The position numbers and the translations under genes are program-made. Below are positions 1 to 64,000 of a stretch of DNA of 64,000 bases, in pieces. How positions within the stretch are numbered: the stretch's first letter is position 1; every line of letters begins with the position of its first letter. The notes beneath the pieces were generated by a model. That model was not told the DNA's origin, ran no database searches, and was given only the letters and a program-made list of their open reading frames with translations. Source of the stretch: an uncultured Psychroserpens sp. (GTDB lineage: Bacteria > Bacteroidota > Bacteroidia > Flavobacteriales > Flavobacteriaceae); assembly GCF_947492715.1 (NCBI RefSeq), contig NZ_CANLNS010000001.1, forward strand, positions 744,001 through 808,000, in the 5' to 3' direction.

Positions 1-11
1 AATTCATCCCT

Positions 12-3000
12 ATGAAAAAGAATTACTCCCTAATCTTAATAGCATGCTTATGCTTTGTTATATCAAGTTATAGTCAAATCCTAACTTTTGATTTTAATGG
101 TCTTGCCGGCAACGAAGCTTCAGCTAATTCAAATTTCAATAATGCAAACCTTAGTAATTCAACTATTACAAGAGGAGCTGGTTTAACCGCATCTAATAAT
201 GGAAATAGATTCAATGCAACCTCATGGGCCGTTACCAATATAGCTAATGCTATTTCGGGTAATGATTATATGGAATTTACGATAACGCCTAACGCATCTT
301 ATACATTCGATGTTACAACGATAGATGTAATTTTTCAGCGTTCAGGTACAGGAACCAGAGGTATCGCTTTAAGAAGTTCTCTTGATGGCTATGCTGCTAA
401 TATTGATACTGAAAAAGCAATTACCGATAACACTTCATCTCAATCTTTTACTTTTACAGTTAATCAAACCAACAACGCTGTGGCAGTGACTTACAGAATA
501 TACGGTTGGGCTGAATCTACAGGAGGATCAGGTGGTTTTGAAGGTACGGGAGATGATATTGTCGTTAATGGGTCTGTAAATTCATCATGTACAGATGCTG
601 TTGATTTTGCAAACATTCAGTCGCCTAACACGATGCAAACCATAACCGTTGGAAATACTTTTGACGTATATGCTCAAGTTTACGAGCCAGGAGTTACAGA
701 TACACCGTTTAACCAAGGTGCTGGCATAAATGCTTGGATTGGATATAGCTCTACTAACAATAATCCAAGTTCTGCAGGATGGACTTGGGTACCTGCAACC
801 TACAACAACATTGGAGGTAATAACGATGAATATCAAGCCGATTTAGGTGCCGCAATTACTGTTCCTGGAACATACTATTATGCCAGTCGATTTGAACTTA
901 ATAGCTGTGGCTATGTCTATGGTGGCACTGGAGGTATTTGGAGTAACGACTCTGTAGAATTAGTTGTTGAACCTGATCAAGTTAACTTCTGCAATGTTGA
1001 TTTCCCAAAAACAGCGACCATTACAGTAGGTGACAACCACAATGTATATGCTCAGGCATACGAACCTGGTGTAACCGATTCTGCTGGTCAAGGGGCTAAC
1101 CTCTTAGCGTGGATTGGTTATAATACTACCGATAACAACCCAAGCGTAGGCGCAGGATGGACATGGGTTCCGGCTACGTATGATTCTGACTTTGCAAATA
1201 ACGATCAATATGTTGCTGAAATTGGTTCATCTTTACCCGCTGGAACATATTACTATGCGAGTCGTTTTCAATTGAATGGTAGTGATTATAGTTATGGTGG
1301 AATACAATCTGATAATTTTGGAAATTTCTGGGACGCTACAGTTAACAATTCTGGAATATTAATTATTAATAATCCACCTTTAGCTGATGTCGTTATTACT
1401 GAAATTATGTACAACACGCCAACACCTGGCAATGATTATGAATGGATAGAAATTTGTAACCTTAATGGTACTGCAGAGGATATCAGTAACTATACGGTTG
1501 ACGTTAATGGAATTGTAAGATATACATTCCCTGCAAGTACATCTATACCTGCAAATTCTTGTATTACTGTATTAATTGGGGATGATGGTTCATCTTCTCC
1601 AGAATGTACTTTTACACCAGATTACGGATCACCTTCTGGAACTAATATACTACCAAACAGTCCTTCCGCAGCTGGTGTAGATATTGAACTTGTTGCTTCA
1701 GATGGTGTTTCGATCGCTGATAGCGTAAATTATGATGATGCAGACGGTGCAGATGGCAATGGTGCCTCACTTCATGTCGTAAACGGTACTATAGACAACT
1801 CAAATACAGGAGTCAACTGGCAAGAAGTTATGGATGGTGGTTCTCCTAAATTAAATACGTTAATATCGCCATGTTCTGCTCCTGAAATTCAAATCAAAGA
1901 CAGTTCTGGAGTAGATCAAGCATGTGGGGGCTTTACAATAGATTTCGGATCTCAGGCTATAGGATTTGATACCGACTTAACTTTTGATATAGTAAATGAA
2001 GGTACATTAGATTTGGTTATAACCTCTTTACCTATTGGAGGAACCAATCCTGGAGATTTTTCTATTGTTTCTCCTATAATAACAGTTCCATTGATAATCA
2101 CTTCTGGTAATACACAAACTGTGACTGTACGATTTTCTCCAACAGCTACTGGTAACAGAACTTCTTTTTTAAGAGTTACTAATAATGATGCTAATGAAGC
2201 AGCTTGTAACATTAATTTACAGGGTGTTGGCACAACTCCTATTCCGGATATAGATGTAGAAAGAAACACCTTTGCTACGATACCAGATGGATCTCCAGCT
2301 GATAATGGCTTCAATACTATTTTTGCTCAAACTCCGGTTAATAGTACCTCACTTCCAAAAACTTATTATATTAGAAATGAAGGCACAGCAGATTTAAATG
2401 TAACAAGTATCAGTTTAAGTACAGATACTAATTTTAATTTAGTTGGGCTTCCAACGCTTCCATTCACGCTTTCTCCTTCAGATTCACCAGTTTCATTTGA
2501 AGTTGAGTTTGCTCCTATTAATCCCGTAGGCACCAAAACTGATGAAGTAATTATACTAAGTAATGATCCTGACACGTCTGAAGCCACATATACATTTCGA
2601 GTTCAAGGAGATGCAACATGCTCTACTACAAGCATATCTTTATTTCCTGAATCTGGACCAGCTGGTACTATTGTAACGGTTAGCGGAACTGGAAATAATT
2701 TTGATGGCTCTACAACAATTGACTTTGGGGGTAACTCATTACCTGTTACATTTATTGATGCTAACACTTTAGAAGTTACAATTCCTACTGCGTCTGTAAG
2801 TGGGGAAATTTTATTAACAGATAGTGGGTGTACAAGTACCAATTATTTTACAATCATAGATTCTGTATTTGGAGACTGTGAAGGCTCTACTCCTGCGTCA
2901 GATCTAATTTTATATGAGATATATGACGAGAATCCAGGTAATGGTGGAATGGTTACTATTTATAATGGCACGAACTCTATTCAAGACCTTAGCAATTATA

Positions 3001-5510
3001 AAATTTCTAGAACTACTAATTATTCCGACTTAATCAATTTCCCTTATGTTGAAAATTGGTATTTACCATCTGGTAATTTGGCTCCAGGAGAGGTTTTTAG
3101 ATTAAAAATAGGGACAAGTGCATGTTCTGATGCTTTTTATACTACCCCATATAATGAAATCTTTTTTACCGGATTTAACGCTAACGATGGAGTCCAATTA
3201 AGACTTCTTGACAACTCTGTAATTGATGAAGTTTTAACCCCAAATTACACTGGCTATTATATGAAACGTAATGCTGGAACGTTAGATCCTTCAGATCCTT
3301 ACAATGCATCATTTTGGAATACAGATACTTTAACCGCTTCAGAATGCAGAGTAGTAGGTGTTGCACCTTCTTTGACCAACCCTCCTCCTTCGGTAGACAC
3401 GCAGCCATCGTCTATAATGGCTAATTGTAATTCTATCTCTGGGGTTTTCACTTTTACTGCTTCCGAAGGCGTCCCAAATGGATTAAATTTGATTTATTTC
3501 TGGTATTATAATGCGCCTGGAACCTCTACTTGGTTACCAATTCCTAATAGCCCTGTCTATACTTTTGCTAGCAACTCACCTACTCTTACTATTAATAATG
3601 GATATGCTTTAGATGGATACCAATATTATTGTGAAGTTAGAGAAAATTCCACGACCTGTTTTCAGGCAACTGAAGCAGTTCAATTTAGTGTAAATAGTAC
3701 TATTTGGTACAATAACGCTGGGACTCTAGAATGGAGTAATGGCCTTCCAAATATAAACACGGCAGCTATTATAAACGCTAATTATGATACAAGTATTGGA
3801 ACCAACGGTCAAACAAGTTTTGAAGCTTGCCGATTAATTGTGAATACAGGACATACTTTAAGTATTGAAAATAATACTTATGTAAGAGTTCAAAATGATC
3901 TTACTGTTGATGGTGAATTGGTAGTAAAAACTGATGGAGCATTTGTTCAAGTAAATGATGCAGCCGTTGTTGATGGCGCTGTTACAACTACAAGAAGTAA
4001 AATTACTGTAGAAAAAGAAACTGCATTTTTGGCCACTTATCAAGAGTACACGTATTGGAGCTCTCCTGTTTTTGGTGAACTTGTAAATGACGGCCTGTCC
4101 GAAGCCTCTCCAACAAGACGTTTTTGGTATAACGGGCAAAACTTTAGAGACTCTACACAAGAAACGAATAACGATAATACCGCAGTTGCTGGTCAAGATG
4201 ACATTGACGACGATGCAAATGATTGGACGGATGCCTCAGGACCAACTATTGTAATGCAACCTGGTGTAGGTTATGCGTCAACTCATAGTGGAATTGGCTT
4301 TGTTGGTCCAGCGCAATATATTTATACTTTCAATGGACCATTTAATAACGGGGTCATTACTGTTCCTATTTATAGAAATGATGCAGAAACTAACGATAAT
4401 AACTGGAATTTTATAGGCAACCCCTATCCTTCTGCTATCAATGCTGATTTATTTTTAGCTGCCAATGGAAGTATTGACCAAACTGTTGGCGCAACTAGTG
4501 GCGCCATTTTCTTCTGGTCGCATAATACTCCTGCCGATGGAAATACTAATGGTAACGAAGTGCTCAACTATTCTCAAAGTGATTATGCTATTATAAATGG
4601 TACTGGTCAAACGGCTGGTGGGGATATGGTTGTTCCTGATCGCTTTATTCCATCTGGTCAAGGATTCTTTGTATCGATGGATGATGCCGCAACTTCTACT
4701 TCTGCAGGTGGAACCATTAGAACAACAGACATTGTATTTAATAACAGCATGAGGGTTACGGGTAATAACGCGCAATTCTTTAGAACCGCAAGTTCTTCTG
4801 TATACAACAAAATACGATTAAATTTAACATCGGATAATGGTGTTTTCAATCAGATTTTAGTAGGTTATGTAGATGGAGCAACTAACGATTATGACGGCAT
4901 GTACTATGATGCTCATAAAACGTTATCAATTAATGCCAATGCTGTTTTATATTCACTTATCAATGAAACAAGCGATAGGAAATTTGCAATTCAAGGTAAA
5001 GCACCTAGTACATTAACACTTGAGGAAATTATTCCATTAGGTTTCTCTACTATTATTGACGAAGCAACTCTTTATACGTTATCAATTGCCGAATTAGAAG
5101 GTGACTTTATGAATGATAATACAGTTTATCTAAAAGATAACTTACTAAATGTTGTTCATGATTTAAGTTCGAATGACTATGTATTTACTTCAGAGGTTGG
5201 TGAATTTAATGCACGTTTTGAAATTGTATTTCAAGCTGAAGCGTTATCTGTAAGCGAAAACGATATTGACCCTAATGACTTAATTATTGTAGAACAAGGT
5301 GATGGCGATGTGAAATTTTCAGTTGGAAACAACCTAATTATTAAGCACGTTGATATTATAGACACGCTAGGAAGACTAGTGTATGAATTAAACGGAAATA
5401 ACAATGTTGAAGTTTATAACTTATCGCGATTAAGTCAATCTGCATACGTTGCTAGAGTGACACTTTCTAACGGACAAGTAATTACAAAAAAAGCCATAAA
5501 AAGGAAATAA
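12..5510 (+). CDS. Giant multidomain secreted protein with T9SS type A sorting domain
   Basis: 1832-aa secreted protein. It starts with a Sec signal peptide (about residues 1-22). Around residues 190-450 two related segments share a 'VGNTFDVYAQVYEPGVTD'-type phrase. A lamin-tail-like domain ('ITEIMYN...YEWIEICN') sits at about 456-600, two choice-of-anchor-D/ASH-like beta domains at about 640-880, an IPT/TIG-like fold at about 885-950, a second lamin-tail-like segment near 960-1110, and a beta-helical 'NTYVRVQNDLTVDG' region near 1290. The last 85 or so residues end in a T9SS type A sorting domain (NGQVITKKAIKRK), so it should be exported through the outer membrane and anchored or released there. 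No catalytic motif is visible; adhesion or a structural role is an inference. The 11 bases upstream are all the window shows of its promoter side. Confidence 0.85.
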   Translation: MKKNYSLILIACLCFVISSYSQILTFDFNGLAGNEASANSNFNNANLSNSTITRGAGLTASNNGNRFNATSWAVTNIANAISGNDYMEFTITPNASYTFDVTTIDVIFQRSGTGTRGIALRSSLDGYAANIDTEKAITDNTSSQSFTFTVNQTNNAVAVTYRIYGWAESTGGSGGFEGTGDDIVVNGSVNSSCTDAVDFANIQSPNTMQTITVGNTFDVYAQVYEPGVTDTPFNQGAGINAWIGYSSTNNNPSSAGWTWVPATYNNIGGNNDEYQADLGAAITVPGTYYYASRFELNSCGYVYGGTGGIWSNDSVELVVEPDQVNFCNVDFPKTATITVGDNHNVYAQAYEPGVTDSAGQGANLLAWIGYNTTDNNPSVGAGWTWVPATYDSDFANNDQYVAEIGSSLPAGTYYYASRFQLNGSDYSYGGIQSDNFGNFWDATVNNSGILIINNPPLADVVITEIMYNTPTPGNDYEWIEICNLNGTAEDISNYTVDVNGIVRYTFPASTSIPANSCITVLIGDDGSSSPECTFTPDYGSPSGTNILPNSPSAAGVDIELVASDGVSIADSVNYDDADGADGNGASLHVVNGTIDNSNTGVNWQEVMDGGSPKLNTLISPCSAPEIQIKDSSGVDQACGGFTIDFGSQAIGFDTDLTFDIVNEGTLDLVITSLPIGGTNPGDFSIVSPIITVPLIITSGNTQTVTVRFSPTATGNRTSFLRVTNNDANEAACNINLQGVGTTPIPDIDVERNTFATIPDGSPADNGFNTIFAQTPVNSTSLPKTYYIRNEGTADLNVTSISLSTDTNFNLVGLPTLPFTLSPSDSPVSFEVEFAPINPVGTKTDEVIILSNDPDTSEATYTFRVQGDATCSTTSISLFPESGPAGTIVTVSGTGNNFDGSTTIDFGGNSLPVTFIDANTLEVTIPTASVSGEILLTDSGCTSTNYFTIIDSVFGDCEGSTPASDLILYEIYDENPGNGGMVTIYNGTNSIQDLSNYKISRTTNYSDLINFPYVENWYLPSGNLAPGEVFRLKIGTSACSDAFYTTPYNEIFFTGFNANDGVQLRLLDNSVIDEVLTPNYTGYYMKRNAGTLDPSDPYNASFWNTDTLTASECRVVGVAPSLTNPPPSVDTQPSSIMANCNSISGVFTFTASEGVPNGLNLIYFWYYNAPGTSTWLPIPNSPVYTFASNSPTLTINNGYALDGYQYYCEVRENSTTCFQATEAVQFSVNSTIWYNNAGTLEWSNGLPNINTAAIINANYDTSIGTNGQTSFEACRLIVNTGHTLSIENNTYVRVQNDLTVDGELVVKTDGAFVQVNDAAVVDGAVTTTRSKITVEKETAFLATYQEYTYWSSPVFGELVNDGLSEASPTRRFWYNGQNFRDSTQETNNDNTAVAGQDDIDDDANDWTDASGPTIVMQPGVGYASTHSGIGFVGPAQYIYTFNGPFNNGVITVPIYRNDAETNDNNWNFIGNPYPSAINADLFLAANGSIDQTVGATSGAIFFWSHNTPADGNTNGNEVLNYSQSDYAIINGTGQTAGGDMVVPDRFIPSGQGFFVSMDDAATSTSAGGTIRTTDIVFNNSMRVTGNNAQFFRTASSSVYNKIRLNLTSDNGVFNQILVGYVDGATNDYDGMYYDAHKTLSINANAVLYSLINETSDRKFAIQGKAPSTLTLEEIIPLGFSTIIDEATLYTLSIAELEGDFMNDNTVYLKDNLLNVVHDLSSNDYVFTSEVGEFNARFEIVFQAEALSVSENDIDPNDLIIVEQGDGDVKFSVGNNLIIKHVDIIDTLGRLVYELNGNNNVEVYNLSRLSQSAYVARVTLSNGQVITKKAIKRK

Positions 5511-5532
5511 ATTTATTGGCTCACTATAAGAT

Positions 5533-5567
5533 AAAGGTTTTGGTTTATACTAAAACCTTTTTTGTTT
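5533..5567 (+). terminator. Rho-independent terminator after the giant T9SS protein
   Basis: AAAGGTTTT and AAAACCTTT arms flank a short loop and are followed by TTTTGTTTT, 23 bases after the stop codon at 5510. It may also serve the convergent TonB receptor gene that ends at 5575. Confidence 0.75.
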
Positions 5568-5574
5568 TACATGC

Positions 5575-7983
5575 TTACAAACTATATCTGAAGGCTAAAA
5601 TTAGATTTCTTCCAGGAGCCGCTATTCCTGAGGAATACGTTCTGTAACGTTGGTCTGTAATATTCTCTAAAGAAGCAATAATAGTTGTTGCATTAGAAAT
5701 TTTATATTGGGTTCTTAAATTAAATGTATACCAGGCTGGTGCATATGGATTGCCATTTTCGTCCAAGGCATAAATAAAGGTTTTAGAGCGTTCTGATGGC
5801 GCAAATTGACTAAATGATAACTCGTTATTATACTCGGCAAACGCGTCTATTTCAAACTTCTCATTCTGCCAAACAAAATGGGTGTTTCCAAAATTCGGAG
5901 CAATGTGCCTTACTGGTACTTCAATACCGTTCTCATCTTCAGTTCCACCAATAATATTATATTGAGATGTTAACTTTAAACGTTTAGAAAAATTAATTCG
6001 TACGCCAGCTTCAAAACCATAAATCCATGCTTTAGATGCATTTTGAATAGCTTGAACATTACTTAATTCGCCATCATATAAAATTTGAGACTCGCCATTT
6101 AAGGTAAAATCGCGTCGCACTAAAGCATTATCTAAAAAAGTATAATACGTAGCCATATCTACAATAAAAACATCGTCCACATTGAGCCTAAATCCGAGTT
6201 CCCCACCATAAGCATATTCTGGTCTAAGATTAGGATTAGGCACCACAACTGAACCCGGTTCAGAATCAAATACTTTACCAATATCATCAATATTTGGAGC
6301 TCTAAAAGCTGTCGATGCATTAAACTTCCACTGCATCATTTTAGAAGGCATCCAACTTATCCCAGCAGTTCCTGTAACCGCTCCAGAGTTTAGCCTAGTA
6401 CTATTAAATGGAAGGTTTAAGAATTGATTGTTCTCCGTGAAATCTGCTTTAGCAACAATATGATTATAACGCAAACCTGATTGGAATACAAACTTTGAGT
6501 TAGGCTTATATTTAAAACTGGCATATGCTGCGATGGATTGCCAATTTGATCCATCTGGATATCGCGATACAGTTGGTGTATTTGTATTAGCGGCAATATT
6601 GGTTTCTAGTCCATCAGAATTTACCTTGTTATATACATACTCTAAACCATAAAAAAGTTTTGACTTTGTACTTAGTCCTTTTTCCAAGTCAACATTAAGA
6701 GAATAGGCATCTACCATTTCTTCTCTTATATTTCTGATATCAGATTGAAAATCTCTATCGTGTCTACTTTCCTGAAAGTTCTGATAAGCTGCCGTTGCCT
6801 GAATTTTATCATACAGATTAGAACTACTACTTAATTTCGTCACTTGAAAATTACCCATAAACCAGCGTTGAGGGCCATAATTCCATTCGGCCGAGCGCAA
6901 ATTACCGTCAAGATATCTAAGAAGCCTATCATATCTAGAATAAGACGATGTCGTTGAATAATAGAGTCCTAAATCAAAATTCAAATTTTCTTTTGGTTCA
7001 TATCTTACTTTCTGCAAAAAATTAATTTGATCATATCCTGTTGGTGTTTGGATTCGTGGGTTTTCATTTTGAACAACCACATCTTCACCATTAACCGTCT
7101 CAACATATTCCGTCCTCAAATAATCATCAGGACCATGTTTCCCCATTCTTAAATCATCAAAATCGGTATAGCTTATACTACTTAAAAAAGCCCATTTTTT
7201 AAGTCCAAAATTTAGATCTAAATGTCCTGTTTTTTCTTTGTTCGCTGTAGCATATCTCAAAGCGGCATTAGCATTGAAATACAAAGAATCTTTATAAGAC
7301 AGTTGCGGTTTTTGTGTATAAAAACTCATCACACCTCCAATGGCATCACTTCCATAAACGACAGAACCTGCTCCTAGTGTAATTTCGGTATTCTGAATGG
7401 TAAAAGGATCTATAGAAATTACGTTTTGAAGATTCCCTCCTCTAAAAGTTGCATTGTTCATTCTAACCCCATCTACAGTAATTAATAAGCGGTTCGTAGA
7501 AAAACCTCTTATCAGAGGGCTACCGCCTCCTAATTGACTTTTTTGAATATATACATTACCAGTACTCTCAAGAAGATCTGCACTAGTTTGTGGGTTTTCA
7601 AACTGAATATTTTTTGAACTGATATTGACAATAGTTTGAGGAATATCTCGTTTACTTTGTTCAAATTTCGATGCCGAAACAACAACTTCATTCAAATCTT
7701 CAATTCTAGGTGTAAGATATACGGTAAAATCAACACCCAACTGTGTTATTTTTATGGCCTTCTTTTTATATAGTATATTTTGAAGGTAAATTGTTTCGTT
7801 TTCAGTAAACAACTCTAAAGACGCTTTACCATCAATATTAGTAATAACAGACTTATCTTTTTTAAAGTTAAAAATGGCAACTCCAGATATAGGCTCTGTT
7901 GTGCCCTCTTCTAAAACTGTTATTGTTTGAGCCTCGCAGAATAAAAATGAAAAGATTAATAAAACTGAAAGTATATACTTCAT
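5575..7983 (-). CDS. TonB-dependent outer-membrane receptor
   Basis: 802-aa receptor. A signal peptide (residues 1-18) is followed by a CarboxypepD_reg-like beta domain (about 20-95), then a plug domain beginning 'LNEVVVSASKFEQSKRD' with 'GGGSPLIRGFSTNRLLITVDGVRMN' features, and a C-terminal beta-barrel ending in aromatic 'ILAFRYSL'. The plug wording resembles haem, cobalamin or siderophore receptors of the BtuB/CirA type, but the ligand cannot be read from the sequence. The gene precedes recO on the other side of a 5-base gap and runs in the same direction, so the two may be co-transcribed. Confidence 0.88.
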   Translation of the reverse strand: MKYILSVLLIFSFLFCEAQTITVLEEGTTEPISGVAIFNFKKDKSVITNIDGKASLELFTENETIYLQNILYKKKAIKITQLGVDFTVYLTPRIEDLNEVVVSASKFEQSKRDIPQTIVNISSKNIQFENPQTSADLLESTGNVYIQKSQLGGGSPLIRGFSTNRLLITVDGVRMNNATFRGGNLQNVISIDPFTIQNTEITLGAGSVVYGSDAIGGVMSFYTQKPQLSYKDSLYFNANAALRYATANKEKTGHLDLNFGLKKWAFLSSISYTDFDDLRMGKHGPDDYLRTEYVETVNGEDVVVQNENPRIQTPTGYDQINFLQKVRYEPKENLNFDLGLYYSTTSSYSRYDRLLRYLDGNLRSAEWNYGPQRWFMGNFQVTKLSSSSNLYDKIQATAAYQNFQESRHDRDFQSDIRNIREEMVDAYSLNVDLEKGLSTKSKLFYGLEYVYNKVNSDGLETNIAANTNTPTVSRYPDGSNWQSIAAYASFKYKPNSKFVFQSGLRYNHIVAKADFTENNQFLNLPFNSTRLNSGAVTGTAGISWMPSKMMQWKFNASTAFRAPNIDDIGKVFDSEPGSVVVPNPNLRPEYAYGGELGFRLNVDDVFIVDMATYYTFLDNALVRRDFTLNGESQILYDGELSNVQAIQNASKAWIYGFEAGVRINFSKRLKLTSQYNIIGGTEDENGIEVPVRHIAPNFGNTHFVWQNEKFEIDAFAEYNNELSFSQFAPSERSKTFIYALDENGNPYAPAWYTFNLRTQYKISNATTIIASLENITDQRYRTYSSGIAAPGRNLILAFRYSL

Positions 7984-7988
7984 AAATT

Positions 7989-8708
7989 TTAATTAAATAC
8001 CTGATTGAAAATTTCTAAGGATTTCGGTTTTCTAAAACTGCCCAAATGTAATTCAAAATAAAGCAATAGCATAGCCAGAAACGATTGTCTTTGCTTCGAA
8101 TTTAATTTTATATTATCTAATTCATCAAAATTTATGCCTAATAGCTGTTTAAGGATTGTTAAATTTTCGCCAGAAACACTATAGATACCCTCTTTTCTAG
8201 GTTCAAATAAACCATTATTTAAATTGAAATACATATGATTAACATCTGTATTATTAGGATAAAATCCAAGGTGCCTTGTTAGATTTAGCAAAAATAATAA
8301 ATGAAAATTCGAAAATTCATCTTTGGCGTCCAACCAACGAAATGTTGTTTCTAAATAATGGTACAATTGTTTGTTTTCTTCTTCTTCCCTTAATACAGAT
8401 GCTAAAACCTCAGAAAGAAACATCACAATTGAGCTTTTGAGTACATGTGTATGCAAACTGGTGAAGCTATAATCTAAACGTAGGTCTTTGATAGATTGTA
8501 AAGACTGGTTTTCTCTGAAATTTTCTTCAATTTGCAATTGAGACAGCAACTGAAAGTAAGCAACTTTAGAATGTCCTTTTTTTGAATTTAAAACGCCCCT
8601 TATTAAGTAACTCACAACACCTCTATGTAAAGTGAAGCATTTTACAATAAGGTCATTGTCTCTGTATTTGAGTTTAGAGAGGACAATAACTTTCGTTTTA
8701 ATAAGCAT
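7989..8708 (-). CDS. recO: DNA repair protein RecO
   Basis: 239 aa, the usual RecO length. The N-terminal OB-fold segment reads 'KVIVLSKLKYRDNDLIVKCFT' and 'RGVVSYLIRGVLNSKKG', typical of Bacteroidota RecO. In the RecFOR pathway RecO loads RecA onto SSB-coated DNA and anneals strands. The zinc-finger cysteines of some RecO proteins are absent, as is common in this phylum. It sits between porZ-like and the TonB receptor gene, all minus strand with short gaps. The recO-porZ adjacency is common in this group as far as I recall. Confidence 0.9.
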   Translation of the reverse strand: MLIKTKVIVLSKLKYRDNDLIVKCFTLHRGVVSYLIRGVLNSKKGHSKVAYFQLLSQLQIEENFRENQSLQSIKDLRLDYSFTSLHTHVLKSSIVMFLSEVLASVLREEEENKQLYHYLETTFRWLDAKDEFSNFHLLFLLNLTRHLGFYPNNTDVNHMYFNLNNGLFEPRKEGIYSVSGENLTILKQLLGINFDELDNIKLNSKQRQSFLAMLLLYFELHLGSFRKPKSLEIFNQVFN

Positions 8709-8719
8709 TATAGTATTTG

Positions 8720-11086
8720 TTATCTAACAATTAAGAGCTTTAAAACTTTGGTTTCAAATGAATCTAAATCAGAGATTAAGAGTAAATAAACCCCTGATGC
8801 AACAACATTTCCTCTTAAGTTCTTGCCATTCCATATGCCAGTACCACCATCAATGGCAAAATTGTAGTTAGAGGACCTTTGATTCACTCTAGATTGGGCT
8901 TCGGCAACGAGATTACCTTCGATATCTGTAATTTTGACATTGACATTTTCGGTTAACCCTGAAATTTTAATGCCTTTATTAATGTCATTTAAATTATCAA
9001 AACCTAAAATATTATATTCTGGTCTCACAGGGTTTGGATAGACAAAAGCTTCTTCTAAGTCTTCTTTAGGTTTTGTTCCCCCAGAAGAAAACGACACCAA
9101 CCCTTTAATAGTTGCTATATACACTTTCCCAGATTCGGGATCAATAGATATGTCTGTAATTGTATTGGATGGCAAGGGCGAATTATCTGTTGTAAACTGA
9201 AATATAGTTTCTTGTCCATCTGGTGAAAAATAAAAAATACCCGAATCTAAAGTACCAACCCATTTATTATCTGAACCATCAACTTTAATATCTGTGATGA
9301 ACTGATTTGACAGTAATTCTGTTGGTATGCCATTTTCCAAAATAACAATTTCATTAACTCTTGGGTCAGGATCATCAATAAAATTAGACGTATTAAACAG
9401 CACTCTCAAACCTTTACTTGTTCCAATCCAAAGTTGATTTCGGCTATCAAGTGCTAGGGCTCTAACTTGTGCAGATGGCATATTCTGTTCTTCGCTAAAG
9501 ACATTATTTATTTGTTGTGTATCGGTATTATAACCTATTACTCCATTTAAGTAAGCCGCAATCCATTTCACACCACCACTTCCAACAACGACGTCGGAAA
9601 AGCCTTGATCACCATTTAAAGCGTCTGGCAAAAGCTCTGAAAAACTATAGCCTTGCCATTGATTGGTAGCTGGGTCATACGATTTTAGAGCACGGTCTAC
9701 CTTGGCCGTTACCGTCCACATGATCCCATTTCTATCAAATACAGATCCCGCTTGACGAATACTTACAAAAGTTGGGACTGGTGGAAATATTAACGACTCT
9801 AATCCACTATTATTTTCATTTAAAAGCACAGTTGGTTCTTCATTGTTAATTTCAACAATACCATTTTGAAATGAGCTTATAAAAACTTGAGAGGGGTTAA
9901 AGGGGTTTATAGCAATGTCACATAAATTTCTAGCACCAAACAAACTATCAAAAGGAATATTATTCCATTCTTCATTTCTAAAAACACTAACACCTCTGGT
10001 TCTAAAAGGACTTGGATTAAAGGATGTATTATAGTCTCCATATGTAACCCATAACTGACCATTTTCGGCTTGTAACTTAAAGGCATCATTTCTTAAAGGA
10101 CCTTGCGGAAGAATAGTTTCGTATTCACCTGGTGTATTTTCGATGGTTTTCAAAACACCAGAACCATTTGTGCCTATATAAATATCGCCTTCAAGAACTG
10201 TGGCTGATGTAAAATCTGTATCAAAGTTTTCATTTGTAGAAGCACTTTCAATTTGAATAAAATTTTCATCATATACGAAAACAGTCTCTGTTAGCGTAAC
10301 CACCAAGTTATCGTTTATAGATCTTACATCTTCTGGGGTATCCGAAAATGTGAATACCGGATTTAAATTGTCGTTTACAATGTCATGAATAATGTTATTA
10401 GATTGAACCGTATAAAATTTACTCCCTACGGCCTGAATTGCAATATACTCACCAAAAGCGATTGTAGTCCACTGTTGGAAATCTATTAAGTTTGGATTAT
10501 CTAAAGATGCTTTCCTAATACCACTATTAGAACCGCATGCGACATATATCGAATTATTAAAAACTGTTGTTTGATTTACACTAATTTGACTACCTCCATC
10601 TCCAATAAAATAACTATCGCCAAACTGCAGCTCATTTAAGTCATATACAGAAATCCCATAATCTGTAGCAATATATAAAAGGCCATCATGTTCATTAAAA
10701 TGATTTATTCCTTTTAATGTTGGAGAAATAGATTCCTTTTCAAGAATATCTACAACAGATAGTATATCTGAATCCCCCTCAAAAATGATTTCCATTAAAC
10801 CATTCTCATATCCAACAATTAATAAATCGAAATCATCACTATATTGTATAGTCGATATGGTTTCACCAGATAAGCCATCAATAGTTGTGATGGTTTCTAT
10901 TTCATTTGTAAATACATCATAACTAAAAATAGCGTTCTCTGAAGCCGCAAAAATTTTATCATTACCTTGAGTAACATCTTTCACATTAAAAAAAGAAAAA
11001 TACCCTTCCCAAAGTAAAGAAAAGTCCTGCGAAAAACTTTTAAATGAGATTAAGGCTAAAAGGATAAATACTATTCTTTTAAACAT
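8720..11086 (-). CDS. porZ: PorZ-like T9SS propeller protein
   Basis: 788 aa when started at the second Met (11086), which gives a clean signal peptide 'MFKRIVFILLALISFKSFSQ'; an upstream Met at 11104 adds six residues. The body is a series of two-component-regulator-propeller repeats ('YIATDYGISVYDLNELQF', 'LWIGTSKGLRVLFN', 'VYIATIKGLVSFSSGG'). It ends with a T9SS-type sorting domain from about residue 690 ('EAFVYPNPVRPEYN'). PorZ of Porphyromonas gingivalis has this architecture and works in the surface attachment complex that links T9SS cargo to LPS. The assignment rests on architecture, length and gene neighbourhood; a generic propeller protein is the alternative. Confidence 0.7.
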   Translation of the reverse strand: MFKRIVFILLALISFKSFSQDFSLLWEGYFSFFNVKDVTQGNDKIFAASENAIFSYDVFTNEIETITTIDGLSGETISTIQYSDDFDLLIVGYENGLMEIIFEGDSDILSVVDILEKESISPTLKGINHFNEHDGLLYIATDYGISVYDLNELQFGDSYFIGDGGSQISVNQTTVFNNSIYVACGSNSGIRKASLDNPNLIDFQQWTTIAFGEYIAIQAVGSKFYTVQSNNIIHDIVNDNLNPVFTFSDTPEDVRSINDNLVVTLTETVFVYDENFIQIESASTNENFDTDFTSATVLEGDIYIGTNGSGVLKTIENTPGEYETILPQGPLRNDAFKLQAENGQLWVTYGDYNTSFNPSPFRTRGVSVFRNEEWNNIPFDSLFGARNLCDIAINPFNPSQVFISSFQNGIVEINNEEPTVLLNENNSGLESLIFPPVPTFVSIRQAGSVFDRNGIMWTVTAKVDRALKSYDPATNQWQGYSFSELLPDALNGDQGFSDVVVGSGGVKWIAAYLNGVIGYNTDTQQINNVFSEEQNMPSAQVRALALDSRNQLWIGTSKGLRVLFNTSNFIDDPDPRVNEIVILENGIPTELLSNQFITDIKVDGSDNKWVGTLDSGIFYFSPDGQETIFQFTTDNSPLPSNTITDISIDPESGKVYIATIKGLVSFSSGGTKPKEDLEEAFVYPNPVRPEYNILGFDNLNDINKGIKISGLTENVNVKITDIEGNLVAEAQSRVNQRSSNYNFAIDGGTGIWNGKNLRGNVVASGVYLLLISDLDSFETKVLKLLIVR

Positions 11087-11156
11087 ATCAATTATTTTTA
11101 TCAAATATATTTATATCTAACGACATTTTCTCAAATATCATATAACCATGGTAAAT

Positions 11157-11195
11157 AAAAAAAGCTCTCAGTAGTTATCTGAAAGCTTTTTTCTT
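11157..11195 (-). terminator. Terminator downstream of gdhA
   Basis: On the minus strand AAAAAAGCTTTCAG and CTGAGAGCTTTTTTT form a hairpin with a short loop and a T-run. It lies just after the gdhA stop at 11212 and upstream of the porZ-like gene, so the two are separate units. Confidence 0.75.
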
Positions 11196-11211
11196 TATTC
11201 ATTATGAGAAG

Positions 11212-12555
11212 TTAAACAACTCCTTGAGCTAACATTGCTTCGGCAACCTTAACAAATCCAGCGACATTGGCTCCTTTCACATAGTCTACATAACCATCTG
11301 CGCCAGTGCCATACTTTACACAAGATTCATGGATATCGTCCATGATTCTATTTAATTTTTCATCAACCTCTTCTCTAGTCCAGTTTAATCGTAATGAGTT
11401 CTGACTCATCTCTAAACCAGATGTAGCAACACCTCCTGCATTAGACGCTTTTCCTGGAGAAAACAATACTTTTGCATTTTGAAACGCTTCTATCGCCTCA
11501 GGTGTTGTTGGCATATTAGCCCCTTCGGCAACCGCTATAACCTTATTATTTATTAATGCTGCAGCTTCGTCTCCATTAAGTTCATTTTGAGTTGCACAAG
11601 GTAAGGCAATATCACAATTAACTGACCATGGTCTTTCTCCTTGATGGAATGTTGCTGAAGGATACTCATTCACATATTCACTAATTCTTCCACGCTTAAC
11701 ATTCTTAAGATCCATCACGAATGCTAATTTATTAGCATCAATACCATCGGCATCATGAATGTATCCAGATGAATCAGATAAAGTCACAACTTTTGCACCT
11801 AACTGTGTAGCTTTTTCACATGCATACTGTGCAACATTACCAGAACCTGAAATAACAACGGTTTTGCCTTCAAACGAATCACCGTTAGTTGCTAGCATAT
11901 TTTTAGCAAAATAAACACAGCCATATCCTGTAGCCTCTGGTCTAATTAACGAACCTCCATATGTAATTCCTTTTCCTGTAAGTACGCCAGTAAACTCATT
12001 TTGTAATCTTTTATATTGACCAAACATATATCCTATTTCGCGTCCTCCAACTCCTATATCTCCAGCAGGAACATCCGTGTTTGGACCAATATGTCTATAT
12101 AACTCCGACATAAATGATTGACAAAAACGCATAACCTCATTATCACTTTTTCCTTTAGGATTGAAATCAGATCCTCCTTTACCTCCACCCATAGGTAGTG
12201 TTGTTAAGGCATTTTTAAATACTTGCTCAAATCCTAAAAACTTAAGAATACTTAGATTAACAGATGGGTGAAAACGCAAACCACCTTTATATGGCCCGAT
12301 AGCAGAGTTAAATTCTACTCTAAACCCTCGATTAACTTGAGTATTGCCTTCATCGTCAATCCATGGTACTCTAAAAATAATAGTACGTTCAGGCTCAACC
12401 ATGCGCTCAAGCAACATTTTACCTTGGTATTTAGGATTTTCCTCGATAAAAGGAATTACTGTTTCCGCAACTTCATGCACAGCCTGTAAAAACTCAGTTT
12501 CATGACTGTTTTTTTCTTTTACAAGATTCAAAAAAGCTTCTATTTTATCTTTCAT
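11212..12555 (-). CDS. gdhA: NADP-type glutamate dehydrogenase
   Basis: 447 aa, the length of the hexameric GdhA family. It interconverts 2-oxoglutarate plus ammonium and glutamate. Visible family signatures are 'PYKGGLRFHPSVNLSILKFLGFEQVFKNALT' (residues about 89-118), the catalytic Lys region 'PMGGGKGGSDFNPKGKSD', and the nucleotide-binding 'VISGSGNVAQYACEKA'. The gene stands alone between its own -7 box (12595-12602) and a terminator. Confidence 0.96.
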   Translation of the reverse strand: MKDKIEAFLNLVKEKNSHETEFLQAVHEVAETVIPFIEENPKYQGKMLLERMVEPERTIIFRVPWIDDEGNTQVNRGFRVEFNSAIGPYKGGLRFHPSVNLSILKFLGFEQVFKNALTTLPMGGGKGGSDFNPKGKSDNEVMRFCQSFMSELYRHIGPNTDVPAGDIGVGGREIGYMFGQYKRLQNEFTGVLTGKGITYGGSLIRPEATGYGCVYFAKNMLATNGDSFEGKTVVISGSGNVAQYACEKATQLGAKVVTLSDSSGYIHDADGIDANKLAFVMDLKNVKRGRISEYVNEYPSATFHQGERPWSVNCDIALPCATQNELNGDEAAALINNKVIAVAEGANMPTTPEAIEAFQNAKVLFSPGKASNAGGVATSGLEMSQNSLRLNWTREEVDEKLNRIMDDIHESCVKYGTGADGYVDYVKGANVAGFVKVAEAMLAQGVV

Positions 12556-12594
12556 TTATTAAAGTATTAATAATGTATGTTAATTTTAATAGCA

Positions 12595-12602
12595 CAAAGA
12601 TA
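12595..12602 (-). promoter_or_regulatory. Bacteroidota -7 box of gdhA
   Basis: On the minus strand this reads TATCTTTG, an exact TAnnTTTG, 40 bases upstream of the gdhA start codon. No clear -33 TTG was found at the expected spacing. Confidence 0.5.
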
Positions 12603-12715
12603 CATTATCTTTAAAATGTTCGCCATTTTTTTTTCATATTCTCAATGTCAGATTATTTCTATGTTAATTTAATATGATGCTATTGTTCGGATATTTTTAC
12701 ATTTCGTCTAATTTT

Positions 12716-12745
12716 TTGGTAGTTTATCTAGTTTTTATATATTTG
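12716..12745 (+). promoter_or_regulatory. Promoter of the 274-aa barrel gene
   Basis: TTG at 12716-12718, 19 bases, then TATATTTG at 12738-12745. This matches the Bacteroidota sigma-ABfr form TTG-N19-TAnnTTTG, with the gene starting 23 bases later. Confidence 0.65.
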
Positions 12746-12768
12746 TTAACGAATAAGCCCTCAATAAA

Positions 12769-13593
12769 ATGAAACCTATGACGCTTAATTTTAAACAATT
12801 AACATATCTATTCGTATTTATACTTGGTATCAACGAATGTTATTCTCAGCTTGGTTTTTCTCACGAAATAGGTGTCATTGCTGGTCCAGTAGCTTTTCAG
12901 TCTGACTTTGGTGTTAGACGAGATTTTGAAACTAATGCTGGAAATACAGGAATTGGTGTTGGTATTGTTCATTATATTAATTTCGCTTACCGAGCAGATT
13001 GTAACTGTTATTCTACAGATACCTTTTTTAATGACCATTTTAAGTTACGTAATGAAATCTCTTGGAATAAAACCAATTTAAATCATTTTGGTAAATGGGT
13101 TGATGCCTCTAGAACTGGTCCTAATGCAGAGCGACTACGTCGACATTCTGGTGTAGCGCAAAACTTTGATGTTGGTACTCAGTTAGAATTTTTTCCAAAA
13201 AGTATTAGATCGTTTCAAGCCTTTAGTTACTCGTTTGCTCCGTTTATAAGTTTAGGTGTACACTTCACATCTTATAACCCAGAAGTTAAAACATCTTATG
13301 GTGATGGTAATATTGAAAACATGAATAATTTTTATCAACCATGGGTAAATGCTGCGAACCCAGATACCAACGAAGATCCATTTTTATTTAATGGTAATGA
13401 TACAACTTGGTCAATGGTTGGAAGCGTTGGTACTCGTTATAAATTAACCGTACTTTCCGATTTGATGATAGATTTAAGATGGCAGTATTATTTTAACAAT
13501 AAAGTTGACGGTTTAGACCACAATTTGAAATCTAATAAAGCTAACGATTGGCTTGTGTGGTTAAACTTTGGATACATTTATTATTTGAACTAG
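12769..13593 (+). CDS. Outer-membrane beta-barrel family protein (THC0290_0291-like)
   Basis: 274 aa with a signal peptide ('YLFVFILGINECYSQ') and alternating aromatic/polar strands ending '..WLNFGYIYYLN', as in small outer-membrane barrels. The opening 'LGFSHEIGVIAGPVAFQSDFG' resembles the family I recall as THC0290_0291 in flavobacteria; function unknown. Two in-frame ATGs (12769 and 12778) are possible. The gene has a good promoter 23 bases upstream and a very strong terminator downstream. Confidence 0.7.
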   Translation: MKPMTLNFKQLTYLFVFILGINECYSQLGFSHEIGVIAGPVAFQSDFGVRRDFETNAGNTGIGVGIVHYINFAYRADCNCYSTDTFFNDHFKLRNEISWNKTNLNHFGKWVDASRTGPNAERLRRHSGVAQNFDVGTQLEFFPKSIRSFQAFSYSFAPFISLGVHFTSYNPEVKTSYGDGNIENMNNFYQPWVNAANPDTNEDPFLFNGNDTTWSMVGSVGTRYKLTVLSDLMIDLRWQYYFNNKVDGLDHNLKSNKANDWLVWLNFGYIYYLN

Positions 13594-13606
13594 AAAAACA
13601 AACACA

Positions 13607-13655
13607 ATACATCATAAAAAAGACCAAGTTTTACTTGGTCTTTTTTATGATGTAT
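13607..13655. terminator. Bidirectional terminator, perfect 23-bp stem
   Basis: The arms 13607-13629 and 13633-13655 are perfect inverted repeats around a TTT loop. The A-run on one side and T-run on the other let it act on both the 274-aa barrel gene (+, ends 13593) and the trans-sulfuration gene (-, ends 13669). Confidence 0.9.
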
Positions 13656-13668
13656 ATGCTATTTATTA

Positions 13669-14814
13669 TTATCCAATGGCCTGCTCCAAATCGGCAATTA
13701 AGTCTTCTTCATCTTCAATACCAACACTTAATCTAATTAAAGAATCAACAACACCTGTTTTCTCTCGTTCTTCCTTAGGAATACTTGCATGCGTCATACT
13801 AGCTGGATGACCTGCTAAAGATTCAACACCGCCAAGGGATTCGGCAAGCGTGAAAATTTTAAGATTTTCAACAATTTTAATAGCCTCTTCATAGTTGTTT
13901 CCTTTCGTTGTAAAAGAGACCATGCCTCCAAAATCGTCCATTTGTTCTTTTGCAATCTCATGGTTTGGATGGCTTTCAAAACCAGGCCAATAAACTTTTT
14001 CAATTTTTGGATGATTGGCAAGGTATTCTGCTACTGCTTTACCATTCTCACAATGGCGTTGCATTCTAATATGAAGCGTTTTAATACCTCTTAACGCTAG
14101 GAAACTATCTTGAGGCCCACAAACAGCTCCACTTGCATTTTGAATAAAATATAAACGTTCAGCAAGATCTTTGTCTTTTACAATTAAAGCTCCCATTACC
14201 AAATCACTATGACCTCCCAGATATTTTGTAGCAGAGTGCATAACAATGTCTGCTCCTAAATCTAAAGGTCGTTGTAAATATGGCGTTGCAAAGGTATTAT
14301 CTACAGCCAGCAGAATATCATTCTTTTTAGCGATTGCTGCCGTTGCTTTGATGTCTATAATATTCATCATTGGGTTTGTTGGTGTTTCTACCCAAATCAA
14401 TTTTGTGTTTTCATTTACATAATCTCCAATACGTTCGGCATTCTCCATTCCAATAAAGTGAAATTTAATACCTAAGCCCTCAAAAATCTTAGTGAACAAA
14501 CGATATGTTCCTCCATAAAGATCATTAGTAGATATCACTTCATCACCTGGTTTTAATAGTTTTAAAACGGCATCAATGGCTGCCAATCCAGAACCAAATG
14601 CTAAACCATGATTTCCATTTTCTATACTGGCAAATGCATTTTCTAGGGCATTTCTAGTTGGATTATGCGTTCTAGAATATTCGTACCCTTTATGTCCTCC
14701 AGGGGTAGATTGAGCATAAGTTGATGTTTGATAAATTGGTGGCATAACACTTCCATAAGCTGGATCATGCTCTTGGCCTCCATGTATTGTTTTCGTATTG
14801 AATTTCATTTGCAT
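13669..14814 (-). CDS. Trans-sulfuration PLP enzyme (cystathionine gamma-synthase/lyase family)
   Basis: 381 aa, the normal length for the Cys/Met metabolism PLP family. Family landmarks are '[16 protein letters not shown]', '[13 protein letters not shown]', '[16 protein letters not shown]', the Schiff-base segment '[13 protein letters not shown]', and '[21 protein letters not shown]'. The 'H-A-S-I' ending and overall text fit cystathionine gamma-synthase or gamma/beta-lyase; sequence alone does not separate these. Start is Met1, or Met3 at 14808. No partner genes flank it. Confidence 0.92.
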
Positions 14815-14958
14815 TATTTCTGTTTTTGAAAGGACTCAGTCGTATCTCAACTAAAATCATTTCAATCTGTTGTAGTATGCAACAAATTTAATGTTTAATT
14901 CGTTGTATTCAAATCTATATAATACCTTTATTGAATGTTTAACAGAAACACATAAATT

Positions 14959-15678
14959 TTGAAAAAAACAGCCCTTTTCCTATATATTTTAACCTTAGTT
15001 TGTTCTTGTACAAAAGAAGCCAAACTCAATTTTACTGAACAACATATCGAAACTTCTGAAGTTGCTGAAATATCTATTGTTTATCCAAAAGCAGAAGGTT
15101 CTAAAAACCTCATAGATAATATCAACTCACCTATTGAAGATTACATTGTAAATCAAATTAATTTTTCAGAAGACGCTCAAACCAAACTTTCAATTGACGA
15201 TGCCGTAGCAAAGTTTAATTACGAATTCAAAAACTTCAAAAACGACTTTCCAGATTCGGCTCAACAATGGGAAGCATTGATTGGTGGTGAAGTCACATAC
15301 CAATCGCCAGAAATTATAACTATTGCAATTAACTCTTATTTAGATACTGGAGGCGCTCATGGTAATACCAACGTGAGGTTTTTTAATTTCGACCCTCAAA
15401 CTGGGCGCTTATTAACAAAAAAGGATCTTATTTCAAATCTAAGCGCGTTTTCAAAAGAAGTTAAACGTCGATTAGCCGAAGAAATGAAAACAGAAGACAA
15501 TCCTGATTTTGAAGATTTATTCTTTGGAAAAGATTTTGAATTACCTGAGTCTTTAGGGTATAGTGACGAAGGACTTATTATATTATATAATCCCTATGAA
15601 ATTGCTTCTTACGCTCAAGGTATTATAGAATTTACTATCCCGTTTGAAACTATTGATTCGTATTTAAAACTCAATTAA
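14959..15678 (+). CDS. Lipoprotein with DUF4163/DUF3298-type domains
   Basis: 239 aa from a TTG start; no upstream ATG is in frame and the TTG gives a lipoprotein signal peptide with lipobox around 'TLVCSC'. The segments '[33 protein letters not shown]' and '[27 protein letters not shown]' are typical of the RsiV/DUF3298 C-terminal domain, with DUF4163 before it. Related proteins bind lysozyme or are simply periplasmic lipoproteins; the role here is unknown. Its stop overlaps the convergent antiporter gene by four bases. Confidence 0.7.
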
Positions 15679-16922
15679 TCTGAACCTTTTGAAAGGCGTT
15701 TAATAACGGGTTCTACTGTTAAACCTTGACCTATTATAGAGAATACAACTATAATATAGGTTACTACTAGAAATAAATCGCGATGCATATCTTGAGTCAA
15801 ACTTAAGGCTAATGCAATAGATATTCCTCCTCGTAATCCACCCCAAGTCATAATGAGGTTAGTATGTTTTACAAATTGTAACTTTTTATCGAAGAATTTA
15901 ATAGGTAACCATAGCGAAACATATCTACTCAATAACACCAATGGTACTGCGATTAAACCTGCCAATACGTAGTCAAATTTAAAAGTAAGAATAAGCATCT
16001 CCATTCCTATCATAACAAAGAGAATGGTATTCAAAAGGACATCAACCAACTCCCAAAATTTGTCTACATAGGTTTCTGTGATCTCAGACATAGCCGATTG
16101 TCGCACTGTGTCATTCCCAACAATTAAACCCGCTGTCGCCATTGCTAAAGGAGCAGACAAATGCCATTGATGAGCCAACAAACTTCCTCCCATTACTGTC
16201 GCAATAGTAATAATAACTTCTACTTCATAATCATCAATAGACTTCAATAGTTTATATGTAATGTATCCTAAAATAAGCCCTAAGACAATACCACCAATAA
16301 CCTCTTGGCCAAACAACTTTGCTATTTCTCCTATTTCAATGGCTGCATTAGGTTTTGCAGCAATCGCAAAAATAGTTAAGAACACAACAACACCTACACC
16401 ATCATTAAAAAGTGATTCGCCAACAATTTTAGTCTCCAATTTTTTTGGAGCGCCTGCTTTTTTAAGTATCCCAAGAACAGCTATAGGGTCTGTTGGAGAA
16501 ATTAAAGCCCCAAATAGTAAACAATATATAAATGCTACGTCTAAGCCTAAAAGAAGTAGTAAGTAATATGTTAAAATTCCAACTAAAAACGTAGAAACTA
16601 AAACACCTAATGTGGCAAAGACCAAAACTGGCCATCGCTGTATTTTAAGCTGATTAAAATTGGTGTGGAGCGCTCCTGCAAACAAGAGGAAACTTAACAT
16701 AATATCTAATAACACCGTTTTAAAATCGATTTGAGAAATAAGTTCTTTCTCTCGTAATAAAAGCGTATCATCAAATTGGCCTATAGCAACTACAATTACA
16801 GTAAATATGATTGTAATAAGCATCAACCCAATAGTTATTGGTAGCTTTAAAAATTTAACGTTGATGTACCCAAAAAGTGCTGATAAAACGATTAAAATTG
16901 ATGCTATTGCATAATAATCCAT
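15675..16922 (-). CDS. Na+/H+ antiporter, CPA1 family
   Basis: 415 aa with about 11-12 hydrophobic helices. The CPA1 core motif is seen in '[19 protein letters not shown]' and '[21 protein letters not shown]' (the ND pair), and '[17 protein letters not shown]' follows near the C-terminus. These are NhaP/NHE signatures, so the protein should exchange Na+ (or K+) for H+ across the inner membrane, which fits a marine bacterium. There is no cytoplasmic tail. It appears monocistronic. Confidence 0.92.
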
Positions 16923-17038
16923 AGGTGTTTAAATTTTCGATAAAAGTAACTAATTTTCTTTTGAAATCAGTTTACTTTGCAAAGCATATAACTAATAAAA
17001 AGTCTTGACAACACTCAAGGTTTGTAAATAAGAGCACG

Positions 17039-17398
17039 ATGAAAAAAATATACCATTTAAAAACCTGTAGCACATGTGTTAGGATTATCAAATCTTTGAA
17101 TTTACCTGATGATGTTATCTTTCAGGATATAAAAACCGAAGCCATAACGGTTAAACAAATTGAAGCGCTCAAAACCTTAGCTGGAAGTTATGAGGCTTTA
17201 TTTAGTAAGCGTGCGAAACTTTACAAAGAAATGGGGCTAAAAGATCTAAACCTTAGTGAAAAAGATTTCAAACATTACATCTTAGATCATTATACATTTT
17301 TAAGCAGGCCAGTCATTGTATTTAACAACAAAATATTTATTGGCAACAGTTCCAAAACTGTAGAAGCGGCTAGAGCCTTTATCCACTCACATGAATAA
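17039..17398 (+). CDS. ArsC/Spx-family thioredoxin-fold protein
   Basis: 119 aa. It opens 'MKKIYHLKTCSTCVRIIKSL' with a CxxC (Cys10, Cys13) in the ArsC/Spx position. The family Arg region and 'FLSRPVIVFNNKIFIG' follow, matching 'RPIV..g...iG' of ArsC-like proteins. It is an arsenate-reductase-like or Spx-like protein; no ars genes lie nearby, so arsenate activity is uncertain. It overlaps the next gene by eight bases, suggesting translational coupling. Confidence 0.8.
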   Translation: MKKIYHLKTCSTCVRIIKSLNLPDDVIFQDIKTEAITVKQIEALKTLAGSYEALFSKRAKLYKEMGLKDLNLSEKDFKHYILDHYTFLSRPVIVFNNKIFIGNSSKTVEAARAFIHSHE

Positions 17399-18284
17399 TA
17401 GAAAATATGCAATTATAGCATTGTTTATGGTTCAACTATTGTATGGACTTAACTATACTTTTGCAAAAATTGTCATAAACGAAAATTTCGTTAAACCCTT
17501 TGCTTTTGTTGTCTTAAGAGTGGGAGGAGCCACTTTACTATTTTGGCTTACTGGGTTGTTTTTAAAACGTGAAAAAATTGACAAAAAAGATTATGGCACT
17601 TTTCTTTTAGGTGCGCTATTTGGGGTTGCCATTAACATGTTATTATTTTTAAAAGGATTAGAGTTAACGACACCAATACATGCTTCAGTTATTGTAACCA
17701 TTACCCCAATAATTATCCTCATTCTGTCTTCTTTTTTCTTATCTGAAAAAATAACCAAACTCAAAGTATTAGGTGTTGTTTTGGGGTTTTGTGGCGGGGT
17801 TTTACTCACCTTGTTAGGCAAATCTACTAGAGTTGGAGATAATGTTCCTTTAGGCAACTTGTTTATTTTTATTAATGCAATTTCATATAGTATATATATT
17901 ATAATTATCAAGAAACTAACATCCAAATACCATCCCTTTACCCTTATAAAATGGTTGTTTTTACTTGGTTTGATATTTGTTTTACCTTTTGGATATGCCG
18001 AGACGAAAGAAATTCAATGGCACACATTTACACCTTATGTGTGGCTTTCGGTAGTGTTTGTCGTTGTTGGAGCAACATTTGCAACTTACGTGTTGAATCC
18101 GTTTGCCCTTAGATCTCTTAAGGCATCTACTGTTGGTGTTTTCATCTATTTACAACCCGTAATTGCGGGTATATTTGCTATTGTCATGGGTGTAGACGCT
18201 ATAAGCCCAGTAAAGATAATCGCTATGCTATTGATCTTCTCTGGAGTTTATTTGGTAACCAAAAAACCAAAAGTTTTAGGTTAA
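17391..18284 (+). CDS. EamA/DMT-family transporter
   Basis: 297 aa with ten predicted membrane helices in two EamA repeats (first half ends near 'GVLLTLLGKS'; second starts 'NVPLGNLFIFINAISYSIYIIIIKK'). Typical repeat endings are 'ITPIIILILSSFFLSEKITKLKVLGVVLGFCGGVLL' and 'YLQPVIAGIFAIVMG'. Drug/metabolite exporter superfamily; substrate unknown. It is coupled to the ArsC-like gene, and its 3' end overlaps the convergent thioesterase gene by nine bases. Confidence 0.9.
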   Translation: MNNRKYAIIALFMVQLLYGLNYTFAKIVINENFVKPFAFVVLRVGGATLLFWLTGLFLKREKIDKKDYGTFLLGALFGVAINMLLFLKGLELTTPIHASVIVTITPIIILILSSFFLSEKITKLKVLGVVLGFCGGVLLTLLGKSTRVGDNVPLGNLFIFINAISYSIYIIIIKKLTSKYHPFTLIKWLFLLGLIFVLPFGYAETKEIQWHTFTPYVWLSVVFVVVGATFATYVLNPFALRSLKASTVGVFIYLQPVIAGIFAIVMGVDAISPVKIIAMLLIFSGVYLVTKKPKVLG

Positions 18285-18752
18285 GTTTTTAGGAAATTTC
18301 CCATGTATTCTAGTATCGGCTTTAGTGAGCGTTTTAAAATGTTTTGTTCTTGGAAATATCTTAGATCTTTTAAGAAGTTGTTCTGGTAAAACCGTCAATT
18401 TTCGGGTCTTTAAGTCAATCCACGATCCCAGCATATCACTCGACGCTAGATGTTCACCTTTATGATTGTAAAAATTATGCTCGAATTTAAAAAACATCCC
18501 ATCGTCACTTAATCCAGATAACTCTAAACTCACCGTAACAGGTTTGCCAATAAATGATTCTTTGAAATAATAAGTGTGTTCATAAAACACGACAGGACCA
18601 ATATTAAATTTTGAAAGTTCTTCCATTGAAAAACCATATTCAATAAAAAAGCCCATTCTAGTATGACTCATAAAATTGGTGTAGGCAGAATTGGCTAAAT
18701 GTCCATTTGCGTCTATATCACTCCAGCGAATTTCGAAATCTTTTTTGTACAT
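18276..18752 (-). CDS. Acyl-CoA thioesterase, 4HBT hot-dog fold
   Basis: 158 aa beginning 'YKKDFEIRWSDIDANGHLANSAYTNFMSHTRMGFF'. The 'W-S-D-x-D-A-N-G-H-x-x-N' pattern with Asp and His is the active-site region of 4-hydroxybenzoyl-CoA thioesterase-like enzymes. It probably hydrolyses acyl-CoA thioesters; the chain specificity cannot be read. Single gene convergent with the DMT transporter. Confidence 0.88.
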   Translation of the reverse strand: MYKKDFEIRWSDIDANGHLANSAYTNFMSHTRMGFFIEYGFSMEELSKFNIGPVVFYEHTYYFKESFIGKPVTVSLELSGLSDDGMFFKFEHNFYNHKGEHLASSDMLGSWIDLKTRKLTVLPEQLLKRSKIFPRTKHFKTLTKADTRIHGKFPKNLT

Positions 18753-18819
18753 AGTTTGGTATTAAAACCGTAAAGTTATTGTTTTTTATAATCAACTTAT
18801 CTCGCTTTACGATTTTCCT

Positions 18820-18827
18820 TACCTTTG
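18820..18827 (+). promoter_or_regulatory. -7 box of the yicC-gmk-nadD operon
   Basis: TACCTTTG matches TAnnTTTG exactly, 21 bases upstream of the yicC ATG at 18849. A properly spaced -33 TTG was not seen. Confidence 0.5.
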
Positions 18828-18848
18828 CTCAACTTTTAAAATTTGTTC

Positions 18849-19709
18849 ATGATACAATCAATGACAGGCTATGGGAAATCTGTATTACAGCTCCCAACAA
18901 AAAAAATTTCGATTGAAATAAAATCACTCAACAGTAAAAACCTTGATCTTAATGCGCGTATGCCTTCGATGTATCGTGAAAAAGAATTGAGTATAAGAAA
19001 GCGTATTGCATCAACACTAGTAAGAGGCAAAGTTGACTTTTCACTTTATATGGAAATTACTGGAGAAGAAACTTCAACGCAAATCAATAAAACAGTTGTT
19101 AAACAATATATTAAACAATTAAAAGAAGTTATACATACTGGAGATGAAACCGAATATTTAAAAATGGCTATTCGATTACCAGATGCAGTCACTACAGAAC
19201 GTGATGAAATTGATGAAAACGAGTGGAAGCAAATTTCTGAAGCGATTGACAGTAGTCTTGAAAAAATTCATCAATATCGTTTAGACGAAGGAAAGAGTCT
19301 TGAAACAGATTTCATAAATAGGGTTCAGAACATTTCCGAATTACTAGAGCAAGTCGTTGCCATGGATCCAGATCGTATTGATGGTGTAAGAGAACGTTTA
19401 GCAAAAGGAATTTCAGAAATAAAGGAAAAAGTTGATGAAAATCGTTTTGAACAAGAGTTGGTTTATTACATAGAAAAATTTGATATAACTGAAGAGAAAG
19501 TTAGATTAAGTAATCACCTTGATTATTTTCAGAAAGCTTTAAAATCGGCTGATTCTAACGGGAAAAAACTTGGATTTATTTCTCAGGAAATGGGAAGAGA
19601 AATCAACACTATAGGATCTAAATCTAATCATGCGCCAATGCAAAAATTGGTTGTACAAATGAAAGACGAGCTGGAAAAAATTAAGGAACAATTATTGAAT
19701 GTTCTATAA
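18849..19709 (+). CDS. YicC-family endoribonuclease-like protein
   Basis: 286 aa from ATG at 18849, giving the family's standard N-terminus 'MIQSMTGYGKS'; a TTG six bases upstream is less likely. The C-terminal part 'QEMGREINTIGSKSNHAPMQKLVVQMKDELEKIKEQLLNVL' is the DUF1732 signature. YicC (YloC) proteins are reported RNases acting on small RNAs/mRNA. It leads an operon with gmk and nadD (20-base and -4-base gaps), an arrangement common in Bacteroidota. Confidence 0.92.
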   Translation: MIQSMTGYGKSVLQLPTKKISIEIKSLNSKNLDLNARMPSMYREKELSIRKRIASTLVRGKVDFSLYMEITGEETSTQINKTVVKQYIKQLKEVIHTGDETEYLKMAIRLPDAVTTERDEIDENEWKQISEAIDSSLEKIHQYRLDEGKSLETDFINRVQNISELLEQVVAMDPDRIDGVRERLAKGISEIKEKVDENRFEQELVYYIEKFDITEEKVRLSNHLDYFQKALKSADSNGKKLGFISQEMGREINTIGSKSNHAPMQKLVVQMKDELEKIKEQLLNVL

Positions 19710-19729
19710 CAACATTATAAATCACATTT

Positions 19730-20326
19730 GTGGAAAAAGATAACACCATAAAAAGAGGAAAATTAATAGTTGTTTCGGCACCATCGGGTTCTGGAAAAAC
19801 GACAATTGTTAGGCACTTATTAAAACAGGAAGAGCTCAATTTAGAATTCTCAATATCGGCAACTTCCAGAGAAAAACGCGGCGAGGAAATTGATGGAAAG
19901 GATTACTATTTTCTATCGCTAGCAGATTTCAAGAAAAAGCGTAAAAACAATGAGTTTTTAGAATGGGAAGAAGTGTATCCTGAAAATTACTACGGCACCT
20001 TGAACGCAGAGGTAGAACGTATTTGGGCACAAGGAAAACACGTTATTTTTGACATTGACGTTTCGGGTGGTTTAAGAATTAAAGATAAATATCCAGAAGA
20101 AACTTTAGCACTTTTTATTAAACCTCCAAATGTAAATGAACTCATTAGAAGACTTAAAGAAAGAGGGGAAGAAAGTAGAGAAAAAATTAATATGCGCATT
20201 GCAAAAGCTCCAGTAGAATTGGCAACAGCCCGCTCATTTGACAAAATTGTTGTTAATAAAGATTTAGATAAAGCTTTAGATGACGCCTATGATTTAGTTT
20301 CTAATTTTATCAATAACAAGTCATGA
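19730..20326 (+). CDS. gmk: Guanylate kinase
   Basis: 198 aa from a GTG start. The P-loop 'SAPSGSGKTTIVRHLL' lies near residues 16-31, followed by the GMP-binding 'SISATSREKRGEEIDGKDYYF' and 'YYGTL', and the lid 'RLKERGEESREKINMRI'. It phosphorylates GMP to GDP with ATP. The stop overlaps the nadD start as ATGA, so translation is coupled. Confidence 0.96.
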   Translation: MEKDNTIKRGKLIVVSAPSGSGKTTIVRHLLKQEELNLEFSISATSREKRGEEIDGKDYYFLSLADFKKKRKNNEFLEWEEVYPENYYGTLNAEVERIWAQGKHVIFDIDVSGGLRIKDKYPEETLALFIKPPNVNELIRRLKERGEESREKINMRIAKAPVELATARSFDKIVVNKDLDKALDDAYDLVSNFINNKS

Positions 20327-20901
20327 AAATAGGCTTATATTTTGGTACATTTAATCCAATTCATATTGGTCATCTTACCATTGCCAATCATTTAGCAGAA
20401 TATAGCGATTTGGATAAAATATGGTTTGTGGTCACACCCCATAGTCCTTTTAAAAAGAAGAGTTCACTTCTAGATAATCGTCAACGTTTTGAAATGGTTT
20501 ATCGCGCAACTGAAGACTATATTAAATTAGAACCTAGTGACATAGAATTTAATTTACCACAACCTAATTACACTGTTAATACATTAGCTCACCTTCAAGA
20601 TAAATATCCTAAACATGAATTCTCATTAATTATGGGTGAGGATAATTTGAAAAGTTTCCACAAATGGAAAAACTATGAACTCATATTAGAGCATCATAAC
20701 ATTTATGTTTACCCTAGAATTTCAGAAGGAAATGTAGACACACAATTTAATGCACACAGAAAAATTCATAAGGTCGATGCTCCTATTATGGAATTATCAT
20801 CAACTTTTATTCGAAAATCTATTAAAAACGGAAAAAATGTTCGTCCGATGTTACCCAAACATGTATGGGAATATTTGGATGAAATGAATTTTTATAAATA
20901 A
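20323..20901 (+). CDS. nadD: Nicotinate-nucleotide adenylyltransferase
   Basis: 192 aa with 'LYFGTFNPIHIGHLTIANHLAEY', the GxFxPxHxGH nucleotidyltransferase motif. It also has 'YTVNTLAHLQDKYP', 'IMGEDNLKSFHKWKNYELIL', and the C-terminal 'ISSTFIRK'-like motif ('LSSTFIRKSI'). It makes deamido-NAD from nicotinate mononucleotide and ATP. Third gene of the yicC-gmk-nadD operon. Confidence 0.95.
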   Translation: MKIGLYFGTFNPIHIGHLTIANHLAEYSDLDKIWFVVTPHSPFKKKSSLLDNRQRFEMVYRATEDYIKLEPSDIEFNLPQPNYTVNTLAHLQDKYPKHEFSLIMGEDNLKSFHKWKNYELILEHHNIYVYPRISEGNVDTQFNAHRKIHKVDAPIMELSSTFIRKSIKNGKNVRPMLPKHVWEYLDEMNFYK

Positions 20902-20903
20902 AG

Positions 20904-21455
20904 CTAAAAAGGCGTGTTACTGCCGTCATCATCGTCTTCACATTCTGTTAATGTTGTCTCAACAAACATTGCCCAACCATTTCCAGAAAACTCAGTGCCT
21001 TCCGCCCAAGCAGTTTCTTCTCCTGTAGGCCCATCTACCTCGGCATGCGCTGCAAAACAAATGTTATCGTCTAAACCTTCTAAACTAATAATATATACAA
21101 CTTCATATGGCCCTGCTGAATACGGCTCAGTATATTCAAACAGACCAACTTGAGGGTTACCTGCTCCGGTAAGAGGAACCCAATCGTCATCACAATTGCC
21201 AATACTCAAATGAGTAGTTCCAATAACCCATTCTCCATCACTAACATATGTTATAATTAAGTTGTCTCCATCAACATCCAAAGTAACTGATCCCGCAACA
21301 TGATGTTGACCAGCCATTAATGTCGTCGAAAAACAAGGTTCATCTGAATTCGTAGTTATCGATTCAGGATTCACAGAATTATCGATAATTTCATTTTCTG
21401 TACATCCAAAAACACATAAAAAAACTAAAAAAGTAAGTAGGTTCAATCGTTTCAT
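20904..21455 (-). CDS. Hypothetical lipoprotein
   Basis: 183 aa from the Met at 21455, which gives 'MKRLNLLTFLVFLCVFGCTENE', a short lipoprotein signal peptide with Cys18; an upstream start at 21479 would add eight residues that weaken it. The lipidated Cys is followed by acidic residues (TENE), and the C-terminus is also acidic (ECEDDDD). The middle is beta-rich with several Cys. I do not recognise the family. It is convergent with nadD with a two-base gap and no obvious terminator between. Confidence 0.65.
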   Translation of the reverse strand: MKRLNLLTFLVFLCVFGCTENEIIDNSVNPESITTNSDEPCFSTTLMAGQHHVAGSVTLDVDGDNLIITYVSDGEWVIGTTHLSIGNCDDDWVPLTGAGNPQVGLFEYTEPYSAGPYEVVYIISLEGLDDNICFAAHAEVDGPTGEETAWAEGTEFSGNGWAMFVETTLTECEDDDDGSNTPF

Positions 21456-21731
21456 TTCAAAAATTATTTTGGGGTTCAATAATTTAAATCTATAAATTAA
21501 ACCGATTAAGTTTCTTTTTTTTAGATAAAATACTCAAAATATTATGTATATGAAGTTTTTTCCTACAATTAAATGTTTTTGATGGATTAATTTTTGAAAA
21601 AAATAATGTTTAGCATAATATTATTTCAATAACTTCGTTAACATCATATAATGATGTTATAAACTTGCTGAAAAAAAATTTTATACATCAAAAAAAATTA
21701 GCTATTTTTATTGTCAAATTTTAAATCCCGC

Positions 21732-22070
21732 ATGAGTTACACGCTTATTATAGGTTTTTCCCTTTTAGCTGTCTTATTATATAAGATTTATGATTGTGTT
21801 ACGAGAAATAATCTCACTAAATTGGGACGGATTAAATTTGGCATTTCGGCAACATTAATTGTTGCTTTTATTGCAACTGGTTATTTTCTTACCTATCCAG
21901 ATTCGTTATATTGGTTTATTTTTTCGGCAGTAATTATTCTTTCATTGAGTCTGTCGTCTACTTTAGTTAGAAATGAAGTTAAACATTTTATGAAACTAAG
22001 TGCCAAGGACAAAATTATTAATACCTGTTACTACGTATTAGTATTAGTATCTCTTAATATTATTTTCTAG
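21732..22070 (+). CDS. Small integral membrane protein
   Basis: 112 aa starting at ATG 21732 (a TTG at 21711 is in frame but gives a polar extension). Three to four hydrophobic segments: 'YTLIIGFSLLAVLLYKIY', 'IKFGISATLIVAFIATGYFL', 'SLYWFIFSAVIILSLSLS' and 'NTCYYVLVLVSLNIIF'. No recognised family and no close functional partner; its stop overlaps the convergent yraN-type gene by four bases. Confidence 0.6.
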   Translation: MSYTLIIGFSLLAVLLYKIYDCVTRNNLTKLGRIKFGISATLIVAFIATGYFLTYPDSLYWFIFSAVIILSLSLSSTLVRNEVKHFMKLSAKDKIINTCYYVLVLVSLNIIF

Positions 22071-22426
22071 AAATGATAAAAGGCATTTTTTAAATGCTCA
22101 ATGCTATAGTCTTCTCCTTTTTTTACAATGGCAATGATATCAAATCTAACTTCAACATCAAGATTGTTTGTCATTATAAATACATCAACAGCTTTTATAA
22201 TGCGTTGAATTTGTTTCTGTTTTAAAAAATCTTGAGGGTTTCCAAAATCTATCGAAGATCGTGTTTTTACTTCTACAACAGCCAAAACATCTGCTTTTTG
22301 TGCTATAATATCTACTTCTGCTTTTTGATAGATATAATTTTGAGCCACAATCTTGTAATCATTTTTCAATAAAAAATTAACAGCTAGCTGTTCGCCTTTT
22401 TTTCCTAATTCATTATGATTGGCCAT
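22067..22426 (-). CDS. YraN/UPF0102 family nuclease-like protein
   Basis: 119 aa. 'NELGKKGEQLAVNFLLKNDYKIVAQNY', 'EVDIIAQKADVLAVVEVKTRSSIDFG' and 'VEVRFDIIAIVKKG' are the conserved blocks. The E...D...ExK residues form a restriction-endonuclease-like active site. Widely conserved with unclear function. Four bases separate it from the HEAT-repeat gene upstream. Confidence 0.9.
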   Translation of the reverse strand: MANHNELGKKGEQLAVNFLLKNDYKIVAQNYIYQKAEVDIIAQKADVLAVVEVKTRSSIDFGNPQDFLKQKQIQRIIKAVDVFIMTNNLDVEVRFDIIAIVKKGEDYSIEHLKNAFYHF

Positions 22427-22430
22427 ACTA

Positions 22431-23192
22431 CTAATACTTATAATGCTTATCTATATAGGCAATAGCTTCGTCTTGAGATAATACTGCAAACTTCTTATAG
22501 CGATTATGAACATCTACAATTTCATCTAGAGCATGTTGCACTAGTTCCTTATTTTTCCATGTGTTTAAGTGCTCAACAACGGTTTTTAAACAACCGTTCT
22601 TATAAGCAATTTGGCCAAGCACATGCACCAAAGTTTCAGAGACACGACGTGTTTCATCAAACTCTAGCACTTTTAATAATGGTAAAACATCTTGCGGATG
22701 CGTTCGCCCACGAAGTTCTATACCATGGCAAATCTCTCGCCTTATCTCCTTATCGGGATGTTCAAGATATGACTTAGACCAAGTTAAAACGGGTTCTGGA
22801 TTTTTTTCTCCCATTTTTTTTATAGACCCTATCACTGCATTTCTTACACGATGATGCTTATCAAATAAGCCTGTATCCATAAAAACCTGAATCTTATCAA
22901 AATGAAATTTTCCAATCTCGCCAGCAGCATTGATTACGGTTTGTCGTATCAATTCATCCTCAGACGTCATCAATACCTTTAACACTGAAAAAATAGTGTT
23001 CTGTAACTGAGGTTGTGCATAAAAAATCTTACCAATGGCTAGATATCCTGTTTTACGAACATAGGTGTCATCATTGGAAAAACACCTAACAATACGTTCT
23101 GTTTCGGCTTGAGATAAGTCTTGAGCTATCTCTTGGTTAATTTCTGCAACAAGTGCGTCACGCTCTGGTTTGGATAGGTCGTAAAATGCCAT
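22431..23192 (-). CDS. HEAT-repeat protein
   Basis: 253 aa of tandem alpha-helical repeats of about 35-40 residues, such as 'LIRQTVINAAGEIGKFHFDKIQVFMDTGLFDKHHRVRNAVIGSIKKMGEKNPE'. No enzymatic motif is visible, so it is probably a protein-interaction scaffold. It lies in a minus-strand run with the S66 peptidase (one-base gap) and the YraN-like gene. Confidence 0.75.
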   Translation of the reverse strand: MAFYDLSKPERDALVAEINQEIAQDLSQAETERIVRCFSNDDTYVRKTGYLAIGKIFYAQPQLQNTIFSVLKVLMTSEDELIRQTVINAAGEIGKFHFDKIQVFMDTGLFDKHHRVRNAVIGSIKKMGEKNPEPVLTWSKSYLEHPDKEIRREICHGIELRGRTHPQDVLPLLKVLEFDETRRVSETLVHVLGQIAYKNGCLKTVVEHLNTWKNKELVQHALDEIVDVHNRYKKFAVLSQDEAIAYIDKHYKY

Positions 23193-23193
23193 C

Positions 23194-24207
23194 TTACTCT
23201 CTAATTTTAACCAAAGTTTTATCGCCTGCTACATTTAACTCAATCTCCTTTCCTAGAATTAAAGCATAATTATTTTTTTCATGACCAGCCGGCATCCCAA
23301 AGGCAATTGGGAAGTCATACTCTGATAATGCATCTAAAATGAGTTGCTCTACAGACGTTCCCCAAGGCGTTGTATTTTTTCTCATTTTACTCATGTCTCC
23401 TACTAACAATCCAGCACAATGATCAAAATAACCTGCTCTTTTTAAACTTTGTAGCATGCGGTCAATATGGTATTTATATTCACCTATTTCTTCAATAAAT
23501 AAAATTTTTCCTGTGGTATCTATACTCGTGTCAGAACCTAACATAGTATGCAGGATCGTTAAATTCCCTCCTACTAATTGCCCTTTAGCATTTCCTAATT
23601 TGTTATACGTTGAATAATCTAAATCATAACCCAACGGTTTTCCAAATAAAGCAGATTTAAACGTCTCTATTGTATATTCTATATCATTTAAATCTTTGGT
23701 AAGACTAACACACATTAGTGCATGAATTGTTTGAAAACCTTCATTGTGAAATTGATTATGTAAGGCCGTAATATCACTATAACCAATAAGCCACTTCGGG
23801 TTTTGTTTAAACTTGGTATAATCTAATTTATCTAATATTCTAACTGTTCCGTAACCGCCCCTTGCACACCAAATTGCACTTATTTTTGGATCGTCTAGGG
23901 CCTTTTGAAAATCTTCACAACGTTCCTCATCGGTACCTGCAAAATGGTCATCTTTGCTAAAGACATGCTTTCCAACTACAGCATGTAATCCCCAACTTTT
24001 AAGCAAAGTTACTGCTTGAGCAACCTCATCGTTTCTGTTTTTTAATATTCCTGAAGGTGCAACAATGGCAACAGTGTCTCCAGCTTTAAGGTATGGTGGT
24101 TGTATCAAAACAGTTTGTTTTTGTTGTTCAGATTGCTCTTGTGCTGTTACATTTCCGAAAAAAAAAACCAGACAACTCAAGAGTAAAACATAGCGTATTT
24201 TAGACAT
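23194..24207 (-). CDS. LD-carboxypeptidase (peptidase S66)
   Basis: 337 aa from Met at 24207, with a signal peptide 'MSKIRYVLLLSCLVFFFGNVTAQ'. The catalytic Ser lies in 'IWCARGGYGTVRILDKLDY' and 'WLIGYSDITALHNQFH', and the later 'LFIEEIGEYKYHIDRML' and 'IAFGMPAGHEKNNYALILG' supply the Glu and His of the S66 Ser-His-Glu triad. It should remove the terminal D-Ala from muropeptide tetrapeptides. Most S66 enzymes are cytoplasmic; the signal peptide suggests periplasmic action here. Confidence 0.88.
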   Translation of the reverse strand: MSKIRYVLLLSCLVFFFGNVTAQEQSEQQKQTVLIQPPYLKAGDTVAIVAPSGILKNRNDEVAQAVTLLKSWGLHAVVGKHVFSKDDHFAGTDEERCEDFQKALDDPKISAIWCARGGYGTVRILDKLDYTKFKQNPKWLIGYSDITALHNQFHNEGFQTIHALMCVSLTKDLNDIEYTIETFKSALFGKPLGYDLDYSTYNKLGNAKGQLVGGNLTILHTMLGSDTSIDTTGKILFIEEIGEYKYHIDRMLQSLKRAGYFDHCAGLLVGDMSKMRKNTTPWGTSVEQLILDALSEYDFPIAFGMPAGHEKNNYALILGKEIELNVAGDKTLVKIRE

Positions 24208-24386
24208 ATTGTAAATGTACATTTTTTTTTACACGTTTAAATTTAATAATTCTTATAGCATAAATGAATTATAAAATTAAGAACGTGTATTGTGATGGTG
24301 TTCTCAGATTTAAAATCTGAATATTTCTTCCTAAAAACTATATCAAAATATATAAATCCTTGTTTCAATATCCCTTGCAAAATGCG

Positions 24387-24394
24387 TACTTTTG
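24387..24394 (+). promoter_or_regulatory. -7 box of metG
   Basis: TACTTTTG is an exact TAnnTTTG, 23 bases before the metG ATG. A TTG lies about 24 bases upstream, a little long for the -33 spacing. Confidence 0.55.
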
Positions 24395-24417
24395 TGCCTT
24401 GTTAAAACGAATTTAAG

Positions 24418-26463
24418 ATGTCTAAACGATATACTATTACTGCTGCTTTACCTTACACAAACGGTCCAATACACATTGGGCATTTGGCTGGTGTTTATGT
24501 GCCTGCAGATATTTACGCACGCTTTAAGCGATTAACTGGAAATGACGTGGCCTTCATTTGTGGAAGCGACGAACATGGTGTACCTATTACTATTAAAGCA
24601 AAAAAAGAAGGTGTGACACCTCAGGATATCGTTGATAAATACCATGCGATTATCAAGACATCGTTTGAAGATTTCGGGATTACATTTGACAATTACTCGC
24701 GTACCTCAGCGCAAATTCATCACGACACAGCATCAGAGTTTTTTAAAACTTTGTATGATAAACACGAATTTGTTGAAGAAGTCACAGAGCAGTTATACGA
24801 TGAAGAAGCTAATCAGTTTTTAGCCGATAGATTTGTGACAGGAACGTGTCCGAAATGTGGAAACGAAGAAGCCTATGGCGATCAATGTGAAAATTGTGGT
24901 TCGAGCTTAAACGCAACAGACCTTATTAATCCGAAATCGGCAATCACAGGAAATGTGCCTACATTAAAAGAAACCAAGCACTGGTTTTTACCACTTAATA
25001 AGCATGAAAACTTCTTAAGAGAATGGATTTTAAATGGACATAAAAAAGATTGGAAGCCTAATGTTTACGGACAAGTAAAATCGTGGATTGATGATGGTTT
25101 AAGACCAAGAGCTGTAACACGCGATTTAGATTGGGGAATTCCTGTTCCGGTTCCTGGAGGCGAGGGTAAAGTACTTTATGTTTGGTTTGATGCGCCAATA
25201 GGTTACATCTCGGCCACCAAAGAATGGGCCGCTAAAGAAGGTAAAGATTGGGAGCCATATTGGAAAGACAAAGACACCAAACTCGTTCATTTTATAGGTA
25301 AAGACAATATTGTATTTCACTGCATTATTTTTCCGTCTATGCTCAAAGCTGAAGGGTCATATATTTTACCAGATAATGTGCCAGCAAATGAATTTTTAAA
25401 CCTGGAAGGCAACAAATTATCAACCTCAAAAAATTGGGCTGTATGGTTGCCAGACTATTTAAACGATTTTCCAAATCAGCAGGATGTATTGCGTTATGCG
25501 CTAACTGCTAATGCTCCTGAAAGTAAGGATAATGATTTTACATGGAAAGATTTTCAGGCAAGAAATAATAATGAATTGGTAGCCATCTTCGGAAATTTTA
25601 TAAATCGAGTTGTAGTGCTTACCAACAAATATTATGATGGTATTGTTCCTGAAGCCTCAGAATTTTCAGAAGTTGATACAGAAACCTTAGCGGCAGTAAA
25701 AGCTTATCCATCGGTTATTGAAAGCTCTATTGAACGTTATAGATTTAGAGAAGCTAGTCAAGAATTAATGAATTTGGCGCGTTTAGGGAATAAATATTTG
25801 GCTGATGAAGAGCCTTGGAAATTGGTGAAAACTGATGAAGACAGAACCAAAACAATTATGTTTGTCGCTCTTCAAATTGCTAGTGCGTTAGCTACTTTGA
25901 GCGAACCGTTTTTACCGTTTACTTCAGAAAAGTTAAAACGTATTTTAGATACTAATGCCAACACGTGGGCCGATATTTCAACTAAAGATATCTTACTGCC
26001 TTCTCATCATCAAATTGGAAAAGGCGAGTTATTGTTTTCTAAAATTGAAGACAAAACCATCCAAGAGCAATTAGATAAATTAGAAGCTAGCAAAAAGGCA
26101 AATGAGGCAGCCAATAAAGAAGTGGAGCCTCAAAAAGAGACGATCACATTTGATGATTTCACAAAACTAGACATGCGTGTTGGAACTATTCTTGAGGCCG
26201 AAAAAATGCCAAAAACTAAAAAGCTCCTCATTTTAAAAGTAGATACAGGCATTGACACAAGAACTATTGTATCTGGTATTGCTGAAAGTTTCACTCCAGA
26301 AGAAGTTGTAGGAAAACAAGTGACTGTTTTAGTGAACTTAGCACCAAGAGCTTTGCGTGGTGTAGAAAGTGAAGGTATGATTTTAATGACCGAAACTCCT
26401 GAAGGTAAATTAGTATTTGTTAATCCAGATACGACTGTAAATAGTGGGTTGCAGATAAGTTAA
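24418..26463 (+). CDS. metG: Methionyl-tRNA synthetase
   Basis: 681 aa, full-length MetRS with a C-terminal tRNA-binding domain. HIGH motif in '[13 protein letters not shown]' (about residues 15-27), four zinc-binding cysteines in '[18 protein letters not shown]', KMSKS equivalent 'NKLSTSKN', and an EMAP/Trbp111-like OB domain from about residue 575 ('[19 protein letters not shown]'). Charges tRNA-Met. Monocistronic. Confidence 0.97.
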
Positions 26464-26467
26464 GAGC

Positions 26468-26806
26468 TTATTTCACAATTAATTTTTTTATTTCTTGTTT
26501 GTCATTTTTATCTACGGCTTTCAAAAAGTAAATCCCACTTTCTAGTTGAGAGACATCCATTCTAATAATACTTTTATTAAATTGGTATGAGGCCACACTT
26601 TTACCTAAGGCGTCGATAATTTCAATACTTTTTATTTTGTGAGTTCCTATGATAAACAGGTCATTCTCTACAGGATTGGGGTGGCATTTAAACACTTCTG
26701 TTTTTTCAATTATTGGTGTTTTGGAGGATAATTCAATCTTTTTGTCTTGAGCGTATAGGGTGTGACAACTCATTATAATGATAAAAACAAAACGTATATA
26801 TTTCAT
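26468..26806 (-). CDS. Minimal protein: signal peptide plus T9SS sorting domain
   Basis: 112 aa. A signal peptide (about 1-19) is followed by only about 18 residues, then a complete T9SS type A sorting domain: 'FKCHPNPVENDLFIIGTHK', 'IEIIDALGKSVASYQ', 'MDVSQLESGIYFLKAVDK', ending 'KKLIVK'. There is no cargo domain. It may be an exported peptide, a decoy, or a remnant of a larger gene. It is convergent with metG with a four-base gap. Confidence 0.75.
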   Translation of the reverse strand: MKYIRFVFIIIMSCHTLYAQDKKIELSSKTPIIEKTEVFKCHPNPVENDLFIIGTHKIKSIEIIDALGKSVASYQFNKSIIRMDVSQLESGIYFLKAVDKNDKQEIKKLIVK

Positions 26807-27210
26807 GATGCTAGAACTTAGTGATTGATGAGTTGGACTATCAATAACGGTTTAAATAGCATTTAATTATGACATTGTGATTAAAAGACAAAACAAATAA
26901 TGCCAATGGCTATACTCATTATGCATAACCATAGGAATACAATTAAAGGCACGCTCGTCTTTATTTCTGGTAATTTTTGATTTATATCTTTATTTTCCAC
27001 AATTAAGAAATTTTAAAAATCAAAGAAGGATTTCAATACATAAAACCCCTCTCTGATTAAAGTAATCGCTATCAACCATCTTTATTAAGCAACTACGTTT
27101 TTATTTTGTTTTCAAAAAAAGCAACATCGAAAGTTTAAACTCTTATGAAATTAGTATTTCATTACTACATAATTGTCTCTTAAAACTTTAACTGTAAACT
27201 AACGACATTG
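26807..27210. other. 404-base intergenic region
   Basis: AT-rich spacer between two minus-strand genes. The only thing I see in it is a possible GTG-started 39-codon membrane peptide (26881-27000, listed separately). Confidence 0.5.
26881..27000 (-). CDS. Possible 39-aa single-span membrane peptide (GTG start)
   Basis: The reading frame starts with GTG at 27000, has a charged N-terminus (VENKDINQKLPEIKT), then one hydrophobic helix (VPLIVFLWLCIMSIAIGII) and stops at 26881. The composition looks like a real one-span peptide, but there is no homolog or good ribosome site to confirm it. Confidence 0.35.
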   Translation of the reverse strand: MENKDINQKLPEIKTSVPLIVFLWLCIMSIAIGIICFVF

Positions 27211-28104
27211 CTACTTCTTAGAAGGTTTTGACAAACCATAATAGGACAATCCTTGAATAGGGTATAGTTTTTCTTTTTCGAACGAATCGAACTCATAGTT
27301 ATCAAAGCCCACACTATAAACTTTGTTTTTAGGGTCTTTAGGTGATTTGAGTTGAATTGTAATATGGCTTGGCAAATAGGTTCCTATAGTTGTTTTTGTT
27401 CTCTCATATCGTGCTGTAGCATGTTGCAATCCTTTAGGCATTGGCAAGAAGAAGTCGTTAATAGTAACTTCCAAGAGGTCAATGAATTTTGTTTCTGGGT
27501 TAACATACACCAATAACCTATCATATGTTTTATTAGGAGCTTCACTACCCCAAGTGACATAAACGGTATCATAGTTTATGTTATCAATTTCTTTTTGTCC
27601 TGCATATTTTACAATTTCGGCTTTAGGAAGATGCATTGGAGCCTCCATCAAATAGTGATACGTGGCTAATCCCCAAATATAGCGACCACATTCATGACGT
27701 TTTAAATAATCGCTATTTGTCTCTGCCTTATAACCTGTCCAAGATTGAACGCCTTGTATCGTTCCCTTTTTTCGTCCCTCAAGGTATGTTAACTGACCAT
27801 CAAAACTATTAGTTGCCAGTTTGAGTAGTAATTCCTTGTTGTTATTTCCAGGAAATGTATTCATAGGCATTAATAGCCAAATGCCTTTCCAATTGAATTT
27901 AGCATTAACTTGATACACTTGAGTATGCTCAAGTTTGTCATATCCCATTGCCAATTTAGCTTCACTTAGTAGATCTCGCCCTTTAGTTTCGGCATTTTCT
28001 ATGGATTGAGATTTAAGTGCCTCTGATCTTAAGTCTACTGTTTTACAAGATTGCAAAAAAACAATGAGTAATAATAGAGCAAATGCCCTTTGGTAATATT
28101 TCAT
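27211..28104 (-). CDS. Hypothetical lipoprotein
   Basis: 297 aa with a lipoprotein signal peptide ('RAFALLLLIVFLQSCKTVD', Cys20). The body is beta-rich with repeated 'Y..V.V.WGS', 'LLVYVNPETKFIDLLEVTINDFF' and 'THFDNYEFDSF'-like strands, suggesting a LolA/LppX-like half-barrel; this is only an impression. It follows the divergently unrelated TetR gene, transcribed in the same direction with a 50-base gap, so TetR may control it. Confidence 0.6.
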   Translation of the reverse strand: MKYYQRAFALLLLIVFLQSCKTVDLRSEALKSQSIENAETKGRDLLSEAKLAMGYDKLEHTQVYQVNAKFNWKGIWLLMPMNTFPGNNNKELLLKLATNSFDGQLTYLEGRKKGTIQGVQSWTGYKAETNSDYLKRHECGRYIWGLATYHYLMEAPMHLPKAEIVKYAGQKEIDNINYDTVYVTWGSEAPNKTYDRLLVYVNPETKFIDLLEVTINDFFLPMPKGLQHATARYERTKTTIGTYLPSHITIQLKSPKDPKNKVYSVGFDNYEFDSFEKEKLYPIQGLSYYGLSKPSKK

Positions 28105-28154
28105 AATAAATTATTTTAAATTAGACCGTTCTACTTATTTTTAATTAAAATTTT

Positions 28155-28736
28155 TTAAGCTCTTATAAAATTAAACGTCATATCAAGCCAGCTATCCATA
28201 TACATTCTATTTCTAGTCACCTTTACTCTAGCAAGTACTCCAAAAAAGCCAGCGTGCAAATATTCTGCTATTTCAGTTTCAGAAAAATTCTGAGTGATTT
28301 CGCCTAAATCTTGTCCTTTTAGTATAACAGAACCAAAAACATCCATCCAACTTAAAAAACATTGATTAGCCTCGACAGCGAGCGCATCATTATTCCTCCC
28401 TACTTCAACACTTAAATTATTTACAAGACATCCCCCAGCATACTCATCCTCTTCGTTCATATCAATAAGCATCGCATAAAATGATTTCAAAGATTCTACG
28501 GGTGATAATTCTGAATCATCAAAAAAACTCTGAATCCAGTTTTTGTTATTCATCCCATAACGTTTCACAACTTGTTGCGCAAAATCTTCTTTAGACTCAA
28601 AAAAATTATAAAAAGATCCTTTAGGAATTCCCGCCTCTTTCAGTATTTGGTTAATACCAACATTGTGGTATCCATTTCTTCTAAAAACGTCTTGGCCTAC
28701 ATCTAAAATATCCTCTTTGTTGTGTTTGTATCCCAT
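28155..28736 (-). CDS. TetR/AcrR-family transcriptional regulator
   Basis: 193 aa. N-terminal HTH 'ILDVGQDVFRRNGYHNVGINQILKEAGIPKGSFYNFFESKEDFAQQVVKRY' is the TetR DNA-binding domain. The C-terminal ligand domain ('GGCLVNNLSVEVGR') resembles the AcuR/TetR_C_16-type group. It probably represses its own unit and the downstream lipoprotein gene. The 12-base string around 28740-28765, 'agaccaattggt', contains ACCAATTGGT, a 10-bp palindrome 30 bases upstream of the start that could be its operator. Confidence 0.88.
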   Translation of the reverse strand: MGYKHNKEDILDVGQDVFRRNGYHNVGINQILKEAGIPKGSFYNFFESKEDFAQQVVKRYGMNNKNWIQSFFDDSELSPVESLKSFYAMLIDMNEEDEYAGGCLVNNLSVEVGRNNDALAVEANQCFLSWMDVFGSVILKGQDLGEITQNFSETEIAEYLHAGFFGVLARVKVTRNRMYMDSWLDMTFNFIRA

Positions 28737-28769
28737 TGAAAGGCAAATATAAAGATTAATTTTTAATTT

Positions 28770-28779
28770 AGACCAATTG
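28770..28779. promoter_or_regulatory. Palindrome upstream of the TetR gene, candidate operator
   Basis: ACCAATTGGT is a perfect 10-bp palindrome within 'TAGACCAATTGGTTTAATT', between the tetR start (28736) and the GNAT gene stop (28790). A matching 'TTAGACCGTTCTA' lies at 28120-28131 upstream of the 297-aa lipoprotein gene, sharing TTAGACC, which would fit a TetR site at both promoters. Confidence 0.4.
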
Positions 28780-28789
28780 GTTTAATTTT

Positions 28790-29257
28790 TTAATCAGATG
28801 TATCGGTAAAGTGTAATTTCATTCCTTCATGAGACTGAATGAATCCTAGATCTCGATAAAACTTAATTGCTCCAGGTCGTTTTTTATCTGTAGTTAATTG
28901 CAGCACATGAGCGCGGCGTTCTTTAGCTCTATTTATAGCCCATTTAAACATTGTACGCCCAAGACCCATGCCTCTTTTATCTTTTCTTATACGCACAGCT
29001 TCTATTTGTGCCCTAATACCTCCTTGATAGGTTAAATACTGAATAAATGTTAATTGTAACGAACCAATAACGGTGTGATTATCATCTTCTACAACAATTA
29101 ATTCTTGGTTGCTATCACTGTTAATGTTCTTAAAGGCTTCTCTATAACAGCTTGGAAGTGGCTCTTGGAAATTTTCCCTAGTTTTACCAAGCTCGTCATC
29201 GGCAAGCATACTTACAATTGTAGAGATGTCTGAAATTTTAGCCTTTCTAAATATCAT
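28790..29257 (-). CDS. GNAT-family N-acetyltransferase
   Basis: 155 aa. 'IRKDKRGMGLGRTMFKWAINRAKERRAHVLQLTTDKKRPGAIKFYRDLGF' contains the acetyl-CoA-binding R/Q-x-x-G-x-G/A loop and the C-terminal GNAT helix. Opening 'MIFRKAKISDISTIVSMLADDELGKTREN' is typical. Substrate unknown. Confidence 0.9.
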   Translation of the reverse strand: MIFRKAKISDISTIVSMLADDELGKTRENFQEPLPSCYREAFKNINSDSNQELIVVEDDNHTVIGSLQLTFIQYLTYQGGIRAQIEAVRIRKDKRGMGLGRTMFKWAINRAKERRAHVLQLTTDKKRPGAIKFYRDLGFIQSHEGMKLHFTDTSD

Positions 29258-29545
29258 GCAGAATTGTTACTTGTGTTAATTTTGCTTAAACCTAGTCTGT
29301 TTTGGTTGAGTAGACATTATTCATTACTGTTTCTTTAAAGATACGAAAGCCTGCAATGATTAAAGTGGCCTTTCTGTGTTTTTACGGATTCCTCAATTTT
29401 TAAAACGTTCATTGTTAAAATATCAACATAAAGCAGGTTTAAGCAGAAAATAATAAGGCGTTTGTAAGAAAACAGAACATTTTAGGGTAACTTTATCTTC
29501 TTTATACGTATATTTTAATATGCTAAAAAGCTAAATCCATCAACT

Positions 29546-31954
29546 ATGAAATTTAATACATTAATTCACCTACGTAATATCGGTTTTTGTTTGTTGTTGT
29601 TATCATCTTCTGTTTTAAGCCTCAATGCGCAGGTCAATCCAGAAGAGAATGTTATCACAGATTTTTATGAAGATTATGCCGAAGCACCAAGGGAAGTTGT
29701 TTTTGTTCATTTAAACAAATCCATCTATATTAATGGTGAAATGCTTGGTTTTACGGCATATGCCTTTGATAAGTTTACTAAAAAAAGGTCTAACCTTACA
29801 TCCAATTTGTATTGTACACTATCTGATCTCAACGGAAAAGTAATTAAAGAAAAGCTCATTCATATTGTTGATGGTGTGGCTTCTAATGTATTTTATATTG
29901 ACGAAAAGCTAAAAGGCGGTTCATTTATGTTTAAAGCCTATACAAACTGGATGCTTAACTTTGAAGAACAAAATCATTTCCAACAAGTTTTTAGTGTTCT
30001 TGATGCCGATTCGCAAACCGAAATTGCATCAAAAAAGATTGATGATCAGTTAGATATTCAGGTTTTGGGAGAAGGTGGTCATCTCATTTATAATACAATG
30101 AACACGGCTGGTATTATAGTTAAAAATAAATCAGGAAAAGGATTACCGAATGCCGAAGGCGAAATTATAGATGACAATGCTGTTGTTGTTAACGCATTTA
30201 AACTTAATGCTTTTGGCATTACCAAAGTCATTTTTAATCCGCAATCTGATCGTAAATATTTCATTAAAATTTACCATAATGACACAGATAAAACAGTAGA
30301 AATTAATACTATTAAACCCATTGGCTTTAATATGTCTGTAAACGATTTACGAGATAAACTCTCTGTTAAGTTTGGAACTAATGACGCTTCAATGCCAATG
30401 CTAAAAGGGAAGATATTTCAGTTGGCCATTCACAATGGCAATGATATAAGTATCATTCCATTTCAAATTAATGCACTTTCTAAAACCATGATTGTACCTA
30501 AATCAGAGTTGTTTTCTGGCATTAATATATTCACTGTATTTGATAATGAAAACAAACCTTTATTAGAGCGTATGATATTTAACGATTTAGATATTGAAAA
30601 AGGTCATACAAATTTTGTCTCGGCTACCCAAAGTAAAGATTCTTTACTAGTCACATTAAAAGTAGACAATTACCAATTAGACAGTTTCAATAACGTTAGC
30701 ATATCTGTACTCCCTTCAGATACTAAAAGCTATAATCATCATCACAATTTATTATCACAAATATATCTTCAACCTTATATTAAAACCCCTGTAGAGAATG
30801 CAGGTTATTATTTTAAAGATTCCAGCCGAAAAACATCTTATGAGCTCGATAATCTATTGCTTACTCAAGGTTGGAGTAGTTACGACTGGACAAACATATT
30901 TAATTTTGAAGCTATTTATAAATACGACTTTGAACAAGGAATTCGGGTTACTTCGAATATAAATGGTAAGACCAAATCTGGAATCTACATAAGTTATCCG
31001 CTTAAAAACAGTCCTTCACAACTATATACTATTTCTGAAAATGATAAGGCTATTTTAACCAAAGGCCTTTTTCCAAATACGGAAGATCAATTTAAAATTG
31101 GATATATTAACAAAAAAGGAGAGCCAAGAGCTCCATCCATTTATCCACAGTTCTATCCGGCAACATTTTCAAAGTTCGATAAAGTTTATGATTACGCCTT
31201 GTTTGGAAATTCTCAGATAAGCACGAGTACTAAAATTCCAAAAACACCTAGTTCATGGAGTGATATCGAAATCTTAGATGAAGTGGTTATTACAGGTAAA
31301 AAAGAAAAAACGCGCCTAGAAAAACTTCAGGAGAAAAAAATTAAGGGAAGAATTTTCGAAGTAACCGATAGAGAAAGACTTCGGTCTACGCCTATGCATG
31401 TGTATTTGAACTCTATAGGCTTTAACGCACAATATGACTATATAAACGCCGTATTTTCTATAACAAACCCTAGAGTAAGCTGGGGAAACAGTGTTCCTTT
31501 AGTATATTTAGATGATGTGCTTTTGGTAGAATCAAATTTTAATATCCTAGCCACACTTGATCTTTCGAATATAGATTACGTAGACGTAGAGTACTTTGGT
31601 TTTGGCGGCGGAATAAGAGGCCAAGCAGGTTATATTAAAATTTATACGAGCCCAGAATTTTTATACCGAAACGATGGCAAAAACAATAAGGTTTCATCTT
31701 TTGAGTTTCCATTAACTTTTGATGAAGAGAAGCAATATTACACACCTAAATATCAATTTTATAATACGAAATTTTTTAATGAATATGGCACCTTAGATTG
31801 GAAACCAAATTTAAAAGTTGCCAAAGACGGAATGATTCGTTTTAAAATTAAAAACTCAACAATTGAAGGTATTAATCTCTATATAAATGGTATTATTAAT
31901 GGTAACGAATTGCTTACGGAAGTTAAAATGATAGATACTGCAAAATCTAACTAA
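29546..31954 (+). CDS. Surface protein with MG2-like N-terminus and TonB plug-like C-terminus, no barrel
   Basis: 802 aa with a signal peptide (to about 'LNAQ', residue 28). 'VVFVHLNKSIYINGEMLGFTAYAFDK' resembles the macroglobulin MG2 strand pattern. Near residue 580 'ILDEVVITGKKEKTRLEKLQEKK' starts a region like a TonB receptor plug ('PLVYLDDVLL', 'NIDYVDVEYFGFGGGIRGQAGYIKIYTS'), but only about 220 residues remain, too few for a 22-strand barrel. Such proteins occur widely in Bacteroidota with unknown roles. It is followed at 45 bases by an AraC regulator on the same strand. Confidence 0.7.
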   Translation: MKFNTLIHLRNIGFCLLLLSSSVLSLNAQVNPEENVITDFYEDYAEAPREVVFVHLNKSIYINGEMLGFTAYAFDKFTKKRSNLTSNLYCTLSDLNGKVIKEKLIHIVDGVASNVFYIDEKLKGGSFMFKAYTNWMLNFEEQNHFQQVFSVLDADSQTEIASKKIDDQLDIQVLGEGGHLIYNTMNTAGIIVKNKSGKGLPNAEGEIIDDNAVVVNAFKLNAFGITKVIFNPQSDRKYFIKIYHNDTDKTVEINTIKPIGFNMSVNDLRDKLSVKFGTNDASMPMLKGKIFQLAIHNGNDISIIPFQINALSKTMIVPKSELFSGINIFTVFDNENKPLLERMIFNDLDIEKGHTNFVSATQSKDSLLVTLKVDNYQLDSFNNVSISVLPSDTKSYNHHHNLLSQIYLQPYIKTPVENAGYYFKDSSRKTSYELDNLLLTQGWSSYDWTNIFNFEAIYKYDFEQGIRVTSNINGKTKSGIYISYPLKNSPSQLYTISENDKAILTKGLFPNTEDQFKIGYINKKGEPRAPSIYPQFYPATFSKFDKVYDYALFGNSQISTSTKIPKTPSSWSDIEILDEVVITGKKEKTRLEKLQEKKIKGRIFEVTDRERLRSTPMHVYLNSIGFNAQYDYINAVFSITNPRVSWGNSVPLVYLDDVLLVESNFNILATLDLSNIDYVDVEYFGFGGGIRGQAGYIKIYTSPEFLYRNDGKNNKVSSFEFPLTFDEEKQYYTPKYQFYNTKFFNEYGTLDWKPNLKVAKDGMIRFKIKNSTIEGINLYINGIINGNELLTEVKMIDTAKSN

Positions 31955-31999
31955 TATATTATGTTGTAATGTTTTGTTATTAAAAGAGACCATTAATTC

Positions 32000-32839
32000 A
32001 TGTCAAAAACATTTACAGAATTCTCTACAGATGCCATCTTAAAAGTTGGTAATGAAGATTTAGTATCTTCCTATTCCTCATCGCAACCAATTGGATTATA
32101 TACTTTTGTTTGGGCCAGTAAATCTCCAATTAAAGTTATTGTAGATGGTGTTCCTCTTACGATTGAAGCCCATCAAATTTTATCGCTCACAGCCATACAG
32201 TATTTCAAGTTTATTGAAGGAAGTGATGTGATTGTATACCAATTTAACCGAGAATTTTATTGCATAAAAGATCATGACAAAGAAGTGGGTTGTGCGGGTT
32301 TATTATTCTTCGGAAATGAGCATATCCCAATAATTTCACTTAATACATCTGAACAGCAGAAATTTTCTGTTTTACACGAAGTCTTTCTAGATGAATTAGA
32401 GACTACTGATACCATTCAGGCGGAGATGCTGCGTATGTTAATGGCTCGATTTATAATAAAAACAACGCGCTTACTTAAATCCAATCCTGAAGAATCTAAG
32501 CCATTAAAAAGTAAAAATGATACGCTAAGACATTTTAATTTTTTAGTTGAAACTCATTATAAAGAAGAACATGGTGTGGCTTTTTATGCCGAAAAACTAA
32601 ATAAATCACCAAAGACCCTATCTAATAGCTTTGCAAAATACAACAAGAGTCCTTTACAAATTATACATGATCGTCTTGTATTAGAAACAAAACGTCAATT
32701 GCTATATACCGATAAATCTTCAAAAGAAATCGCTTACGACATTGGGTTTGACGATGCCTCGCATTTAAGTCGGTTATTTAAAAAACAAACCTCACAAACA
32801 CCTTCAGAGTTCAAAAAAAACACCCAAACCATTACTTAG
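32000..32839 (+). CDS. AraC-family transcriptional regulator
   Basis: 279 aa. An N-terminal cupin-like sensing half ('PIKVIVDGVPLTIEAHQILSLTAIQYFKF') is joined to a C-terminal pair of HTHs: 'HGVAFYAEKLNKSPKTLSNSFAKYNKSPLQIIHDRLVLETKRQLL' and 'SSKEIAYDIGFDDASHLSRLFKKQTSQTPSEFKK'. The element GGGAAAAATTGACAAC begins at its stop codon and recurs upstream of the next gene, so it is the natural candidate activator of both downstream promoters. Confidence 0.92.
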   Translation: MSKTFTEFSTDAILKVGNEDLVSSYSSSQPIGLYTFVWASKSPIKVIVDGVPLTIEAHQILSLTAIQYFKFIEGSDVIVYQFNREFYCIKDHDKEVGCAGLLFFGNEHIPIISLNTSEQQKFSVLHEVFLDELETTDTIQAEMLRMLMARFIIKTTRLLKSNPEESKPLKSKNDTLRHFNFLVETHYKEEHGVAFYAEKLNKSPKTLSNSFAKYNKSPLQIIHDRLVLETKRQLLYTDKSSKEIAYDIGFDDASHLSRLFKKQTSQTPSEFKKNTQTIT

Positions 32840-32865
32840 GGAAAAATTGACAACTCAAAAGGAAA
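32838..32865 (+). promoter_or_regulatory. Operator-like element, copy 1
   Basis: AGGGAAAAATTGACAAC followed by two bases and AAAAGGAAA. It starts 59 bases before the -7-like CATCTTTG at 32897. The same element with the same 59-base spacing occurs at 33107. Likely an activator site; AraC at 32000 is the obvious candidate. Confidence 0.6.
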
Positions 32866-32896
32866 TCCTTCTATGTTCTAGACAATGAGTTCATCG

Positions 32897-32904
32897 CATC
32901 TTTG
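32897..32904 (+). promoter_or_regulatory. -7-like box, copy 1
   Basis: CATCTTTG is one base off TAnnTTTG and lies 27 bases upstream of the ATG at 32932. It is paired with the operator-like element at 32838. Confidence 0.45.
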
Positions 32905-32931
32905 TAGTGTTAAATCAAAACACAAATAAAG

Positions 32932-33084
32932 ATGAATACAAAACATATATCTCTTTTCAATTTAATTGAAATATTTAGAACTAGTCACAAAAAAATAATG
33001 CACACTATTAATCCGAAAACACATTGTGAACAAAAACATATTCACGATTATTATTGTGATGCAGAGAAGCCTCATATCAGTTAA
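32932..33084 (+). CDS. Small His/Cys-rich ORF (50 aa)
   Basis: ATG at 32932 after 'AAATAAAG'. The 50 residues include seven His and two Cys, e.g. 'THCEQKHIHDYYCDAEKPH', which could bind metal. It lies behind copy 1 of the duplicated promoter module, which argues that it, or its transcript, is expressed. No family recognised. Confidence 0.5.
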   Translation: MNTKHISLFNLIEIFRTSHKKIMHTINPKTHCEQKHIHDYYCDAEKPHIS

Positions 33085-33106
33085 TTTCCCAGACAAAAAA
33101 ACAAAA

Positions 33107-33136
33107 AGGGAAAAATTGACAACCTAAAAGGAAAAA
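33107..33136 (+). promoter_or_regulatory. Operator-like element, copy 2
   Basis: AGGGAAAAATTGACAAC then CTAAAAGGAAA, 59 bases before CATCTTTG at 33166. Identical over the first 17 bases to copy 1. Confidence 0.6.
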
Positions 33137-33165
33137 ATACCATTTTAAAACAACATAAGGCATTG

Positions 33166-33173
33166 CATCTTTG
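33166..33173 (+). promoter_or_regulatory. -7-like box, copy 2, of the AhpD-like gene
   Basis: CATCTTTG with the flanking GCATCTTTG shared with copy 1; 37 bases upstream of the ATG at 33211. Confidence 0.45.
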
Positions 33174-33210
33174 CAATGTAAATAATAACAAACATTTAAA
33201 AATAAATATC

Positions 33211-33759
33211 ATGACTACATTTAATGTACCAACACGAGAAGACGTAAGCGAAAATAACCAAGCTATTTTTGACAATTTAAATAAAGCCTTAGGATTTGTT
33301 CCTAACATTTTTGCAACACTTGCACATAGCGAAACAGCATTATCTAATTATTTAACTTTTTCTAATGCAAAAACAGCATTTACAAATAAAGAAAAAGAAG
33401 CTATCAATTTAGCAGTAAGTGAAATAAACAAATGTGTTTATTGCCTATCTGCTCATACAGCCATTAGTAAAATGAATGGTTTAACAGAAAACGAAGTATT
33501 AGAATTACGTTCTGGAAAAGCATCATTTAACCCTAAATTGGACGCACTTGCCAAATTAGCACAAAACATAACTGTAAACAGAGGTGCAACAGATGCATCT
33601 GTATTAGACAATTTCTTCGAAGTTGGATATACTAAAGGAGACCTTGCAGACGCTATTAATTTAGTTGGAGAAATTACAATTACCAACTACTTACACCGCA
33701 CAACTCAAGTACCTGTTGATTTTCCAGTTGCAGTTTCCTTAGAAGAAACTTTAGCATAA
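33211..33759 (+). CDS. AhpD/carboxymuconolactone decarboxylase-family protein
   Basis: 182 aa from ATG 33211. The CMD-family redox motif 'CVYCLSAHTAISK' (CxxC...H) sits near residues 75-85 after 'KEAINLAVSEINK'. Such proteins act as thiol-dependent peroxidase partners. 'LNKALGFVPNIFATLAHSETAL' is the usual N-terminal helix. The gene is driven from the second operator-like module and is followed by the cupredoxin-like gene 37 bases downstream, probably one unit responding to the AraC regulator, perhaps to oxidative or electrophile stress (inference). Confidence 0.9.
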   Translation: MTTFNVPTREDVSENNQAIFDNLNKALGFVPNIFATLAHSETALSNYLTFSNAKTAFTNKEKEAINLAVSEINKCVYCLSAHTAISKMNGLTENEVLELRSGKASFNPKLDALAKLAQNITVNRGATDASVLDNFFEVGYTKGDLADAINLVGEITITNYLHRTTQVPVDFPVAVSLEETLA

Positions 33760-33796
33760 TTTAAGACTTAACATAAATATAAATAACATAAACAAG

Positions 33797-34186
33797 ATGA
33801 AAAAAATAATTTCAATATTCGTAATGGTTTTAGCATTTACATTAACTACAAATGCACAAGATAAAATGATGAAAGACAGCAAAGTAAAAACGTTGTCATT
33901 AGAGCAAACTACAGGTGAGTTCACACAAAAAGCATTAACCGTAAGTGAAGGTACTTACATTTTTGAAGTTGCAAATAATAATGTAGGAACAGATGTAGGG
34001 TTTGTTCTTGTACCAAAAGGAAAAGATGCTTCAAAGCCAGAAAACCACATTAAAACGGCCTATGTAACATCTGTTGTAAAAGATGGAGAAACACAAACTT
34101 CAAATAAAACTAAACTAACAAAAGGAGAGTACGTTTATTTTTGTCCGTTAAACAAAACACCGCAATATACACTTATTGTAAAATAG
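33797..34186 (+). CDS. Periplasmic cupredoxin-like protein lacking a full copper site
   Basis: 129 aa with a signal peptide ending 'TTNAQ' (residue 20). The body has the cupredoxin-style 'EGTYIFEVANNNVGTDVGFVLVPKG' and 'KGEYVYFCPLNKTPQYTLIVK'. A type-1 copper site needs His, Cys, His and usually Met; here the Cys is present but the 'C-x4-H' His and the Met are missing and only one His (in 'ENHIKTAY') is seen. It is therefore more likely a structural relative than an electron carrier. Followed by a strong terminator. Confidence 0.65.
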   Translation: MKKIISIFVMVLAFTLTTNAQDKMMKDSKVKTLSLEQTTGEFTQKALTVSEGTYIFEVANNNVGTDVGFVLVPKGKDASKPENHIKTAYVTSVVKDGETQTSNKTKLTKGEYVYFCPLNKTPQYTLIVK

Positions 34187-34206
34187 GTAAGTTGATTGAT
34201 TGATAG

Positions 34207-34240
34207 AAAAAGAGGCTTTTATTATAAAAGCCTCTTTTTT
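34207..34240 (+). terminator. Terminator of the AhpD/cupredoxin unit
   Basis: AAAAAGAGGCTTTT and AAAAGCCTCTTTTT are perfect arms around an ATTAT loop, 20 bases after the stop. Confidence 0.85.
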
Positions 34241-34337
34241 GTTTTAAAATTCTGTAATTATACTATTTTCATTGCGACTTTTACTTAATACAGACTTATT
34301 TTGTAACTTTAGCGTTTAAAATTAAAAAGAAAAATTA

Positions 34338-35672
34338 ATGAAAAACAAAACTACTTACCCACGAAATTTTTTCTCTAAAGCAATGAGGCAAAACAAAGCT
34401 CTAGCATTTGCTTTGATTATGCTATGCTCTGCTTTTTCATTCGCTCAGGACTATCAAATTGTTGGCGAAGCTGTTTACCCAGAAGGACCAACTTGTGAAT
34501 ACCCAAAAATATTTGACCCGAATGCAGAACAAATTTCTATACCAAACAACTTAATTATGGCAAGAGATGGCGCTGATACAAATGGTGCAGCTTGCTCTAA
34601 CTTTGTTGTATCTTATAATGGATTTACAGCTGAGGCACAAGCAGCATTTCAATTTGCGGTAGATATTTGGTCTAATACTATAGAGTCATCAGTACCAATT
34701 AGAATTAATGCCAATTATACAGCTTTAGGTCCTGGTGTTTTAGGTAGCGCAGCTCCAAATGGCTATTTTGAAGTTACTGGAGCAGGTATACCACCAAATA
34801 CGCTTTTTCCTAGAGCACTTGCAGAGAAATTAACAGGAAGTGATACAGATCCTTTTCCTCCTCAAGCATCTATAGATATTAACTGTAACTTTAGTAATGC
34901 AGTTAACTGGTACTTTGGAACTGATGCTAATCCGTTTTTTAACCAATTTGACTTTGTGTCTGTTGTATTACATGAGTTAGGTCATGGTTTAGGATTTGCT
35001 GGATTTGGAAGACCTAATGGATCAAATACTCAAGGATTACTTAGAAATGGTGGTTTTGTGAGTACTTATGACAACTTTGTTGAAAATGGTGCTGGAGTGT
35101 CTATTTTAGACTTCACAGATCCTTCAGCAGATTTATTACAACAATTTACAGGTGGAAATTTATTTACAAACAGTGCTGCGGCTATTGCTGCAAATGGAGG
35201 TGTAGCACCTGAATATTGGGCACCAAACCCATTTAACCAAGGGTCTAGTTATAGCCACTGGGATGATTTTGTGTTTCCAAATAACAATATAAACTCATTA
35301 ATGACTCCTTCTATAGGAAATGGTCAAGCTAACCATAATACTGGTCCGATAACACGTGGGTTATTTGAAGATATGGGATGGACGCTCTGCCCTGCACTTA
35401 GTGTTGATGATTTCACTTTAGAAAGTTTAGAAGTTGCGCCAAACCCATTTAGTGATAACCTTAGAATTACATTACCTGGGAATTATAATGATAGCGATTT
35501 TAATATCTCAATATTCGATGTTAATGGTAGAGTTGTATTAGATAAAGATGTATCTAGTATTAACAGAACTATTGATATGGATTTATCTGAGTTAAGAACT
35601 TCTATTTATTTTATGACTATAGAAGATGATGTTACTGGTTTATCGGTAACTAAAAAGATTATCAGACAGTAA
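34338..35672 (+). CDS. Secreted zinc metalloprotease-like protein with T9SS sorting domain
   Basis: 444 aa with a long signal sequence; Met16 (MRQNKALAFALIMLCSAFSFAQ) may be the true start. The zinc-site motif 'HELGHGLGFAGFG' (His212, Glu213, His216) is of HExxHxxGF type, but the third metzincin His is not at the usual +10 position, so the subfamily is unclear. The N-terminal part 'VSYNGFTAEAQAAFQFAVDIWSNTIESSVPIRINANY' is typical of Bacteroidota surface proteases of this kind. Residues from about 375 form a T9SS type A sorting domain ('LEVAPNPFSDNLRI', '..SVTKKIIRQ'). Confidence 0.85.
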   Translation: MKNKTTYPRNFFSKAMRQNKALAFALIMLCSAFSFAQDYQIVGEAVYPEGPTCEYPKIFDPNAEQISIPNNLIMARDGADTNGAACSNFVVSYNGFTAEAQAAFQFAVDIWSNTIESSVPIRINANYTALGPGVLGSAAPNGYFEVTGAGIPPNTLFPRALAEKLTGSDTDPFPPQASIDINCNFSNAVNWYFGTDANPFFNQFDFVSVVLHELGHGLGFAGFGRPNGSNTQGLLRNGGFVSTYDNFVENGAGVSILDFTDPSADLLQQFTGGNLFTNSAAAIAANGGVAPEYWAPNPFNQGSSYSHWDDFVFPNNNINSLMTPSIGNGQANHNTGPITRGLFEDMGWTLCPALSVDDFTLESLEVAPNPFSDNLRITLPGNYNDSDFNISIFDVNGRVVLDKDVSSINRTIDMDLSELRTSIYFMTIEDDVTGLSVTKKIIRQ

Positions 35673-35693
35673 TAAACTCTTATTATAAATATA

Positions 35694-35726
35694 AAAAAAC
35701 CCACGATTAATAATCGTGGGTTTTTT
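35694..35726. terminator. Bidirectional terminator between the metalloprotease and the lanthipeptide operon
   Basis: AAAAAACCCACGATTA and TAATCGTGGGTTTTTT are perfect inverted repeats. It ends the plus-strand protease unit and may also catch the minus-strand lanthipeptide operon. A second hairpin, TTATTCG-TAA-CGAATAA at 35833-35849, sits nearer the lanB-C stop but has no T-run. Confidence 0.85.
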
Positions 35727-35867
35727 CGTAAACAAAGCTTGGTTGGTACAGAACCTTATGAGGGCACACTCATTGTTCTTCAATAGATATCATATTTTAC
35801 CCCTAAACTAATTTATCTATTACCAAGCTAGATTATTCGTAACGAATAACCTCATCATCACTACCTC

Positions 35868-36758
35868 TCAACTAACCTTACTTTGTGCAATTTTGGATAG
35901 ATAGTAACGTGATAAAAAATCATAACATACCATTTCATTTAATCGGTTTTTAGACTTAAATACTCTATTCATAAGCATATGGATATAACTCGCCATTAAA
36001 TCATCTATATGTAATTCTAGTTTATGGTCTTGATTAAGTTTTAGAATACGAGAAGCAATTGTACTAATGTGGCGCTCCCTTTCTCTTAGGACATCTATTA
36101 TAGGTTCATACTCTGGAATATCGTGTTCTTTGAATGTTATAAAATTTGCAATTTTAGATCTGTCTTCTCTGTATTTATCATTTAATTGTTTTCCTAAAAA
36201 TTTGGTTTTTCCAAATTCTAAAGCAAACCCCGTTTTTAAGTCGTTTAATAGACTTTGCTTTCTAAGGCTAGAATACTCAAAACTTTCCAAGAGGGCATCT
36301 GTAGCCTTTAAAGCAAAAAGCCAACGTAATTCCTCACCTTCTTCACCTTCTATCATATCTATGAAATCAACAATCATTTTACTATCATGATAAAATAATT
36401 CTTCGGCTAATTCTATTGTATTACTGCCATATCTCTTTAACTCTCTCATATAAGTGTCTGACTGAACCTTCCAAATAAGACCTTGATGTATATACGCTTT
36501 TAGAAGTTCATTTAATTCATTGATTATCAACCCGACATCCTTTTTGTCAACACAGTAAAAACGTAATCTCAAATGGTATTTAGGGTCATTAAATCTTATA
36601 AAAAACCACTTATCAATAATCTTCTCTGCTATTAGTTTTTGAGTTAAAGGTTTGACGATTTCGGTTAAAATCACATCAGAAGTTTTTGGTCCTGAATAGA
36701 TTTTATAATACAACCAATGATCACCCAATATATATTTACTCTGAATCTCCTTATGCAT
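35868..36758 (-). CDS. LanB elimination domain protein (thiopeptide-type bacteriocin biosynthesis domain)
   Basis: 296 aa. 'GDHWLYYKIYSGPKTSDVILTEIVKPL' and 'WFFIRFNDPKYHLRLRFYC' match the SpaB C-terminal/thiopeptide-type biosynthesis domain, which in full LanB dehydratases removes glutamate from glutamylated Ser/Thr to give dehydroalanine/dehydrobutyrine. Here it is a separate protein whose start overlaps the stop of the N-terminal partner by eight bases, so the two are translationally coupled and together equal one LanB (about 1000 aa). Last gene of the lanthipeptide operon. Confidence 0.88.
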   Translation of the reverse strand: MHKEIQSKYILGDHWLYYKIYSGPKTSDVILTEIVKPLTQKLIAEKIIDKWFFIRFNDPKYHLRLRFYCVDKKDVGLIINELNELLKAYIHQGLIWKVQSDTYMRELKRYGSNTIELAEELFYHDSKMIVDFIDMIEGEEGEELRWLFALKATDALLESFEYSSLRKQSLLNDLKTGFALEFGKTKFLGKQLNDKYREDRSKIANFITFKEHDIPEYEPIIDVLRERERHISTIASRILKLNQDHKLELHIDDLMASYIHMLMNRVFKSKNRLNEMVCYDFLSRYYLSKIAQSKVS

Positions 36759-39009
36759 ATAAATGATGGTTTGAATTGTTTAGTTTTCGTTCATTAAAAA
36801 ATGACACAATAACCTGATTGGTGCAGTACTGCGAATTTTGTTTTACTGGACTTCCGCTGGCAAGCAAGAACTCTTTTAGCTGAAACATGCTCCTTTTGCG
36901 TACTAGGTTTAATAGCATTTTAACAGAGGTTAAGTTGTCCATATTCACTAAAAGCTGATTATCTCCATCTACTAATAAGACGTATTTAGGTATGTTTAAT
37001 TTATCTCTTAACAAGCTAATCGCCTCATTTAACTTAGTATCATCATGCTCGCTTTTAAGTAATGTATCTATTCTATTTTTTTTAATATACCATGTTGCTT
37101 CGTGTAGAATAAGGTTATTGTATTCTACTCTGGGTAGAAACTCATAGTTATCACTTAATGGTCCATAATCAAACCATATTTCGCTTCTGGTATGTTGGGT
37201 TTGCAGATCACATAAAAAATGATAAATAGGTAATGAATTATGACTGTAATTATGAGCATTAGATAAACGAGGTATGACTTCCTTATCATGTGTTTTAGAT
37301 CGCAATACAATCTCGGTGTTATTTTTTATAGAAATCATTAAATCGTCTATAGGTAGTTGGTAGTGTTCAGGTTTAAGAGATTTAGCCAAATAGGGGATTT
37401 CATATGCTCTTAGATTTGGACGCATCAAAATATTACCTACTCTAGATTCTGGTAAATGAACAATCTCAGCGATGATTTTGTTTGAATTCATCTGAGATTC
37501 AATATCTGAAATTTCCTGTACGAGCCTTTCTATTTCTTTATCTCCATGACAAAATCTTCCTAAGAGATTAGCAGCACTGGAGCTTCCAGATCCTTCAAAC
37601 TTAATTTTCTGTTTTCCTTCAATCTCAAAAATTTCAATCATACAGGAAAATGTATCCTGTAAATCATTCCAATTTTCATCTACATTTTCAAAATCATGTT
37701 TTGATATTGAAATGGTAGTTTCATTATTTTGAAAAGCGCTAATTAACTTTTTTTGAAGAAAGTCATGTACAGAAGACCATTTAATATCTCTTACATTATG
37801 CTTAGGTTTTTTTGATTCTAGAACGAGATTATCAACCAATGGATTTATATCGCCATGACCGTGATTTTGCTTATATCCTAATCCAATTTCTGGATCTAGC
37901 GCTTGGGACAACGGCACTTCATTTTCTTCAAATCGTTCGTAAAAAGCATCTCGAAACTTTGTTAATGCTGAGTTTTTTCTTTTAACATTGATTTTATTTA
38001 AAAATCGTAATCCATTAAGAAGGTCTTTAATAATATTTTTATTAAGCGTATTCGTTTTTTGACCAATAATCATATCGGTTTGAAACATGAATTTTGGGTT
38101 AATTTCTGTTTCAAAATCTTTGAGTAACGCAATAATGTCTTGATATGTTTTGGTGTTATTTCCTATGGTAGTGTCTATGACTTTAAGTTGGTCTTTGATA
38201 GTGTAAAGCTTTTGTGTAATACTTTCAACATTTTCTAGTTTATTGAGTACTGAAAACATTTGGTCTAAAAACTCTGGACCTGAAACCGAGGGTTCAAATT
38301 CACTAACAAGTAATTGGCTCGATACAAGCTGTTCTACATAACCGTATGCTTCTTCTTCCGTTACCTCATCACTCACTAGTTCTTTTACCAAATCCTTCAA
38401 CTGCGCTCCTGTTTTTGCACGCACTAAAACCTGTTCCAAATAACTCGTATGATCTACGGAAATAATATAATGATACCGTTTCCCTTTAATATACTTATAT
38501 TCAATATAGCGCAGTTGATTTGCTATTTTGTAAATGCTAGTGTTTGGGAAAAACAAAAGCTGTTTTTTTATATGTTCAATTTTAGTCAAATCTTGAGATA
38601 ATGCAACTAAATAGTTCATATCTAATCTGGTATGACGCTTATAATCTTCACATGCATCAAGATTTATTTTGGTGTTATCTTCAAATTGCCCAACCGAACA
38701 TCCAGCAAATAAACCAAAGGGTGTACATCTTGAAGACATTCGAGAGACATATTTTAATAATGACCATTTGAGTTTATCGATATCTTTTTTATTCTCAATG
38801 TCACCATTAACCCATCTATCAATAGCCTTAGACAAGGCTGGCGATGCTAGGAAGACAGCTTCTTTTATGCGAGAATCAGAACATATTGACCTAAACTGTT
38901 CATCTGAAACATATTGATTTTTAGTTATTTGTTTATAAAAATCAAAAGTTAACAGTGGACTTCTTAGTACATAACTCGAAAAACTTCTATACGGAATGCG
39001 GTTACCCAT
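36751..39009 (-). CDS. Lantibiotic dehydratase, glutamylation part (LanB N-terminal)
   Basis: 752 aa. Conserved LanB features are 'RSPLLTFDFYK' at the N-terminus, 'VSRMSSRCTPFGLFAGCSVG' near residue 100, 'HTRLDMNYLVAL', and 'SNAHNYSHNSLPIYHFLCDLQTQ' near residue 600. LanB transfers glutamate from glutamyl-tRNA to Ser/Thr of the precursor. The protein stops before the elimination domain, which is the next gene. Nine bases separate it from the intact LanC gene upstream. Confidence 0.9.
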   Translation of the reverse strand: MGNRIPYRSFSSYVLRSPLLTFDFYKQITKNQYVSDEQFRSICSDSRIKEAVFLASPALSKAIDRWVNGDIENKKDIDKLKWSLLKYVSRMSSRCTPFGLFAGCSVGQFEDNTKINLDACEDYKRHTRLDMNYLVALSQDLTKIEHIKKQLLFFPNTSIYKIANQLRYIEYKYIKGKRYHYIISVDHTSYLEQVLVRAKTGAQLKDLVKELVSDEVTEEEAYGYVEQLVSSQLLVSEFEPSVSGPEFLDQMFSVLNKLENVESITQKLYTIKDQLKVIDTTIGNNTKTYQDIIALLKDFETEINPKFMFQTDMIIGQKTNTLNKNIIKDLLNGLRFLNKINVKRKNSALTKFRDAFYERFEENEVPLSQALDPEIGLGYKQNHGHGDINPLVDNLVLESKKPKHNVRDIKWSSVHDFLQKKLISAFQNNETTISISKHDFENVDENWNDLQDTFSCMIEIFEIEGKQKIKFEGSGSSSAANLLGRFCHGDKEIERLVQEISDIESQMNSNKIIAEIVHLPESRVGNILMRPNLRAYEIPYLAKSLKPEHYQLPIDDLMISIKNNTEIVLRSKTHDKEVIPRLSNAHNYSHNSLPIYHFLCDLQTQHTRSEIWFDYGPLSDNYEFLPRVEYNNLILHEATWYIKKNRIDTLLKSEHDDTKLNEAISLLRDKLNIPKYVLLVDGDNQLLVNMDNLTSVKMLLNLVRKRSMFQLKEFLLASGSPVKQNSQYCTNQVIVSFFNERKLNNSNHHLYA

Positions 39010-39018
39010 AATTATAGA

Positions 39019-40230
39019 CTAGTTTATTATTAAACATTCATCCCAATGCGTATCGAAATCACTTAAATAACTAATCATTGCCAATCCAATGCCAGTTATT
39101 CCAGTGAGTAAAGAGGCATCATTAGACCAGGTTTCATTATCTGGATTCCACATTTTATAACCAGCAAAACCATCATCAAAACGTGCCATTTCTATGCCTT
39201 CATTAATCCAAAACTCCATGGCATCTTTAAAAACAGCATCGTTAGTTTCCCTGTAAAGTCTATTATAAATTAATGCATTACCAAAGGCTCCATGACATAA
39301 TCCTGCATCTTCAACTAGAGTACTTTTAGTTGTTCTTCTAGTGCTTGTATGCTTTAAGATTTCTAAAGCCTCCTCTTTTAAATTATGATCTCCTAAAGTC
39401 TTTGATGCTTTGAATAAGGCAACACCTATCCCCAAATCGCCATAACACCAAGCTATCCTACTTTTTCCTTGTGGTTTATCATCTAATGTTACCCAATTAG
39501 GAAACAAGCAATAGGCTTCTTTTTCGGTGCTTTTAAAGCTCTTTATATAGTTTATAGCACCAGTTAAAAGTGGCTCGGTTTTAGCTTTAAATTCGGCTTT
39601 TTCATGAAGTTTGGAAAGCATAAATACAATGCTAGATATACCATGTGATAAGCAAAGGTTATAGCCCTTTTCTACAGGCTGAAATGTTAATGTTGATAAC
39701 CACTTTAAACCATTTCCTTCTTTTCGTGAGTGGTCTTCTAAAAATGAGATAAACTCTAATAAAATTAGTCTATACTTTTCTTTGAGTTCAACAGAGTTTG
39801 TATTCTGATAACGATACAAAAAGTAATAGGCTTGCCCTATAGCTCCATGCAGAAAATCATAATTTTCTTGTTTAAAATTAGCATTTAAAACTGTGTATAA
39901 ATAATCGTCCAAATCTTTAAGTAAGTCATCACTGCTTACTTCAATAAATTCGTTCAGCTCCAAAAAATCTAAAGTCCATCCAAACCCTGCAATACCATTA
40001 GAATAAAGCGGTGAATTATAACCTTGGTTTATTTTTTCGACACAATGACCTAGTATCTGCGTCCCTAAATCGGCATGGTTTTCAACATCCAAATATTTCG
40101 AATAATAGAATTGAAATAATACCATACCTGATAGACCAGACGCCAATCCTATGTGTTGCTCATTAATATATTCTTTCTTAATTATTTTGCTAATCTCTGC
40201 CAGTTTGGCTTCTAAGAGATGTGTATTCAT
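39019..40230 (-). CDS. LanC-type lanthionine cyclase, intact zinc site
   Basis: 403 aa with the LanC alpha/alpha barrel repeats ('GLASGLSGMVLFQFYY', 'HGAIGQAYYFLYRY', 'LSHGISSIVFMLSK'). All three zinc ligands are present: Cys262 in 'WCYGDLGIG' and Cys312-His313 in 'LCHGAFGNAL'. LanC adds precursor Cys thiols to dehydrated residues to form (methyl)lanthionine rings. The gene lies directly upstream of lanB, and is the likely working cyclase of the cluster. Confidence 0.93.
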   Translation of the reverse strand: MNTHLLEAKLAEISKIIKKEYINEQHIGLASGLSGMVLFQFYYSKYLDVENHADLGTQILGHCVEKINQGYNSPLYSNGIAGFGWTLDFLELNEFIEVSSDDLLKDLDDYLYTVLNANFKQENYDFLHGAIGQAYYFLYRYQNTNSVELKEKYRLILLEFISFLEDHSRKEGNGLKWLSTLTFQPVEKGYNLCLSHGISSIVFMLSKLHEKAEFKAKTEPLLTGAINYIKSFKSTEKEAYCLFPNWVTLDDKPQGKSRIAWCYGDLGIGVALFKASKTLGDHNLKEEALEILKHTSTRRTTKSTLVEDAGLCHGAFGNALIYNRLYRETNDAVFKDAMEFWINEGIEMARFDDGFAGYKMWNPDNETWSNDASLLTGITGIGLAMISYLSDFDTHWDECLIIN

Positions 40231-40240
40231 AAGTTTAATT

Positions 40241-40408
40241 TTATCTGAAATAATAATCCATTACCATATAAAGTATTGGTTCGCCATCTATTTTAAGAAG
40301 TAACAAAGCATATAGAATTAGCACAATAACTAAGGACAAAATAATAAGCCCGTATTTTACAACAGCGAATCTATTTTTATCTAATTCTTTTTCTAAATTA
40401 TTTTCCAT
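40241..40408 (-). CDS. 55-aa single-span membrane protein
   Basis: ATG at 40408, one base after the stop codon of the ABC exporter; stop at 40241. Charged N-terminus (MENNLEKELDKNRF), then about 23 hydrophobic residues from 'VVKYGLIILSLVIVLILYAL', then a short polar tail. The close spacing implies co-translation with the exporter, and there is no HlyD-type adaptor in the cluster, so it may be an exporter accessory or an immunity peptide. I do not recognise the family. Confidence 0.7.
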   Translation of the reverse strand: MENNLEKELDKNRFAVVKYGLIILSLVIVLILYALLLLKIDGEPILYMVMDYYFR

Positions 40409-40409
40409 A

Positions 40410-42614
40410 TTATGATCCTAATTCTAATTGATTCTTGACAAGATTATAATAGTTTGATTTATTGTTAACCAAATCTGTATGTGATCCTAACTCTACAATT
40501 TCCCCTCCTTTTAATACAACAATTTGATCTGCGTTTTTAACAGTACTTAATCTATGCGCAATGATGACCACTGTTTTATCTTTAAAAAATGCCTGCAAAT
40601 TATTATGTATGATTTTTTCGTTTTCGGCATCTAAGGCACTAGTCGCTTCATCAAAAAAGATATAGTGTGGGTTTTTATAAACAGACCTTGCAATAAGTAT
40701 TCTTTGCTTTTGTCCGCCAGAAATACCATTTCCAGAAGCACCAATTTTAGTTTTTAATTTTTGAGGTAATCCTGAAATAAACTCTTCAATATTGGCTGTT
40801 TTAATTGCAAATCGCATTCTCTCCTGATCTATCTCTTCATCTCCAGTAGCGATATTTCTTTCAATAGTACCAGCAAATATGTATCCTTCTTGCATCACTA
40901 CGCCACAATTCTCTCTCCAGTTTTTTGGTGATATATTTAATAAGTTATGTTGATTTACAAAAATGCTTCCATGTATTGGGTCATAAAATTTTAGCAGAAT
41001 TTTCATTAGTGTGGTTTTTCCGCTACCACTAGCTCCAACAATAGCTGTGGTTTTTCCTTCAGGAATAAATAGGTTAATGTCTTTTAAAACAAAAGGCGAT
41101 TTGGGGCCTTCATATTGATAATCAAGATCATTTAATCGTATACCTTTTTCAACACCATTTTGATAATACAGATCCTTTTCACTTAGTATTATTTGTCCTT
41201 CTTTTTCCTCCTCTTCTTGATCTTGAACTTCACTTAAACGTTCCATGCTGAGCCTAGCATCTTGAAGCGATCTAAAAAAGCTAATTAATTGGTTTACCGG
41301 AGAGTTCATTTGACCAATAATATATGCTATGGCTAGCATTGATCCTAAAGTGATATTTCCAAAAATCACCTCTCTAGCTGCAATAAAAGTGACCAAAATG
41401 TTTTTAAGTTGATTAATAAAATTAAACCCCATTAATTGAAACTGATCTAATTTTAAAGCTCTAAGGTTAACGCCAAAAAGTTTCACTTGGATTGTCTCCC
41501 ATTCTTTTCTTTTAAAGTCTTCGAAATTATTCAGTTTAATCTCCTGAATTCCATTAATCATTTCATATATAGATTCTTGGTTTTCACCTCTTCGTTGGAA
41601 ACGATAATAATCTAAAATCCTTCTTTTTTTCAAAAAATATACAGACCATAATACTGCAACTAAGGTTAGAATGGAATACGCAACCACAATTTTGTAGTCA
41701 TAATACAACAGGACAAAAAAGAATATTGAAAAATTAATTATCGAAAATAGTGTCACTAATGACTGCGATGTTAAAAACTCTTCTATTCGTTCATGGTCTT
41801 GAATTCTTTGATTAAAATCACCAATGAGTTTAGAGTCAAAAAAGTTAATAGGGAGTTTTAGTATTTTCTTGAAGAAATCTGAAATAATCGAAATATTAAT
41901 CCTTGTTCCTATATAGAGCATAATCCAATTACGTACAATCTCAATAACAATAGAGCCTAAAAACAAAAACACTTGAGCCAGTAGAATAATAAAGACTATA
42001 CTCAAACTTTTACTCTCAACCCCTTTATCTATTAACGATTGTGTTAGAAAAGGAAAAATTAAGGTAAACAAACTTCCTGCTAAAAGCCCTAGAAATAGCT
42101 GAAAAACCTCTTTCTTATATGGTTTTAAAAATCCAATTAAAAATTTAAAATCTATACGTTTTCTTTTGATGACTTCCATCTCATGAAACGCTTCTGTTGG
42201 ATGCAGAAAGAGTGCTACGCCTTTATTATTTTCGGTAAGCCATCTAGACTTAAAATCTTCTTCATTTAAAGAAATTAAACCATGAGATGGATCTGCAATT
42301 TTATATTTATATTTTCCTGTGAATATATTTTTTTTATGGTCATAGAGTACTACAAAATGATTTTGATTCCAGTGAAGTACGCAAGGAAAGGTACCTTCAA
42401 TATCAAAAGTTTCGAGATCTAGCATACTTGCATGTGTACTAAATCCTATTTTTTCTGCAGCTTCAGAAATACCTCTCAGACTCACGCCATCGCGCTTTAA
42501 ATATGAAATATTCCTGATATAGTCAATAGGATGTTTCTTTCCAAAATAGGCAGATATCATTGCAATACACGCTGGACCGCAATCCATTTGATCATGTTGA
42601 GGAATTAACTTCAT
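40410..42614 (-). CDS. C39-peptidase ABC exporter (lanthipeptide leader-cleaving transporter)
   Basis: 734 aa. Residues 1-140 form a C39 double-glycine peptidase with Cys12 ('QMDCGPAC'), His86 ('NQNHFVVLYDH') and Asp108 ('IADPSHG'). A membrane domain follows (about 155-450), then an ATPase with Walker A 'GASGSGKTT' at 527-535, signature 'SGGQKQR' and Walker B 'YIFFDEATSALDA'. It should cut the precursors after their GG and export the products across the inner membrane. Confidence 0.95.
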   Translation of the reverse strand: MKLIPQHDQMDCGPACIAMISAYFGKKHPIDYIRNISYLKRDGVSLRGISEAAEKIGFSTHASMLDLETFDIEGTFPCVLHWNQNHFVVLYDHKKNIFTGKYKYKIADPSHGLISLNEEDFKSRWLTENNKGVALFLHPTEAFHEMEVIKRKRIDFKFLIGFLKPYKKEVFQLFLGLLAGSLFTLIFPFLTQSLIDKGVESKSLSIVFIILLAQVFLFLGSIVIEIVRNWIMLYIGTRINISIISDFFKKILKLPINFFDSKLIGDFNQRIQDHERIEEFLTSQSLVTLFSIINFSIFFFVLLYYDYKIVVAYSILTLVAVLWSVYFLKKRRILDYYRFQRRGENQESIYEMINGIQEIKLNNFEDFKRKEWETIQVKLFGVNLRALKLDQFQLMGFNFINQLKNILVTFIAAREVIFGNITLGSMLAIAYIIGQMNSPVNQLISFFRSLQDARLSMERLSEVQDQEEEEKEGQIILSEKDLYYQNGVEKGIRLNDLDYQYEGPKSPFVLKDINLFIPEGKTTAIVGASGSGKTTLMKILLKFYDPIHGSIFVNQHNLLNISPKNWRENCGVVMQEGYIFAGTIERNIATGDEEIDQERMRFAIKTANIEEFISGLPQKLKTKIGASGNGISGGQKQRILIARSVYKNPHYIFFDEATSALDAENEKIIHNNLQAFFKDKTVVIIAHRLSTVKNADQIVVLKGGEIVELGSHTDLVNNKSNYYNLVKNQLELGS

Positions 42615-42684
42615 ATATCTTAAACACTTTGTTTTTAAATGGCCTTCATTCTCACTTTAGCAACTACTAAAGTTCAATACCATA

Positions 42685-43653
42685 TTAGTTAACTGTTACT
42701 TCTTTTTGTAGATTAAATTTTTCGCTAATTGCGTTAATATTATCTAGCATTTGTTTTGGATCATCTGTGAGGTCATGAATTATAAATTCGTCAACTCCAT
42801 ACAAATTCTGATATTCCAATAGCATATCGTGTAAAGAATCAATGGTAACAGCAAAAATTTTAAACCCTTCATTTTCTCCTTGACCATAGTGCTGTTTGAG
42901 ATGACTTAATTCTTTTTGAGCTTCAGCGATTGTGTTTTCCATACAAATTGAAATTCCAACATTCACTTTAGGGTATACCTTATGTTTTTCAAAAAAATCT
43001 TGTTTAAATTGCAAGAGTTCTTCTTTTTTATAGTCATCATCTCCTGGGAGCGAATGAAATAACGACCTGGAGTAATTTAATCCATACTTAATCGCTGTTT
43101 CAACATTTCTATATGAGGTTGATAGGTACCACATTTCAGGAGGTTTTCCTCCAAATGGTGGAATAACAATTTCGTTTTCCTGGAGATTTTTCTTTTCATT
43201 ATAGAAGAGATCATAAATGAGCTTTAGCTTATCATCAAAATCTTCTCTAAAGCCTTGTCTACTTTTTAAATCTCTATCCATCTTAACCACATCCTTGGTT
43301 TCTACAAGTCCGCTTCCTTTAGCCAAGCCTAAGTCAATCCTGTCGTAAAACATATTATTCATTAACTTATAATTTGTTGCCACTGGATAAGCATCATGAA
43401 TTAAAATTGTAGAACCTGCAGAGCCTACTTTTATATCATCAGTCATTCCTGCTATAATACCTATTAATAGATCCGGGTTTGTAAACGCTGTTGTGGTTAG
43501 TGGACCGTGGTGTTCTCCTAACCAAAACCTTGAAAACCCTAGTCTATCTGCTTCAACGGCATACTCAATAATTTCTTCAATTGTGGCCATACTATTTTTA
43601 TCAATTCTATAGCCATATTCTAATAGTCCTATTTTAATCTCTTCGTTTATCAT
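42685..43653 (-). CDS. Luciferase-like (LLM) flavin-dependent oxidoreductase 1
   Basis: 322 aa. 'IKIGLLEYGYRIDKNSMATIEEIIEYAVEADRLGFSRFWLGEHHG' and 'RIDLGLAKGSGLVET' are characteristic of the MsnO8-like LLM group. The fold binds a flavin and does monooxygenation or reduction. It is a paralog of the next gene upstream, and their reading frames overlap by four bases. In a lanthipeptide cluster such enzymes are candidates for tailoring: LLM-type reductases acting on dehydro-residues are known in some lanthipeptide pathways, but the reaction here cannot be read from sequence. Confidence 0.85.
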   Translation of the reverse strand: MINEEIKIGLLEYGYRIDKNSMATIEEIIEYAVEADRLGFSRFWLGEHHGPLTTTAFTNPDLLIGIIAGMTDDIKVGSAGSTILIHDAYPVATNYKLMNNMFYDRIDLGLAKGSGLVETKDVVKMDRDLKSRQGFREDFDDKLKLIYDLFYNEKKNLQENEIVIPPFGGKPPEMWYLSTSYRNVETAIKYGLNYSRSLFHSLPGDDDYKKEELLQFKQDFFEKHKVYPKVNVGISICMENTIAEAQKELSHLKQHYGQGENEGFKIFAVTIDSLHDMLLEYQNLYGVDEFIIHDLTDDPKQMLDNINAISEKFNLQKEVTVN

Positions 43654-44597
43654 GCTAAAGCCAATAAATTAAATTTTTCACTTATGAGTTCTGCATTTTT
43701 AATCTTGGCATCATTTGTTACTGCAAAATCATATATAATAAATTCATCAACCCCGAAGTCTACCTGGTAAGACAATAACATCTCGTGCATAAGATCTATA
43801 GTGGTTGGAATAATCCTAAACGCCTCTCGTGAATTTGCCTTTGTTTCAGCAACAAAATCATCTACTTTTTTTGTGGCTTCTTCAATAGTATTTCCTATAT
43901 ATACTGCTAAAGCTAGAGCAACTTCTGGGTATTGACCATGCTTTTCAAAATACAATGACTTACATTCTAAAAGCTCATCTTTGCTGAACTTTATTTCTCT
44001 TCCAGTACCATGAAATATGGACCTACAGAAATTTAACTTATGCTCTATCACAGTATCGAAACTGCGATAAGATCCTGATAAGTACCATAAATCCGGAGTA
44101 GAACCGCCAAGAGGTGGGATGAGGAGTTTATGTTCTTTTAAATTCTTTTCTTCGTTATTAAATAGGTCTACAATACTTTTTAGGTTATCATCAAAAATTT
44201 TAAAACTCGTATCGACGTTTAGGTTTTCGTTAGCTAGTTTCATAATAAGTTTACTATCTGGAATACCTTTAGACAGACCCAAATCTATCCTATCGGTATA
44301 AAGGTTGTTGAGCATTTTAAAATTTGTGGCCGTAGAATATGGTGAGTACAGACTAATAGACGTTCCTGCTGTTCCTACTTTAATTCTTTCGGTCATACCT
44401 GCTAATATGGTAAGTAAGATTTCTCCATTAGAAAATGGATGATTAGGATAAGTATAATGGTGTTCGGCTAACCAAAATCTTGAAAATCCTCTATTTTCAA
44501 CTTCAATGGCATAGTTTATTATTTGTTCGATAATACTTAAACTATCTGTTTTCTCTCTATATCCAAGTTCTATAATTCCTAATTTAATTTGTCCCAT
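43650..44597 (-). CDS. Luciferase-like (LLM) flavin-dependent oxidoreductase 2
   Basis: 315 aa. 'IKLGIIELGYREKTDSLSIIEQIINYAIEVENRGFSRFWLAEHHYTYPNHPFSNGEILLTILAGMTERIKVG' aligns closely with its downstream partner over the whole length, so the pair arose by duplication. The two may work as a heterodimer, as luciferase alpha/beta does, or on different substrates (inference). Same operon as the LanC-like gene, which ends 66 bases upstream. Confidence 0.85.
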   Translation of the reverse strand: MGQIKLGIIELGYREKTDSLSIIEQIINYAIEVENRGFSRFWLAEHHYTYPNHPFSNGEILLTILAGMTERIKVGTAGTSISLYSPYSTATNFKMLNNLYTDRIDLGLSKGIPDSKLIMKLANENLNVDTSFKIFDDNLKSIVDLFNNEEKNLKEHKLLIPPLGGSTPDLWYLSGSYRSFDTVIEHKLNFCRSIFHGTGREIKFSKDELLECKSLYFEKHGQYPEVALALAVYIGNTIEEATKKVDDFVAETKANSREAFRIIPTTIDLMHEMLLSYQVDFGVDEFIIYDFAVTNDAKIKNAELISEKFNLLALA

Positions 44598-44662
44598 ATT
44601 GTGTGTCTTATTACGTATTAATAGTTGATATGTTAAGTGTTAACTCAAGGCTTTTGATGTGT

Positions 44663-45835
44663 TTAATAAAAGTTTAGAAAACGTAAATAGTCGTGTCCTA
44701 GGTCTTTTTGTTGCGACATTAGCATGATACCTATACCGCAAATGCCTTCGGAAAACGACAAGTGCGTATAATCATGTTGCGCATTATAATTAGAAAGGTA
44801 ACCTGCCCATTCTGATTTTTTATTGTCTTTATTTAAAGTGCTGAATCCCCAATAATTTACAGCCTCATCTAACGTTGGGTTTTTAAGTTTTGCATTTGTC
44901 TTACTAAACAATGCGTGTAGACCTGACGAACCATAAAATAGGCTACCGTCTTTGGTATACTTCTCTTCATCATCTCTAAATTTTGCTGCGTTTTCTAAAA
45001 TCTCGTTTCCAATGGACAGAAGGTCGTCATTTTGCAAAATTAGTCCTGCATTATAAAATGTATACCCTATCCCAATATCTCCATATGCTAAATCTTGATA
45101 ATTTAATTTCTCTCGTTCATTGGCTTCAAGTCTAAACCAATTAATTCCTTTTTTTTCATTGAATTCATACAGAAAATTAAGCCCTTTTAATAGTATTGTT
45201 TTGAGGTTTTTATATGGCACTTGTTTTGAATAGGCCAATAACAAAAAGTTGATGATGCCAGCTACGCCATGTGTAACTCCAAGTTCAACTTCTGGTTCTT
45301 CAGGGTTTTTAATAACAGACTCCCAGTACGCAAAATTATCAACTGTTATGGCTTGTTTTTCGATGGATGATATGAGCTCTAAAAGTATTGGGTTGGTATC
45401 TATAAACTCAGACCTATTTAAAAAGTAATATCCTGCTTTTACAGCGCCCAACATTGGGTCTAGATTGTTTTTATTGACTTCTTCTAATAAAAAATCTTTT
45501 ATAATCTCATCTGAGTCTACCAGAAGGCTATTAATATCATCATTATCAACAATACCTTGTTGAAATAAAAAGAACAAATAGTCTCCAAGATCAATAATGT
45601 TAGAAATAATGTTAGTTCCTTTATAATGACTTCCAATACCTTCAATACTTTTTTCCAAATACGATATCACGTCATTTAAGTAGGTATCATCGTTGGTGTA
45701 CAAAAAGTAATAATAGTGATACAGGGAAAGGCCTAATAGACCATCTGTAATTCCCATATTAATGAACTTAGATTCATTATTAATGAGCGTGTCTCTTATT
45801 ACATGTGGTTTTATGTTAATATGCTTTGTTATCAC
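44663..45835 (-). CDS. LanC-like protein without zinc ligands
   Basis: 390 aa from GTG at 45835, which overlaps the last 20 bases of precursor E; the first ATG (Met27 equivalent) would cut off the first helix. LanC barrel repeats are present ('GITDGLLGLSLYHYYYF', 'VTHGVAGIINFLLLAYSK', 'AYGDIGIGYTFYNAG', 'YGSSGLHALF'). The three zinc ligands are not: 'WCYGD' is 'LAYGD' (Ala250) and 'LCHG' is 'LFYG' (Phe300, Tyr301). It cannot bind zinc like LanC, so a chaperone, substrate-presenting or regulatory role is more likely than cyclisation. First gene after the precursors. Confidence 0.85.
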   Translation of the reverse strand: MITKHINIKPHVIRDTLINNESKFINMGITDGLLGLSLYHYYYFLYTNDDTYLNDVISYLEKSIEGIGSHYKGTNIISNIIDLGDYLFFLFQQGIVDNDDINSLLVDSDEIIKDFLLEEVNKNNLDPMLGAVKAGYYFLNRSEFIDTNPILLELISSIEKQAITVDNFAYWESVIKNPEEPEVELGVTHGVAGIINFLLLAYSKQVPYKNLKTILLKGLNFLYEFNEKKGINWFRLEANEREKLNYQDLAYGDIGIGYTFYNAGLILQNDDLLSIGNEILENAAKFRDDEEKYTKDGSLFYGSSGLHALFSKTNAKLKNPTLDEAVNYWGFSTLNKDNKKSEWAGYLSNYNAQHDYTHLSFSEGICGIGIMLMSQQKDLGHDYLRFLNFY

Positions 45836-45995
45836 CTTGATTTTCTTGGGTTTCTGAACAATTAGATCTAGTACGACAAGAATACAATAAGCAAGAACCA
45901 GCTGCTAAATTTTCACCTTCAAGAGCTGATTCTTGTTTTTGAAGATTAGAGATTACCTGTTTATTTAATTCTAATTTTTTGTTTAGACTAATCAC
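45816..45995 (-). CDS. Lanthipeptide precursor E (GTG start, diverged leader)
   Basis: 59 aa from GTG at 45995; upstream in frame comes a stop, so no ATG is available. The leader follows its siblings: 'VISLNKKLELNKQVISNLQ', but ends 'EGENLAAG' where the others have 'KGG', so GG is replaced by GE. The core is 'GSCLLYSCRTRSNCSETQEN' with the shared S-C-x-x-[FHY]-[ST]-C motif and a third Cys. The stop lies inside the LanC-like gene (20-base overlap). Missed by usual gene callers because of its length and GTG start. Confidence 0.75.
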   Translation of the reverse strand: MISLNKKLELNKQVISNLQKQESALEGENLAAGSCLLYSCRTRSNCSETQENQGDNKAY

Positions 45996-46006
45996 TCTTT
46001 TGATTA

Positions 46007-46195
46007 TTATTGTTCTTTATCTTGTGTTTTTTGTGGACCACACGCACAATGCGTTGCATTCATATGACAAGAGAAAATACAACAGGAACCTCCAGGTGCC
46101 TGACCTCCTTTAATGTTCGACAATTTCTCTTCTTGTAATTTGCTTATTACTTCTTTATTAAGCTGAAGTCCTTTATTAAGTCTTATTTTTTTCAT
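46007..46195 (-). CDS. Lanthipeptide precursor D
   Basis: 62 aa. Leader 'MKKIRLNKGLQLNKEVISK' continuing 'LQEEKLSNIKGG', then core 'QAPGGSCCIFSCHMNATHCA' ending 'CGPQKTQDKEQ'. Five Cys and several Ser/Thr make this the most Cys-rich core of the five; the extra 'ATHCAC' segment could form additional rings. It starts 35 bases after precursor C ends. Confidence 0.9.
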   Translation of the reverse strand: MKKIRLNKGLQLNKEVISKLQEEKLSNIKGGQAPGGSCCIFSCHMNATHCACGPQKTQDKEQ

Positions 46196-46230
46196 AATAC
46201 ATAAGGTTTAGTGTGTTATTATTTAAGGAG

Positions 46231-46401
46231 TTATACTTCTTCTTTTTCCTTTTCTTTTTTTGTTGCGGTATTACACGTGTGTAAAAAGCAAGATCCAGCA
46301 GCTCCCATACCTCCTTTAACGTTTGACAGTTGATGATCTTGAAGTCTAGTAACAACTTCTTTACTAAGACGAAGCGTTGTATTAAATTTTATTTTTTTCA
46401 T
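46231..46401 (-). CDS. Lanthipeptide precursor C
   Basis: 56 aa. Leader 'MKKIKFNTTLRLSKEVVTRL' then 'QDHQLSNVKGG'; core 'MGAAGSCFLHTCNTATKKEK' ending 'EKEEV'. It differs from A and B at many leader positions, keeps GG, and uses Thr at the second ring position. Too short for a 60-codon ORF cut-off. Confidence 0.88.
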   Translation of the reverse strand: MKKIKFNTTLRLSKEVVTRLQDHQLSNVKGGMGAAGSCFLHTCNTATKKEKEKEEV

Positions 46402-46439
46402 GATAATTTGGATTTATATGTTTTGAAATGAAAGAAGAT

Positions 46440-46467
46440 AAACAGCTAGTAATTATACTAGCTGTTT
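46440..46467 (-). terminator. Hairpin between precursors B and C, possible attenuator
   Basis: On the minus strand AAACAGCTAGT and ACTAGCTGTTT pair over 11 bp around ATAATT, followed by a T/C-rich stretch (ATCTTCTTTC). It begins 18 bases after the precursor B stop. It may be a partial terminator that makes A and B more abundant than the genes downstream, or an RNA-stabilising 3' end. Confidence 0.6.
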
Positions 46468-46485
46468 ACTTATTAATCTAAGAAA

Positions 46486-46650
46486 TTACAGCTCTTGAGG
46501 CGCATCTTTTTTCTTAGTGTTACATGAGAAGATTCCACATGATCCAGCGGCAGCCATACCACCTTTAACATTTGCTAATTGATCTTCTTGTAATTTACTT
46601 ACAACTTCTTTGTTTAGTTGTAACCCTTTGTTTAATTTGATTTTTTTCAT
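46486..46650 (-). CDS. Lanthipeptide precursor B
   Basis: 54 aa from ATG at 46650; an upstream in-frame ATG at 46689 would add an unrelated hydrophobic stretch that the siblings lack. Leader identical to A over all 31 residues (starts MKKIKLNKGLQLNKEVVSKL, ends ANVKGG); core 'MAAAGSCGIFSCNTKKKDAP' ending 'QEL'. Two Ser and two Cys sit in the motif S-C-G-I-F-S-C, allowing up to two thioether rings. Confidence 0.92.
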   Translation of the reverse strand: MKKIKLNKGLQLNKEVVSKLQEDQLANVKGGMAAAGSCGIFSCNTKKKDAPQEL

Positions 46651-46741
46651 AATAAATGATTTTAAAATTAATGAATGAATAAGATACAAGTAGCCTGGTT
46701 TTATCTATATACCAACTACTTATGGACATCTTTATAAGATG

Positions 46742-46912
46742 TTATGCTTGCTCTTGAGGCGTATCTTTTTTCTTTTTTGTGTTACATGAGAATAATCCAC
46801 ATGAATCGGCTGGTGCAAGACCACCTTTAACATTTGCTAATTGATCTTCTTGTAACTTACTTACAACCTCTTTGTTAAGTTGTAACCCTTTGTTTAATTT
46901 AATTTTTTTCAT
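46742..46912 (-). CDS. Lanthipeptide precursor A
   Basis: 56 aa, first of the array. Leader is that of B, residue for residue; core 'LAPADSCGLFSCNTKKKKDT' ending 'PQEQA'. The 33 or so bases before the start codon are also nearly the same as those before B, showing a recent duplication of the whole unit. Too short for a 60-codon ORF cut-off. Confidence 0.9.
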   Translation of the reverse strand: MKKIKLNKGLQLNKEVVSKLQEDQLANVKGGLAPADSCGLFSCNTKKKKDTPQEQA

Positions 46913-46983
46913 AATAAATGATTTTAAATTAATGAATGAATAAGCTATCTTTTTATGTCATAGAGCTTCTATTTGGACGTCTC

Positions 46984-46997
46984 AAACTTGCAAGTTT
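46984..46997 (-). promoter_or_regulatory. Palindrome upstream of precursor A, candidate operator and -7 region
   Basis: AAACTTGCAAGTTT is a perfect 14-bp palindrome 71 bases upstream of the precursor A start. On the minus strand it overlaps CAAGTTTG, one base off the TAnnTTTG box, so it could be a regulated internal promoter for the precursor genes. Confidence 0.45.
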
Positions 46998-47045
46998 AAT
47001 TTTCAATATGTTTTAGGTTTTATGGCTGTTAAGACCTACCCTTAT

Positions 47046-49448
47046 TTAGTTTCCTGTTCTTTCTTTTTCATCTTCGTTACCGAAATCTTTTCGATTCACT
47101 CTTATTTTTTTATTTCCGAAGCTGTATCGTAAAGACACTCTTAATCTTCGGGAATCATAATAGTTTTCATATGTTGTTCTTACACCATTACTAAATGCTG
47201 TAACCTCTGTAATTTGGCCTTTGAATAGATCACTTCCTGTTATGGTTAATTGTAAATCTCTTTTCAGAAAGAAAAATTTAAAAGAGACATCTACACTAGA
47301 GCTTGATGATGTTTTATAAATATCATAAACGCCAGCAAAATTGTACCAGGCATCAATACTTGATATAATGGTTCGGTTATCATTCAAAACAAAACTATTG
47401 CTAGTTGAGATGTATGTATTTACACCATTTCGTTTGTCATTTATAAAACTTAAAAGTGCCTCTGTATATCTGTAGTTAATATTAAGGGTATTCACACTTT
47501 CCCAGCCTTTCAATTTGTTGAATGTATACGACTCTGTAAGCCCAACAGTATAGCTATCATAATAGTTTTGAGGAACCACACTTCTTACTCCTGTTTGATT
47601 ATCTACGGAAAGTATTTGCCCAAAACCATCCTTTATTTGCGAAAAATACAGGCTACTCACCCAGTTTTGTTTATGGATATAGGTGAACTCTAAATTGTCT
47701 GAAAATGAAGGTTGCAAAAACGGATTTCCTTCTATAAGTAGATAGGGGTTTTGTGTAATACGAAACGGATTGAGATATTCAAAAGCTGGTCGTGATATAC
47801 GTTTATTATAGCTCAATGAAAATATATGATCTTCACTAGGCACATAGTTAATATAGGCACTAGGAAATAATTTTAAATAATCATTTTCATTGGTTTGATT
47901 TAGTTGTCGTGAAACGCCTTCGGTTGTTGTATTTTCAAATCTTAAACCAACTTTAGCACTCCATTTATCATTAAAACTTTTACTCGCTGACACATAAAGT
48001 GCTGTGTTGGTTTCCCTATATTCAAATTGATTGGTTTGGTTTATATCTAAAATTGGCGCACCCGAAGTTGTATCAAAAAAACTGACATCATTATTGGTGT
48101 TTATAAATGATAGTTTACCACCAAAATTAAGATCGATTTTTTCTAACGGATATTCAACATCTGCCTTAAATGAATAATTGTCTACATTTTGTCTTCCGTC
48201 ATTTTTGCCAGCATTAAAACTATTTGGTGTTTCTTGTCCGTTATCAAAAAAATTAGACGAGTTATATACCCTAGAACTATTATCTATAAAGGTGAAATAG
48301 TCTAGATTAATAGAGATGTTTTTTCCAATAGAATCTAACTGATAACTGGAATGAAAATTAAGGGAGTGTAAAGGACTTGATTGGGTAATTTTTGATTGAG
48401 AAACGACAATAGAATCTATAGCAGAAGTTGCCTTATTGATAATATTTGTTCTATCGTTTTTGTTTTCTATCCTTGTATCATCATATCCCAATTGGTATTG
48501 AAAACCAGATGATAATTTATCATTCCATTGGTAATCAAGCGCTATTCGGGCGCTTACGCTATTATCATAAAATACGCGTCGAGGGTTTTCACTATCCCAA
48601 AGTTGATCTTCAAATTCAAACTCATTGGTATCTGTAATTTGCTTCGAACCTTTGTCATAAGATCCATTGACATAAAGCGAAGTTTTGTTTTTTCTGTACC
48701 TAAAACTCCCAGCTATATTACCATCTGGATAAGTATATTGGGTATAAGTCCCTCTAACACTAGACCTCCAACTATTTCTAACACCTTTCTTATATATTAT
48801 ATTAATTAATCCGCTATTTCCTTCGGCTTCATATTTTGCAGGAGGGTTAGTAATGATTTCAATTTTCTTAATCTCTTCGGAAGGTATCGACTTCAAGTAA
48901 TTTGTTAAATCATCTCCAGATAAGTTGATAAAATTCCCATCAACCAAAACTCTCATATTGCTTTTCCCAAGCATAATGATTTCATCATTTTTGAGCCTAA
49001 GATAAGGTGCAACCTTCAAAATATCCGTCACATCTCCACCTGATGCAGAAATGGAGTTTTCAACATTAAAAACCAGTCTGTCAACTTTCTTTTCAATTAG
49101 ATTTTTTCGGGAAGAAATAACCACTTCATCCAACTCATTTCTACTTGGATATAATGTAATTACACCTAAATCTAGACTTTCTGCTAAAGTTATATTTTTG
49201 GTATTTGTTTCATAGCCAATGTAACTTATACTAAGTTTATAGTCACCCGAAATGGCTTGTATTTTAAATCGTCCGTTTTCATCGGTAACAGTTCCAGAAA
49301 TAGCTTCACCATTAGCCTTAGATAAAACAACATTTGCATAAGCAATAGCAACTTGTGAAGAGTCGTTTACAACGCCCTTAATTTCTGCTTGAGAATGTGC
49401 CAAATTGGTTACTAAAAAAAACATAAAAACTAATGGAAATACTTTCAT
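47046..49448 (-). CDS. TonB receptor-like outer-membrane protein of the lanthipeptide operon
   Basis: 800 aa. Signal peptide (1-19), CarboxypepD_reg-like domain (about 22-105, 'AEIKGVVNDSSQVAIAYANV', 'RNELDEVVISSRKNLIEKKVDRLVFNVENS'), plug domain ('SMRVLVDGNFINLSGDDLTNYLKSIPSEEIKKIEIITNPPAKYEAEG'-type text) and an OMP_b-brl_3-like barrel ending 'RRLRVSLRYSFGNKK'. Same strand and 133 bases upstream of precursor A. Likely handles the peptide, or a signal for it, at the outer membrane; uptake versus release cannot be told. Confidence 0.85.
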   Translation of the reverse strand: MKVFPLVFMFFLVTNLAHSQAEIKGVVNDSSQVAIAYANVVLSKANGEAISGTVTDENGRFKIQAISGDYKLSISYIGYETNTKNITLAESLDLGVITLYPSRNELDEVVISSRKNLIEKKVDRLVFNVENSISASGGDVTDILKVAPYLRLKNDEIIMLGKSNMRVLVDGNFINLSGDDLTNYLKSIPSEEIKKIEIITNPPAKYEAEGNSGLINIIYKKGVRNSWRSSVRGTYTQYTYPDGNIAGSFRYRKNKTSLYVNGSYDKGSKQITDTNEFEFEDQLWDSENPRRVFYDNSVSARIALDYQWNDKLSSGFQYQLGYDDTRIENKNDRTNIINKATSAIDSIVVSQSKITQSSPLHSLNFHSSYQLDSIGKNISINLDYFTFIDNSSRVYNSSNFFDNGQETPNSFNAGKNDGRQNVDNYSFKADVEYPLEKIDLNFGGKLSFINTNNDVSFFDTTSGAPILDINQTNQFEYRETNTALYVSASKSFNDKWSAKVGLRFENTTTEGVSRQLNQTNENDYLKLFPSAYINYVPSEDHIFSLSYNKRISRPAFEYLNPFRITQNPYLLIEGNPFLQPSFSDNLEFTYIHKQNWVSSLYFSQIKDGFGQILSVDNQTGVRSVVPQNYYDSYTVGLTESYTFNKLKGWESVNTLNINYRYTEALLSFINDKRNGVNTYISTSNSFVLNDNRTIISSIDAWYNFAGVYDIYKTSSSSSVDVSFKFFFLKRDLQLTITGSDLFKGQITEVTAFSNGVRTTYENYYDSRRLRVSLRYSFGNKKIRVNRKDFGNEDEKERTGN

Positions 49449-49475
49449 ACGTAGGTTTTATCAAACTTATACGTA
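49447..49475 (-). promoter_or_regulatory. Promoter region of the TonB-like gene with two ATACGTA repeats
   Basis: On the minus strand TAAGTTTG (49462-49469) is an exact TAnnTTTG. ATACGTA occurs at 49447-49453 and 49469-49475, 22 bases apart, two helical turns, flanking the box. The first copy overlaps the start codon. A candidate site for the adjacent response regulator. Confidence 0.4.
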
Positions 49476-49504
49476 AATTCTATTTTCTTTCCATTTTTAA
49501 TCAT

Positions 49505-49535
49505 AAAAAAAGTAAGGACTATCCTTACTTTTTAA
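49505..49535 (-). terminator. Terminator of the two-component unit
   Basis: AAAAAGTAAGG and CCTTACTTTTT pair with a short loop, T-run on the minus-strand side. It follows the response-regulator stop (49558), so the regulator pair is a unit separate from the lanthipeptide operon that begins with the TonB-like gene. Confidence 0.8.
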
Positions 49536-49557
49536 ATTCTTAATATTTCATTATCAG

Positions 49558-50241
49558 TTATATAAACCCTTTATCTTTAGCCACCAATAGTAGTTCTCTA
49601 TCGTCTACACTCTTGATATTAAAAAGGTGTTTAAGGTGTCGCTTTCTTTTTTCGATTCCAGCTATGGATAAAGGCAAGATATTTGGTAAATCTTTCATTC
49701 TTGTTCCAATAGATAATTCGTATAAAATTTTTCTATCAATATTATCTAATAAGAAATCATTGGCTACTTGTTTTCGAAGAAGTCTGATAACCGTTTTACT
49801 ATAATAAGGTGGATCGTTTATTATAGTATCAATAGTTTCTACTAGTTCTTTTGGAGTAATATCATTTTTAATTAAAAAACCATCTGGATTTAAACTCTTA
49901 AAAATACTATGAACCCTATAATTGTCATTAAAGGTTGTTGAAACAATTATTTTAGTATTAGGTAACAGTTTATTGATTCGTAATCCTAAATCTTCCCCTG
50001 ATATAATTTTTCCGTCTTTAGAAGGTGGCAGTTTTATATCCAGAAAAACAATATCAAGAACTTTCTTTTTCGTAAAAATATCATTTATAACTTCCATTGA
50101 AGTATCACAGTCCTGTACGCAACGTATAGAAAAGCTAACCTCATCATGAGCTTTGCTATAATAATTGAATGCGGTTTTATAAGCTTCGGTAATAAGTGGA
50201 TGATCATCTATAATAAGAACTGAATATTTTCTATTTTCCAT
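49558..50241 (-). CDS. LuxR/NarL-type response regulator
   Basis: 227 aa. Receiver with Asp12/Asp13 ('LIIDDHP'), phospho-Asp68 ('IVFLDIKLPP') and the conserved Lys ('GFLIKND'). The C-terminal HTH ('DRKILYELSIGTRMKDLPNILPLSIAGIEKRKRHLKHLF') is LuxR-like but unusual in wording. It is 12 bases downstream of the histidine kinase and ends before a terminator; it is a likely controller of the lanthipeptide operon. Confidence 0.85.
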   Translation of the reverse strand: MENRKYSVLIIDDHPLITEAYKTAFNYYSKAHDEVSFSIRCVQDCDTSMEVINDIFTKKKVLDIVFLDIKLPPSKDGKIISGEDLGLRINKLLPNTKIIVSTTFNDNYRVHSIFKSLNPDGFLIKNDITPKELVETIDTIINDPPYYSKTVIRLLRKQVANDFLLDNIDRKILYELSIGTRMKDLPNILPLSIAGIEKRKRHLKHLFNIKSVDDRELLLVAKDKGFI

Positions 50242-50253
50242 AGCGGTATATAT

Positions 50254-52329
50254 TTATATAGGTATTTGGGTTTCGATTAAAGTGCCTTGATCTGGAATGG
50301 AATTAATACGGAAATTACCACTTAATTTCTCTGTTCTTGTTCTCATGTTTTTTATGCCAATTCCCTTTTTCTTTCGATTTACATTAAAACCTTTCCCATC
50401 ATCCTTAATAATCATAACTAAGTCGGTATCATGTATTGAAAAGTCTACAGTAATAAATTTTGCCTGAGCATATTTAGTAATATTCTGTAAGGCCTCCTGA
50501 ATAATTCTATACAAGTTAACCTTTATAATTTCACTCATTTTTTGCCAGTCTATTTCTGAATCGAAGGAAAGCTCAAACTTAAAATCTCCAATTTTAGATT
50601 TACTTTCTAATAATTGATAAATAATACTTCTAAAATTTACTTGCGAACTATCAAAATTTGTATTTAGTTTATGAGACACCTCTCGTATCTCCTTTTCTAT
50701 TGTTTGCAATTCTTCAAGAAATTTATTGTGTTGGTTTTTAGTATCGTCATTCCCTTTGATATCCAAAAAGCCAAGCCCCACTCTTGTTCCAAATAATTTT
50801 CCTAATATCCCATCATGTAGTTCTTCCGAAATTCTATTGCGTTCTTTTACTTTTTCTCTTTCTAATTTTTCTTGTTGTTTTAAAGTAATAAGATAGACCT
50901 GCTCATTGGCTTTTTGTTGTTCATTTTCTAACACTAATGTTTTATTTACAAGTTTTTGACGATTCATATAATAAGACAATAACGATATGGCAAACACACC
51001 TAAACTAATGATTATAATCCAAATCTTTTGCTGAGATAAACGTTTGTTCTCTTCAATATACTCATCTGTTTCATAAGCAATTCTTGTAAATTTATTCTGA
51101 ATTCTTCGTTCTACTGTTTGAAGGCTATCACTAAACTGAATATGCTTTTCCAAATAACTCTGGGCAGATGTCTTGTCTAATTTTGACAACAACAATAAAG
51201 ATTCTAGATAGTCTCTACCATTTTTATTTATTCGCGCAAGTGTATTAGCTTCTTTAGCATGACTAATAGCCAGACTAGTGTCTTGAGCAAAAGCATAATA
51301 TTTCGAAAGATGGATTTTGCAAATAATAATTCCGGCTTTGTAGTTTAAACTATCTCTAATTCTTAAAGATTCTTTCAAATAACGATGCACGCTAATTGTA
51401 TCATTCATCAAAAATTTACAATAAGCCTTATTATCGATAACCCGAGCGTAATGATTTATACTTTTGAGCTTTAAACTATCCCGTTTTAAAATATCGTCAA
51501 AATAACTTATTGCCTTTGTATAGTTCCCTTTCTTCAAATGAGTAACGCCAATATTATTTAAACTTGCCAAGTATAACTCTTCGCTTTTTTCTATTTCCTT
51601 GAGATATTCAAGAGATTTATCATAATAAAATAAAGCCCTGTCGTACTCTTGAATATCATTTTGCAATTGTGCTAAATAATTATAACACGAAAACAAAGAT
51701 TTAGTATTATCCCTTCTTTTAACCTCATCTAAAGTTTTGTCATCATCAATTTTTTTAAACTTATCTATAGCTTTAAAAGTTAAAACCTCGCTTCCCGAAT
51801 AATCTTTAAAGCGTCCTTTTATGAAGGCCATGCCATATTGCATTTTTGCAGCCTCATAGAGGCTTCCACTTTTATCGAAACAAGTATTGGCCAAATTGAA
51901 ATAGTAATACGCGCTATCATAAACCTCAACTTTATTATAGTAGCTCGCATAATTCCAAAACAAATCTCCTAAGGCCAAAGAGTCTTCAATTCTTTGCGCT
52001 ATATCTATAGCTTCGGAATTTTGTCTTTTGAATAATAAAGTGTCTCCAAGTTTAAAGTTTCTATAAGCAATATGACTTAGTTTCCTAACGTGCGCAGTAT
52101 CTATCTTTGCAGATTTAATTTTCTGGTAAGACATTACCAAAAATTGCTTCCTTACATTGACATCGTAAGTATCATTTTTTGACGCCTCAATCCAAAAATC
52201 AATACTATCGTTTAAGGTTTGTGGTTCCTCGTTTTCAAAACTTAAATCTTTTTGATTACAAGACTGCAACAAGACAGTACTAAAAATAAGTAGTACATAA
52301 AATAATCTGTATATCTTACTAATATTCAA
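50254..52329 (-). CDS. TPR-sensor histidine kinase (HisKA_3 type)
   Basis: 691 aa. Lipobox-like 'VLLQSCNQ' (Cys24) at the N-terminus, then about 380 residues of TPR helices ('ASLNNIGVTHLKKGNYTKAISYFDDIL'), one membrane span near 447-465 ('KIWIIIISLGVFAISLLSYYMN'), a coiled coil, the H-box 'RISEELHDGILGKLFG' with His505, and an ATPase with 'IIQEALQNITKYA' and 'IIKDDGKGF'. Partner of the response regulator; the N-terminal TPR part should sense in the periplasm. Confidence 0.9.
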   Translation of the reverse strand: MNISKIYRLFYVLLIFSTVLLQSCNQKDLSFENEEPQTLNDSIDFWIEASKNDTYDVNVRKQFLVMSYQKIKSAKIDTAHVRKLSHIAYRNFKLGDTLLFKRQNSEAIDIAQRIEDSLALGDLFWNYASYYNKVEVYDSAYYYFNLANTCFDKSGSLYEAAKMQYGMAFIKGRFKDYSGSEVLTFKAIDKFKKIDDDKTLDEVKRRDNTKSLFSCYNYLAQLQNDIQEYDRALFYYDKSLEYLKEIEKSEELYLASLNNIGVTHLKKGNYTKAISYFDDILKRDSLKLKSINHYARVIDNKAYCKFLMNDTISVHRYLKESLRIRDSLNYKAGIIICKIHLSKYYAFAQDTSLAISHAKEANTLARINKNGRDYLESLLLLSKLDKTSAQSYLEKHIQFSDSLQTVERRIQNKFTRIAYETDEYIEENKRLSQQKIWIIIISLGVFAISLLSYYMNRQKLVNKTLVLENEQQKANEQVYLITLKQQEKLEREKVKERNRISEELHDGILGKLFGTRVGLGFLDIKGNDDTKNQHNKFLEELQTIEKEIREVSHKLNTNFDSSQVNFRSIIYQLLESKSKIGDFKFELSFDSEIDWQKMSEIIKVNLYRIIQEALQNITKYAQAKFITVDFSIHDTDLVMIIKDDGKGFNVNRKKKGIGIKNMRTRTEKLSGNFRINSIPDQGTLIETQIPI

Positions 52330-52354
52330 GAGATTTGAGTTTCAAACAAAGCTA

Positions 52355-52415
52355 TAAAAAAAGCCTTTAATTCACATTAGTTTTTCTTTGAATAAACCAT
52401 AATGAATCAAAGGCT
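52355..52415 (-). terminator. Terminator after the 53-aa lipoprotein gene
   Basis: On the minus strand AGCCTTTGATTCATTA and TAATGTGAATTAAAGGCT pair imperfectly and are followed by TTTTTTT, just downstream of the stop at 52434. Confidence 0.75.
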
Positions 52416-52433
52416 CTTATGTGTGGGTTAGTT

Positions 52434-52595
52434 TTATTCTTTACTACCATCATCAGGATTGGCATCTTCTCCTCCAGTTGCTTGAACGTTTTCTAGTGTT
52501 GGTTGATCCTGCTCATCCTCAAAATCCAAGTCAGTACAAGAAAAAGTAAATGTTGATGCTACGAGTAATAAAAATAATAATCTAAAAGTTTTCAT
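52434..52595 (-). CDS. 53-aa lipoprotein
   Basis: Start at ATG 52595, giving a compact signal 'MKTFRLLFLLLVASTFTFSC' with the lipid Cys20; an upstream ATG at 52640 adds a poor N-terminus. The Cys is followed by 'TDLDFEDEQDQP', acidic in a way that resembles the Bacteroidota surface-lipoprotein export signal. The remaining 20 residues are disordered (acidic, Gly-rich). It sits between the kinase and the LytTR gene; role unknown, perhaps a sensing or self-protection lipopeptide of the system. Confidence 0.65.
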   Translation of the reverse strand: MKTFRLLFLLLVASTFTFSCTDLDFEDEQDQPTLENVQATGGEDANPDDGSKE

Positions 52596-52639
52596 AATTA
52601 AAAGTTTAATAATCGTTTTCAAGAACTTAACGCTTGTCA

Positions 52640-52651
52640 TTTTCGCGAAAA
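52640..52651 (-). promoter_or_regulatory. 12-bp palindrome upstream of the lipoprotein gene
   Basis: TTTTCGCGAAAA is a perfect palindrome 45 bases before the 53-aa lipoprotein start. Candidate regulator site; nothing else supports it. Confidence 0.3.
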
Positions 52652-52800
52652 CAGATTCTAATTGTTAGTGTTAATGATTTGAAAATCAGTGATTTTACAT
52701 AGCTAAATTATGAACTCTATAAAGGTTCTACTACAAAAACATTATTGTTTTAGTCATTATTAGTCGTCTGCGAGTGAAATGCTACTTTTAGATAGGGAAG

Positions 52801-53523
52801 TTAGTTTAAAGTAATGAGCGTGTTTTTTGATAGGCTCCTATTAATTAAATCAACGTTCTCAATAAACGTTTTTGTAAATGGTATTTTGTGTTCTCTATTA
52901 ATAAAGCAAATAGATTTACCATAATGAATTCTAGAAATACAATTCTTATTAATAATATAGCTTTTGTGAATTCTTAAAAACGTTTTAGGCAATAGGTTTT
53001 CAAAAACTTTTAGTGTTTTGTAAGCACCTACAACTCTACCATCAGTCATGTAAAAATCTGTAGTGTTATTATCTGCTTTTAAATACAAGATATCCTCAAT
53101 GTTTAGATATTGATAGTCCTTATAGGATTTAAGACATATCGTTTCATTTAGCTTTATTGGACATTTCTTTTGAAATTTCAAAAGGCTTTTTCTAATTAAA
53201 TGTTCCTTCAAAGGCTTTAATAAAAAATCTGAAAAGTCATACTTATAAGCATCAGCAGCTTTATCTTTTGATCTAGATACCGCAATAAAAGAAGGTTGAT
53301 CTGACATACACTGATTAATTTCGAGCAAGAATTCTGAAATATTAATGTGTGGAGAATCGATATTGTAAAATATTATCTGAGGTTTTTCTTTTAAGACCAA
53401 GTTTAAAGCCATTTCATAATCTTCTTCAACAACATTAAATGCAATATCCTGAAAATCATCAACAACCGTTTGAATGACTTCCAAGGTCGTTATATCGTTA
53501 TCAATTATTAAGCAATGTATCAC
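52801..53523 (-). CDS. LytTR-family regulator with degenerate receiver domain
   Basis: 240 aa. The N-terminal receiver keeps the fold ('LIIDNDITTLEVIQTVVDDF', Lys in 'FLLKPLK') but the phospho-acceptor is Asn54 ('IIFYNIDSP' where typical proteins have FLDI), so phosphorylation there is not expected. The C-terminal LytTR DNA-binding domain is intact ('ILYLKADNNTTDFYMTDGRVVGAYKTLKVFENLLP', 'FLRIHKSYIINKNCISRI'). Read as phosphorylation-independent or signalled by protein or ligand contact. Confidence 0.88.
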   Translation of the reverse strand: MIHCLIIDNDITTLEVIQTVVDDFQDIAFNVVEEDYEMALNLVLKEKPQIIFYNIDSPHINISEFLLEINQCMSDQPSFIAVSRSKDKAADAYKYDFSDFLLKPLKEHLIRKSLLKFQKKCPIKLNETICLKSYKDYQYLNIEDILYLKADNNTTDFYMTDGRVVGAYKTLKVFENLLPKTFLRIHKSYIINKNCISRIHYGKSICFINREHKIPFTKTFIENVDLINRSLSKNTLITLN

Positions 53524-53934
53524 CTTAACTTTTTGAGGGCAAGTTAATTACTTAAAAGGGGTGATGAGTATGGGATTTGGTTACTATAAATAAGGCTGAG
53601 ACCTACTTTTACTATTCATTTTCATCAGGTACAATAACATTATGGTAGCGTATTAGCTGCAATTTTATATTGAATTCATAGGGTTTTTTAAAAAATTTGG
53701 GTAACAAAATCTAATTCGTGGAACATTAGTATAAATTGAAACGAATGATATAAAAGTGCTAAACAACCTCTTACAAAGCATATGATGATGATTATAGTGA
53801 TTTTTACGTAAATAACTTTAAATCAATGCTTAATAGTAATCTTTTCTGAATAAAATATTGTTATTGTGGTTTTTTATATTTATTTTCAAAGAAAATTCGT
53901 ACAAATTTTCAATTAATTTTTAAGCCATCAACAT
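53524..53934. other. 411-base intergenic region upstream of the RHS locus
   Basis: Between the divergent LytTR and RHS-partner genes. From 53698 on it is homologous to 63331-63585 (repeat listed separately). I see no gene; it should hold the promoter of the partner gene. Confidence 0.6.
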
Positions 53935-54349
53935 ATGAATTTAAGACTACTTATTATTATTCTAGCTTTCGTATTGAGTTCTTCTTTAACTAAAGCGCAA
54001 AACTTATTAGACACTTCAACTTGGACTATTGGCAGCGGTTCTGTTTCTGGATTCGCTCAAAACGGAGCTACAAGTGAAAATAGCCGAGAATTAGGGACCG
54101 ATCCTTTCGGCGATTCGTCCATTTTATGGAAAGGTGGAAACGATGCTGCCAATAATGCAGATGGTGGTTGGAACTCTAACTATCATAATATCAACAATGA
54201 AGAAACCTATCGCTTTGTTGTTTGGTTGAAAAAAACAAATTCTAACGATGGGCATAGCTATTTTGGTTGTCAGCAGTGGCAAAGCGGTACCGACACAAAC
54301 TTTTATGATTATACCATTTTAAAATTAAATGGAGATATTGGAACAAATC
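53698..54349 (+). repeat. Long direct repeat, copy 1
   Basis: Starts TGGGTAACAAAA. The part upstream of about 53870 is only partly conserved with copy 2; from about 53872 through the coding region the two copies are almost identical. Confidence 0.9.
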
Positions 54350-55785
54350 CATATTTCTGGGTTGGAGACTTACCGCAACTCAACAAATGGTATATGTTAG
54401 TTGGATATATTCATGGTAAAAACTACAATTCAGACCTAAGTTATGGAGGAATTTATGACCCTGTTACTGGAACTAAAGTTGTCAATATTACAGATTTTAA
54501 GTTTGCTCCAACAACCACAAAATTGAAACATAGAGCTTATTTGTATTATGATACTAATACATCCGATAGACAGTTTTTTTATGCGCCTAGAGCAGAAATG
54601 GTTGATGGTAATGAGCCTCCCCTTGCAGACTTACTTGGTTTGAACGGTACAAATTATAACACCAATATATTAAATACATCTTATTGGACCGAAGGCTCCT
54701 CCGATTGGGGCGTAATCTATTTTAATAATTATGGGTCTGAAGCAGAAAACGAAAGAGTATGGGGTGAAAATCATGTGGGCGAAGAAACGTTGCTTTGGAA
54801 ATCAAAATCTGATGGAGATAATGGGCCTAATGGTGGTTGGGATTCTTACAATATTCTTTTAGGCTATCCTTTTTACCATCGTCCTGTTCGTTTTTCAGTT
54901 TGGATTAAAAAAACAAATTCTCATGATGGCATGACGTTCTTTGGGTATAATGCCTATGGTAATGGATATTATAATAGTATTCCTCTTGATGGTAATTTTA
55001 GTGATTATAGCCATCCTAATGACCCTTATTTTTTTGCCGGAGATTTACCAAAACTTAACAGATGGTATCTGCTAGTAGGTTATGTTCACGAATATGGCTA
55101 TGCAGGAACAGCTAATTTAGGGCGTATATATGATGGTGTAACAGGTGAAGAAGTTCAGGAATTAAGAGATTATAAGTTTCATAACACCGTCTCTCAAGTA
55201 AGACATCGTGCTTATTTATCTAATGACACAAACACGAACGACATACAATATTACTGTAATCCCCGAATAGAATATGCTGATGGTAATGAATTACCAATTG
55301 AAGAATTACTAAGAATTAACCCAGATTCAAAGTTAATATTCAGTTATGATCTTGCAGGAAACCAAAAACAACGCTTCTACTGTGAAGAAGAGGGCTTCTG
55401 CTCGCCAGTAGCTCCTGAAAGTAGAATGATCAACGAAGAAGGCGTAAAAATGGAAGAAGAAGGTGTTGTTGTGGCAGAACAAACAGATGTGCCTTTACCT
55501 GGTGAAGAAACAAAAGAAGATACAAATTTAACAGATGTAAAGTATACCATTTATCCTAACCCAACTGATGGGAAAATTGCCATTAAACTCTCAGGTAAGG
55601 ATTACAATTTAACAAACTCCATTAATATTTATACATCTAGTGGTGCTCTTGTTAGAAGAATCAATATTAATAATCCTACTAATCAAATAGAGCTAAACAT
55701 TAGTGACATGCCATCTGGAACCTATCATATCCATATGCATTTTACTAATGGGACAGTAAAAACAGAACAAATCATCAAAAACTAA
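53935..55785 (+). CDS. T9SS-secreted two-domain partner of the RHS protein
   Basis: 616 aa. Signal peptide (1-22), two homologous beta-rich domains (about 23-220 and 235-455; both contain 'LDTS.WT.GS', 'WKG..D..N..GGW', 'KKTNS.DG...FG', 'PYFWVGDLP.LN.WY.LVGY'), an acidic linker (about 475-535, 'EEGVVVAEQTDVPLPGEE'), and a T9SS type A sorting domain ('YTIYPNPTDGKIAIKLSGK'). The domains look like carbohydrate-binding jelly rolls. It lies 12 bases upstream of the RHS gene and is therefore probably co-expressed. Could be an adhesin or export helper for the RHS protein. Confidence 0.8.
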   Translation: MNLRLLIIILAFVLSSSLTKAQNLLDTSTWTIGSGSVSGFAQNGATSENSRELGTDPFGDSSILWKGGNDAANNADGGWNSNYHNINNEETYRFVVWLKKTNSNDGHSYFGCQQWQSGTDTNFYDYTILKLNGDIGTNPYFWVGDLPQLNKWYMLVGYIHGKNYNSDLSYGGIYDPVTGTKVVNITDFKFAPTTTKLKHRAYLYYDTNTSDRQFFYAPRAEMVDGNEPPLADLLGLNGTNYNTNILNTSYWTEGSSDWGVIYFNNYGSEAENERVWGENHVGEETLLWKSKSDGDNGPNGGWDSYNILLGYPFYHRPVRFSVWIKKTNSHDGMTFFGYNAYGNGYYNSIPLDGNFSDYSHPNDPYFFAGDLPKLNRWYLLVGYVHEYGYAGTANLGRIYDGVTGEEVQELRDYKFHNTVSQVRHRAYLSNDTNTNDIQYYCNPRIEYADGNELPIEELLRINPDSKLIFSYDLAGNQKQRFYCEEEGFCSPVAPESRMINEEGVKMEEEGVVVAEQTDVPLPGEETKEDTNLTDVKYTIYPNPTDGKIAIKLSGKDYNLTNSINIYTSSGALVRRININNPTNQIELNISDMPSGTYHIHMHFTNGTVKTEQIIKN

Positions 55786-55797
55786 ACAACTCAAAAA

Positions 55798-58700
55798 ATG
55801 AAATTAAGAAATTACTTTATAGGCTTCATATTATTTTTTATAGGATTTGTTGGTTTTGCACAAACTCCTAATTCTCTTTTGGAAGATCCTTCTAACAAGA
55901 TAAAGATGGATTTTAAGAAAATAAATACGAGTAAAAATCAAAAGGCATCTGTCTCTAAGACCTCCTCAAAAGAACCATGTTTAATCGATCCTTCTACAGG
56001 TGATTGTATCGAGTTAGACCCTTGCGCAGATTGTGATGGTTTATGTAATCAAATAACAGGAGAATGTTTTGAAATTATTGACCCGCCTCCAGGAGGCACT
56101 ACATCATCTGGATATGCAGGAACGACACCTGGTGAATTTGCAGTGTCACTAAGTGGAGCTGCTACTTATAACGTGCCTATTAATTTGCCACCTGGGATAA
56201 AAGATGTAGCACCTAATATTGGTATTTCTTTTAGCAGTCAAGCATCTAATGGTCTCGCAGGATGGGGATGGAATGTTACTGGTTTATCAACAATTACAAG
56301 AATCCCAGCTACAAAACACCATGATGGATTAATTGATCCGGTGGATTTTGATAGCAGTGACAGATTTGCATTAGACGGACAACGCTTAATGATAAAATCT
56401 GGGAGCTATGGTTCGAGTGGTTCAGAGTATCAAACCGAAAACTATTCGAATATTAAAATCAAAGCATACGGAACATCACCTTATGGATCTTCTTATGGAC
56501 CTTCCTATTTTATAGTGTTCTATCCTGATGGTACACGTGCATGGTATGGTAATGGAGGTTCTTCTCGTGGACGATTAGAATGGGCATTGTATAAACGACA
56601 AGATCCTCAAGGTAATTATATAGAATACAATTACTCTCAAAGTAATAACTTACTTCGTATTAATAGAATTAAATACGGTTCAAGAACAGGTACAACACCA
56701 CCTAATGACATCTATTTTTATTACAAAACAAGAACACGTCCTGAACTTTCTTACATCAAAGGTCTCACCTTTAAACGCACCAATATTTTGGATCGTATTG
56801 AAGTTAAAGGCGGCAATCAATTATATAGAAAGTATCAATTATCGCATAATACTACTTCTCTTGGCTATCAAAGAGTGTCGTCAATTCGCGAATATAACAG
56901 TGCTAATCAGTCTTTCCCAGCAATAACTTTCACTTATGAATCATCCTCTAGTGGTGTCACAAGAGATGGTAATACTTTAGACATATATCCTGGTATTAAT
57001 TACAATAGTGATGCATTGGCCGTTGGTGAATTTAACGGAGATGGGAAAATGGATTTTATAACCTATAACAAAAATGCCAGAAATGAATTAAATGTTTTTA
57101 TGGATATTTTTGACGATTATGGCTCCGGAATTTCAATAGGATACTCCGTAAATGTTGAAAAATTCGATCAAGTTTTTGCTAGTACAATTCTATCTTGGAA
57201 TGGTAAAATCCTATCCCAACAAGGGGTTACAAATGTTAGAGAAACAGTAAATAGTTCAAATTCTACTGCTCGTTTTAGAACGTTTGCAATGGCAGCTTAT
57301 GGACCAGTACTTCAATATGATAAATTTGTTAATTTCCCAATTGGACCTGTTGGCGATTTTGATTGTGACCCTCCGTCAAATAATGATTATAGAAAAATTC
57401 CGAAATCTTATATCAGTGGAGACTTTAATGGTGACGGATTAACAGATGTATTGGCTATTCCAAAAAAGTACTATAGAGAAGTATGTGAATGGGAATATGA
57501 TTATTGGGATGATTATGATGAGTGCGTTTGTGGGAATGAAACCGTTTCTCAAGGAAATTCTGAAGTATATTTTGTCGATTTAAAACGTACAGCCAGTACA
57601 ACTGCTGTTAATATAGGCTCATTGGCACATCGTATTCAAGATAGCACAGATAAGCTATTTGGTGTAGACTTCGATGGAGACGGTAAAACAGATTTAATGC
57701 ATATTCGTGATGGATTAGTAAGAGTATATTCAATGAACGCTTCAAATCAATTGGTTCAGATTGCTTATTTATCTAATAGTTATATAGATGAAGACAAACC
57801 AATATTGCTTGGAGATTATAATGGAGATGGCAAAACCGACTTCGCTCAACCATCTGCTAATAATAGCTCAACTTGGCGTTTTTATTTATCTAGAGGCAAC
57901 AATATTTATTATTACTCGAAAAATATTGGAGTGACGTATACAGAAAACTATGTTGACACTGACCATCCTTGGTATAATCCAATTGAGATTGTCAATGGAG
58001 TTCCTATGGAAAATCCATTATATGAATATCATTATATAGCACAAGATTATAATGGAGATGGTAAATCAGATATTTTAAAACATGAAGTGGTCTCCCCATA
58101 TTCATCTTACAATGTTGTTAGTGATAGATTAATGCTATATACAAACACACATAATAGCAATGAGAGTACGCCTTCGTTTCAGCTAACAACCAACTCTTTG
58201 GCAACAAATAATGGCGTTACAAAATTTGGGATTCCTTTATTTTTAGAAGCAAAAGCCACTAACAGTAATTTAGAATATGCATATATAGATGGAAATAATG
58301 TCCACACCTATGTTTTTAATCGAGATAATAAAAAAGATACTTCACTCAATAAGATTACAAATAATGGCGTAGTAACCGACATTTTTTATGAACGTATAGG
58401 CGAAGATGACGGGTTGCCTTACCCTTCCAATACGTATTCACCAGATTACGACGAAAACTACCCTTTTGTAAATATTAATATAGCCCCTTCATTTAAAGTA
58501 GTGAAAGAGGCAAAAAATACAGGTTCGGGTTATGTTCAAAGGCAATTATTCCAATATTTAGGAGCTGTTTCTCATGCCGAAGGACTTGGGTTCTTAGGGT
58601 TCAAAGAATTTAAAAAAACCAACTGGTTTGGTGACGGTGTTGCCCAACTTTGGAATGTATCTAAACATGATATGCAAAAACGAGGTGCCGTAACACAACA

Positions 58701-61700
58701 ATGGGTATCCACATCACCATCAAGTTATCCATCTTCAAATTTTGCAAATAGATCAACTTACACCTATTCTACTCAACTGCTTTCCAACAAGGTTTTTATC
58801 AATATGCCAACGCAAATTCAAAAAGAAGATGGTTTACAAAACATAAGTTCTACCGAAAGTTACACCTATGATAGTTACAAAAACCCATTAAGCATTAGCA
58901 CAACATTTACTGGTGGTTCTAAAACTATAAGTTATTTGTACTCACACAATATCTCGGCAACTAATGAGTATTATCACATAGGTAGACCAACAAAACGAAC
59001 AGAAACAAGCACGCTTAATGGAAATACCTTTAATTCAGAAGTACAACTTACATATAACAATAATCTAGTTACGCAAACTAAAAAGAAAGGTAATGGCACG
59101 CCTTGGCTTACTGAGAACTTTTTGTATGATGTATTTGGGAATACTACAAGAAAAACGATTAGCGGTACGGGTATTACAAATAGAGTTGAAGAATTTGACT
59201 ATGACTCAAGTGGTCGTTATATGACTAAAAGCACTGATGTTCTTGGCTTAGAAACGACTCACCTATATAATGCTACACTGGGGGTTCTTACGTCTTCGAC
59301 TTCACCTTACGGACAAACGACATCATACGAGTATGATGCCTGGCAACGTCTATTAAAAGAAACCAATTACTTAGGTAAAGAAACTAAATATGCCTATAAT
59401 ACCGAAAACGTTTCTGGCTTAGGCTTGTGTTTAACAAAATCGATAGATTATCCTGAAGGTCAAGATGAAAAAATCTATTATAATTCCTTTGGCTGGGTAG
59501 TTCAGAACAAAAAATTAAGCCTTAACAATAAATGGGTTCAAAAGCGTTTTGAGTATAACGCTGCAGGACGACAAACGAGAGAAAGTGAACCTTATTTTAG
59601 CACTGGTAGCGCAACACAATGGAATCAGGTGTACTATGATCAATATGGTAGACCAATATCTAACACCCTATTTAACGGGAAAGTTATAAATACATCATAT
59701 AATGGATTGTCGGCGACAGTAGATGACGGCACTAAAACGGTAACCACCACTAAAGATGCTGTAGGAAATATCACTACTTTACAAGACTTAGGTGGAACCA
59801 TTACTTATCAATATCATGGTAATGGAGCCATGAAATCTGCTAACTATGGCAGTCATGTTGTATCAGTCACCATAGACGGTTGGGGACGAAAAGCCTCTCT
59901 TACCGATTCTTCTGCAGGAACATATTCCTATCAATACAATATTTTAGGTGAAGTTTTAGAAGAAACCACACCTAAAGGCACAACAACATATACATATGAT
60001 GCACTAGGTCGTTTAAATACGAAAACAGTTGATGGAGATGAAACAGACTTAACACTCAATTATGTATACGATGGGACCACCAAATTATTGAATGTTATTA
60101 ATGGATCAAACAATAGAAGTGATACTTACTCAACTTATACTTATAATTATTATTATGATACTTACAAGCGTTTAAGTAGAATTCAGGAAACCACTGAAAC
60201 TGGAAATTTTGAAAAGCGTTTGACCTTTGATCCTTTCGGAAGAATAGAAAGTGAAAATTACATTTCTAATCATTTAGGTTCTGGAACCAATAGTGATGTT
60301 AAAGTAAAGAATATATATGATGCAGCCGGTGTTCGAACAGAAATAAGAGATTTTAGCTCAAACAATTTAATTTGGAAAATAAATGATGAAAACGCTAGAG
60401 GTCAGGCATTAAATATCGAATTAGGAAATGGTATTGTTAAAACAAAGCAATACGACCAATATGGGTTTTTAACGCATATCTTAGACAAGGAAGACGCTGG
60501 TACAGGTAGTGCTCAAGCTCTAAAAATGGATTATAGTTTTGATGCTCAAAGAGGCATTTTAAATAGTCGAAAAAATTATGGTTTCTCCAATTGGAATGAA
60601 AGCTTTACGCATGACAATTTAGATAGACTAACACAAGTTGATGCTCCCGTATCAAATGTAAAAGAATACGATGATAGAGGGCGTATCACTAACAATTCAT
60701 CTATTGGTGATTATAATTATGCCAGTAGTAACATGTATCAACTTGCTGATATTGACTTAAACAATCAAGGAGATATCTATTACCAACAACATGATTTGCA
60801 ACAGATTACTTATAATGCTTTTAAAAAACCCATTGAGATTTCGGAAAATGAAAAAGGTCGCGTAAGTTTTGAATACGGACCATTAATGAAGCGTAATCAT
60901 GCTTTTTATGGAGGGCTTCAAGAAGATAAAACACAGCGTCAATATCATAAGCAGTATTCAAGTATCGTTCCTGTTGAAATGGTGCATGATAATATAAATG
61001 GAAGCACCAAGATCATTACATATATAGCTGGTAATGCTTATACCGCACCTTTAGCGTATATAAAGACCAGCGGTATGTCAGGTGGAACTGATATTGATGA
61101 ATATGTGTATTTACATAGAGATTATTTGGGAAGTATTCTTGCTATTTCAGATAGCTCGGCCAACATATTAGAAGAGCGCCAATTTGGTGCTTGGGGTAAA
61201 ACAGATGCATTTAAGAAAGATAATGAGCTTGCAGAATTTAGTCATGACTCATTAATAGGGCGAGGGTTTACAGGTCATGAGCATTTCTTTGAGGTTTCAT
61301 TGATACACATGAATGGACGAATGTATGACGCCCAATTAGGTCGTTTTCTATCGCCAGATAGTTATATTCAAGATCCATACAATTCTCAAAACTTTAATCG
61401 TTATGGTTATGTCTGGAATAATCCTTTAACTCATATTGACCCAAGTGGAGAAATTTTCTGGGCAATTGTTGGTGTTGCAGCGCTTATTGGTGCAACTGCT
61501 GGAGCTGCAGCGTATATAATTAACGCAGCTATTACTGGCGATTGGTCTTGGGGAGGTTTCGCTATGTCTGTATTAGGTGGTGCTTTAACTGGCGCATTGG
61601 GAGGAATTGCTGCTCCCGGAATGTTTCCCGCCGTCATGAGTATGGGACAGTTTTGGGGATTTGTGGCCGCAGGTGTTGCTTCTAGCTTTTTACCTGCTGT

Positions 61701-62421
61701 AAGTATCCCAATAGGCGATTTTTCCTTTAGTTTAAGTCCCTCTATAGCTTTTGGAACAGGAGGGTTTAACTTTGGACTTTCCGGAAGTGTAGGATATAAG
61801 AGTAAAGGGTTTTCTTTTTCTGTAGGAGGATCAATTGGAAAAGGAGGATCAAATATTGGGGGTGGATTCACCATTTATGATAATAAAAATGGGCAAGCGT
61901 TCTCATTAGGAGCTACGCTGTACGGAGGTAAACATTCTCAAGGTAATTGGTTTATAGGTTATCAAAGAGGAGATTTTTCTTTTAAAATGACAAACGATGC
62001 GTTTTTATCTGGAGATGAATATAGAACGGCTGCTGCTGAAGTAGGTATTGGTAATTACTCTTTTGGGTTTAACTTATATACATCTGAACCTCCTTCGAAC
62101 GAGTATAATGGAGAATATACTATAGATGGAAAAGACGACACAAGAGATAAAACTTACGAATCTCCTATTTGGGGAAAAAATAAACATTATACTTACTCTA
62201 GTGGAAGCAGAATTTTTGCAGGCATGTATTTCGGATATAGAGATAAAGACAAGACATATAGATTAGGTTTTAATGGTGCATTTGTACAAGATTTGTTTCA
62301 AAATGGTATTCATAGACATGTAATTACTGGACCATATTTTAATACTAATTATGGTTCACCAGACAATTTGTTTTTCCAATTTTATAGAAATAGAAACCCA
62401 TGGTCACTTTATTCAAAATAA
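55798..62421 (+). CDS. RHS-repeat polymorphic toxin with SpvB and FG-GAP modules
   Basis: 2207 aa with a Sec signal peptide (1-21) and a Cys-rich linker (residues about 60-100). An SpvB-like domain follows (about 105-370, 'ATYNVPINLPPGIKDVAPNIGISFSSQ'). FG-GAP/VCBS motifs (D-x-N/D-G-D-G-x-x-D) sit near 412, 543, 625, 674 and 751. YD/RHS repeats run from about 1100 to 1830, then the RHS core end 'GRFLSPDSYIQDPYNSQNFN' and 'NPLTHIDPSGE' near 1880. Residues 1885-2207 are the variable tip: a Gly/Ala-rich hydrophobic segment, then 'LGATLYGGKHSQGNWFIGYQ', 'YRTAAAEVGIGNYSFGFNLYT', which resembles the polymorphic toxin type 23 domain (from memory, moderate trust). Core TcB/TcC-like layout. Confidence 0.85.
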   Translation: MKLRNYFIGFILFFIGFVGFAQTPNSLLEDPSNKIKMDFKKINTSKNQKASVSKTSSKEPCLIDPSTGDCIELDPCADCDGLCNQITGECFEIIDPPPGGTTSSGYAGTTPGEFAVSLSGAATYNVPINLPPGIKDVAPNIGISFSSQASNGLAGWGWNVTGLSTITRIPATKHHDGLIDPVDFDSSDRFALDGQRLMIKSGSYGSSGSEYQTENYSNIKIKAYGTSPYGSSYGPSYFIVFYPDGTRAWYGNGGSSRGRLEWALYKRQDPQGNYIEYNYSQSNNLLRINRIKYGSRTGTTPPNDIYFYYKTRTRPELSYIKGLTFKRTNILDRIEVKGGNQLYRKYQLSHNTTSLGYQRVSSIREYNSANQSFPAITFTYESSSSGVTRDGNTLDIYPGINYNSDALAVGEFNGDGKMDFITYNKNARNELNVFMDIFDDYGSGISIGYSVNVEKFDQVFASTILSWNGKILSQQGVTNVRETVNSSNSTARFRTFAMAAYGPVLQYDKFVNFPIGPVGDFDCDPPSNNDYRKIPKSYISGDFNGDGLTDVLAIPKKYYREVCEWEYDYWDDYDECVCGNETVSQGNSEVYFVDLKRTASTTAVNIGSLAHRIQDSTDKLFGVDFDGDGKTDLMHIRDGLVRVYSMNASNQLVQIAYLSNSYIDEDKPILLGDYNGDGKTDFAQPSANNSSTWRFYLSRGNNIYYYSKNIGVTYTENYVDTDHPWYNPIEIVNGVPMENPLYEYHYIAQDYNGDGKSDILKHEVVSPYSSYNVVSDRLMLYTNTHNSNESTPSFQLTTNSLATNNGVTKFGIPLFLEAKATNSNLEYAYIDGNNVHTYVFNRDNKKDTSLNKITNNGVVTDIFYERIGEDDGLPYPSNTYSPDYDENYPFVNINIAPSFKVVKEAKNTGSGYVQRQLFQYLGAVSHAEGLGFLGFKEFKKTNWFGDGVAQLWNVSKHDMQKRGAVTQQWVSTSPSSYPSSNFANRSTYTYSTQLLSNKVFINMPTQIQKEDGLQNISSTESYTYDSYKNPLSISTTFTGGSKTISYLYSHNISATNEYYHIGRPTKRTETSTLNGNTFNSEVQLTYNNNLVTQTKKKGNGTPWLTENFLYDVFGNTTRKTISGTGITNRVEEFDYDSSGRYMTKSTDVLGLETTHLYNATLGVLTSSTSPYGQTTSYEYDAWQRLLKETNYLGKETKYAYNTENVSGLGLCLTKSIDYPEGQDEKIYYNSFGWVVQNKKLSLNNKWVQKRFEYNAAGRQTRESEPYFSTGSATQWNQVYYDQYGRPISNTLFNGKVINTSYNGLSATVDDGTKTVTTTKDAVGNITTLQDLGGTITYQYHGNGAMKSANYGSHVVSVTIDGWGRKASLTDSSAGTYSYQYNILGEVLEETTPKGTTTYTYDALGRLNTKTVDGDETDLTLNYVYDGTTKLLNVINGSNNRSDTYSTYTYNYYYDTYKRLSRIQETTETGNFEKRLTFDPFGRIESENYISNHLGSGTNSDVKVKNIYDAAGVRTEIRDFSSNNLIWKINDENARGQALNIELGNGIVKTKQYDQYGFLTHILDKEDAGTGSAQALKMDYSFDAQRGILNSRKNYGFSNWNESFTHDNLDRLTQVDAPVSNVKEYDDRGRITNNSSIGDYNYASSNMYQLADIDLNNQGDIYYQQHDLQQITYNAFKKPIEISENEKGRVSFEYGPLMKRNHAFYGGLQEDKTQRQYHKQYSSIVPVEMVHDNINGSTKIITYIAGNAYTAPLAYIKTSGMSGGTDIDEYVYLHRDYLGSILAISDSSANILEERQFGAWGKTDAFKKDNELAEFSHDSLIGRGFTGHEHFFEVSLIHMNGRMYDAQLGRFLSPDSYIQDPYNSQNFNRYGYVWNNPLTHIDPSGEIFWAIVGVAALIGATAGAAAYIINAAITGDWSWGGFAMSVLGGALTGALGGIAAPGMFPAVMSMGQFWGFVAAGVASSFLPAVSIPIGDFSFSLSPSIAFGTGGFNFGLSGSVGYKSKGFSFSVGGSIGKGGSNIGGGFTIYDNKNGQAFSLGATLYGGKHSQGNWFIGYQRGDFSFKMTNDAFLSGDEYRTAAAEVGIGNYSFGFNLYTSEPPSNEYNGEYTIDGKDDTRDKTYESPIWGKNKHYTYSSGSRIFAGMYFGYRDKDKTYRLGFNGAFVQDLFQNGIHRHVITGPYFNTNYGSPDNLFFQFYRNRNPWSLYSK

Positions 62422-63050
62422 GAAAGTCCACACATTCACTTTTTCTATTAGGTGCACTAGTACTTATGCTTATGCTTATAAGTTGTGGTGCAAGTTCGGT
62501 TAACTTAGAAGGCTATACCGCATTTGAAAAACCTGTTTATAATGATGAAAATTCACATCAATTAAATACCAATGGAGTTTACATAGAATTTACACCATTG
62601 CATAGTAAATTTAAAGAAACGAGAACAGGTTTCTATTTTGATAAGAATGGAAGAAAATGCACTTTTCAAGTTGATAGCCTCTTTTGGAGTGCGCCTAATA
62701 CATATTTAGAGAAAACTGCCAAAAATGACTATTTTAAAAATGGATATTTTGATAATTATTATGTGCATAATGATACTTTAACGGTTCAAAGTTTTGGAAC
62801 GAATAAAAATGCATATCACAAAAAATGGACGGTTGAAGAAAATTATCAAATTTTAAACAAAGATACTTTAAGCGCATTGAACTATATCTCTTACGGAGGA
62901 GGTGCATTAGATAAACCGAAAGAAGAAAAAGCAAAAAAGACAAGGCTCTTTAAGTTTTATAAAACGGATAACGTACCAAATTGTAATAATGCATGGTTTA
63001 TAAATGAAACATGGTACACGGAAAAATTACATAAAACACGAAAACATTAG
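62400..63050 (+). CDS. Lipoprotein overlapping the toxin gene, candidate immunity protein
   Basis: 216 aa. Starts 22 bases before the RHS stop, in another frame. 'FLLGALVLMLMLISCGASSVNLEG' is a lipoprotein signal with the lipid Cys near residue 29. The rest ('FDKNGRKCTFQVDSLFWSAPN', 'ALNYISYGGGALDKPKEEKAKK') is not a family I know. Position and overlap fit a cognate immunity protein that meets the toxin at the periplasm or outer membrane; this is inference. Confidence 0.65.
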   Translation: MVTLFKIRKSTHSLFLLGALVLMLMLISCGASSVNLEGYTAFEKPVYNDENSHQLNTNGVYIEFTPLHSKFKETRTGFYFDKNGRKCTFQVDSLFWSAPNTYLEKTAKNDYFKNGYFDNYYVHNDTLTVQSFGTNKNAYHKKWTVEENYQILNKDTLSALNYISYGGGALDKPKEEKAKKTRLFKFYKTDNVPNCNNAWFINETWYTEKLHKTRKH

Positions 63051-63140
63051 ACGGTTATATTATGAGTTAGTTGATCGTTTACTTTTTAAGTTTATTTAAA
63101 CTTTAATTTCTAACTATCCTGTTATATCACACGTCGATGT

Positions 63141-63179
63141 AATAAAAAAAGGGAAACTTTAAGTTTTCCTTTTTTTATT
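63141..63179. terminator. Terminator after the immunity-candidate gene
   Basis: AATAAAAAAAGG(G)AAACT and AGTTTTCCTTTTTTTATT pair around a TTA loop; works in both directions. Confidence 0.8.
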
Positions 63180-63193
63180 ACTCATTTATAGTT

Positions 63194-63322
63194 TTAAAAC
63201 ATCAATAACTCATTACAAATGATTTCAGTAGTGTAATACTTTTTACCCTCTTTATCATCCCAAGAGCGGTTGGAGAATTTCCCTTCAATAGCAATCCTTT
63301 TTCCTTTAGCAACATAAGATTT
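63194..63322 (-). pseudogene. C-terminal fragment of a single-stranded DNA-binding protein gene
   Basis: In one minus-strand frame the sequence reads 'YVAKGKRIAIEGKFSNRSWD' continuing 'DKEGKKYYTTEIICNELLMF' and a stop. This is the SSB OB-fold segment (KGKRIAIEGKL-SNRSWDD-KEGKK-YTTEII), with no start and no upstream two thirds; it breaks off at the border of the long repeat. Confidence 0.8.
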
Positions 63323-63330
63323 AAAAAAAA

Positions 63331-64000
63331 TGGGTAACAAAACCATATACGCGGAACATTAGTATGAATTGAAGTGAATAATAAAAACGCAATTTAGAAA
63401 GAACAACACTAAATAATCCTTTATAGAGTATATGGTGATGCTTAGAGTGATTTTTGCGTAAACATCTTTAAATCAATACTTAATACTAATTTTTTTTAGA
63501 AGAAGTATTGTTAATGTCGTTTTTTATATTTATTTTCAAAGAAAATTCGTACAAATTTTCAATTAATTTTTAAGCCATCAACATATGAATTTAAGACTAC
63601 TTATTATTATTCTAGCTTTCGTATTGAGTTCTTCTTTAACTAAAGCGCAAAACTTATTAGACACTTCAACTTGGACTATTGGCAGCGGTTCTGTTTCTGG
63701 ATTCGCTCAAAACGGAGCTACAAGTGAAAATAGCCGAGAATTAGGGACAGATCCTTTCGGCGATTCGTCCATTTTATGGAAAGGTGGAAACGATGCTGCC
63801 AATAATGCAGATGGTGGTTGGAACTCTAACTATCATAATATCAATAATGAAGAAACCTATCGCTTTGTTGTTTGGTTGAAAAAAACAAATTCTAACGATG
63901 GGCATAGCTATTTTGGTTGTCAGCAGTGGCAAAGCGGTACCGACACAAACTTTTATGATTATACCATTTTAAAATTAAATGGAGATATTGGAACAAATCC
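63331..64000 (+). repeat. Long direct repeat, copy 2 (runs off the window)
   Basis: Homologous to 53698-54349 at an offset of about 9.65 kb; within the coding part shown I find only two base differences, both silent. Confidence 0.9.
63586..64000 (+). CDS. Partial second copy of the T9SS partner gene
   Basis: First 138 codons of a paralog of the gene at 53935, cut by the window end. Same signal peptide and first domain. Only two synonymous changes are visible in 415 bases, so the copy is recent or kept alike by gene conversion. A second RHS gene is expected just downstream. Confidence 0.9.

Follow-up and report, generated by a model that had tools for sequence, protein, structure and literature searches.

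A Psychroserpens class I lanthipeptide operon encoding a second, zinc-less LanC protein beside two luciferase-like flavoenzymes

Many class I lanthipeptide clusters, including those of the pinensins, are described from Bacteroidetes in PMC7268733, with LxLxKx5L leaders carrying GG, C39 proteases and split LanB enzymes, and the Bacteroidota cluster type dealt with here is already described. The original prediction that class I lanthipeptides of Bacteroidota are few stands for isolated compounds but not for genomes. The window (the whole stretch of 64,000 nucleotides of an uncultured marine Psychroserpens sp. that was analyzed) has the leader, GG, C39 exporter, split LanB and LanC in common with these clusters, but adds a zinc-less second LanC (LanC2), two luciferase-like flavoenzymes (LLMs) and fixed S-C-x3-S/T-C cores. 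The class I lanthipeptides of Chryseobacterium OV715 and Runella, made in E. coli and reported with three thioether rings each, likewise depend on Bacteroidota LanA, LanB and LanC, whose genes were refactored there; the word luciferase is absent from the main text of that source (PMC9993889). Chitinocin of Chitinophaga flava was dropped as a relative of the product, its sequence not being solved in the account of PMC10239826, and no described compound with the cores of the window was found in the open-licence PMC literature.

With respect to the flavoenzymes, LLMs inside lanthipeptide clusters are described as LanJC, reductases named from product masses that fit the conversion of one Ser to D-Ala (birimositide, PMC7268733); a review that covers MaeJC and WmnJC states that LanJC are F420-dependent (PMC13348032). 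The window shares an LLM within the cluster but differs in its class I host cluster and its two LLM copies, no F420 gene having been found, and reduction is putative here. FltJA, from a lanthipeptide cluster of Flavobacterium terrae, is described as NADPH-dependent and as forming D-amino acids (PMC13348032). It is a precedent for D-residues in flavobacterial lanthipeptides, but not for the LLM assignment. We take its JA type to be a zinc-dependent dehydrogenase.

Among cyclases, the metal-independent class III enzyme ThurKC has Ser, Phe and Asp at the places of the zinc ligands, with Phe and Asp needed for cyclisation (PMC10604976). LanC2 also lacks zinc ligands and has Phe at the second position, but this putative cyclase is a stand-alone protein beside LanB, has Tyr where ThurKC has Asp (the third position) and retains the His212-equivalent. 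The "B-Unk" synthetases, for which 14 predicted peptides are listed, resemble the window in combining LanB with a cyclase without a defined zinc triad, although the main text of that work has no word starting with Bacteroid (PMC11251773).

Operon layout and recurrence in Psychroserpens

On the minus strand, open reading frames and family profiles outline a class I lanthipeptide operon that occupies positions 35868-49448 of the window (Table 1). All genes of the original prediction lie where it placed them on that strand, with family matches, and the 55-aa membrane peptide that it proposed exists. Its reading as a five-precursor class I lanthipeptide cluster in a flavobacterium is borne out by the family matches, by the leader scores of all five precursors and by recurrence in Psychroserpens luteolus. 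The proposed upstream end at 49448 is not retained, since the unit extends to a response regulator and a histidine kinase.

Table 1. Features of the operon and its upstream extension, with window coordinates
Feature	Position	Strand	Family match and remarks
Sensor histidine kinase with TPR, partner of the regulator	50254..52329	-	HisKA_3, HATPase_c, TPR
Response regulator	49558..50241	-	PF00072
Outer-membrane beta-barrel protein with CarboxypepD_reg domain	47046..49448	-	PF14905 (OMP_b-brl_3) 4.3e-86
Precursor A1	46742..46912	-	NF038153 50.3 bits; core after GG LAPADSCGLFSCNTKKKKDTPQEQA
Precursor A2	46486..46650	-	NF038153 50.5 bits; core MAAAGSCGIFSCNTKKKDAPQEL
Precursor A3	46231..46401	-	NF038153 39.0 bits; core MGAAGSCFLHTCNTATKKEKEKEEV
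Precursor A4	46007..46195	-	NF038153 44.3 bits; core QAPGGSCCIFSCHMNATHCACGPQKTQDKEQ
Precursor A5	45816..45995	-	NF038153 22.8 bits; GTG start, no GG, has GSCLLYSCRT
LanC2, LanC family without zinc ligands	44663..45835	-	PF05147 84.3 bits (cut-off 23.2)
LLM2, luciferase-like flavoenzyme, candidate dehydroamino-acid reductase	43650..44597	-	PF00296 8e-21
LLM1, tandem relative of LLM2	42685..43653	-	PF00296 (Bac_luciferase) 5.5e-22
C39 peptidase-ABC exporter	40410..42614	-	PF03412, PF00664, PF00005
55-aa peptide, one apparent membrane helix	40241..40408	-	No Pfam or NCBIfam match
LanC1, cyclase, intact zinc triad Cys-Cys-His	39019..40230	-	PF05147 158 bits
LanB glutamylation part (Lant_dehydr_N)	36751..39009	-	PF04738 2.8e-145
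LanB elimination part (Lant_dehydr_C)	35868..36758	-	PF14028 4.8e-70; TIGR03891 3.7e-72

The split LanB carries near full-length PF04738 and PF14028 on two proteins whose genes overlap by 8 nt. LLM1 and LLM2 are 46% identical, with a gene overlap of 4 nt, and A5 overlaps the start of LanC2 by 20 nt. The start of A2 is best placed at ATG 46650, which gives 54 aa. Leader cleavage after GG, as predicted originally, applies to four of the five precursors and not to A5. The supposed TonB-like barrel is indeed a barrel with a CarboxypepD_reg domain, but Pfam reports no plug domain in it at E up to 0.01; the protein may serve passage, uptake or immunity. A comparable barrel is present in the fetched stretches of 10 of the 12 clusters that have both LLM and LanC2, and was not seen in those of L066 (a short contig) and L121. 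The response regulator, which probably controls the operon, has orthologues adjoining the P. luteolus and Cochleicola clusters and none seen in the remaining LLM+LanC2 stretches compared. Rfam gives no match in 33000-53500 at gathering scores. A scan with a Bacteroidetes-type promoter pattern yields no full match in the gaps inspected, and none upstream of A1; -7-like elements alone occur upstream of the kinase and barrel genes.

The whole operon is present in one of 22 other Psychroserpens genomes, that of P. luteolus, where the enzymes, the exporter and the small membrane peptide are 79-95% identical to those of the window (94.5% for the 55-aa peptide). A2 is 98% and A5 75% identical, the A1 core matches except for its last Ala, and the response regulator and kinase are retained at the orthologous operon. 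This recurrence is far more than expected by chance.

Precursor cores and the zinc-less LanC protein

All five precursors score above the curated cut-off (22 bits) of the NF038153 "class I lanthipeptide" leader, A5 barely so, and the S-C-x3-S/T-C pattern is common to all of them. The SCLLYSCR of A5 is conserved in P. luteolus and at locus L064, with GG absent there too. Across the 12 clusters with an intact LLM and a LanC2-type protein, we observe [S/T]-C-x3-[S/T]-C in 52 of 53 precursors. Ordinary clusters without LLM show it in 0 of 20 precursors from 14 clusters, these being the 17 LLM-less family loci minus L029, L031 and L040, which gave no precursor; the 17 were searched for precursors by leader only and rescanned for the motif later. 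The first count stood at 30/31 precursors in nine LLM+LanC2 clusters, and the three clusters found after the motif had been defined contribute 22/22 (14/14, 6/6 and 2/2). Core counts leave out L059 (no precursor), L060, with two candidate precursors without the motif, lies outside the 30/31 and 0/20 counts, and L074 has no sure precursor. The motif is also carried by the single core of L067 and by one of the two precursors of L112, which is without LLM. Myroides retains LanC2 and LLM, yet its core reads S-C-x5-S-C.

Both predicted LanC-like proteins match PF05147 (LANC_like E-values of 3.1e-46 and 7.9e-24 for the two), but they are not equivalent: LanC2 has Ala, Phe and Tyr (AFY) at the positions of the Cys, Cys and His (CCH) that LanC1 keeps. 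With 390 aa, LanC2 has PF05147 as its sole Pfam domain and is not fused to kinase or lyase domains. It is under purifying selection (dN/dS ~0.06, dS saturated), as is LanC1 of the window. The 14 Tyr-bearing LanCs form one clade in the tree (support 100/99), spanning four Bacteroidota families, with a further relative in Spirosoma. The His212-equivalent is invariant in 13/13 aligned LanC2-type rows; the Asp141-equivalent is not conserved. In a Chryseobacterium plasmid cluster, LanC2 has Val-Ile-Phe (VIF) and the partner LanC Ser-Phe-Phe, so that Tyr is not universal as a general base.

Searching genome contigs with LanC2 alone as query returned no relative, and a four-row alignment as query returned 19 loci. 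Loci L075-L077 and L079-L081 were rejected as LanC2 relatives, the match being an ordinary CCH LanC; at L078 the matched LanC is CCH, but the locus has an additional LanC2-type copy. A search of the open-licence PMC literature for a zinc-less LanC together with LanB found nothing.

Association of LanC2 with LLM and genomic context

Among 19 clusters with a LanC2-type protein, 12 have an intact LLM, one has an LLM remnant and six have none (L071-L074, L112 and L113), so LanC2 does not imply LLM. L067 (Flavobacterium SLB02), whose LLM and C39 are remnants, stands outside the LLM+LanC2 count, and the 12 clusters are not an unbiased draw, since most were collected via LanC2 searches. Nor does LLM imply LanC2: of six further genomes that were retrieved through their LLM, two (G562 and G950) carry a LanC2-type protein, G690 has another altered LanC, and near the LLM of G339, G522 and G365 full-triad LanCs alone were seen. 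Of 72,556 plasmid records, two contain a LanC2 relative (E<1e-10), and LLM relatives (E<1e-30) were found in the same two.

Every PF05147 match lacks a full zinc triad in 7 of the 18 genomes examined. The LanC2-type protein is the sole PF05147 match of the genome in Myroides NP-2, Pedobacter ISL-64 and G698, and all LanCs found in Flavobacterium G562, G708 and G950 are without the triad. Flavobacterium profundi is among the species in whose genome no LanC with the triad was found. A CCH LanC is retained in the clusters of the window, P. luteolus, L064, Chryseobacterium paridis, Cochleicola and Spirosoma. In our trees, LanB and LanC1 of the window nest in ordinary Flavobacteriaceae clades, and its C39, LanC2 and LLM join the LLM/LanC2 lineage, which we read as a module swap that may have combined an LLM/LanC2/C39 set with an ordinary LanB/LanC1 backbone. 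LLM2 groups with LLMs from other lanthipeptide clusters.

Proposed chemistry and competing explanations

We consider it fairly probable that the operon is best explained jointly by class I lanthipeptides, reduction by the LLMs and a zinc-less LanC2 working metal-free as cyclase or helper, and judging from the gene content the products are likely to be thioether peptides with D-Ala/D-Abu. The split LanB, with glutamyl-tRNA, would dehydrate Ser/Thr of the S-C-x3-S/T-C cores, LanC1, its zinc site kept, would close at least one thioether ring, and the LLM pair would reduce a remaining Dha/Dhb to D-Ala/D-Abu in a LanJC-like manner. The A1 core has a calculated mass of 2679.300 Da; dehydration of its two motif Ser would give 2643.278 Da, and one or two reductions after that 2645.294 or 2647.310 Da, A1 having two further Thr. 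LanC2 would act without metal on the motif precursors, either as a class III-like cyclase or as a helper that presents the peptide to the LLMs; we lean slightly towards the metal-independent cyclase because LanC2 relatives are the only LanC-family protein in some genomes. The C39 exporter would cleave the leaders of A1-A4 at GG and export the products, the barrel would handle the outer membrane, and the kinase/regulator pair would control the operon.

The helper arm of this explanation coincides, and its likelihood overlaps, with a rival that we hold to be quite possible, though not the expected case: LanC2 as a pure pseudoenzyme that binds leader or dehydrated core and passes it to LLM or C39, with LanC1 making all rings. 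Such a role fits the loss of all three ligands, the placement of LanC2 with LLM and C39 and not with LanB and LanC1 in the trees, and the VIF versions, which have neither acid nor base at the old zinc site, but Myroides NP-2, Pedobacter ISL-64 and G698 argue against it, having no zinc cyclase found to help.

A separate question, not exclusive with the other rivals, is whether the LLMs are oxygenases (e.g., of thioether sulfur or Cys) and not Dha reductases, which we regard as unlikely. Among NCBIfam models they match MsnO8 best, although the score is below its cut-off, and the PDB chains closest to them in sequence mostly bear the names luciferase-like or alkanal monooxygenase. For LLM1, the nearest solved structure by sequence is 4us5. 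The lanthipeptide LLM role that has product evidence in the literature consulted is, however, reduction to D-Ala (PMC7268733). CofD (PF01933) was found in 0/8 genomes and the control in 10/14; as cofD was not found, use of F420 by the LLMs is unlikely and their cofactor here would probably be FMN.

Still less probable are lanthionine-free products, in which LanB and LLM would turn Ser/Thr before Cys into D-Ala/D-Abu, Cys would go into disulfides and the LanCs would be helpers. Ser/Thr directly precedes 81 of 94 core Cys in the nine LLM+LanC2 clusters, and the triad-less LanCs of the three Flavobacterium genomes point the same way, but a CCH LanC is kept in the clusters named above, and that of the window is under purifying selection. 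Zinc ligands are easily lost in gene duplicates. An ordinary class I cluster with a decaying, unimportant spare LanC would agree with gene content as in described Bacteroidetes clusters (PMC7268733), but is very improbable given the low dN/dS of LanC2, its clade across four families with the Spirosoma relative and its occurrence in 19 clusters.

The tie, seen in many relatives, of the zinc-less LanC2 to LLM and a fixed peptide pattern hints at a peptide chemistry not yet described. To our knowledge, LanC catalysis other than that of class III is held to require zinc. Metal-independent class I thioether formation becomes directly testable with a conserved clade of triad-less LanCs beside LanB, with a predictive core motif and with natural genomes in which a zinc-less LanC is the sole LanC found. 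The window LLMs are candidate D-residue-forming flavoenzymes, seemingly F420-independent, that may be useful for peptide engineering. Tentatively, we propose a LanB-dependent Bacteroidota family defined by zinc-less LanC, LLM and the S-C-x3-S/T-C core, with metal-independent ring closure or another reaction. If true, this family would be to LanB systems what the metal-free cyclases are to class III, its zinc-less LanC would be able to serve as a genome's only LanC, and the system would reside on plasmids and chromosomes alike, joined to varied LanB/LanC backbones.

Operon layout and the zinc-less LanC2

Within the lanthipeptide operon and its upstream kinase and response regulator genes (HK, RR), intergenic gaps are at most 133 nt and three gene pairs overlap, one of them being precursor A5 and LanC2 (20 nt). 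The precursor array, which grew by duplication, contains a 160-nt unit in four copies, one taken as reference and the remaining three matching it at 67-89% identity. A5 lacks GG, and its SCLLYSCR core is kept in three genomes (window, L063 and L064:9829-10020).

Features of the window, with the genes from HK to LanB-C in transcription order
Feature	Position	Strand	Remark
HK	50254-52329	-	first in transcription order
RR	49558-50241	-	
OM barrel	47046-49448	-	
Precursors A1-A5	46912 down to 45816	-	A5, 45816-45995, overlaps the LanC2 start
LanC2	44663-45835	-	
LLM2	43650-44597	-	luciferase-like flavoenzyme
LLM1	42685-43653	-	luciferase-like flavoenzyme
C39 exporter	40410-42614	-	
55-aa membrane peptide	40241-40408	-	
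LanC1	39019-40230	-	
LanB-N	36751-39009	-	glutamylation part of split LanB
LanB-C	35868-36758	-	elimination part; last gene
Protein with secretion tail	34338-35672	+	past the operon's downstream end; weak M10 match below cut-off
2207-aa protein	55798-62421		FG-GAP, SpvB-type and RHS repeat matches
802-aa protein	29546-31954		Pfam gives no match up to E 0.001

Sequence comparison reveals that the zinc ligands of LanC1, Cys, Cys and His (CCH), are replaced by Ala, Phe and Tyr (AFY) in LanC2, from which the zinc site is absent; a protein is called zinc-less here when it lacks two or all three of these ligands, the first Cys being retained in some relatives. In an alignment of LanC2-type rows, the equivalent of NisC His212 is retained in 13/13, and that of Asp141 is not kept across the rows (NisC roles as described in PMC9889658). 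Two genomes out of 23 in the genus encode LanC2: that of the window and that of Psychroserpens luteolus (L063), whose complete operon has six precursors versus five in the window. Between these two, dN/dS is ~0.06 for LanC2 and 0.02-0.09 for the remaining operon genes where computable (dS saturated; HK excluded since its dS was not computable), so LanC2 is a maintained protein.

The LanC2 clade and its association with luciferase-like flavoenzymes

A 51-protein LanC tree unites 14 sequences that carry Tyr where the zinc His would be (support 100/99), from Flavobacteriaceae, Weeksellaceae, Sphingobacteriaceae and Chitinophagaceae; LanC2 with its Tyr-bearing relatives is a clade, and two more Tyr-bearing rows (SYY) are placed outside it, within the partner-LanC group. 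Scanning genome contigs with an alignment of four LanC2-type sequences gave 19 loci. Across 395 genomes drawn evenly from the class, 39 matches were found in 30 genomes, and typing 30 of these matches, one per genome, gave 4 zinc-less loci (AFY, MFY, PNY, CTY), 25 CCH and 1 partial. LanC loci without LLM in 12 genomes of the window's bacterial family (L028-L043, L045) showed CCH in 17/17, with LanB within the fetched stretch in 10 of them.

Among 19 clusters with a LanC2-type protein, zinc-less in every case, LLM is intact in 12 (window, L063-L066, L068-L070, L078, L114, L115, L121), a remnant in one (L067) and not found in six (L071-L074, L112, L113); the 12 are neither independent nor unbiased, because L068 nearly duplicates L069 and LanC2 searches supplied most of the set. 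Their LanC2 triads are AFY (three), MFY (two), CLY (two), NLY, ALY, SIY, LFY and VIF, the last with Phe where Tyr stands in the others. The other LanC is CCH in six (window, L063, L064, L070, L078, L115), zinc-less in five (L066, L068, L069, L114, L121) and missing in L065. In Flavobacterium sp. SLB02, L067:4887-11849 is a decaying LLM/LanC2 cluster copy between transposase-like genes.

Searching from the LLM side, in overlapping draws from the class and from the phylum (395 genomes each), yielded six genomes beyond the window's: LanC2 is present in two (G562, G950), another altered LanC adjoins LLM in G690, and the LanCs near LLM are all CCH in G339, G522 and G365. In G690 (L060:9631-11693, covering the LLM and its neighbour) the LanC-like protein is of a third type, having Ala, Cys and Ser at the ligand places.

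As an independent set, a plasmid collection agrees with the LanC2-LLM link: across 72,556 records, LanC2 relatives (E<1e-10) occur in two and LLM relatives (E<1e-30) in the same two, from Chryseobacterium sp. G0186 (25.6 kb, 14 annotated class I lanthipeptide genes) and Spirosoma oryzicola (six such genes). The Chryseobacterium plasmid (L114, NZ_CP033919.1) is mostly one lanthipeptide cluster with 14 precursors, two zinc-less LanCs, two genes for lantibiotic dehydratases, a HigB-type toxin gene and a kinase/LytTR pair.

A PF05147 search of 18 genomes, in which some further LanCs of G609, G709, G710, G712, G713 and G714 lay outside triad typing, gave only zinc-less LanCs of known place among the matches in seven: G562 (F. 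profundi), G706 (Myroides NP-2), G707 (Flavobacterium SLB02, decayed cluster), G708 (Flavobacterium NRK F7), G711 (Pedobacter ISL-64), G698 and G950. Completeness of G562, G698 and G950 is 99-100%.

A shared core motif

LanC2 is linked with LLM and with a core pattern, [S/T]-C-x3-[S/T]-C, that we observe in 30/31 cores of the first nine LLM+LanC2 clusters (mean 0.18 in shuffled cores) and in 0/20 cores of 14 LLM-less clusters; by cluster this is 8/9 versus 0/14 (Fisher p 2e-5, shared descent not corrected for). Ser/Thr directly precedes Cys in 81/94 versus 24/106 cases, and Asn follows the second Cys in 38/51 eight-residue pieces. Three clusters found after the motif test carry it in 14/14, 6/6 and 2/2 precursors, bringing the LLM+LanC2 totals to 52/53 precursors and 11/12 clusters, the exception being a Myroides core (S-C-x5-S-C). 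Elsewhere the motif occurs in 1/2 precursors of G698 (L112; LanC2, no LLM found), 0/3 Pedobacter/Chitinophaga cores (L071-L073), 0/2 in G609 (L113) and 0/2 in the LLM clusters without LanC2 (L055, L057). Rescanning loci without LLM or LanC2 for motif-bearing short frames returned the L112 precursor and one L074 frame that looks antisense.

Proposed pathway and conflicting trees

LanB would dehydrate the precursors, LanC1 would close the rings, and the LLMs may reduce, by analogy with the LanJC reductases of lanthipeptide clusters in PMC7268733, which already covers the window's cluster type. NADPH-dependent FltJA of Flavobacterium terrae is a D-residue precedent from a flavobacterial lanthipeptide cluster (review PMC13348032); F420 is an unlikely LLM cofactor, since CofD was found in 0/8 genomes. 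Zinc-free cyclization has a precedent in ThurKC, whose Ser, Phe and Asp at the ligand places (PMC10604976) loosely resemble the Ala-Phe-Tyr of LanC2. PMC11251773 has a 'B-Unk' type of 14 peptides for which LanB combined with a cyclase of undefined triad comes nearest, and PMC10352776 describes LanC-like proteins without zinc motifs in a different setting, Bacteroidales clusters that have neighbouring radical SAM genes but no LanB. Within the open-licence PMC literature, judged mostly from search listings, we found no publication on a zinc-less LanC together with LanB and LLM.

The trees conflict: LanC1 and LanB of the window nest among ordinary Flavobacteriaceae split-LanB clusters, whereas its C39, its LanC2 and its two LLMs group with those of LLM clusters from Chryseobacterium, Myroides and Flavobacterium, which have a one-piece LanB where the gene is intact (it is broken into frames in Myroides, and L066 reaches a contig end). 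For LanB, C39 and LLM the trees were quickly built, and the picture of a module swap is not clean, because the C39 group also includes Chitinophaga polysaccharea (L074), without LLM, and the Cochleicola C39 lies separately, at the end of a long branch. Read most simply, LanC2 goes with the LLM, exporter and precursor rather than with any given LanB.
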